From the NCBI GenBank assembly GCA_022572945.1, contig JACZUY010000003.1:1-33732 (forward strand): DNA of 33,732 bases, read 5' to 3'. This document shows positions 1 to 33,732 of this stretch, piece after piece. Made by a program: the position numbers and the translations under genes. Source of the DNA: Pseudomonadota bacterium (GTDB taxonomy: Bacteria > Pseudomonadota > Alphaproteobacteria > JAAXGF01). A model generated the notes under the pieces. It searched no databases, was not told the origin of the DNA, and was given only the letters and a program-made list of their open reading frames with translations. The stretch's first letter is position 1. Each line of letters opens with the position of its first letter.

Positions 1-48
1 TGGCTGTTAACCACTAGGTCGCTGGTTCGAGTCCGGCCCGGGGAGCCA
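1..48 (+). tRNA. tRNA-Asn (GTT), 3' part only
   Basis: The window begins inside the anticodon arm. The loop CTGTTAA contains anticodon GTT (Asn). It is followed by the variable region, a T arm with GGTTCGAGTCC, and an acceptor 3' strand ending in GGGAGCCA with an encoded CCA at 46-48. The 5' half lies outside the window. Confidence 0.93.
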
Positions 49-131
49 ATTCCTGCGAGGGGTCGAGCCTACGACGGCTTGGCCCCTCGGCCCATCCGCG
101 CAAGGGCGTTTCGCCCGCGCTTGGTATTCTA

Positions 132-168
132 CCGGATTTCAAAATGATTGGACCGGTTTGAAATCCGG
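132..168. repeat. 12-bp perfect inverted repeat with 13-nt spacer
   Basis: Arm CCGGATTTCAAA (132-143) pairs perfectly with TTTGAAATCCGG (157-168) around a 13-nt loop. It lies between the tRNA-Asn and the converging cyclase gene. It could act as a bidirectional terminator-like hairpin, although no clear T tract follows. It has the same 12-13-12 geometry as the palindrome at 2574-2610 but a different sequence. A 12-bp direct repeat, GCGCTTGGTATT, lies nearby at 117-128 and 232-243. Confidence 0.75.
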
Positions 169-241
169 AGCCCGCGACCCGCTTGATCGCAATAAATGGG
201 GGCCGCCGCTTATGCGGCGAGAGCCTGCGTGGCGCTTGGTA

Positions 242-2470
242 TTACTTGGTGGTGGCGACGAAGACGCCGTCCCAATCGGGCCCCGGCGGGTCGGACTCAA
301 AGGCGTCGATGCGTTCGTCGTAAAGGTCGTACAGCCCGCCCAGGCCGCCGTCGAGCGTGCGGCACTCGGCGGCGAGACTGCGCGCCTCGGCCCAGTTTTG
401 GCCGCGATACGCCTCGAGCATCGCCGCGTGGCGCTTGCTGAGAGCCTGGAACCCGGGCTCGTCGCGCATCTCCCGCCTGCCCAGCAACCCGAAAATGCGC
501 ACCGCCTCGTTCTTGCCCTTGACCTTGATGAGGTCGAGCTCGATCACCGCGTAATCCTCGGCGCGCCGGTACGTGTTCTCGCCGATCACAACGCCCACCC
601 CGTAGGTCTTCGACTGGCCCTCGAGCCGCGCGGCGAGGTTCACGGCGTCGCCCAGAACCGAATAGTCGAAGCGCTGCTCCGAGCCCATGTTGCCGACGCA
701 GCACTCGCCCGAATTGAGCCCGATCCCGATGTTGATCGGGATGTAGCGCTTGTCCTCGGCCTCGGCCTCGGCCTTCAGCGTCACGTTCAGTTCGGCGACG
801 CAGTCGAACATCGCCAGCGCCGAATCGCAGGCGTGGTCGGCGTGATCGTCGTCGTCCAGCGGCGCGTTCCAAAACGCCATGATGCAGTCGCCCATGTACT
901 TGTCGATGGTGCCGCGGCGTTCGAGGATGACGTTGGTGGTGGGCGTAAGGAAGCGGTTGATCAGCCGAGTGAGCCCCTGCGGGTCGGACTTGTAAAGCTC
1001 GGAGATGCTGGTGAAGCCGCGCACGTCGCAGAACAGCAGCGTCATGTCCCTCATCTCGCCGCCGAGCTGGAGCCGTTCGGGATTTTCGGCAAGCTGCTCG
1101 ACGAGCGCGGGCGACATGTAGCGGCCGAACGCGCCGCGCACCTGGTTCTTCTCCGCCTCGGTGCGCAGGAAGCTGACGAGCGACTCGACGAGATAGACGA
1201 GCAGCGCAAACACCGACGGGTAAACCGGATCGAAAAGCAAGTGGAGCTGGTCGTAGGCGTACCAGGAAAGGCCGAAGGCCCCGGCCGTCGCGCCGCCGCC
1301 GATGATCGCGCACCACACCACCCCGACCCAGGGGAGCAGGAAGATCAGAATCAGGCCGAGAACGACGAGGTAGACGATCTCGGCGCCGGTCGCCAATTCG
1401 GGGCGCTCGAGAAAATCGCCGAGCAGGATCTGCTCGAGCGCCTGGGCGTGGACCTCGACCCCGGCCGCGACCGGATCGAGCGGCGTCGGCCGCTGGTCCT
1501 TGAGGCCCGCCGCGGTGGTGCCGACGAGCACGATGACTCCCTCGATCTCCTCGCGGGGAACCTTGGATTCGAAGACCTTCCAGGCGGGGATGAAGCGCTC
1601 GGGACGCGGCGGCGTGTAATGCACCCACATCTCGCCACGGGCATTGGTCGGAATCACGAACGCGCCGACCTTGACTCGGTTGATGCCCGTGCGCTCGCCG
1701 AAGCTCAGCACGCCGCTGGCGCCCGCGGACTTGATCTGGTAGCTCGGTTTCCCTCCTTGGGCGACGCGCAATGCCGCGAGCGCAAGCGAGGGATAGAGGT
1801 TGTCGCCGAGCCGGAGCACGGTCGGAACACGGCGGATGACACCATCCGGATCTATCGCTGGATTGAAGCTGCCGTTGCCCGCCGCCGCGGCTTCGATGAC
1901 GGGCAGGTTCACCACCGCGCCCGTGTATTTGGGCCTAACGGAGGGCAAGGGATCGTACCCACCATAGGAAAATCCTTTCTTCAGCGCCGGTGTGCGGACG
2001 AGATCGCCCCCGGTCAGCACGAAGCCGGTGACGACGCGCGACTCGGCGATCGCGTCGGCCAGGATTTGGTCGTGATCGGGCATCTGGTCGGCTTGTTGCC
2101 TCAAGCGCCGAACCGCCGGCGTGTCGGGCCACAGCGGCAGCACCCGCGCCGGCGAGGTGCGGTCGGGCTCGGCGAAGACCATGTCGAACACGATCACCGC
2201 GGCGCCGAGCTCGGTGAGCCGCGTGACCAGCTCGGCGACCTTGGTGCGCGGCCACGGCCATTGGCCGACGCGCTCCAGCGTCGCGTCGTCGAGGTCGACG
2301 ATGCGCACCGGCACCTCCTGGTACGCCCTGGGCTTAAGCCTTTGAAAGCTGTCGAAAACGAGCAGGCGCAAGCCCCGCACGATGTCCGGATCGGTGATCC
2401 TGAGACCCGTGCCCCCGGCAAGCAGGGCCAGAGAGATCAGGACGGGAATCCAGCGTTTCCAGCGTTTCAT
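242..2470 (-). CDS. CHASE2-domain class III adenylate cyclase
   Basis: Membrane-bound cyclase of 742 aa, expected to make cAMP in response to a periplasmic signal. Residues 7-23 form a first membrane segment. Residues about 30-345 are the extracytoplasmic CHASE2 sensor (FDMVFAEPD near 95-103). Two to three further membrane segments lie at about 362-432, followed by the catalytic domain at about 472-660. Metal-binding Asp482 (FCDVRGFT) and Asp528 (KYMGD) are present. So are the adenine-selecting Lys524 and Asp608 (LGDAVN) and the transition-state Asn611 and Arg615 (NLAAR), so it should be active on ATP. A short tail at 670-742 may form a helical hairpin. It is the last of three leftward genes (outer-membrane barrel, FecR protein, cyclase), 366 bp after the FecR stop, so it probably has its own promoter. 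No ribosome-binding site is evident. A TATTAT box about 10 bases from the ATG would imply a very short leader. Confidence 0.93.
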   Translation of the reverse strand: MKRWKRWIPVLISLALLAGGTGLRITDPDIVRGLRLLVFDSFQRLKPRAYQEVPVRIVDLDDATLERVGQWPWPRTKVAELVTRLTELGAAVIVFDMVFAEPDRTSPARVLPLWPDTPAVRRLRQQADQMPDHDQILADAIAESRVVTGFVLTGGDLVRTPALKKGFSYGGYDPLPSVRPKYTGAVVNLPVIEAAAAGNGSFNPAIDPDGVIRRVPTVLRLGDNLYPSLALAALRVAQGGKPSYQIKSAGASGVLSFGERTGINRVKVGAFVIPTNARGEMWVHYTPPRPERFIPAWKVFESKVPREEIEGVIVLVGTTAAGLKDQRPTPLDPVAAGVEVHAQALEQILLGDFLERPELATGAEIVYLVVLGLILIFLLPWVGVVWCAIIGGGATAGAFGLSWYAYDQLHLLFDPVYPSVFALLVYLVESLVSFLRTEAEKNQVRGAFGRYMSPALVEQLAENPERLQLGGEMRDMTLLFCDVRGFTSISELYKSDPQGLTRLINRFLTPTTNVILERRGTIDKYMGDCIMAFWNAPLDDDDHADHACDSALAMFDCVAELNVTLKAEAEAEDKRYIPINIGIGLNSGECCVGNMGSEQRFDYSVLGDAVNLAARLEGQSKTYGVGVVIGENTYRRAEDYAVIELDLIKVKGKNEAVRIFGLLGRREMRDEPGFQALSKRHAAMLEAYRGQNWAEARSLAAECRTLDGGLGGLYDLYDERIDAFESDPPGPDWDGVFVATTK

Positions 2471-2487
2471 GGGACCGGGCTATAATA

Positions 2488-2514
2488 CCATCGGTCATTA
2501 AGCATGACCGATGG
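2488..2514. repeat. Palindrome upstream of the cyclase gene
   Basis: Perfect 10-bp arms CCATCGGTCA (2488-2497) and TGACCGATGG (2505-2514) around a 7-nt loop, 18 bp upstream of the cyclase ATG. It overlaps the likely promoter zone, so it may be an operator. It shares the core GGTCATTA with the palindrome at 2574-2610. Confidence 0.75.
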
Positions 2515-2573
2515 GCGTTCAATCGGCACGCAGCCTTGACGTAAGCATTAGCGGCGGCGCGCGGTCGCGCTTG

Positions 2574-2610
2574 CCAGTGGTCATTATGAGTGGGTCAAAA
2601 TGACCACTGG
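2574..2610. repeat. Palindrome with nested GGTCA/TGACC dyads
   Basis: Perfect 12-bp arms CCAGTGGTCATT (2574-2585) and AATGACCACTGG (2599-2610) around 13 nt. The right half contains a second dyad, GGTCA-AAA-TGACC, at 2593-2605. The pattern CCA..GGTCATTA...TGACC..TGG is shared with the palindrome at 2488-2514, so the two are probably related operators or members of a small extragenic repeat family. Confidence 0.75.
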
Positions 2611-2836
2611 TATAACGCAGTGCTGCGACCCAGCGCGACCGCATCATACCAGACCGTGCGCCGTTACCCCACGCCCTAGGGTCGCGCGACAATCGCCGAG
2701 AAACGGCGAGCCCCGAGAAGGCCGCGCCAGACCGTTTGTTCCATCACCTCGACCGGGAACGGACGACCCGGCCGGGCCACGGGAATGATTGTCGTTTCGT
2801 CGAAGGCTCTTGCCGGAAGCTTATCCGTAGTGCCAA

Positions 2837-4098
2837 TCAGACGCCGCCAACAGCCGGCACTCGCGGGCCTGTTGTGCCGCCGCCGGTCCCCGCGAACGAG
2901 CCGTTGTCGTAAATGATGTCGATGGTCGCGGTGTTGGCGATGATTCCGTCCGAGTTGTTGAGCGACGCGCTTGTCCCCTCGAAGGGAGCAAAGTTGCCCA
3001 GCTCATTCGCCTCGAATTTGCCCTCCGCGAGGCCCACGTCGTCGGCGTAACTGAACTCAAGGATCGAGGTCGAATCGCTGATGCTGCCCGCGCTGACGGA
3101 TAGAGTCGACTCTCCGCCCACTGTACGGGTGCCGAAATTAATATGGAGGTGCAGAGTGAACGTGCCGACGACTTTCGGGGTGGTTTGGGTGAAGACGCCC
3201 GTACTGTTGTACTCGAATGCGCCGGTCTCGATGCTCAGCAGTTGCTCGATGCTGGCGACTCCATCCAGGATCGCCGAGCTGGTGGTCGCGGCCTCGGTGG
3301 CTCTCGTGCCCACAACGTCCGAGATTTCCCCAAGGTCGCCCGAGAACCCAGCCAGCGGCCCACCTTCCGCCGTGTCTTGGCCGGCGGCACTCGTCGCCGT
3401 GCCGCCCTCGCTCTCGTCCGCCGGCTCGGACCCCGGCTTGGGCGTGAACTGGTTCACGATCGAGGCGATCTGGTCGGGGCTAAACTGAAACGCGTCCGTC
3501 GGTTGCGCACCGGGCTCGATCGACGTTCCCCAGCCCGTCCGCGTCAGGTTCACCGTCTTGCCCGCGGCGCTCACGGCGAGGCGGCCCTGGCGCGCGTCGG
3601 CGTTGTTCCGGGGACCCGGGCCGAGCAGCACGACCAGCGCCGGATTGACCCCGTCATAGAGCGCCGCGCCGATCGTCCCGCGGATGCCGATCGTGCCGAC
3701 GGGAAGCTTCACGACCATGTCTTCCGGGTCGCCCTGCGCGACCTTGCCGGTGACGAAACGGAGCACCCCCTTGGCGAGCGACGCCGTCACCTGGCCCGCG
3801 CCGGTGGCCGGGTCGTAGACGAAGTCGTCGATCGTCAAATCGGTGTTGGGACCGATGGTGAAGACGGTCTCGTCGAGCAGCATCAGCTGCATCCCCGATT
3901 CGTCGAGGCTTGAGATCTGGTCGCCGAGGAAGACGTCCTCGCCGCTCTTCGCCCGGTGTTTCGCCTTGTCGACGATCGGAATCAGATCGACCTGGCCGCG
4001 GACCGCGGCGGTCACCCCGGCTTGCACCGCGGCGCCGCCGGCCACGCGAACAGAACCGCCAACGCGGCCGCAACGATGCTCCATCGCATATCGATCAT
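2837..4098 (-). CDS. FecR-domain protein with frameshifted signal peptide
   Basis: The main open frame (ATG at 4084, 415 codons) has a FecR domain at about residues 30-140 (FLGDQISSLDESGMQLMLLD, TIGPNTDLTIDDF and KLPVGTIGIRGT). A low-complexity linker follows, then a Gly/Ser/Thr-rich, beta-strand-like C-terminal region. The 4084 start lacks a signal peptide. The ATG at 4098 is preceded by AGGAGG at a 9-nt spacing and encodes MIDMRWSIVAALAVLFAWP in the other frame, a textbook signal peptide that runs to a stop at 4012-4014. The interval is 3n+2 bases long, so one missing base in the GC run at about 4025-4045 would join export signal and mature domain. This is either a real mutation or a base-calling error. 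Its neighbours are a Slam-like barrel upstream and a CHASE2 cyclase downstream. FecR-type domains are known in signal transfer and surface attachment, but no iron-uptake genes are visible here. Confidence 0.82.
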
Positions 4099-4165
4099 TT
4101 TCCGACGCCTCCTCTGCGCCTTGCCGCCACAGCCTGCTACGGAACCCATGGCAATCGCGTCTCCG

Positions 4166-5572
4166 CTAGAACCGCCAGGTCTTGGTCAAGAGCCCCTGGG
4201 CCTTGAAGTTCTTGAAGTCGAAGTTGTTGAGATTCGAGCGCGACCGCAAGAATTCGCCCGAGGCGGTCAAGGTGATGTCTTCGATCTCGCGCCACAGCGT
4301 GCCGGGTCCGAAGATGAACCCGAGGGGCGCGCCGTAGGTAAGCCGGTAGCGGAAGATATCGTCGTGGCGCGTCCGCGCGCTGACCGCCACGTCGGGTTCC
4401 TCGTAGCGGTCCCTCTGATAGCTGACATGGTTGAGCACGAACTGACCCCCGCCCAACAGCCAGGTGTGGGTCAGGCGGACCTGATCGCGATCGTAAGAGA
4501 AGAATTCGACGCCACCGTTTCCCTTCGCACGCTTGTCGAAATGCAACAAATCGCCCGAGATTCGCATGGTCGGGGAATAGGCCCAGGTCGCGCCCACCAT
4601 GCCCTCGATCTGGCGGCCGTCGCGCTGCTGCGACGTCGTGTTCTCTCTAATCGGGCTGAACGTCTGGTCGGCGTAGCGCGTGCTCGCAAACGCCTTGATC
4701 CTGGGGCCGAACTCGCGCTCGAAGCGCAGGTTCACCCCGATGTCCTGGAAGAACGTCTCGCGCGAAAGCCTGAGATGCGTGCGAAACACGCTGGGCACGA
4801 CGTCGATGTCCCAGAACTGCGAGCGGTAGACCCCGCCGGCCGCCACCGTGAACGACTGCAGATCCTGGGTGTCCTGCTGGACCTGATCGTCGTGGTAGTA
4901 GGTCAGCGAGCCGAACAACTCGTGGCGTTCCTGATACCCCAGGTCGTGATCGACCCGCAGGCTGGCGATCGCCAGATAACCCACATCCCCCTCTGCGCGG
5001 TCCACGACGATGGGAACGTCGAAGAACAGCCGCGTGCCGCTGCGCGGATTGGACGGCCGGTTGGTGTCGTAATGCGCGCCGAGGCTGAGCGAGGCGGTGT
5101 AGCGGGTGACCCGGCGACGGACCGCGATTCGTTCGAGATACGAGTCCACCTCGGCTCGTACGTCGGCCGGGATCTCCAGCGCCGCGACCGTTTTGAACTC
5201 GCGCTCGGCCTCGTCGACGTTGTCGAGGCGGAACAGCACCACGGCGTAGAACAGCCGCACCTGCGCCAGGTCCGGGTTGACCAGGAGGATGCGCTCGAGG
5301 GTCGCGGCCGAGCCGCGCACGTCGCCCCGTTGCACCTGCTGCCGGGCGAAGCGGAAGTTGAGCTCGACATTGTCGGGATCGCGCAGCACGTCGGCGTAAG
5401 TGACCGGCTCGCCGGCTTCGGCCGCGCGGTAATCGAGCGCCTGCCCGGCGGCGCGCGCCCGCGCCGAAGCCGCGGCGGTTTCGCGCTCGATCTCGTCGGT
5501 GTCGGTCGTCTGCGCCCACGCCGATGGCGCCATGACAACCATGAGCGCCACGGCGAGAGTCACGCCCCTCAT
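4166..5572 (-). CDS. Slam-like (DUF560) TPR/beta-barrel outer-membrane protein
   Basis: Protein of 468 aa from the ATG at 5572. I chose this start because it begins a clean Sec signal peptide, MRGVTLAVALMVVMAPSAWA (1-20); the open frame extends further upstream without signal-like sequence. Residues about 55-140 are TPR-like (DPDNVELNFRFARQQVQRGD; NPDLAQVRLFYAVVLFRLD). Residues about 155-468 have alternating beta-strand sequence beginning SLSLGAHYDTNRPSNPRSG and ending with LTKTWRF, the terminal Phe typical of outer-membrane barrels. This architecture matches the surface lipoprotein assembly modifier (Slam/DUF560) family, which moves barrel-domain proteins to the cell surface. The FecR gene starts 67 bp downstream on the same strand and is a plausible client. 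That client relationship is inference; the barrel assignment is fairly secure. Confidence 0.82.
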   Translation of the reverse strand: MRGVTLAVALMVVMAPSAWAQTTDTDEIERETAAASARARAAGQALDYRAAEAGEPVTYADVLRDPDNVELNFRFARQQVQRGDVRGSAATLERILLVNPDLAQVRLFYAVVLFRLDNVDEAEREFKTVAALEIPADVRAEVDSYLERIAVRRRVTRYTASLSLGAHYDTNRPSNPRSGTRLFFDVPIVVDRAEGDVGYLAIASLRVDHDLGYQERHELFGSLTYYHDDQVQQDTQDLQSFTVAAGGVYRSQFWDIDVVPSVFRTHLRLSRETFFQDIGVNLRFEREFGPRIKAFASTRYADQTFSPIRENTTSQQRDGRQIEGMVGATWAYSPTMRISGDLLHFDKRAKGNGGVEFFSYDRDQVRLTHTWLLGGGQFVLNHVSYQRDRYEEPDVAVSARTRHDDIFRYRLTYGAPLGFIFGPGTLWREIEDITLTASGEFLRSRSNLNNFDFKNFKAQGLLTKTWRF

Positions 5573-5700
5573 GGCGCCGCCTTGTCCCCCAACACGAAAC
5601 TCTCCCACAGCTAACGCGCCGATCCCTGTCGGACCTCGACCACGGGTCGATCCGTCACCCAACCAATACGAAGAGTAGCCGGGATCAGCGCCGGTTGCCA

Positions 5701-5738
5701 TAAAAATGGCGCGGCATCATGCGCTTCGACCTCGCGCC
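5701..5738 (-). terminator. Possible terminator downstream of gcrA
   Basis: Read on the minus strand, a GGCGCG stem (5738-5733) pairs with CGCGCC (5713-5708) across a 19-nt loop and is followed by ATTTTTA (5707-5701). The stem is short and the loop is long, so the call is tentative. Confidence 0.35.
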
Positions 5739-5821
5739 GCCCAGCTCAGATATGCGCCCGAAGCCCCGTCGAAAGGCGAGGTTCAATGGATTTTGGCGAA
5801 ATCCCGTCGGAAGCCGCCGCG

Positions 5822-6178
5822 CTACGCCGCCCTGTCCGTGCGCCTGTCCGCGCGCCTGTCCGCGCGCACGTAAGCGAGATCGCAATGTGCGGGGCAATAG
5901 GGCTTGCCCACCAGCACCGGGGCGCCGCAGAAGTGGAAGCCGTCGGCGCTCGGATCGCCGAATGGCCATTGGCAGGGGCGATCGCCATCGACCACGACGC
6001 TGATCAATGTCACATCGCTCCGCTTGATCGGCGAAGGGCGCGCCGCCAAGCCGAGGCGGTGAACCTTGCCCACCACCGCGTTCTTGGAAACGCCGAGGCG
6101 CCGGCCAATCTCCGCGGTCGGCTTTCCCGCGGCCCACAAACGCTTCAGTTCGGCGATCCGCTCGGCTGTCCAGGTCAT
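5822..6178 (-). CDS. gcrA: GcrA cell-cycle regulator
   Basis: Protein of 118 aa beginning MTWTAERIAELKRLWAAG, the hallmark GcrA N-terminus. Residues 1-45 form a helix-turn-helix (TAEIGRRLGVSKNAVVGKVHRLGL). The C-terminal part has the conserved CQWPFGDP...FHFCGAP...KPYCPAHCDLAY cysteine/histidine motif. GcrA is an alphaproteobacterial sigma70-associated coactivator at promoters carrying CcrM-methylated GANTC sites. The protein is short for the family because the linker is compressed. The tail ADRRADRRTDRAA is encoded by a 12-bp tandem repeat. Its upstream region has a perfect CtrA-type box and a GANTC site, consistent with cell-cycle control as described for Caulobacter. Confidence 0.95.
   Translation of the reverse strand: MTWTAERIAELKRLWAAGKPTAEIGRRLGVSKNAVVGKVHRLGLAARPSPIKRSDVTLISVVVDGDRPCQWPFGDPSADGFHFCGAPVLVGKPYCPAHCDLAYVRADRRADRRTDRAA
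5831..5866. repeat. Three tandem 12-bp units at the gcrA 3' end
   Basis: Units CCTGTCCGTGCG, CCTGTCCGCGCG and CCTGTCCGCGCG are adjacent, the first differing by one base. Being a multiple of three, they add (A)DR(R/T) units to the GcrA C-terminus without shifting frame. This suggests slipped-strand expansion. Confidence 0.85.
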
Positions 6179-6264
6179 GCGCGGCGTTCCTTCAATGCGC
6201 CAGATATTGTATTCAAAGCCGCAGAGTGTTCAACATAAGGTAAATTTTGCCCGGATGGCAACAG

Positions 6265-6303
6265 GAATCGTGTCGCGCGTCTCAATCGTTAACCAAGCGT
6301 TAA
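6265..6303. promoter_or_regulatory. CtrA-type box and GANTC site in the gcrA promoter region
   Basis: TTAA (6289-6292), seven bases, then TTAA (6300-6303) followed by CC exactly matches the CtrA consensus TTAA-N7-TTAA. GAATC at 6265-6269 is a CcrM-type GANTC site 19 bp away. The cluster lies between divergent gcrA and the small gene at 6355, so it could control either or both. CtrA repression of gcrA is established in Caulobacter; operation here is inferred from sequence. Confidence 0.7.
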
Positions 6304-6354
6304 CCAAACCCGCGTTATGCCCGCTTCGCCCCATTCTCAGACCCGAGGGAAACC

Positions 6355-6540
6355 ATGAGACCCGATACAGGCTTGGGACCGGACCCCGGCGATCAGGCGT
6401 ACCTGTCCGGACTGGCGCGCTCGCTGGTCGGTTCGCTCGGCTCGCGAGACGCCGTCGCCTGCGCGCGTCTAAACCACTGGGACCGCGTCGTGCCCTTCGT
6501 GCTCGCCGAGGTCGAGGATTTCCCCGCGCGCCTCGGCTGA
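6355..6540 (+). CDS. Small hypothetical protein, divergent from gcrA
   Basis: A 61-aa frame starting MRPDTGLGPDPGDQAYLSGL. The ATG is preceded by GAGGGA at 4-nt spacing, and the CtrA-type box lies about 50 bp upstream. It has no membrane segment or cysteine motif; the C-terminal LNHWDRVVPFVLAEVEDF is mildly amphipathic. I do not recognise a family. Ribosome-binding site, position and composition support a real gene, but it is short in a GC-rich genome where chance frames are common. Confidence 0.5.
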   Translation: MRPDTGLGPDPGDQAYLSGLARSLVGSLGSRDAVACARLNHWDRVVPFVLAEVEDFPARLG

Positions 6541-6584
6541 ATCGCGATTTGCATCGCCGGCGTGGGCGGTCCGAACGCGTTGGA

Positions 6585-7574
6585 TTATTCCTCCTCTCCA
6601 ATCTCAACCACCACGTTGCCGAGGGGGCCGGCCTCGACGGCCTCGTGAGCCGCCGCAGTTTGCTCCAGGCGAAAGCGCGGGCCGATGTGGTGCCGAAGGC
6701 TGTCGCCCTCGAGCCAGCGGCTGATGTCGGCGACGGCGTGCCTCTTGGCCGCTTCGGGCAGGCCGAAAACCAGCACGTGGCGGATGGTCACGTTCTTGTA
6801 CACCAGGGCATAGAAAGGCACGGCGGGCTCGAGCACCGCGTCCGAGGCGTAGGTGGCGATGACGCCGTTGGGTTTGAGGGCCGCGAGGCTGGTGGCGAGG
6901 TTTCCGCCGAACGCGACCTCGACGATGCGGTCGGCGCCGGCGCCGGCGGTGACATGCTCGATGCGGGCGGCGACGTCTTCGTCCTTGTAATCGATGATGT
7001 GGTCCGCCCCCGCGGCGGCGGCGACGGCGGCCTTCTCGCCGCTGCTGACGGTGGCGATCACCTCGGCGCCGCCGAGCTTGGCGAACTGGATCGCGTAAGC
7101 CCCGACCGCGCCGGCGCCGCCAGTGACGACGACCGTTTGGCCCGAGACCGGGCCGTCGGCGAACACGCAGCGATGCGCGGTCACCGCCGGGATGCCGAGG
7201 CAAGCGCCCTCGGCGAATCCGGTGTTGTCGGGGAGCTCCACCGCGCGGTCGGCGGCAACCACGACGAACTCGGCGGCGGTGCCGAACGCGCGCTGCCACT
7301 GCGCCTCGAAAACCCACGCGCGCTCGCCGATGCGGGCTTCGGGGACGCCGTCGCCGACCCGGTCAACGACCCCGGCGCCGTCGAAATGCGGAATCACCCT
7401 GGACGACGGCAAACCGCCGCGCGCGCCCCGGCGCCGCTTCACATCGACGGGGTTGACGCCCGACGCCGCGAGCCGGACGCGCACCTCGCCGGGTCCGGGT
7501 TCGGGCGCCTCGGTCGTACCAATCTGCAAGACCTCGGCCGCCGGGCCAAAGTCGGTGTACCAAACCGCGCGCAT
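6585..7574 (-). CDS. Zinc-independent MDR oxidoreductase (NADPH:quinone reductase-like)
   Basis: Protein of 329 aa of the medium-chain dehydrogenase/reductase superfamily, quinone oxidoreductase branch. The N-terminal GroES-like domain has GPGEVRVRLAASGVNPVDVK. The Rossmann domain has the nucleotide-binding loop VVVTGGAGAVGAYAIQFAKL at about 146-165. The structural-zinc cysteines of alcohol dehydrogenases are absent, so it is probably an NADPH-dependent reductase of quinones or enones. GAGGGAG lies about 7 nt upstream of the ATG. It appears monocistronic, and its substrate cannot be told from sequence. Confidence 0.88.
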   Translation of the reverse strand: MRAVWYTDFGPAAEVLQIGTTEAPEPGPGEVRVRLAASGVNPVDVKRRRGARGGLPSSRVIPHFDGAGVVDRVGDGVPEARIGERAWVFEAQWQRAFGTAAEFVVVAADRAVELPDNTGFAEGACLGIPAVTAHRCVFADGPVSGQTVVVTGGAGAVGAYAIQFAKLGGAEVIATVSSGEKAAVAAAAGADHIIDYKDEDVAARIEHVTAGAGADRIVEVAFGGNLATSLAALKPNGVIATYASDAVLEPAVPFYALVYKNVTIRHVLVFGLPEAAKRHAVADISRWLEGDSLRHHIGPRFRLEQTAAAHEAVEAGPLGNVVVEIGEEE

Positions 7575-7792
7575 GCGGCTTCTCCCTCGTCATGCCGCCT
7601 TACTGGCCTTGCGGACACGTTATCCGCCAGCCGGCCGACATCGCCTGCCCGGCGCCAAGTCGGCCGCCGAACGACCGTCGCCGAATGATAAACGATAATC
7701 GAATGCCGGCGCGAGCGAGCGTTCCGAAGCCCCGATCCGCCGTCGTGGGTGGGCGAGGGCCCTATTCGGATGGGCGAAACGCGGGCGCCGCC

Positions 7793-8164
7793 TCAGCCGG
7801 CCGCCACCGCGCGCAGCTCGCCGCGGCTGCTGGTGCTTTCCATCGGCCGGATGTGGGCAATCATGGATTTGTTGAGCACCGTCAGCTGGCCATCGGCATC
7901 CTCGAAGGGGAGGAAGGCGCGGTCGTCGTTGACGATGTCGAGGACGCGCTGCTCGGCGTGCACGAAGAAAAAGCCGGCGAGAACGGACCCGTCGGTGAGC
8001 GTGAGTTCGACCTCGGTCCTGGTCTTCTGCGTGACGTGCGTCGCTGTGAAAATCGCCCGCTCCCTGGTATGAGTTGCAACCGACCGGGGCGAACCCAGCC
8101 TGGTTCGAACACCGATCACAGCAGGGTTCGCCGGCGATGTCTTCTCACGCCATAGTTTGAGCAC
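7793..8164 (-). CDS. Small DUF6812-like protein
   Basis: The C-terminal 80 or so residues have clear protein character (TEVELTLTDGSVLAGFFFVH, VLDIVNDDRAFLPFEDADGQ and LTVLNKSMIAHI), resembling the small DUF6812 domain. Function is unknown. The frame stays open far upstream, but with Arg/Pro-rich, non-coding composition. I take the GTG at 8164 (123 aa, beginning MLKLWREK) as a workable start; the true start could be a rarer codon further in. The gene diverges from the Rdx gene at 8266. Confidence 0.6.
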   Translation of the reverse strand: MLKLWREKTSPANPAVIGVRTRLGSPRSVATHTRERAIFTATHVTQKTRTEVELTLTDGSVLAGFFFVHAEQRVLDIVNDDRAFLPFEDADGQLTVLNKSMIAHIRPMESTSSRGELRAVAAG

Positions 8165-8265
8165 CTCATCAAACGTTTTGACGCGTCGCGCCCGCGCGAC
8201 GAGAATTGGCGTCCCATACCGAAATCTGAAACGTCGGGAGCAACAGCCCGACGGAGCGAGAGCCG

Positions 8266-8553
8266 ATGGCCAATTCACCGCGCCTTGAGATCGAGTATTG
8301 CCGGCAATGCCGGTGGCTGCTGCGCGCGGGGTGGATGGCGCAGGAACTACTGACCACGTTCTCCGACGAGCTGGGCGAGGTCGCCCTGGTCCCGGGCACG
8401 GGCGGCATCTTCGAAGTCCGCGTCGACGGCGAAACCGTCTGGTCACGCAAGCAGCAGTCGCGCTTTCCTGAAATCAACGAGCTTAAGCAGATCGTCCGCG
8501 ACCGGATTGCGCCCGGGAAGAGCCTCGGTCACTCGGAACCAAGCGCTCGATGA
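8266..8553 (+). CDS. Rdx family (SelT/SelW/SelH-like) thioredoxin-fold protein, Cys form
   Basis: Protein of 95 aa with the N-terminal LEIEYCRQCRWLLRA redox motif (CRQC at about 12-15). The second position of CxxC is Cys, where eukaryotic relatives have selenocysteine. GTGGIFEVRVDGETVWSRK and FPEINELKQIVRDRI are the conserved middle and C-terminal elements of the Rdx fold. The exact redox role of bacterial members is not established. Its last 25 bp overlap the 3' end of the convergent GGDEF-EAL gene, and its stop lies in the first unit of the 25-bp duplication. Confidence 0.9.
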   Translation: MANSPRLEIEYCRQCRWLLRAGWMAQELLTTFSDELGEVALVPGTGGIFEVRVDGETVWSRKQQSRFPEINELKQIVRDRIAPGKSLGHSEPSAR

Positions 8554-11177
8554 GCGGCGTCCCCTGGATTCTCGATGAGCGGCGTCCCCTGGATTATCGC
8601 GGCTAAATCGTCGGCAGGAACCGGCGGGCTGAACAGGTAGCCCTGAGCTTGGTCGCAATCCCACGCCTTCAGAATGGTGGCCTGCTCCTCGGTTTCGACG
8701 CCCTCGGCGGTCACCTCCATGTCAAGCCCGCGCCCGAGCCGGATGATCGCCTGGACGATCGCCTTGTCGTCGCGGCTTTGCGCGATCCCGGCGATGAACG
8801 ACCGGTCGATCTTCACCTTCGAGACAGGCAGGTGTCTGAGGTAGGTGAACGAAGCGAACCCGGTGCCGAAATCGTCGACCGTGATCGTCACCCCGAGGTC
8901 ACGCAACAGCTCGAGCGCCGGCACGAGCTTGCTATCGCGTTCCTGCATCAGCATGGTCTCGGTAATCTCGAGTTCGAGCTCGCCGGGATCGACGCCGGCG
9001 CTTGCCAGAACGTCGCGCAGAGCGTCGACGAATCCCTCCCTGCGGAGCTGAACGACCGAGATATTTACCGCGACCGCCGGCGGCGATGCTCCGTCGCGCT
9101 TCCATTGGATGAACTGGGTGCAGACTTCGCGCAGCAACCACTCGCCGAGCGGCAGGATCAGACCGCTGTCCTCGGCGACCGAGATGAACTCTCCGGGCAA
9201 CACCAGGCCGCGCGCGGGATGACGCCAGCGAATCAGCGCCTCTGCGCCGGTAATCCGGCCCGTGGCAAGCTCGATCCGCGGCTGATAGTGGATCTCGAAC
9301 TCGTTCTCCTCGAGCCCGCGCTCAAGCTCTGATTCGAGATCCTTGCGGGCGCGCAGCGCGGCGCTCATCTTGGAGTCGAACAGCTCGTACGTGTTCCGCC
9401 CCTTGCCCTTTCCCGCGTAGAGCGCAACGTCGGCGTGCTTGAGCAGCTCTTCGGCAACCGTGCCGTCGTTGGGAAAAACGGCGATGCCGACGGTCGCGCC
9501 GGTGCGGACCTCATGGCCGCCGAGCGTAAAGGGCTGCGCCAGGGCCTCATTGATCTTGCGGGCGAGAACGACGGCGCCCCGCGGGTCATTGAGCCCGGTC
9601 TCGACCACCGCGAACTCGTCGCCGCCGAGTCGCGCCACCGTGTCAGTCGCGCGGACGATGCGTTTGAGGGTTGCCGCGACCGCCTTGAGCAATTCGTCGC
9701 CGACCGGGTGTCCGAGGTTGTCGTTGACCTCCTTGAACCGGTCGAGGTCCATGAGATGGACCGCCAGCAGGTGCCCGTCACGCTCGGCCTGGGCCATCGC
9801 CGTTTCGAGCCGGTCCCGGAACAGGACGCGGTTCGGCAGGTCGGTCAGCGCATCGTGGTGGGCGAGGTAGTCGATGCGTTGCTGCGCCTCCCTGCGCTCG
9901 GTGACGTCGAGGGCGATGCCGTCCCACACCACGTCGCCGTTTTCGAGCCGCCGCGGTTTCGCGAGGATGCGCACCCACTTGACCCCGTCGGCGCCGCCGA
10001 CGAATCGGACTTCGACGTCCTGGTCGTGAAGCGTCTCGGCCGAGCGCCGCAAGGAGTCACTCCAGGATTCGTAATCCTCGGGATGAATGTGGTCGCGAAT
10101 ATGGGACGCATCGGCCATGATCTCGTCGGGCGAGAAGCCGAACAGCTCGCGGTGCCTGTCGCTGACGAACGGGTAGGTAACCGACCCGTCCGGCTTGAGC
10201 ACGCGGCGAAAGATCCCGCCGGGTATGTTGGACGCCATGCTTTGGAGCCGCTCTTCGCTCTCGCGCAACGCCGCCTCCATGCGGTTGCGTTCGGAGATGT
10301 CACGCGAATAGCAAGCCATCAACTCCTTGTCGCCGTACTTCAGATGATGAATCGTCACCTCGACCGGTATGATCGCGCCGGCCTTGGTGCGGTATCCCGC
10401 CTCGAACCTGGAAGAGCCTCCCTTCTTGATCCGCTCCGAGGCGCGTTCGAAATCCCCGGGGCAGACGTCGGGGTCGATATCGGCGAGGCTCAAGGCAAGG
10501 AGTTCTTCGTGCGAATAGCCGAGCATGTCGCACGTCGCATCGTTCGCGTAGACCACGCGGCCATCACCATCGAGCCACATAGCGGAATCTCCGGCATGGT
10601 CGATCGAGAATTGCGTCAGCCGCAGCGCCTCCTCGGCGCGCTTGCGCTCGGTGATGTCCTCGATCGCGTAGATGACGCGCGACCAGGTGTCGCCATGATG
10701 GGCCGAGATGACCGCCTGCTTTCGCGTAACGATTTTGCTTCCGTCCATCGCGCGCTCGTTGCCCTCGATGCGGAACGTGGTCGCCCCCTCGGCGAAGGCG
10801 ATGAGTTGTTCGCGGAACGCCTTGAGCTCGTCCTTGTCCATGCGCGCGCCGCGGGTCGCGTCGACGATGTCCTCGACGCTCTTTGCGCGGTAGATATCGA
10901 GGGTGGCGTTGCTGACATCGGTAACCGTGACCGCGTTCGCGGCCTCGATCACCTTGTCGCGCCGGCGCTCGAAGTAGCGGCGCCAACCCTTCACACGCGG
11001 GCGCAGCCGATCGAGCGTCGCCTTGACGTCCGACCAGTCCTCGATCCAGATCGAGACCGGAGCGTGCTCGAAGATTTCGCGGTAAAGAGCATCGCTCTCG
11101 CGCGCGCCGAGCTCCTCTCGAGGCGCGCGCGCACGGGGTTTCGACCGCGCTGGGCGGGCGTCGGCTGCTTCGCTCAT
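8529..11177 (-). CDS. PAS-PAS-PAS-GGDEF-EAL c-di-GMP signalling protein
   Basis: Protein of 882 aa from the ATG at 11177, preceded by GGAAGG. The frame is open upstream to 11426, but that part looks non-coding. No membrane segments are visible, so it is probably cytosolic. Three PAS-like modules lie at about 28-155, 175-300 and 310-435. The GGDEF domain has an intact GGDEF motif at 518-522 with an RATD inhibitory-site motif five residues before it. The EAL domain has GAEALIRW (EAL at 646-648), ELEITE, VDDFGTGF and EGVE, so both cyclase and phosphodiesterase sites look complete. The C-terminal end is unusual: a 25-bp duplication shifts the frame after GTPLIE and gives the tail NPGDAAHRALGSE. 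Its position next to the Tad locus fits c-di-GMP control of surface attachment, but this is inference. Confidence 0.92.
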   Translation of the reverse strand: MSEAADARPARSKPRARAPREELGARESDALYREIFEHAPVSIWIEDWSDVKATLDRLRPRVKGWRRYFERRRDKVIEAANAVTVTDVSNATLDIYRAKSVEDIVDATRGARMDKDELKAFREQLIAFAEGATTFRIEGNERAMDGSKIVTRKQAVISAHHGDTWSRVIYAIEDITERKRAEEALRLTQFSIDHAGDSAMWLDGDGRVVYANDATCDMLGYSHEELLALSLADIDPDVCPGDFERASERIKKGGSSRFEAGYRTKAGAIIPVEVTIHHLKYGDKELMACYSRDISERNRMEAALRESEERLQSMASNIPGGIFRRVLKPDGSVTYPFVSDRHRELFGFSPDEIMADASHIRDHIHPEDYESWSDSLRRSAETLHDQDVEVRFVGGADGVKWVRILAKPRRLENGDVVWDGIALDVTERREAQQRIDYLAHHDALTDLPNRVLFRDRLETAMAQAERDGHLLAVHLMDLDRFKEVNDNLGHPVGDELLKAVAATLKRIVRATDTVARLGGDEFAVVETGLNDPRGAVVLARKINEALAQPFTLGGHEVRTGATVGIAVFPNDGTVAEELLKHADVALYAGKGKGRNTYELFDSKMSAALRARKDLESELERGLEENEFEIHYQPRIELATGRITGAEALIRWRHPARGLVLPGEFISVAEDSGLILPLGEWLLREVCTQFIQWKRDGASPPAVAVNISVVQLRREGFVDALRDVLASAGVDPGELELEITETMLMQERDSKLVPALELLRDLGVTITVDDFGTGFASFTYLRHLPVSKVKIDRSFIAGIAQSRDDKAIVQAIIRLGRGLDMEVTAEGVETEEQATILKAWDCDQAQGYLFSPPVPADDLAAIIQGTPLIENPGDAAHRALGSE
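8546..8595. repeat. Perfect 25-bp tandem duplication
   Basis: Positions 8546-8570 and 8571-8595 are identical and directly adjacent; each unit begins CTCGATGAGC and ends CCTGGATT. The unit length is not a multiple of three, so the duplication changes the reading frame at the end of the GGDEF-EAL gene. It also lies at the Rdx gene stop. Confidence 0.95.
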
Positions 11178-11474
11178 TACCTTCCGGCTCCCCTCTCCCG
11201 ACGCCGGCCCGCCCGCCGCGCGGTGGTCCCACTCATTTCGGCTGCCAGCCGCGGCCCGCCCTGCTCGCTCGGTTCTTTCCGGACTGTCCGCCCGACCGGG
11301 GTCGAGCGGCGAGCGTCGATTACCGCAACAACGAGACCTGCTTTCGTTTCGGAGCGGACCCCGCCCCCCCGGAAATAGCCATGAATTTGGCCTGCCGAGC
11401 GACGAGTGAATCACCGGCTCGATCAATCATATTACGAAGCGGCAGTCAACAGCACCGGCGCGCGAAGCGATGCG

Positions 11475-11495
11475 GTGATGTACGTCGCACATCAC
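11475..11495. promoter_or_regulatory. Dyad operator upstream of flp
   Basis: GTGATGT (11475-11481) and ACATCAC (11489-11495) are perfect inverted arms with a 7-nt spacer. The centre at 11485 is about 62 bp upstream of the start site predicted from the promoter at 11512-11540, a position typical of class I activators of the Crp/Fnr type. The exact Crp consensus is not matched. TTAA at 11501-11504 just downstream is at best a CtrA half-site. Confidence 0.55.
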
Positions 11496-11511
11496 GGTGG
11501 TTAATCCCTAA

Positions 11512-11540
11512 TTGCTCTGGCGAAATCGCCGTGCTAGAAT
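11512..11540 (+). promoter_or_regulatory. Sigma70-type promoter of flp
   Basis: TTGCTC (11512-11517), a 17-bp spacer, and TAGAAT (11535-11540). The predicted start is near 11547, leaving a leader of about 120 nt before the flp ATG. The -10 box overlaps a GAATC (GANTC) site at 11537-11541, so adenine methylation could influence it. Confidence 0.6.
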
Positions 11541-11587
11541 CCCGTTGTCGCTGAGCTATTTACGGCGACACGTGACCAACGGGATTC
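11537..11587. repeat. 11-bp inverted repeat in the flp leader, GANTC in both arms
   Basis: GAATCCCGTTG (11537-11547) and CAACGGGATTC (11577-11587) are perfect inverted arms 29 nt apart. The spacer contains a further GTCGC/GCGAC pair. Each arm includes one GANTC methylation site. It may be an operator or a leader RNA stem. Confidence 0.75.
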
Positions 11588-11618
11588 GGTCGATCACGCG
11601 CGCGTCTCGTTGTGTGGG

Positions 11619-11636
11619 CCGGTTTTTTGGAACCGG
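11619..11636 (+). other. Small hairpin in the flp leader
   Basis: CCGGTT (11619-11624) pairs with AACCGG (11631-11636) around a 6-nt loop, 19 bp before the ribosome-binding site AAGGAGGG (11656-11663). It could stabilise the abundant pilin mRNA. It is unlikely to be a terminator because the T run lies inside the stem-loop, not after it. Confidence 0.4.
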
Positions 11637-11667
11637 TTCGTGTACCACTATCGTTAAGGAGGGTTTT

Positions 11668-11835
11668 ATGATGCGCCGCTTTGTAAAAAGGTTCGTAGGT
11701 GACGAATCCGGCGCCACCGCGATCGAGTACGGCTTGATTGCCGCGGGCATCGCGGTTGCGATCATCGCCGCGGTCGGCCTGTTGGGCGACAGCCTCAACG
11801 CCATGTTCGCCGACGTCGACACCGCGCTGCAATAA
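11668..11835 (+). CDS. flp: Flp/PilA-type major pilin precursor
   Basis: A 55-aa class IVb pilin precursor, starting MMRRFVKRFVGDESG with AAGGAGGG at good spacing. The leader ends at Gly15. The mature part begins ATAIEYGLIAAG, with the conserved Glu (+5) and Tyr (+6) of Flp pilins, followed by the hydrophobic stretch AVAIIAAVGLLG. The prepilin peptidase CpaA, encoded next, is the expected processing enzyme, and the mature subunit would be assembled into a Tad pilus. A second ATG lies at 11671. The gene has its own promoter and is separated from cpaA by 225 bp with three hairpins, consistent with expression above that of the machinery genes. Confidence 0.95.
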   Translation: MMRRFVKRFVGDESGATAIEYGLIAAGIAVAIIAAVGLLGDSLNAMFADVDTALQ

Positions 11836-11883
11836 ACTCGCGGGCGCCGTCGCTCAGGCCGCCCGATTCGACGGTGAGTACAA

Positions 11884-11985
11884 GCGTCACGGTCAAGCGT
11901 GACGCGTCGCGCCGACCCGACACATCAAGTCGGGAGACGCATGGTTTGGGCCTCTGTTGCGCCCGCTGGCCAAGCGTAGCGGGCG
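11884..11985 (+). other. Three successive hairpins between flp and cpaA
   Basis: Perfect stems: GCGTCACG/CGTGACGC (11884-11891/11898-11905), CCCGAC/GTCGGG (11916-11921/11929-11934) and CGCCCGCT/AGCGGGCG (11960-11967/11978-11985). None has a strong T tract directly after it. Their position behind the pilin gene suggests attenuation or protection of the flp mRNA 3' end. Confidence 0.5.
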
Positions 11986-12060
11986 GACGGGGGTGTTTGG
12001 CGTGTTTTCGCCGCGGCGACCTTCGAATTGGGACGCCGGGCGACGCCGGCGCTTTTATTG

Positions 12061-12591
12061 ATGTGGTCGCGGATGCTAGCGACGATTGCGGTACTCGCGT
12101 TTCTTGGCGCGCTGCTGTACGCCGCGTATCACGACGCGACGACGTACCGGATTCCCAACTGGTTGTCGGTGGCGATCGTCGCCGATTTTCTCTTCGCGGC
12201 GGCGGTCGCGCCACTCGACATGACGGCCGTGGGATGGCACCTGAGCGCCGGCGCGGCGCTGCTGGTGGCGGGCGCCGGCCTGTTCGCCGCGGGCGTGCTG
12301 GGCGGCGGCGATGCCAAGCTGTTGGCGGCGTCGGGCACGTGGTTCGGCTGGGGCGCGCTGGCGCCGTATTTGATCGTTGTCGCGTTGCTCGGCGGCGCAC
12401 TCGCCGTCGCGATCCTGATGTTGAGACGCACGCCCCTGCCCGATTCATTGAGCGACAAGGCCTGGATCAACCGCCTGCACTCGCCCGACGAAGGTGTCCC
12501 CTACGGGGTGTCCATCGCGCTCGGCGGCTGCGTGATGGCGGGTAAGCTCCCGCTCGCCGGCGTCGCCCTGGCCGGCGTTCCCGGCCTATGA
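12061..12591 (+). CDS. cpaA: Prepilin peptidase CpaA/TadV (A24 family)
   Basis: A 176-aa membrane aspartyl protease from the ATG at 12061. Alternatives are the ATG at 12073 or the TTG at 12028; none has a good ribosome-binding site. It keeps both A24 catalytic aspartates: Asp25 in HDATTYRIPN and Asp84 in GGGDAKLLAA. It lacks the N-terminal cysteine-rich methylase domain of PilD, as usual for TadV/CpaA. About five hydrophobic segments are visible. Expected role: cleavage of the Flp leader, and of pseudopilins encoded elsewhere. A perfect 20-bp palindrome at 12600-12619 follows its stop. Confidence 0.92.
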   Translation: MWSRMLATIAVLAFLGALLYAAYHDATTYRIPNWLSVAIVADFLFAAAVAPLDMTAVGWHLSAGAALLVAGAGLFAAGVLGGGDAKLLAASGTWFGWGALAPYLIVVALLGGALAVAILMLRRTPLPDSLSDKAWINRLHSPDEGVPYGVSIALGGCVMAGKLPLAGVALAGVPGL

Positions 12592-12701
12592 GCGTTCACG
12601 GCGTCGGCATGCCGACGCCCCGGACACGAAGACCCACTGTGAACGAGAATAAGGTGGAATACTTGGCTTTGGAGGAATTATTAAGCTTCTCATCGGCTTG
12701 G

Positions 12702-12730
12702 TTGACGTTGCCGGTTTGCGCCCGCATAAT
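12702..12730 (+). promoter_or_regulatory. Sigma70-type promoter for cpaB and following genes
   Basis: TTGACG (12702-12707), a 17-bp spacer, and CATAAT (12725-12730) form one of the best -35/-10 pairs seen in the window. The predicted start near 12737 gives a leader of about 75 nt to the cpaB ATG. This separates the machinery genes from flp-cpaA. Confidence 0.65.
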
Positions 12731-12810
12731 TGGCGTCGCTCGGAATCTAAGTGTTGGCGGGCATTTGCGCGTCGAACTTTACGAATGTTTATCCAAATAG
12801 AGTACCGGTC

Positions 12811-15800
12811 ATGCGTATCGCCGCCGTAATTGTCATCATCGTCGCGCTCGGTTTCGGCGGACTGACCTTTTATCTCGTCCAAAACTATTTGGTGGCTGAG
12901 AGGGTAAAGATATTTGCGGATGCCGAGAAAGAGAAGCCGGGGATCGACGCCGTCGACGTGGTGGTCGCCCAACGCAATCTCCCGGCAGGCACGGTTCTTT
13001 TCGAAACCGATCATCTGAGGTGGCAACCCTGGCCCGACGATTCGCTCGACGACGATTACATCGTCAAGCGCGATGACGATGACGACGAGAAGATCGAGGA
13101 GCTCGAAGACATGGTGGTTCGCAGCGCCATCCTGGCCGGCGAACCGGTGACCTTCGCCAAGGTCTTCAAGCGCGAGGACGCAAGATTCGTCTCCGGCCTG
13201 ATGTCGGCCGGCATGCGCGCCGTCACCATCGGCATGAACAAGAAAACATTGGGCAAGGCCGGCGTGATCCTTCCGGGCGACCGCGTCGACGTGATCCTGA
13301 CTCTGAGCGTTCCGGCCGTGGGCGGGCGAACCGGCGAAGAGCGCGAGATGAAGAGGTCGAGCGAGACCATCGTTCAAAACGCCCGCGTCATGGCCATCGA
13401 CAGCACGTTCAGCGATCTCGAGGAAGGCACGCTGTCGGGCGAAGCGATCACGCTCGAAGTGACGCCCAAGCAGGCCGAGGTGATCGCGCTGGCGCAGACG
13501 ATGGGCGAGCTGACCGTCGCGCTGAGAAGCCTGACCCAGGGCCCGCGCGTGGTCTACGACGTCCCGTTCACCAGCGACCTCGAAATCAGCCAGGCGTTGA
13601 GCGGAGACCCGAGGGCGCGCGAGCGACACGTGGCAACCCCGAAGCCCGGTGAGTCGCCGGCCCGGTCGTCGGAGGCGGCGCCCGCCGGCGAGCAGGCGGC
13701 AATGGGCGAGACGGCCGCCGATACGGGGCTGACGACGACGCGCGTGCTCGCGCTCGACCGCGACATTCTGGCGGGCACACTTATCCGCGACAGCTTTCTG
13801 ACCTGGGCCTACCTGCCCCGGAGCAACGCCCCGGACGATTACTTCGTCCAGCCGCGTGAACTGATCGCGACCTTGCGCGGCGCCCTGATCACGCGGGATT
13901 TCCCCGCTGGCGAGCTGTTGCCGAAGGCCGCGGTGATCATGCCAGACTCGCCCGAGTTCATTCCGGCGGCCGTCAGGCCGGGCATGCGGGCGATCGGGAT
14001 TCCGATCGGGGGCGACGTGATGACCCTGATCTCGGCGAGCGACGTCATCGATGTGCTGCTTGTGGGCAGTATCACATCCGAGGCGGGCGAGCATCGCTTC
14101 AGCGAAACGATCGTCCAGCGGGTCCGCGTGCTCTTGGTCGACGAGTCGACGGCCACGGCGATCGTGGAGGTAACCCAGAAGGAAGCCGAAAAGCTGCTCG
14201 TGGCCCGAGGGTTGGGATCCATCACCTTGAGCTTGCACGGCACGACCGGCGCCGGGACCGTGCGCCGCGAACGCCTGTTCACCAGCGATATCGAGGTCAG
14301 CCAGGTCCTCAAGGGCGGCGTCAAGGCGCTCCTCGAGGCCAGCGAGGAAGCGCCGATCGAGAAGCCGGAACTGATTCCCGAGACCGCTGCGATCACCCTC
14401 TCCAGCGTCCTCGTCGCCGCAGGCGACGTGGCGCCGGGCACGCTGCTCAGGGACAGCAACTTCCGGTTCGCGACGATCGAAGGGCCGGTGACCGCCGATA
14501 TGGGGTACTTCGTCAAGGGCGTGGTCAGGCCCGAAACGCTGCGCGGATACCTGGTGACCACGGCGATCACCGCGGACGAGCCGCTCGCGGCCGACAAGCT
14601 GATGGCGCCCGCGGAACCCGGCTTCATGACCGCCGCGCTTATGGACGGGATGCGCGCCGTCAGCATCGCCATCGATCCCGTGACCGGCGTTTCCGGTTAC
14701 GTGTCGGCCGGCGACCGCATCGATTTGGTGATGACGTACACGGTTGTGATACAGGGAGGCGGCGAGCGGAAGTGGAGCGAAACCATCTTGCAGAACGTGC
14801 GCGTGCTGGCGATCGAGCAGGGCGTGGACCGTGCGACCGGCAAGCCCACGGTTGGCGACACCGCGACGGTCGAGCTCTTCCCCAACCAGGTCGAGATTCT
14901 CAGGGTTGCGTCCGACTACGGCGTGGTGTCGATGTCATTGCGCGGTCCCCCGTCGGAGGTGAAGCCCGAGTTCGGCTTCACCTATGCCAGCGAGTACGGC
15001 GCCGGCGCCGGTATCTTGGAGTACTTGGGCAGCGGCCGCGCTATCGGCGTCGCCGACAAAGGCCTCGTCGCAACGCCCCCGTTCTCGCGGAGTGCGATTC
15101 GCGTCCTCGTGGCGGAGCGTGATTTGGCGGAGGGCACGCTGCTCAAGGACAGCGATTTCCGCTTCGAGCCCGTCGAAGGCGAATTGCCGCCGGGCGCGGA
15201 GCGCATCGTCATGGGATCGACGGCGATCAATACGTTGCGCGGCGCGCTTGTCAAGAGCGCGATCGCGGCGAACGAGTTCATTCCCGCCAAGGCGCTGTTC
15301 AAGCCGAACGCGCAGGGATTTCTCGCGGCCGCCATCAGGCCGGGGATGCGCGCCGTCAGTATCGCCATCGATGAGGTCACCGGCGTGTCCGGGTTCGTCT
15401 CCCCCGGCGACATCGTCGATGTGCTCATGACTCATAAAGTGGACGACACCTCCGAAGAGCCGATCCTCTCGCCGCGGCGGTTCGCCGAGACGGTGGCGCG
15501 GGGAACACGCGTCGTCGCCGTCGAGCAATTGATCGACCCGTCGAGCGGCAAGCCGACCGCGGGCAAGACGGTGACCCTGGAGGTGACGCCCAAGCAGGCG
15601 GAAATCCTCGCCCTGGCCAAGGACCTTGGCGCGCTGTCGCTGGCCTTGCACAGCGCATCGCCCGGCGCGACCGAGGTCGCGGAGACATCGTTCACCTCGG
15701 ACTGGGAGATCAGCGACGCGCTGCTGGCATACTCGTTGGGGGCCGAACCCATGTACCGCGTCGTGCGTCCGGAGATTCCGGCCGATCCGCCCTTCGACAT

Positions 15801-15972
15801 TCGTTGGCTCCGGATTCCTGTATTCCCGCGGGATATGCTCAAGGGATTGCAACCGGCGTTGGCCAAGGCCGCCGAGCCCGCGCCGGCCGAGCCCGAGGAG
15901 GAGAAGCCCGCCGGCCCCAAGGTCAAGGTGTACCGCTCCGTCACCCCCTCGACGGTCGAATTCGAACAATAG
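12811..15972 (+). CDS. cpaB: Giant CpaB/RcpC protein with four tandem SAF-CpaB units
   Basis: 1053 aa, about four times the usual CpaB/RcpC length. Start ATG 12811 (MRIAAVIVIIVALGF) gives one N-terminal membrane anchor (2-26); the rest should be periplasmic. Four homologous units follow, at about 48-268, 308-503, 526-741 and 761-977. Each has a SAF-like start (for example VLVAERDLAEGTLLKDSDF), a central GMRA motif (134, 391, 613, 845), a PGDRVDV-like motif (ASDVIDV, AGDRIDL, PGDIVDV), an S/A-E-T-I/V motif and, in units 1, 2 and 4, an FTSD-I/E-S end. Unit 1 has an acidic insert, DDDDDE (88-93). Units 3 and 4 are closest (GMRAVSIAID.VTGVSG). The tail at 978-1053 is Pro/Glu/Lys-rich. CpaB normally works in the periplasm with the secretin CpaC, encoded 17 bp downstream. 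The frame is uninterrupted across all units, so this is a fusion or internal amplification, not an assembly of separate genes. Confidence 0.95.
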   Translation: MRIAAVIVIIVALGFGGLTFYLVQNYLVAERVKIFADAEKEKPGIDAVDVVVAQRNLPAGTVLFETDHLRWQPWPDDSLDDDYIVKRDDDDDEKIEELEDMVVRSAILAGEPVTFAKVFKREDARFVSGLMSAGMRAVTIGMNKKTLGKAGVILPGDRVDVILTLSVPAVGGRTGEEREMKRSSETIVQNARVMAIDSTFSDLEEGTLSGEAITLEVTPKQAEVIALAQTMGELTVALRSLTQGPRVVYDVPFTSDLEISQALSGDPRARERHVATPKPGESPARSSEAAPAGEQAAMGETAADTGLTTTRVLALDRDILAGTLIRDSFLTWAYLPRSNAPDDYFVQPRELIATLRGALITRDFPAGELLPKAAVIMPDSPEFIPAAVRPGMRAIGIPIGGDVMTLISASDVIDVLLVGSITSEAGEHRFSETIVQRVRVLLVDESTATAIVEVTQKEAEKLLVARGLGSITLSLHGTTGAGTVRRERLFTSDIEVSQVLKGGVKALLEASEEAPIEKPELIPETAAITLSSVLVAAGDVAPGTLLRDSNFRFATIEGPVTADMGYFVKGVVRPETLRGYLVTTAITADEPLAADKLMAPAEPGFMTAALMDGMRAVSIAIDPVTGVSGYVSAGDRIDLVMTYTVVIQGGGERKWSETILQNVRVLAIEQGVDRATGKPTVGDTATVELFPNQVEILRVASDYGVVSMSLRGPPSEVKPEFGFTYASEYGAGAGILEYLGSGRAIGVADKGLVATPPFSRSAIRVLVAERDLAEGTLLKDSDFRFEPVEGELPPGAERIVMGSTAINTLRGALVKSAIAANEFIPAKALFKPNAQGFLAAAIRPGMRAVSIAIDEVTGVSGFVSPGDIVDVLMTHKVDDTSEEPILSPRRFAETVARGTRVVAVEQLIDPSSGKPTAGKTVTLEVTPKQAEILALAKDLGALSLALHSASPGATEVAETSFTSDWEISDALLAYSLGAEPMYRVVRPEIPADPPFDIRWLRIPVFPRDMLKGLQPALAKAAEPAPAEPEEEKPAGPKVKVYRSVTPSTVEFEQ

Positions 15973-15989
15973 GGCTGGGAGAGTTTTCC

Positions 15990-17414
15990 GTGATCAAGTT
16001 CCTGGCCGGTCTTTTGGTGGTCGCAGCGTGTGTCGCGGCCGGGCCCGCTGCCGCGCAGCAGACGTCCGCGCCGGCCGAGTCGGTCCCAGACACGATCTTG
16101 CTGTCGTTAAACAAGGCGGCGATCTTCGAGCTTCCCGTCGACGCGCGCGACGTGCTCGTCGCCAACCCCGAGATCGCCGACGTGGTGATCAAGACGCCAC
16201 GAAGGGCCTATGTCCTGGGCCAGGGAATCGGCGACACCAATGTCTACTTCTTCGACGATCAGGGGAACGAAATCCTGCGTCTCGAAGTTCGCGTCGAGCT
16301 CGACCTGTCGGGGCTGCGGCAGGTATTGGCCAAAGTGCTGCCCGACGAACGCATCGAGGTGACCGCGGCGAACGAGAACATCATTCTCACCGGCACCGTG
16401 CGGTCGGCCAAGGCCGCCGAGGACGCCCGGCTGGTCGCGCGCCAGTTCGTCTCCGACGATTCGGAACTGGTCAACATGCTCGGCATCGCCAACGACCAGC
16501 AAGTGGTGCTGCGCGTGCGGATTGCCGAGATGCAGCGAAACATCGTCAAACAGCTCGGCATCTCCACGAACGTGACGGTGCTTGACGCAGGTAACAGTAA
16601 CTTCTCGCTGCTTGGTCAGGGCGGACTCATTGGCGCAGCCGCTGCCGCCAATGCGTTCACGCGAGGTCTCGTATCGGTGGTCTCGGGCGCCCATCTCTTC
16701 GACGAGCTGAGTGTCACGCTCGACGCCCTCGAAAGCCAGGGCCTGGTCAAGACCCTTGCCGAACCCACCCTGACCGCGATATCGGGGGAAAATGCGAACC
16801 TCCTGGTCGGCGGCGAGTTCCCCGTTCCGGTCAACGTGACGGTGACCGATGCGGGCCAGGTTACGATCGATGTTGAGTTCAAGCAATTCGGCATCGTCTT
16901 GACCTTCACGCCCGTGGTGCTGAGTTCGGGACTGATAAGCCTCAAGCTCTCCACCGAGGTGAGCTCACTTGATTTCGTCGAGACCAAACTCGACATCCCG
17001 ATCGGCGGAGGGCAGGTGGTCACTATTCCGGGTCTGATCGTCAACCGGGCGGAGACGACGGTCGAGCTGCCGAGCGGCGGCAGCATCGTGATCGCGGGAT
17101 TGCTGCAGGACGACGTTCGCAACACGATCGAAGGGATCCCCGGCTTGAAGGACATCCCGATCCTTGGCGCCTTGTTCCGCAGCACCAGCTTCCAGAAGGG
17201 CGAGACCGAGCTGGTGATCACGGTGACCGCCTATCTTTCACGCCCAGTAAGCGAAGGAGCGATCGCCCTGCCGACCGACGGCTTCGCGCCGGCGAACGAT
17301 TTCGATATGTATCTGCTGGGCCGGCTGCACGACGTCTACGTCAAGCCCAAGGCTCCGGACCAGGCGCTGCCGATCGGACGGCTGCTGGGTCCCGTCGGCT
17401 ACATCATGGAATGA
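15990..17414 (+). CDS. cpaC: Tad pilus outer-membrane secretin CpaC/RcpA
   Basis: 474 aa from the GTG at 15990, chosen because GGGAGAG precedes it and it starts a signal peptide (MIKFLAGLLVVAACVAAG, cleavage after about residue 22). Residues about 33-103 are the pilus N-terminal domain (VANPEIADVVIKTPR; GDTNVYFFDD). Residues about 105-170 are BON-like. Residues about 240-440 are the secretin domain (VVSGAHLFDELSVTLDALES; GIVLTFTPVVLSSGLISLKL; PGLKDIPILGALFRS). The secretin forms the outer-membrane channel for the Flp pilus. It overlaps cpaD by four bases (ATGA), suggesting translational coupling. Confidence 0.95.
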   Translation: MIKFLAGLLVVAACVAAGPAAAQQTSAPAESVPDTILLSLNKAAIFELPVDARDVLVANPEIADVVIKTPRRAYVLGQGIGDTNVYFFDDQGNEILRLEVRVELDLSGLRQVLAKVLPDERIEVTAANENIILTGTVRSAKAAEDARLVARQFVSDDSELVNMLGIANDQQVVLRVRIAEMQRNIVKQLGISTNVTVLDAGNSNFSLLGQGGLIGAAAAANAFTRGLVSVVSGAHLFDELSVTLDALESQGLVKTLAEPTLTAISGENANLLVGGEFPVPVNVTVTDAGQVTIDVEFKQFGIVLTFTPVVLSSGLISLKLSTEVSSLDFVETKLDIPIGGGQVVTIPGLIVNRAETTVELPSGGSIVIAGLLQDDVRNTIEGIPGLKDIPILGALFRSTSFQKGETELVITVTAYLSRPVSEGAIALPTDGFAPANDFDMYLLGRLHDVYVKPKAPDQALPIGRLLGPVGYIME

Positions 17415-18136
17415 CGGTCATGGGACATTTGAGACACCCAGAGAGCGTACGCTGGCGCCGGCTGTGCGTCCTGTGCGGCCTCGGCCTGATTCTCGCCGCG
17501 TGCACGACGGCGGAGATGAGGATAGGCGGACTGCCCGTGTTCAGTGAGGATTACAGCCAGCGGCATCCGCTTGCCGTCGAAAGCGTCCGCGCCACCCTCA
17601 ACCTGCCGGGCGCGGAAGGCGCGGAACGGCTCACTTCCGGCGAGCTCCGCCGGATCGACGGGTTCGTGGCGGCCTATATGGCCGAGAGGCGCGGACAGCT
17701 GATGATCAGCGTGCCCGGCGCCGCCGCGGGCGATGCCCGGGTTCTCGGCCGGGCCAAGCAGATCGCCGACCGGGCGCGCCAGCACGGCCTGCCTGCCGCC
17801 GAGGTTATCCTCCGCGTCGCCACGGATGAGCAGGAAGCAAACGCCCCGGTGATGGTAAGCTACGAGAAGCTCGTCATGCGCATCCCCGCATGCGGCGACT
17901 GGAGCAAGGAAGCGAGCTACGACTGGACCAACACCGTCCACAGCAACTTCGGTTGCTCGATGCAGCGCGGAGTCGGGCTGATGATCGCCGATCCAGGCGA
18001 CCTGGCCAGGCCCCGCCAAGCCGGACTGCGCGACGCCGTGCGGAGCAACACCATCATTCAACTGTACCGCGCCGGAGAGGTGACAGGCGCCGCCCGCGCC
18101 GAGGCAGAGGAAGCGGAAGCGGAGGAGGCGGAGTAA
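17411..18136 (+). CDS. cpaD: Tad pilus lipoprotein CpaD
   Basis: 241 aa with a lipoprotein signal: lipobox LAAC with Cys31. A second in-frame ATG lies at 17420. The conserved CpaD region is in the C-terminal half: NTVHSNFGCSMQRGVGLMIA followed by DPGDLARPR. CpaD-type proteins are outer-membrane lipoproteins of the Tad machine, thought to help the secretin. The last 25 residues are Ala/Glu-rich, ending EAEEAEAEEAE. Confidence 0.9.
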   Translation: MTVMGHLRHPESVRWRRLCVLCGLGLILAACTTAEMRIGGLPVFSEDYSQRHPLAVESVRATLNLPGAEGAERLTSGELRRIDGFVAAYMAERRGQLMISVPGAAAGDARVLGRAKQIADRARQHGLPAAEVILRVATDEQEANAPVMVSYEKLVMRIPACGDWSKEASYDWTNTVHSNFGCSMQRGVGLMIADPGDLARPRQAGLRDAVRSNTIIQLYRAGEVTGAARAEAEEAEAEEAE

Positions 18137-18164
18137 GGATTCGGTCGGCCGCCAAACGAAGGAG

Positions 18165-19379
18165 TTGACCATTTTCAGGACGACGATAACCGCCTTTCTC
18201 GAAAGCGAAGAGACGAAGGCCATAGTCGACCAGGCGTTCGCCGACCGCCGGCTCGAGAAGGCCATCACCGACAGCCACCTCGGGGGGGCCGTTGGTGCGG
18301 TCGCGCATTTCAGCGAGAGCACCACGCCGAACCTCATCATCATCGAGACGGCGCTCAGCGGCGACGACCTGTTGGAAAGCATCGGCGGTTTGGCCGAGGT
18401 CTGCGACGAGGGAACCGAGGTCCTCGTCCTCGGCGCGGTCAACGATGTGGCGACGTACCGCAGCCTGACGCAGGAGGGCGTGAGCGACTACCTGGTTTCG
18501 CCGTTCACCCCGATCCAGATCTATCAGGCGATCGAGTCGGTCGCCATAGATCCGTCGGAGCCGCCGCGCGGCCGCGTCATCGCCTTCATCGGCGCGAAGG
18601 GCGGCACCGGCAGCAGCACGGTCGCGCACAACATCGCGTGGTCGCTCGCGCGGATCCGCGACGACGACGTCGTCGTCCTCGATCTCGACCTCGCATTCGG
18701 CACGCTGGGAATGGCGTTCAATATGGAGTCGGAGCAGGGCATCGTAGACGCGCTGGCCCATCCCGACCGTCTCGACGAGGTGCTTCTCAAACGCTACATG
18801 TCGATGCCCGAAGACCACCTAATGCTGCTTTCCGCCCGCGGGGTGCTTGACAGCGACGCCGACATCGACATTGAATCGTTCGATACGTTGCTGAATCTGG
18901 TCCGCACGACGGCGCCGTTCATTGTCCTCGATGTACCAACTCACTGGACGTCGTGGACTCAACACGTGCTCAAGAGTTGCGAGGAGATCGTGGTCACGTC
19001 GATGCTTGATTTGGCCTGCTTGCGGGATTCGAAGAATCTGGTCGATACGCTGACCGCCGGGCGGCCCAACGACGCGCCGATCCGTTTGGTCGTCAACCAC
19101 CAGGGCGCGTTTCGGAAGAGCGAACTGTCGACCAAGGACTTCGAGCACGCCGTCGGAAGTTCGCCGGATTTGGTCATCGCGCACGATCCCGCGCTGTTCG
19201 GCACCGCGACCAACAACGGTCAGATGATCGGAGTCGAGAACCCACGCCACAAAGTCACGGAGGGATTCAACGCGCTCGCGCAAACCATAAGCGGCATCGA
19301 ACCGCCGAGGTCGAAGAAGCAAGAACCGGAGAAGGCGGCGGGTGCGCTTTCCTTTTTGGCGAAGCTACGAAAAGGTTAA
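18165..19379 (+). CDS. cpaE: Tad localisation ATPase CpaE/TadZ
   Basis: About 404 aa. The N-terminal receiver-like domain (about 1-140) includes LVLGAVNDVATYRSL and GVSDYLVSPFTP. The C-terminal ParA/MinD-type ATPase has a deviant Walker A, FIGAKGGTGSSTVAHN, and a Walker B, VVVLDLDLAFGT. CpaE/TadZ places the pilus machine, often at a pole. The start is uncertain. AAGGAG (18159-18164) directly abuts the TTG at 18165, while the in-frame ATT at 18171 has ideal 6-nt spacing, and no ATG is near. CpaF starts four bases after the stop. Confidence 0.9.
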   Translation: MTIFRTTITAFLESEETKAIVDQAFADRRLEKAITDSHLGGAVGAVAHFSESTTPNLIIIETALSGDDLLESIGGLAEVCDEGTEVLVLGAVNDVATYRSLTQEGVSDYLVSPFTPIQIYQAIESVAIDPSEPPRGRVIAFIGAKGGTGSSTVAHNIAWSLARIRDDDVVVLDLDLAFGTLGMAFNMESEQGIVDALAHPDRLDEVLLKRYMSMPEDHLMLLSARGVLDSDADIDIESFDTLLNLVRTTAPFIVLDVPTHWTSWTQHVLKSCEEIVVTSMLDLACLRDSKNLVDTLTAGRPNDAPIRLVVNHQGAFRKSELSTKDFEHAVGSSPDLVIAHDPALFGTATNNGQMIGVENPRHKVTEGFNALAQTISGIEPPRSKKQEPEKAAGALSFLAKLRKG

Positions 19380-19382
19380 GTG

Positions 19383-20852
19383 ATGTCATTCGGAAAACGC
19401 AGTGGCGCCCCAGCCAAGAAGCCGGTCGACGTAGCGCCGCCGGAACCTGAACGGGACCCCACACCCAAGCCGGACATCAAGGTGGTCGCCTCCAGGGAGG
19501 AGGCGAAACCAGAGCCCAAACAAGAGGCCGCGCCGCCGCCCAAGCCAAAGGGACCAGCCGATCCGGCCGCCGAGGCGCGCTTCGCCCAGACCAAGATCAA
19601 CATCTTCAATGCGCTGATCGACACGGTCGACCTCACCGAGCTGAGCAAGCTCGAAACGGACCAGGTGCGCGAAGAGATCACCGACATCGTCTCCGAGATC
19701 ATCAGCCTGCGCAATCTGGTGCTGAGCGCCGCCGAACAGCAGCGGCTGATCACCGAGATCTGCGACGACGTGCTCGGTCTCGGACCGCTCGAGCCGTTGC
19801 TCGCGCGCGACGATATCGCCGACATCATGGTCAACGGCTACGACAAGGTCTACATCGAGACCGGCGGCACGATCGAGCTCACCGACATCAAGTTCCGCGA
19901 CAACACGCAGCTGATGAACATCTGCCAGCGCATCGTCAGCGCGGTGGGCCGGCGCGTCGACGAATCGAGCCCGATCTGCGACGCGCGCCTGCTCGACGGC
20001 AGCCGCGTCAACGTGATCGCGCCGCCGTTGTCGATCGACGGACCGACGCTGACGATCCGCAAGTTCAAGAAGGACAAGCTCAAGCTGTCCGACCTGGTCA
20101 ACTTCGGGGCCATACCGCCGGCCGGCGCCAAGCTCCTGGAGGTCATCGGCGCGGCCCGGCTCAATATCCTGATCTCGGGCGGCACCGGCAGCGGCAAGAC
20201 CACGCTGCTCAACGCGCTCACCGGGTTCATCGACATGGGCGAGCGCACCATCACCTGCGAGGACTCGGCCGAGCTGCAGCTCCAGCAGCCCCACGTGGTG
20301 CGGCTGGAGACCCGGCCGCCGAACCTCGAGGGCGTCGGTGAGATCACCATGCGGGACCTGATCAAGAACTGCCTGCGGATGCGCCCCGAACGGATCATCG
20401 TCGGCGAGGTGCGCGGACCCGAGGCGTTCGACCTGTTGCAGGCGATGAACACCGGCCACGACGGCTCGATGGGCACCATCCACGCCAACAACCCGCGCGA
20501 GGCGCTCAGCCGCGTCGAGAACATGATCGCCATGGGCGGCTACAATCTGCCGGCGAAGACGGTGCGCGAGCAGATCGCCGCGGCGGTTCATGTCATCATC
20601 CAGGCGCAGCGCCTGCGCGACGGTTCGCGCCGCATCACCCACATCACCGAGGTGATGGGCATGGAAGGCGAGGTGGTGATTCTCCAGGATCTCATCCTCT
20701 ACGAGATCACCGGCGAGGACGCCGACGGCAAGCTCATCGGCCACCACAAAGCGACCGGCGTGCGGCCCGCGTTCTGGGACCGCGCGCGCTACTTCGGTCT
20801 CGAGGACCTGCTCCAGGAGGCGATGGAGGGCCTGCAAGGCGACCCGGCGTGA
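19383..20852 (+). CDS. cpaF: Tad pilus assembly ATPase CpaF/TadA
   Basis: 489 aa from the ATG at 19383 (a GTG immediately before is also possible), with AAAAGG upstream. The first 65 residues are Pro/Lys/Glu-rich and probably disordered. Then come the N-terminal domain of secretion ATPases and the motor domain, with Walker A GGTGSGKTT (266-274), the Asp/Walker B region RIIVGEVRG (337-345) and the conserved TGHDGSMGTIHANNPREAL. The hexameric cytoplasmic motor would drive Flp pilus extension, and probably retraction, through TadB and TadC encoded just downstream. Confidence 0.96.
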   Translation: MSFGKRSGAPAKKPVDVAPPEPERDPTPKPDIKVVASREEAKPEPKQEAAPPPKPKGPADPAAEARFAQTKINIFNALIDTVDLTELSKLETDQVREEITDIVSEIISLRNLVLSAAEQQRLITEICDDVLGLGPLEPLLARDDIADIMVNGYDKVYIETGGTIELTDIKFRDNTQLMNICQRIVSAVGRRVDESSPICDARLLDGSRVNVIAPPLSIDGPTLTIRKFKKDKLKLSDLVNFGAIPPAGAKLLEVIGAARLNILISGGTGSGKTTLLNALTGFIDMGERTITCEDSAELQLQQPHVVRLETRPPNLEGVGEITMRDLIKNCLRMRPERIIVGEVRGPEAFDLLQAMNTGHDGSMGTIHANNPREALSRVENMIAMGGYNLPAKTVREQIAAAVHVIIQAQRLRDGSRRITHITEVMGMEGEVVILQDLILYEITGEDADGKLIGHHKATGVRPAFWDRARYFGLEDLLQEAMEGLQGDPA

Positions 20853-20858
20853 AGCCCA

Positions 20859-21857
20859 ATGGATAGCCCCCTCATACTCACGCTTGCGGTGGCCTTCACC
20901 ATGGCCCTGCTCTTGGGGTCCGTGTGCACCGTCTTTGCCTACGAGCTCAAGTTCGGCCCCCGCGCGCGTTTGCGCAAACGGGTCAAGGCGATCGTCGACC
21001 CGGGCGGCAGCGAGGCCGCCGCAAAGAGAGACAAAGGCGCCGGCGCCCAACGGAAAATGATTCAGGCGAGGTTGAAGGAGCTCGAGGACACGCAGAAGAA
21101 GTCGAAGCGGCGATTCGAGATCCGCAAGAAGATTCAGGAAGCCGGTCTCGACATGCCGGTCACCCACATCTACCTCATCAGCGTCGTCGTCGGGGTGATC
21201 GCGGCGGGTATTTATATTCTGTTCAAGTTCGGACCCTTGTGGGCTACGCCGCTGGTCGCCATTCCGGTGGGCTTCTTCCTGCCGACATACGCGCTTGGTT
21301 TCATCGCGCGCCGGCGCCAGAAAAAATTCACCTTTCATTTCGCCGACGCGATCGACGTCATTACGCGCGGCATCCAGTCGGGCCTGCCGACCGCGGAGTG
21401 CATGCGAATCATCGCCCGCGAGAGTCCCGAACCGGTGTGCACCGAATTCCGGTTGTTCACCGAGGGCCAGCGCCTTGGACTGACGCTCGACGAGGCGCTC
21501 GAGCGCGCGACCGACCGTATGCCGACTCCGGAGCTGAAGTTTTTCGCCATCGTCCTCAACATCAACGCGCAGACCGGCGGCAACCTCGCCGAGACGCTGG
21601 GCAACCTGTCGAAAGTGCTGCGCGGCCGCAAGCAGATGGCCGACACGATCAAAACCAAATCGTCCGAGGCGAAATCGACGGCGATGATCATCGGCGCCCT
21701 GCCCTTCTGCATCATGGCGATGCTGGCCGTCATCAGTCCCGAGTATATCGTCCTGCTTTTCACCGAGGATCTCGGCAACACCCTGCTCTACGTCGCCGGC
21801 GGGTTGATGGGCGTGGGAGCGTACGTCATGAACGCCATGACCAAGCTGAAGATGTGA
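20859..21857 (+). CDS. tadB: Tad inner-membrane platform protein TadB
   Basis: 332 aa. N-terminal membrane segment at about 5-27, a charged cytoplasmic stretch at about 30-95, a pair of membrane segments at about 102-150, then the T2SSF (GspF-like) helical domain (FADAIDVITRGIQSGLPTAE; LNINAQTGGNLAETLGNLSK) and two C-terminal segments. It is the inner-membrane core contacted by the CpaF motor. It follows cpaF by six bases. Confidence 0.93.
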   Translation: MDSPLILTLAVAFTMALLLGSVCTVFAYELKFGPRARLRKRVKAIVDPGGSEAAAKRDKGAGAQRKMIQARLKELEDTQKKSKRRFEIRKKIQEAGLDMPVTHIYLISVVVGVIAAGIYILFKFGPLWATPLVAIPVGFFLPTYALGFIARRRQKKFTFHFADAIDVITRGIQSGLPTAECMRIIARESPEPVCTEFRLFTEGQRLGLTLDEALERATDRMPTPELKFFAIVLNINAQTGGNLAETLGNLSKVLRGRKQMADTIKTKSSEAKSTAMIIGALPFCIMAMLAVISPEYIVLLFTEDLGNTLLYVAGGLMGVGAYVMNAMTKLKM

Positions 21858-21865
21858 GGGTCGTC

Positions 21866-22828
21866 ATGCTCGACAGATTTATCGATCAGCAGGCGCTCAT
21901 CGTGTTCCTCGCCAGCGCCGCGACGTTCATGATGATCGTCGCCCTGGCGATGCCGTTCCTGCAACAGAGCGCATTGAGCTCGCGCCTCAAGGCCGTGGCC
22001 AAGCGGCGCGAGGAGTTGAGCCAGCAACAACGCGCCAAGCTTCAGGAAAAGGATAAGAAGTCCCTGGTGAGCGAGACCCAGATCGGCTTGATGAAAAAGG
22101 TGGTCGAGGCGGTGAACCTCGAGGAGCTTCTGGCGTCGCAGGAACTGAAGAACAGGCTTGCCCAGGGGGGATATCGCGGGCCGGCCGCCGCCATCATCTT
22201 CACCTTCATGCGGCTGTTGATGCCAATCGTACTGGCTATCCTCACGTGGTTCATCTTGTTCGTCGCGAAGACGTTCGACGTCGATTTCTTCATGAAATTG
22301 ATCTATTGCTTCGCCGCGCTGCCGATCGGTTACTTCCTCCCCAATCTGATTCTCACCAGCCAGATTCAGTCGCGCCAGCAAGAGTTTACGATGCAGTTCC
22401 CCGATGCCCTCGATTTGCTGGTCATTTGTGTCGAGGCGGGTCTGTCGATGGAGGCCGCGTTCAACCGCGTTACCGACGAGATGGCGGAAAACGCGCCGGT
22501 CCTGGCTCAGGAGTTCGGCCTGACCACGGCCGAGCTCGCCTACCTCGGGGACCGCGGCAAGGCGCTCGAAAACCTCGCCCTCAGAACCGGGCTGGATACC
22601 GTCAAGTCGTTCACCACGTCGTTGATCCAGTCGGAGAAGTACGGCACGCCCCTGGCCACCGCCTTGCGCGTGATCTCGCAGGAGAACCGCGAGAAGCGCA
22701 TGGCGAAGGTCGAGGAGAAGGCCGCGGCCCTGGGCGCCAAGATGACCGTGCCGATGATCGCCTTCTTCCTGCCGGTGATCTTCATCGTCGTCATCGGCCC
22801 GGCGGTCATCCAGGTCATGGCGATGTAG
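21866..22828 (+). CDS. tadC: Tad inner-membrane platform protein TadC
   Basis: 320 aa from the ATG at 21866, with GAGGG just upstream. The layout matches TadB: N-terminal segment at about 13-36, charged region, a segment pair near 100-160, T2SSF domain (MQFPDALDLLVICVEAGLSM; GLDTVKSFTTSLIQSEKYGT) and a C-terminal segment. It is the partner of TadB. It is the last gene of the rightward pilus run in this window; tadE/F/G-type pseudopilins do not follow. The next gene is convergent, 81 bp away. Confidence 0.93.
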   Translation: MLDRFIDQQALIVFLASAATFMMIVALAMPFLQQSALSSRLKAVAKRREELSQQQRAKLQEKDKKSLVSETQIGLMKKVVEAVNLEELLASQELKNRLAQGGYRGPAAAIIFTFMRLLMPIVLAILTWFILFVAKTFDVDFFMKLIYCFAALPIGYFLPNLILTSQIQSRQQEFTMQFPDALDLLVICVEAGLSMEAAFNRVTDEMAENAPVLAQEFGLTTAELAYLGDRGKALENLALRTGLDTVKSFTTSLIQSEKYGTPLATALRVISQENREKRMAKVEEKAAALGAKMTVPMIAFFLPVIFIVVIGPAVIQVMAM

Positions 22829-22909
22829 CCAGCCTTCGGCGGCGCGCTTCGAGCGGCATCGCGCGGGCGCGCACCGCAAGCCCCATCCGGAAAGAATTTC
22901 GTCCTCGGG

Positions 22910-23659
22910 TCAGCCGAGAATCAGCGGCCCGTAGAGCCACGCCAGCCAGGTCGCGAGGCAGACGCACGCCCCCACCGGCAGCCGCCGGTCGGCGGAGCGC
23001 GTACGAGCATGGACGACCGCGACGGCGAGCGCCGCCAGCAAGGCGACGACCGCGACGTCGGGGAATCCCTGCCATCCCACCCATGCGCCGGCCGCCGCGA
23101 GCAGCCTGGCTTCGCCCGACCCCAGGGCGGACTTACGGTCGAGCCTTGCGTCCGCCGCCGGCATGGCCAAACCGCAGCCGAAGCCGATTCCGGCGCCGGC
23201 CAGGCTGTCGACCATCGCGCCTGGGCCGGTGATTGCGGCAACCGCGAAGCCGACGGAGAAGAGCGCCACAACCAGCTCGTTGGGCACGGTGAAATGGCGC
23301 GTGTTGATCAGCGCCAGCACCATCAGCAGCCATCCCAGAATGCTCCCCGCCCAGAGCTCCGGACCCGACGCCACGGTCCACGCCCAAAGCACGACGGCGA
23401 GCGCCGCCAGCTCGATGAGCGGGTAGAACAGGCTCACCCGTTCACCGCAGTAGCGGCATCGGCCGCGACTCACCATCCAGTTGACCACGGGCATGAGATC
23501 GAGGAGGCCGAGCACGTGCCCGCAGGCATCGCACGCCGAGCGGTCGATCAGGACCTTGCGGCCCGCCGGAATGCGCAACGCCAACACGCCGAGAAAGCTG
23601 CCGGTTATCGGAGCGATCCCCAGCAATATGACGGTCGATAGCAGGACGGCGTCTGTCAT
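22910..23659 (-). CDS. PilD/GspO-type prepilin peptidase with altered catalytic residues
   Basis: 249 aa from the ATG at 23659. Several membrane segments and the N-terminal four-cysteine zinc motif are present (CDAC at 43-46; CRYC at 68-71). The first A24 catalytic motif reads LALINTRHFTVPN, with Asn119 where the family has Asp. The GxGD motif reads GSGEARLLAAAGAW, with Glu183 instead of Asp. The rest of the motif context is well conserved, so the alignment is not in doubt. Either the protease activity is lost or greatly reduced, or it is a divergent form. It is on the opposite strand to the Tad genes and converges with tadC. The active-looking CpaA at 12061 can cover Flp processing. Confidence 0.85.
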   Translation of the reverse strand: MTDAVLLSTVILLGIAPITGSFLGVLALRIPAGRKVLIDRSACDACGHVLGLLDLMPVVNWMVSRGRCRYCGERVSLFYPLIELAALAVVLWAWTVASGPELWAGSILGWLLMVLALINTRHFTVPNELVVALFSVGFAVAAITGPGAMVDSLAGAGIGFGCGLAMPAADARLDRKSALGSGEARLLAAAGAWVGWQGFPDVAVVALLAALAVAVVHARTRSADRRLPVGACVCLATWLAWLYGPLILG

Positions 23660-23867
23660 CGCCACTGGCTCGTGCGCGGCCCAACGTTGCGTGCCGCCAC
23701 AGTGCCCGTCGACCGGCCCGGATTCAACCCGCTTGGGCAGCCCACCCGCCGGCGCCGGGGCAATGTCCGGCCCGGACAAATTTGTTCGCAGCAAACCCTT
23801 GGCATGCAGGCCCTCGCGCCCCATTGTTGGGCGTAGCGGGCGTACGAGTTGTCGAAGGGAGCGGTCG

Positions 23868-24200
23868 ATGAGCGATGCGAACAACGCCGAATGGCATCGG
23901 GTAGCGAAGACGAGCGAGGTCACGGACGACGAGCCCAAGGCGGTCCAGGTCGGCGCCGAGTACATCGCGCTCTTCAAGGTGGACGGAACCTTCTACGCCA
24001 CCGACGACGTTTGCACGCACGAGTTCGCGTCGCTTTCGGAAGGCTTCGTCGAGGGCGACGTGATCGAATGCCCCCTTCACGCGGGGCAATTCCACATTCC
24101 CACCGGAAAAGCGCTGTCGCCGCCGGTCGAGGAGGACTTGCGCACCTTTCCGGTCAAGGTCGAAGGCGACGACATCTACGTGCAGGTTCCCAAGGGCTGA
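23868..24200 (+). CDS. Rieske [2Fe-2S] ferredoxin
   Basis: 110-aa soluble Rieske protein. Cluster ligands Cys49 and His51 (CTH) and Cys68 and His71 (CPLH) are all present. It resembles the ferredoxin components of aromatic-ring dioxygenases and the NirD-like group. The ATG at 23868 is preceded by GAAGGGAG about 6 nt upstream. The FAD reductase gene starts 33 bp downstream, so the two probably form an electron-transfer pair for an oxygenase or another acceptor. No terminal oxygenase is in the window. Confidence 0.92.
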   Translation: MSDANNAEWHRVAKTSEVTDDEPKAVQVGAEYIALFKVDGTFYATDDVCTHEFASLSEGFVEGDVIECPLHAGQFHIPTGKALSPPVEEDLRTFPVKVEGDDIYVQVPKG

Positions 24201-24233
24201 GCGCCGAACGCTCGGTGGCGCGACGAGGATTGG

Positions 24234-25460
24234 GTGACGGCCGATTCGGGATTCGTGGTCATCGGCGCCGGCCAGGCCGGCGGGCGCGCGGTCGAAGCCA
24301 TGCGCAAGGCGGGTTTCGCCGGGCGCATCGTGCTCGTCGGCGAGGAACCCCATGTTCCCTACGAGCGCCCGCCCCTGTCGAAGCAGCTTCTCAGCGGCGA
24401 TGACGGGCCCGAAACGACCTACCTTCGCGACCGGGGCTTCTACCGCGAGCAGGATATCGACCTCCGCCTCGGCGCACGCGCCTCGGCGATCGACCCGAGC
24501 GCCCGCCGCGTCCTGCTCGCCGACGGCGACGAGCTCGCATACGACAAGCTCCTGATCACCACGGGGTCGCGGGTCCGGCGTTTGGCAATCTCCGGCGCGG
24601 AGCTTCCCGGCGTGTTCTATCTGCGGGACATCGAAGACGCGCTTGCCATTCGGGCGCGGCTCGCCGAGGGTGCGGCGCTTGCGGTGGTCGGCGGCGGCTA
24701 TATCGGGCTCGAGGTCGCCGCCGCCGCGCGAAGCCGGGGGTGCCGGGTCACCGTGCTCGAGATGGAACCGGTGGTGATGAACCGCGTCGTCGCACCCGAG
24801 GTCGGCCGGTTCTTCGCCGATGTGCACGCGGCGCAAGGCGCCGAAGTCCGCACGGGCACCACCGTCAGCGGGTTCGCCGGCGACCGGCGCGTCGACGAAG
24901 TGGTGTGTTCCGATGGAACGCGGTTGACGGTCGACCTCGTCGTCATCGGCATTGGCATCATGCCCAACACCGCGCTCGCCGAAGCCGCCGGGCTGGCCGT
25001 CGACGACGGCATCGTCGTCGATGAGTTCGGTCGCACGTCGGACCCCGAAATATTTGCCGCGGGCGACGTCGCCCGCCATTACAACCCGCTGCTCGGCCGC
25101 CAGATCCGGCTCGAATCGTGGCAGAACGCCCAGAACCAGGCGATCGCGGTGGCGCGCGTCATGTGCGGGTCCAACGTCGCCTACGCCGAGGTGCCGTGGT
25201 TCTGGTCCGATCAATACGACCTCAATCTGCAGATGACCGGGGTCGCGGATCGATGGGACCAGATCGTCTATCGCGGCGACATGGAAGACCGCCGGTTCAC
25301 GGCCTTCTACCTGCTCGACGGCGTGCTGGTGGCGGCGAATTCCGTGAACCTCCCGCGCGACGTCCGTTACGCGCGGAAGCTCATCGAATCCGGGGCGCGC
25401 GTCGATCGAGACGCGCTCGCCGACCCGGCTGTGCCGTTGAAAACGTTGCTCGAGGCGTAG
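24234..25460 (+). CDS. FAD-dependent ferredoxin reductase
   Basis: 408 aa from the GTG at 24234, with GAGGA a few bases upstream. FAD-binding GAGQAG at 11-16, NAD-binding VVGGGYIGLEVAAAA at about 152-166, the second FAD motif FAAGDVARHY near 278, and a C-terminal reductase domain (VPWFWSDQYDLNLQMTG). This is the rhodocoxin/putidaredoxin reductase type. It would take electrons from NAD(P)H and pass them to the Rieske ferredoxin encoded just upstream. Confidence 0.93.
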   Translation: MTADSGFVVIGAGQAGGRAVEAMRKAGFAGRIVLVGEEPHVPYERPPLSKQLLSGDDGPETTYLRDRGFYREQDIDLRLGARASAIDPSARRVLLADGDELAYDKLLITTGSRVRRLAISGAELPGVFYLRDIEDALAIRARLAEGAALAVVGGGYIGLEVAAAARSRGCRVTVLEMEPVVMNRVVAPEVGRFFADVHAAQGAEVRTGTTVSGFAGDRRVDEVVCSDGTRLTVDLVVIGIGIMPNTALAEAAGLAVDDGIVVDEFGRTSDPEIFAAGDVARHYNPLLGRQIRLESWQNAQNQAIAVARVMCGSNVAYAEVPWFWSDQYDLNLQMTGVADRWDQIVYRGDMEDRRFTAFYLLDGVLVAANSVNLPRDVRYARKLIESGARVDRDALADPAVPLKTLLEA

Positions 25461-25491
25461 ACCGATTCGGTTGAGCCGGCATGTCAGGCCA

Positions 25492-26709
25492 TCACGGAGC
25501 GACGAGCGTGCAGCGCTCCCGGCGACTGTGAAGCTTGGTGCAGAGATCGGCGGCGAGAGCCTCGCTCGCCAGAGGGCCGGCGAGCACCGTGTAGACGGCG
25601 TCGTCAACGTCGCCAATCCGCAACTGAAGGCCCGAAAGCAGATCGATGTGCGCGTCTCGAAGCGCCGTCAGTCCTTGCTCGGCGCGCGCGCGGCTGGCGT
25701 AACCCCCGAGCCTGATCTTGAATCCGGCGGCAAAGGCTTCGTCTTCGGCCCGCGACCCGCCTGCCGCCTCGGTCGGCGCCGCGGCCCTGGCGACGATTTG
25801 CGCCGGCTCGGCGGACTGGGCCTGGCCGGTTTCGGGCGTTGCCTCGACCGGCTCCACCGCAACGGGTTCCGATTCGACCTTCTGCACGGGCGCCGCGGCG
25901 GCCCGGGGGGCGCCCGAGGTAATCGGCGCCGACTGGGGCTGAAGCCCGGCGACCAGGTTGGGATAGAGCCGCCGGTAATATTCGAGATTATGCTCGACCA
26001 TCTCGGGCGGCAGGTCCAAGCGCGCCAATCGCTCGGCCGTGGTGAGATCGCCCTTCATCGCGTACATGAGCGCCAGGTTCTGGCGGACCTGGACGGTCGC
26101 CCCGGGCCGGTTCGAGACCTCTCTCAGAAGTGTGATCCCCCGGTCGATATCGCCCGAAAGCGCCATCGAAAGCGCGAGGTTGTTCACCACGCTGCGGTTG
26201 TTCGGTGACTGTTCCAATGCCGCCCGGTAATGCCTTTGCGCCGAATCGGGTTGTCCGAGAAGGTCGTGTGCGATGCCAAGCGCCGACAGAACTTCCCAGT
26301 TACCGGGCTCTTCCTGGCTGACACGCAGCAGTGTCGCCGCCGCTTCCGCAGCCTCGCCCGATGCAAGCTGGGCCTTGCCGAGCTCCGCCCTGAGCGCCGT
26401 CAGCTCGGGATTGTCGAGCACGGCCTTCGCCAGCAGATCCGCCGCCTGCCCCGACGCTCCGATATAACGAAGGTTTCTCGCCAAGCCGAGCGTGGCGTCC
26501 AAGTCGTCGGGATCGCGGGTGTACAGATTATGATAATAGTTTACGGCGGACGGGTAGTTGAAACTGTTCTGCGAATTGGCCGCCGCAGTGCGCAGGAATT
26601 CGCCGATCGGCTCCGAGCCCGCGTCGCTCAGCTCGGGCCCCTTTTCGAGGGTTTCACAGCCCCAGAGAAAGACAGAGGCAACGACACAAAAGGTAAATTT
26701 TCGCAGCAT
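25492..26709 (-). CDS. tadD: TadD-like TPR lipoprotein with C-terminal SPOR domain
   Basis: 405 aa from the ATG at 26709; an ATG at 26727 is an alternative, and neither has a strong ribosome-binding site. Lipoprotein signal MLRKFTFCVVASVFLWGC has lipobox Cys18. Residues about 45-260 form TPR repeats (DDLDATLGLARNLRYIGASG; NWEVLSALGIAHDLLGQPDS; SVVNNLALSMALSGDIDRGI), as in TadD, the secretin pilotin-like lipoprotein of Tad systems. A Pro/Ala/Glu-rich linker follows. The last 75 or so residues (FKIRLGGYASRARAEQGL...DLCTKLHSRRERCTLVAP) look like a SPOR peptidoglycan-binding domain. That fusion could tether the machine to septal or denuded cell wall. The gene is divergent from the secretin-domain gene at 27022. 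Confidence 0.88.
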   Translation of the reverse strand: MLRKFTFCVVASVFLWGCETLEKGPELSDAGSEPIGEFLRTAAANSQNSFNYPSAVNYYHNLYTRDPDDLDATLGLARNLRYIGASGQAADLLAKAVLDNPELTALRAELGKAQLASGEAAEAAATLLRVSQEEPGNWEVLSALGIAHDLLGQPDSAQRHYRAALEQSPNNRSVVNNLALSMALSGDIDRGITLLREVSNRPGATVQVRQNLALMYAMKGDLTTAERLARLDLPPEMVEHNLEYYRRLYPNLVAGLQPQSAPITSGAPRAAAAPVQKVESEPVAVEPVEATPETGQAQSAEPAQIVARAAAPTEAAGGSRAEDEAFAAGFKIRLGGYASRARAEQGLTALRDAHIDLLSGLQLRIGDVDDAVYTVLAGPLASEALAADLCTKLHSRRERCTLVAP

Positions 26710-27021
26710 GCGGCTCGATGACGACATTGTTGTAAACGCGTCCGAGAAGAATTCGAAGTCTCTTCGCGGAGTATACGGAGCAACCAATAGGCGCGCGAGA
26801 CTATATCGCCATGGCAAATGGCCCGCAAGACCAGGCAACACGTCGGGGGAACCGTTTTTGACCGCCACCACGACTGAATTCCGCACTTCAAGCTAACAAA
26901 CTGATATGCTAGGGTGAATTGATGGTGGAGTCGGCCATGCCCAGGCTTGGGATTTGGCGGCTTTCGCCGGGAAGAGAAATTCGATGGCAGCGATGCCATC
27001 TTGTGATCACGGATTGAAACC

Positions 27022-27450
27022 ATGAGACGCCGTCTAGCCACCGTCATCGGGCTCGTGTTATTCGCCGCTCTTCCCGCCGGCGCGGCCGAGACCTTGCGCG
27101 TGACCGTCGACAAGGCGCACCTGATGCACCTCGACACCGATGCGGGCACCATCATGGTCGCCGACCCGACCATTGCCGATGTCGTGCTCGAATCGCCGCG
27201 GTTGGTCTTCATTGTCGGCAGAGCTCCCGGCGAGACGAACCTTTACATCCTCGACGTCAATGGCGCGGAAATCGTGCATACCGACCTGTTGGTCGTGCCG
27301 AACGTCGATCGCGAGGTGACTCTCGATCGCAACACCGTGGAGGCGACGTTCAGCTGCGCGCCGCGTTGCGCCCGGATTGCGACGCCAGGCGCCGCCCAGG
27401 AGGCGGAGGAAGCGAGCACCGCTGATGAGAGCGCCGAGGCCGGAGGCTGA
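27022..27450 (+). CDS. Free-standing secretin N-terminal (pilus) domain protein
   Basis: 142-aa exported protein: signal peptide MRRRLATVIGLVLFAALPAG (1-20), then one pilus-assembly N-terminal domain. It parallels CpaC in this window: VADPTIADVVLESPR against VANPEIADVVIKTPR, and GETNLYILD against GDTNVYFFD. The secretin barrel is absent. Two cysteines (Cys112, Cys116; SCAPRC) could form a periplasmic disulfide. The tail is Ala/Glu-rich. It may cap, pilot or compete with the CpaC periplasmic ring; this is inference. Confidence 0.85.
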   Translation: MRRRLATVIGLVLFAALPAGAAETLRVTVDKAHLMHLDTDAGTIMVADPTIADVVLESPRLVFIVGRAPGETNLYILDVNGAEIVHTDLLVVPNVDREVTLDRNTVEATFSCAPRCARIATPGAAQEAEEASTADESAEAGG

Positions 27451-27674
27451 TCACGCGCCGCGCAGGCGGCCCCTCGCTGCCCGACGGGCGTCGGGAACGG
27501 GGCTCGCGGCGGCGGGCAGCCCGGCAAATTGACAGGAGACTGCCGGTACCTATGATCGGGGCGCGCCGCCGCAAGCCGGATTGTGTCCGAAGGACAACCG
27601 CTTTCACCCGAAACCGCGCGTTCGGGAATATTCCATGCTGTCGTCCGCCCGCGGTTTGTCGAGGATAATCGACG

Positions 27675-28520
27675 ATGAAGGTTCTTGTTGTCTCCGAGGA
27701 CCTCCTGTTCGCCCGCCTCGCGGCGAGGAAGCTCAATAACTGGGGCTTCGACGCCGAAACCGAGTCGAACGGCTCGACGGCGTTCAAACGTCTCAAGAAG
27801 GAGCCCTTTCGCATCGTCATCACCGACTGGGACATCGCGGGCATGTCGGGTTTCGAGTTGACGCTCAACATTCGCAAGCTCAAGCGCAGCCGGTACAGCT
27901 ACATCATCGTCTCGACCAAGCAGAATTCCAAGGACGTGTTGGTGGCCGCGCTCGAAGCCGGCGCCGACGACTTTCTCGGTCGTCCGCTGAACCCGCTCGA
28001 GTTCCGCCTCAAGATGGCCAACGTCAAGCGGCTCCTGGACCTCGAGGACGAACTGCGCGACGGCGCGGGGACCGACTCGATGACCGGGCTCGTCAATCTC
28101 GCGAGCTTTCGCCAATTCTTCCGCGTGGTGCTTGCCGAGACCCGGCGCATGAACGAAAAGGGCTCGTTGATGTACGTTACCGTCGACGACTACAAGGAGA
28201 CCCTGGAGGAACACGGCTTCGGCCCGGCGGAGACCCTTATGGTCGAGGTTTCGCGGGCGTTGAACCAGGTGATTCGCAACAGCGACCTTGTCGCCAGAAT
28301 GTCCGACGACGAGTTCTGCATGCTGCTGCAGAACACGTACTGGGATCGTTGCCGGCCCGTCGCCGACAAGGCTCGCGAACGGATCGACAACATGGCGCTT
28401 TTTCTCGAGGACTTTGAACTCCGCCCCAAGGTGACGATCGGAACCGTAAATTATCCGGTGGAAGATCTTTCGTCCGATGAGACGCTCAAAATCTCGGACC
28501 GGATTCCGTACGCGCCGTGA
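27675..28520 (+). CDS. Response regulator with degenerate GGDEF domain
   Basis: 281 aa. Receiver domain at 1-120: acidic Glu8/Asp9, phospho-acceptor Asp51 in ITDWDIAGMSG, Ser/Thr at 80-81. The usual Lys near 103 is Arg (GRPLNP). The GGDEF-like domain (about 130-265) has MSDDEF at 209-214 where GGDEF is expected, so cyclase activity is unlikely. The domain may instead bind GTP or c-di-GMP, or act as a protein-protein module. The histidine kinase partner is not in the window. The Crp-family gene follows 221 bp downstream. Confidence 0.85.
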   Translation: MKVLVVSEDLLFARLAARKLNNWGFDAETESNGSTAFKRLKKEPFRIVITDWDIAGMSGFELTLNIRKLKRSRYSYIIVSTKQNSKDVLVAALEAGADDFLGRPLNPLEFRLKMANVKRLLDLEDELRDGAGTDSMTGLVNLASFRQFFRVVLAETRRMNEKGSLMYVTVDDYKETLEEHGFGPAETLMVEVSRALNQVIRNSDLVARMSDDEFCMLLQNTYWDRCRPVADKARERIDNMALFLEDFELRPKVTIGTVNYPVEDLSSDETLKISDRIPYAP

Positions 28521-28741
28521 GTGTTCCCCGGCGCGGCAGGCGGCGCAAGCGCGCTTTGATTGCTCGCGACGCGCCTTTTCACGCATGCATGAGTCCTCGC
28601 GCTAGAGCGGTAACTGGATTTGATAGTGCGCATAATTCGTTAATGGATTAGCGTTAGTGTGACGTGCTGTGCTGGAGTCAGCCACCGGCCGGCAATTCTC
28701 CGGCGCAAGGGAGCCCTGAACAGTCTGTGGTCGTGGGATTC

Positions 28742-29443
28742 ATGCGGAAGGAAGTCAAGCCCGGCGGCAACAACAACTTGAGGAGCATCAGCCTCCTCGA
28801 GGGCCTCGACAAGACCACGATCAAACGGCTCGAAGAGATTTCAGGCTGGTACTGGTACCCGGAAGGCGAACTGATCTTCGACCGGACCGATTCGGGTTCG
28901 GAGGTCTACTTGATCGTCGAGGGCAGCGTCCGGATCGTCGGTCACGCCAAATCGGGCCAGGAGGTGGCCTTTGTCGACCTTCACGCCGGCCAGTACTTCG
29001 GCGAGCTTTCGGCAATCGACGGCGAGGCGCGCTCCGCGACGCTGTACACGCTCGAGGACAGCGTGGTCGCCATGGTGCCCGCCGACGCGTTCATGGAGTT
29101 CCTGGACGCGAATTCGGACGTGTCGCTGCGGTTGATGCGCTTCCTGGTGAGCACCGTCCGGACCCTGAATTTGCGCGTCGTGGGATTGAGTTCGACCACC
29201 GTGATTCAACGCGTCATGAGCGAGCTCCTGCAAATGGCCGAGCCCGATCCCTCGAACCCGAGCGAGTGGATCATCAACCACATGCCGAATCACAGGGAGG
29301 TCGCGTTGTGGGTCGGCACCACCCCGGAAACGGTCGCCGAGGCCATCGGCCAGCTGTTCAAGGAAAAGGTCGCCAAGCGCCAATACAAGAAACTGCACAT
29401 CCTCGACCGCCAGCGCATGCTGGAAATGATCAGCGCGTCATGA
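28742..29443 (+). CDS. Crp/Fnr-family transcription regulator
   Basis: 233 aa from the ATG at 28742; the frame is open upstream, where a GTG start is possible. Cyclic-nucleotide-binding domain at about 15-135, with phosphate-binding cassette FGELSAIDGEARSATLYT. The key Gly87, Glu88, Arg97 and Ser98 are all kept, so cAMP or cGMP binding is credible. The C-terminal winged helix has its HTH at about 184-205 (HREVALWVGTTPETVAEAIG). In the recognition helix, the two arginines that contact DNA in E. coli Crp are Pro195 and Glu200, so its operator should differ from the Crp consensus. The CHASE2 cyclase at 242-2470 could supply its ligand. Confidence 0.9.
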   Translation: MRKEVKPGGNNNLRSISLLEGLDKTTIKRLEEISGWYWYPEGELIFDRTDSGSEVYLIVEGSVRIVGHAKSGQEVAFVDLHAGQYFGELSAIDGEARSATLYTLEDSVVAMVPADAFMEFLDANSDVSLRLMRFLVSTVRTLNLRVVGLSSTTVIQRVMSELLQMAEPDPSNPSEWIINHMPNHREVALWVGTTPETVAEAIGQLFKEKVAKRQYKKLHILDRQRMLEMISAS

Positions 29444-29507
29444 CGCCCGCGCGCCGGGCGGCCATCGTCGGCGCCGGGGACGAACGATCGAAAAGCGATC
29501 GGTTATA

Positions 29508-29630
29508 TCACCCTGCAGTGATTGGCGCCTTGTGGCCGAGAAATCGCTTGTCGACATAAGCCCGCTCGATCCCGCGGCCGATCAACGTCCCGGTCTCGTC
29601 GATGACCGCCTTCAAGGTGTGGCGCCCAAT
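29508..29630 (-). pseudogene. Remnant of an IS5-type DDE transposase
   Basis: In-frame 40 codons ending in a stop at 29510-29508 read RHTLKAVIDETGTLIGRGIE then RAYVDKRFLGHKAP. This matches the region around the second catalytic Asp of IS5-group transposases (typical form ERAYVDKGYRGH). No start codon or remaining domains are present, and the sequence degenerates after GHKAP. It borders the palindrome at 29633, marking an insertion scar. Confidence 0.65.
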
Positions 29631-29632
29631 AA

Positions 29633-29674
29633 GGGGACACAATACTTAATTATAGAATTAAGTATTGTGTCCCC
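29633..29674. repeat. 42-bp perfect palindrome (mobile-element or REP-like)
   Basis: Arms GGGGACACAATACTTAATT (29633-29651) and its exact complement (29656-29674) around the loop ATAG. It is AT-rich in the centre, unlike the surrounding DNA. It provides the stop codon (29658-29660) of the leftward dioxygenase gene and could terminate that transcript. It lies between the transposase remnant and that gene, so it is probably an imported element. Confidence 0.92.
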
Positions 29675-30041
29675 GGAATGTTCGTGTGTCCCCGGAATGT
29701 TCGAGGACGCTGAGATCGAGCGTCAGCTTCTCGCCGAGCCACACCGCGTGGTCCGAGTGGTCGGCGAGGTCGTCGCCGGTTTCCGGATGGACGAAGACGA
29801 CGAGACCGGCGCGGTTGAGCATCAACCACGGCACCAGCCGGTCGAACTGATCGGGCGCGAACGCGACCTGATACATCGGCCGGGGATGAGGCCCGACCGG
29901 TTCGTCGCGCCAGCGCCCGAGCCGCACCTCGAAGCGCGCCGCTATCGCCTCGCGCAGCTTTGCGGCTGCATCGCGGGTCGAGTCGTCGTAGTAGACGTGG
30001 GCGTGGTAGCCGGTAATTTCGGCGGGCGGCTTCGCGGGCAC
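29658..30041 (-). CDS. DOPA 4,5-dioxygenase family protein with repeat-derived C-terminus
   Basis: 127 aa from the GTG at 30041, only two bases after the grxD stop. The conserved family motifs GYHAHVYYD, GPHPRPMYQVAF and VHPETGDDLADHSDHAVWLG carry the His/Glu residues expected to bind metal. The natural domain ends at about LDLSVLEH. The final dozen residues (SGDTRTFRGHNT) and the stop are encoded by the 18-bp repeats and the palindrome. The fold should survive, because the added tail lies after the domain. In vivo substrate is unknown for most bacterial members. Confidence 0.85.
   Translation of the reverse strand: MPAKPPAEITGYHAHVYYDDSTRDAAAKLREAIAARFEVRLGRWRDEPVGPHPRPMYQVAFAPDQFDRLVPWLMLNRAGLVVFVHPETGDDLADHSDHAVWLGEKLTLDLSVLEHSGDTRTFRGHNT
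29667..29703. repeat. Two 18-bp direct repeats beside the palindrome
   Basis: GTGTCCCCGGAATGTTCG occurs at 29667-29684 and again at 29686-29703, one base apart. The first copy overlaps the right arm of the palindrome. This suggests local duplication at the edge of the inserted element. Confidence 0.93.
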
Positions 30042-30043
30042 GC

Positions 30044-30382
30044 TCAGGCGGCCGCGCCGACGCCCTTGCCGCGAAACAGCTCGGCCAGCTCCCCGGTCTC
30101 ATACATCTCGCGCACGATGTCGCAGCCGCCGACAAACTCGCCCTTGCAGTAAAGCTGCGGAATCGTCGGCCAGTCGCTGAACTGCTTGATGCCGTCGCGC
30201 AAGCCGGGGTCGGTGAGCACGTCGACGCTTTTGAACTTGACCTCGAGCGTGCTGAGAATCTGCACCACCGCGGCGGAAAAGCCGCACTGTGGAAAGACCG
30301 GCGTGCCCTTCATGTACAACAGGACGTCGTTGTCCGAGATATCCTGCTCGATACGCTCGAAGACCGGGTTCTGTGCCGTCAT
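30044..30382 (-). CDS. grxD: Monothiol glutaredoxin (Grx4 type)
   Basis: 112 aa with the monothiol active site CGFS at 33-36, Lys25 (YMKGT) for glutathione binding, and the WPTIPQLYCKGEFVGGCDIV motif. CGFS glutaredoxins carry and transfer [2Fe-2S] clusters and partner with BolA, encoded 30 bp upstream in the same leftward cluster. Confidence 0.97.
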   Translation of the reverse strand: MTAQNPVFERIEQDISDNDVLLYMKGTPVFPQCGFSAAVVQILSTLEVKFKSVDVLTDPGLRDGIKQFSDWPTIPQLYCKGEFVGGCDIVREMYETGELAELFRGKGVGAAA

Positions 30383-30411
30383 GTCTTCGCCTTCCTTCGG
30401 TTCAGTGGATT

Positions 30412-30651
30412 TCAGGCATCATCGGGAGCGGCGGTTTGCAGCGCCAGCGCGTGCAGATCGTCGCCCATCTTGCCGCGCAGCGCCTGGTAAACCATCTGGT
30501 GCTGCTGCACGCGCGTCTTGTCGCGGAAAGCGCCGGCGACGACGTGCGCCGCGTAGTGATCGCCGTCGCCGCGGAGATCGTCGATCGTGACCTCGGCGCC
30601 GGGAATCGCCTCGCGTATCAGCCGTTCGATCTCGGCGGCTTCCATCGCCAT
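30412..30651 (-). CDS. bolA: BolA family protein
   Basis: 79 aa from the ATG at 30651, with AGGAAAGGG upstream; a second ATG lies at 30645. The BolA fold motifs are clear: AEVTIDDLRGDGDHYAAHVV, FRDKTRVQQHQMVYQALRGK and ALAL. It forms a cluster-binding complex with CGFS glutaredoxin. It lies between purL and grxD, an order common in alphaproteobacteria. Confidence 0.93.
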   Translation of the reverse strand: MAMEAAEIERLIREAIPGAEVTIDDLRGDGDHYAAHVVAGAFRDKTRVQQHQMVYQALRGKMGDDLHALALQTAAPDDA

Positions 30652-30672
30652 TGCGGAACCCTTTCCTGACAG

Positions 30673-32864
<2,192 letters not shown>

Positions 32865-32868
<4 letters not shown>

Positions 32869-33554
32869 CCCAGGGCGGCCACGAGAGAATCGAACATTGC
32901 CTTGCCGTCGTCGCCGCCGAGGCGGGGGTCGGCCAGCCGCTCGGGATGGGGCATCAGGCCGAGCACTGTCCCGGCCTCGTTGTAGACGCCGGCGATGTCG
33001 TCGCGCGAGCCGTTGGGATTGGCGCCGTCGCCGGGCTCGCCGCCCGGCGTACAGTAGCGGAACGCCACTTGCCCGTTGTCTTCGAGCGCCTTGAGCCCGT
33101 CGTCGTCGATGTGGTAGTTGCCGGCGTGGTGCGCCACGGGCAGGCGGATCACCTGTCCGCGCTGGTAGTGGCCGGTGAAGATGCCGCCGCTCGATTCGGT
33201 CCTGATATAGACGTCGCGGCAGACGAACTTGAGACCCGCGTTGGGCAGCAGCGCGCCGGGCAGCAGCCCCGATTCGGCGGCGACCTGGAAGCCGTTGCAG
33301 ATGGCGAGCAGCGGGGCGCCGGCGCGCGCCCGCGCCACCACCTCGCGCATCACCGGCGAATGCGCCGCGATCGCGCCCGCGCGCAGGTAGTCGCCGTAAG
33401 CGAACCCGCCCGGAATCACGATGAGGTCGACCGCCGGCAACGCGCTGTCGCCGTGCCAGACCATCAGCGGCGGACGCCCCATGCTCGCGCCCAGCGCGAC
33501 AGCCACGTCGCGGTCGCAGTTGGAACCCGGAAAGACGATGACGGCGGCCTGCAC
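32865..33554 (-). CDS. purQ: Phosphoribosylformylglycinamidine synthase subunit PurQ
   Basis: 229 aa, class I glutamine amidotransferase supplying ammonia to PurL. I place the start at the GTG at 33554 because family members begin shortly before [14 protein letters not shown]; the frame is open upstream to 33635 but looks non-coding. Catalytic Cys lies in [10 protein letters not shown], and the His/Glu pair in [12 protein letters not shown]. purS would be expected upstream but is not seen in the remaining 178 bp, which show no clear gene. Confidence 0.95.
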
Positions 33555-33732
33555 GCTGGAACCGTACCCCGAGGCCTGAACATGGCGTGGTGGTGTGGGC
33601 GCGCCGATCCTATTCGGGCCATGCAATCGTTTCAAGCGCGCACGTCGGTCCTTCGCGGCGGGCCAAGCGATTTCACGCCGCGCCGGCGCAAGCCGCTATC
33701 GGCGTTCGTGTTCGGAGAAGCTTGGGGGATGC

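Follow-up and report, generated by a model that had tools for sequence, protein, structure and literature searches.

A CpaB pilus protein with four tandem SAF-RcpC units in an alphaproteobacterial tad locus and its possible role as a concatenated alignment ring

Background

What kind of ring would be built by a pilus protein that ordinarily supplies one unit per chain, when a single gene encodes four such units in a row? The question is raised by the cpaB gene of the window, by which we mean the whole stretch of 33,732 nucleotides that was analysed. A structure of the Tad alignment ring has been available only since 2025; the Tad secretin is 13-14-fold and mismatched with that ring. In Pseudomonas aeruginosa, the alignment-ring protein RcpC (9gzr) forms a 12-subunit ring round the pilus with a 5-nm pore that guides it; the D2 domains are arranged with C12 symmetry, the D1 domains as six dimers and the whole as C6 (PMC12307814). 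Oligomerisation of RcpC depends on the L3 helix, which packs against the D2 next to it, while the C-terminal hairpin docks on the N-domain of the secretin (PMC12307814). The model of the P. aeruginosa machine has secretin and RcpC at 13:12 and TadABC at 6:3:3, with a TadB:TadC platform of 3:3 (PMC12307814).

Results and discussion

The tad locus

The genes of the locus follow the order flp, cpaA, cpaB, cpaC, cpaD, cpaE, cpaF, tadB and tadC. The features below are compared in part with the orthologous locus of a relative from the same family, genome G002.

11668-11835, + strand: flp pilin, GATAIEYGLIAAGIAVAIIAAV (sequence; 57-60% identity to the pilins of the G002 locus)
12028-12591, + strand: cpaA prepilin peptidase (PF01478)
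12811-15972, + strand: cpaB, four SAF+RcpC units, 1053 aa (open frame; four matches each to PF16976, PF08666 and TIGR03177)
15990-17414, + strand: cpaC secretin of normal size, starting 17 nt downstream of cpaB (PF00263, PF13629, BON)
17411-18136, + strand: cpaD (PF09476)
18165-19379, + strand: cpaE (AAA_31/ParA)
19380-20852, + strand: cpaF ATPase (PF00437; 74% identity to G002)
20859-21857, + strand: tadB/cpaG platform protein (PF00482)
21866-22828, + strand: tadC/cpaH platform protein (ORF; similarity to the G002 locus)
27022-27450, + strand: stand-alone secretin-N-domain protein, probable CpaI counterpart (PF13629 only)

Judged by its domain, the protein at 27022-27450 is probably the counterpart of Caulobacter CpaI, for which a secretin-N-domain fold and a bridging position between CpaB and the secretin have been predicted (PMC13170226). 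The locus of G002 has the same gene order, and both loci end at the same Rieske gene. Identity between the two in the tad genes besides cpaB is 43-74%; CpaC of the window, at 474 aa, is 54% identical to the G002 secretin over 502 columns. The CpaB of G002 (L053:7579-8481, 301 aa) is a single unit, as against four in the window; it is 49-51% identical to unit 1 of the window protein and ends in a similar hairpin tail, VKVFRSSSASTREF. Since the two loci match gene by gene, CpaB alone has changed in scale. A 582-aa frame at the end of a G002 contig (C114), in which part of an RcpC domain was matched, is an RND-transporter frame fused to that RcpC fragment, probably an assembly chimera and not a second multi-unit CpaB.

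Four units in one chain

The cpaB frame of the window begins at an ATG and runs uninterrupted for 1053 aa on the + strand. The mechanical ORF begins at a GTG 20 codons further upstream; the ATG is preferred because the CpaB of G002 opens with the identical MRIAAV. An earlier note had described a single open frame of this length with four homologous units behind one membrane anchor and the GMRA motif at residues 134, 391, 613 and 845, and each of these observations held, profile searches with SAF and RcpC/CpaB models recovering four units and not one. Scanned singly, units 1-4 scored 85.5, 48.0, 88.1 and 105.2 bits with RcpC (PF16976, curated cut-off 28.8 bits) and 34.4, 29.2, 21.9 and 27.2 bits with SAF (PF08666, curated cut-off 21 bits); with TIGR03177 (pilus_cpaB, cut-off 71 bits) they scored 182.6, 98.7, 148.7 and 187.1 bits, so that every unit lay above every cut-off. 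The SAF-type D1 precedes the RcpC domain in all four units, and the protein clearly belongs to the CpaB/RcpC family (TIGR03177/PF16976). The flagellar P-ring chaperone FlgA resembles it in its SAF-type fold (weak fold matches to 3frn and 3tee), but lacks the RcpC domain and serves a separate system; membership of the FlgA family was rejected (TIGR03170, 41 bits against a cut-off of 54.65, SAF part only). Unit-to-unit identity is 31-47% (E 1e-19 to 1e-51), units 3 and 4 being the closest pair. The parts of the chain are as follows.

12817-12924, + strand: single N-terminal membrane helix, residues 3-38, hydrophobic core 5-23 (AlphaFold2 helix; sole strong hydropathy peak)
12928-13665, + strand: unit 1, residues 40-285, type-1 SAF (D1) and RcpC (D2), L3 motif FTSDLEISQAL at 253 (profiles; trees)
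13723-14370, + strand: unit 2, residues 305-520, type-2, L3 motif FTSDIEVSQVL at 490 (profiles; trees)
14383-15075, + strand: unit 3, residues 525-755, type-2, L3 motif lost (profiles; motif scan; AlphaFold2)
15079-15765, + strand: unit 4, residues 757-985, type-2, L3 motif FTSDWEISDAL at 961 (profiles; motif scan; AlphaFold2)
15919-15969, + strand: single C-terminal beta-hairpin VKVYRSVTPSTVEFEQ, strands 1037-1042 and 1045-1050 (AlphaFold2; homologue tails)

Hydropathy gave one strong membrane segment (residues 5-23, mean 2.51), and the next peak (1.84) lies inside a beta-strand region; a single N-terminal membrane helix with the remainder periplasmic is thus predicted. AlphaFold2 folded all four units, as the earlier note had proposed to check, in blocks mostly of 70-95 pLDDT, with the lone hairpin at the C-terminus and inter-unit linkers of 20-50 residues at low confidence. 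By analogy with its homologues, this hairpin would be an element that docks on the secretin or CpaI (PMC12307814, PMC13170226). The L3 motifs after units 1, 2 and 4 scored 26.4, 24.9 and 22.6 bits, the best of 300 shuffles reaching 18.5, and helices were predicted at these sites (256-264, 494-510 and 969-975). With a pTM of 0.34 at full length and 0.42 for units 1-2, the models give no reliable placement of the units relative to each other.

RcpC (9gzr) is the only sequence relative of the protein in the PDB and was its top Foldseek match (E 2e-10, probability 1.00). Whole-chain TM-scores against it were low (0.40-0.46 of target), perhaps owing to a differing orientation of D1 and D2. The two proteins share the N-terminal helix, SAF D1, RcpC D2, L3, C-terminal hairpin and a secretin-adjacent position in a tad locus. 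They differ in that RcpC has one D1-D2 unit per chain and the window protein four, three of them of the type-2 clade described below; all four share a single anchor and a single hairpin.

When the ring contacts of RcpC were mapped, one pair from the D2-D2 contact, Arg130-Asp153, was present in each of the four units and in every relative in the comparison; Arg130 is the Arg of GMRA and Asp153 the second Asp of PGDxVD, and in unit 1 the pair is Arg136/Asp160. Conservation of the pair may reflect the demands of folding and not those of the ring. Mapping beyond these two residues is uninformative because ordinary alphaproteobacterial CpaBs also lack the other contact residues. Unit 2, the most diverged, has no equivalent of the RcpC D2 loop at eta4, which belongs to interface 2, and no PGD motif, and in the type-2 units the D1 contact strand has diverged with loss of WQxWP. 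With L3 absent from unit 3 and the D2 loop and PGD from unit 2, both may pack unlike ordinary subunits.

A two-unit family and the survey of other genomes

The earlier note had held that CpaB is normally a single-unit protein. The four-unit form was found once, but a two-unit CpaB of 523-636 aa occurs in at least 20 genomes from two other alphaproteobacterial families, among them L041, L035, L023 and L110, which are metagenome-assembled genomes named Rhodospirillaceae or Alphaproteobacteria. One of these families (f68, of another order) has it in 11 of 11 CpaB-bearing members (523-559 aa, one of 636), the other (f35, of a third order) in nine of 11 RcpC-bearing members (536-601 aa). Like the window protein, the two-unit CpaBs have a type-1 first and a type-2 last unit and lie in a tad locus, and a further stand-alone PF13629 gene is present in every two-unit genome tested, as in the genome of the window. 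They differ from it in having two units instead of four, a very short linker (D1 of unit 2 starts about 10 residues after L3 of unit 1) and a type-2 unit that is unamplified. Their C-terminal tail, VxVYRxTxPSTVxxER (VxVYRxTxPSTV in f68), is that of the window protein and is similar in G002. The hairpin and tail occur once, at the C-terminus, in one-, two- and four-unit proteins alike. Each of the unit numbers seen (1, 2 and 4) is a divisor of 12, and with 2 or 4 the D1 domains stay paired.

RcpC matches were present in 155 of 385 genomes of the class, and by per-genome match counts no genome among these 385 besides that of the window had four. The best 80 of 515 confirmed loci from 84,980 species included 12 two-unit frames and no frame of three or four units; that scan was able to catch a close four-unit relative, because unit 1 carries one of the search patterns. 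Plasmid and phylum-wide searches returned no further multi-unit CpaB. Other candidates were set aside: the CpaB-like ORFs in the stretches retrieved for the long frames of G688 (539 aa) and G695 (reported as 821 aa) are single-unit in each case, the two stretches of L142 are a single unit interrupted by an insertion, and plasmid matches assembled from four pieces come from a single-unit CpaB that aligns with each query unit in turn. No report of a multi-unit CpaB was found in the open-licence papers searched, in line with the earlier note, which knew of no four-unit example. To our knowledge, neither the four-unit architecture nor the two-unit family nor the division into type-1 and type-2 units has been described before.

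Unit types and their history

Two maximum-likelihood trees of CpaB units were built and topologies compared by the AU test. Units 2, 3 and 4 cluster with all second units of two-unit proteins (support 100/99, and 100/99.7 for the clade with all 15 second units), while unit 1 groups with first units and ordinary CpaBs, beside the G002 unit (99/96 and 97/86). A topology uniting all four units of the window was rejected (p 0.00013 and 3.4e-7), and with it an independent amplification from one unit to four within this lineage; a topology uniting units 2-4 was not rejected (p 0.53). Motif characters divide the units in the same way: units 3 and 4 share VSG(F/Y)..(P/A)GD and TGKPxxG with most second units, and first units share AAGFILPGD and WQxWP with the majority of ordinary CpaBs. 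Trees and motifs agree, and the chain is therefore one type-1 unit followed by three type-2 units. On these sequence grounds its origin is most simply explained by amplification of the last unit in a two-unit ancestor; the protein extends a two-unit family that already existed and is not a leap from one unit to four. In that case G002, with its single unit, would have undergone a loss, unless transfer brought in the type-2 unit.

A candidate concatenated ring

The reading that we prefer, and to which we give about even weight, is that this CpaB is a Tad alignment-ring protein made by fusion of four ring subunits, three chains of four units taking the place of twelve chains of one. The presence of the Arg-Asp pair in all units, L3 after units 1, 2 and 4 and one hairpin per chain argue that the units of one chain would be lateral neighbours within the ring. 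As RcpC in its solved structure is a ring of 12 subunits, the likeliest change would be from 12 chains to three with 12 units retained, a three-chain stoichiometry that rests on analogy with RcpC; two-unit species would need six chains. The pore would be unchanged, while membrane anchors and docking hairpins would fall from 12 to three per ring. The ring would turn three-fold, matching the 3:3 TadB:TadC platform, and fusion would fix the order of specialised units, leaving them free to specialise by position; candidates are the type-2 D1 contact strand without WQxWP and unit 2 with its missing D2 loop. The fusion might then act as a symmetry adaptor, converting a C6/C12 ring to C3 with a fixed order, a match to the platform, three anchors and tails and a two-unit intermediate, a proposal that we rate slightly below even. 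Against a concatenated ring stands the single four-unit example, from a metagenome-assembled genome that is 81% complete.

Of the alternatives, the one that survives best is that unit 1 or unit 4 alone builds an ordinary ring from which the others hang as accessory domains, contacting, for example, peptidoglycan or CpaI/minor pilins. Units 2 and 3 may be accessory since they are fast-evolving (long branches of 1.3-2.0 changes per column) and each has lost one ring element. All four units nevertheless have the Arg-Asp pair and exceed both family cut-offs, and two other families have retained the type-2 unit in second position, ahead of the hairpin tail; we consider the accessory reading, and the example roles with it, unlikely.

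Somewhat less likely still is axial stacking, in which each unit would form a 12-membered layer and 12 chains a four-layer tube in a wider envelope. Every unit is a complete D1-D2 pair, the low-confidence linkers of 20-50 residues would permit such an arrangement, and the anchor and hairpin would cap the tube at its two ends, just as they do in an ordinary CpaB. The earlier note had offered a wider periplasm as one outcome, and this is disfavoured because neither the secretin nor its neighbours depart from normal size, and outside cpaB the locus corresponds, gene for gene, to that of the single-unit relative. RcpA-RcpC is already modelled at 21 nm of the 24-nm periplasm of P. aeruginosa (PMC12307814), which would have to be much wider to take three more layers, and the Caulobacter machine fits within 29-33 nm, so that extra layers would exceed an ordinary periplasm. 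The lateral-contact element L3 is, moreover, kept after three units. Of the two outcomes suggested in the earlier note, altered ring symmetry is the better one.

Cleavage in the periplasm into several ordinary-sized CpaB-like subunits is improbable: the linker between units 1 and 2 is about 45 residues long, rich in Ala, Pro, Glu and Ser and predicted to be unstructured, but the anchor would stay with unit 1 alone and the hairpin with unit 4 alone, and the roughly 10 residues between L3 and the next D1 in the two-unit family offer scant cleavable linker.

The source is a fragmented metagenome-assembled genome (2.29 Mb, 255 contigs), but the joining of separate or repeated cpaB genes by the assembler is rejected as very unlikely, because no second cpaB locus was found in this genome, the longest exact repeat inside the single open frame is 17 nt (the best inter-unit DNA similarity being about 67% over 336 nt), GC3 is even across the units (0.85-0.88) and the units are of two anciently separate types, whose type-1-then-type-2 order with one tail matches the two-unit genes of 20 other genomes.

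Conclusions

Naturally occurring CpaBs with one, two and four units make up a graded series through which the copy number of the ring in other species, its mismatch with the secretin and the number of docking tails that it needs can be approached. If three chains make the ring, three anchors and three hairpins would suffice and evolution would be holding the 12 units constant. If true, a pilus machine would provide a clear example from bacteria of a homo-oligomeric ring turned into a concatenated ring of differing units, in which gene fusion may set the symmetry of the ring together with the number of its anchors and docking tails.

Genes around the tad locus

Four second-messenger genes cluster on either side of the window's pilus genes, and a second prepilin peptidase is located between tadC and the Rieske gene, on the opposite strand.

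242-2470 (-), CHASE2-nucleotide cyclase
8529-11426 (-), PAS-GGDEF-EAL
22910-23977 (-), second prepilin peptidase, N-terminal A24_N domain present
27675-28520 (+), response-regulator GGDEF
28664-29443 (+), Crp-type regulator

The syntenic locus of the same-family relative G002 (L053) leaves no space between tadC and the Rieske gene for a second prepilin peptidase, and it carries two flp-like pilin genes (L053:9421-9946, -) against one in the window. At one contig end, the start of contig G002:C114 (L095), an RcpC fragment is joined in frame with the start of an RND transporter; this fusion is probably an assembly chimera within the G002 MAG.

Two-unit CpaB proteins

CpaB proteins of 523-636 aa with two units were observed in two other alphaproteobacterial families, f68 and f35 (loci L033-L043, L108, L110 and L111). 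This two-unit form is conserved in 20 or more genomes of Alphaproteobacteria, most of which are MAGs, and its first and second units are distinct from each other, their separation being ancient.
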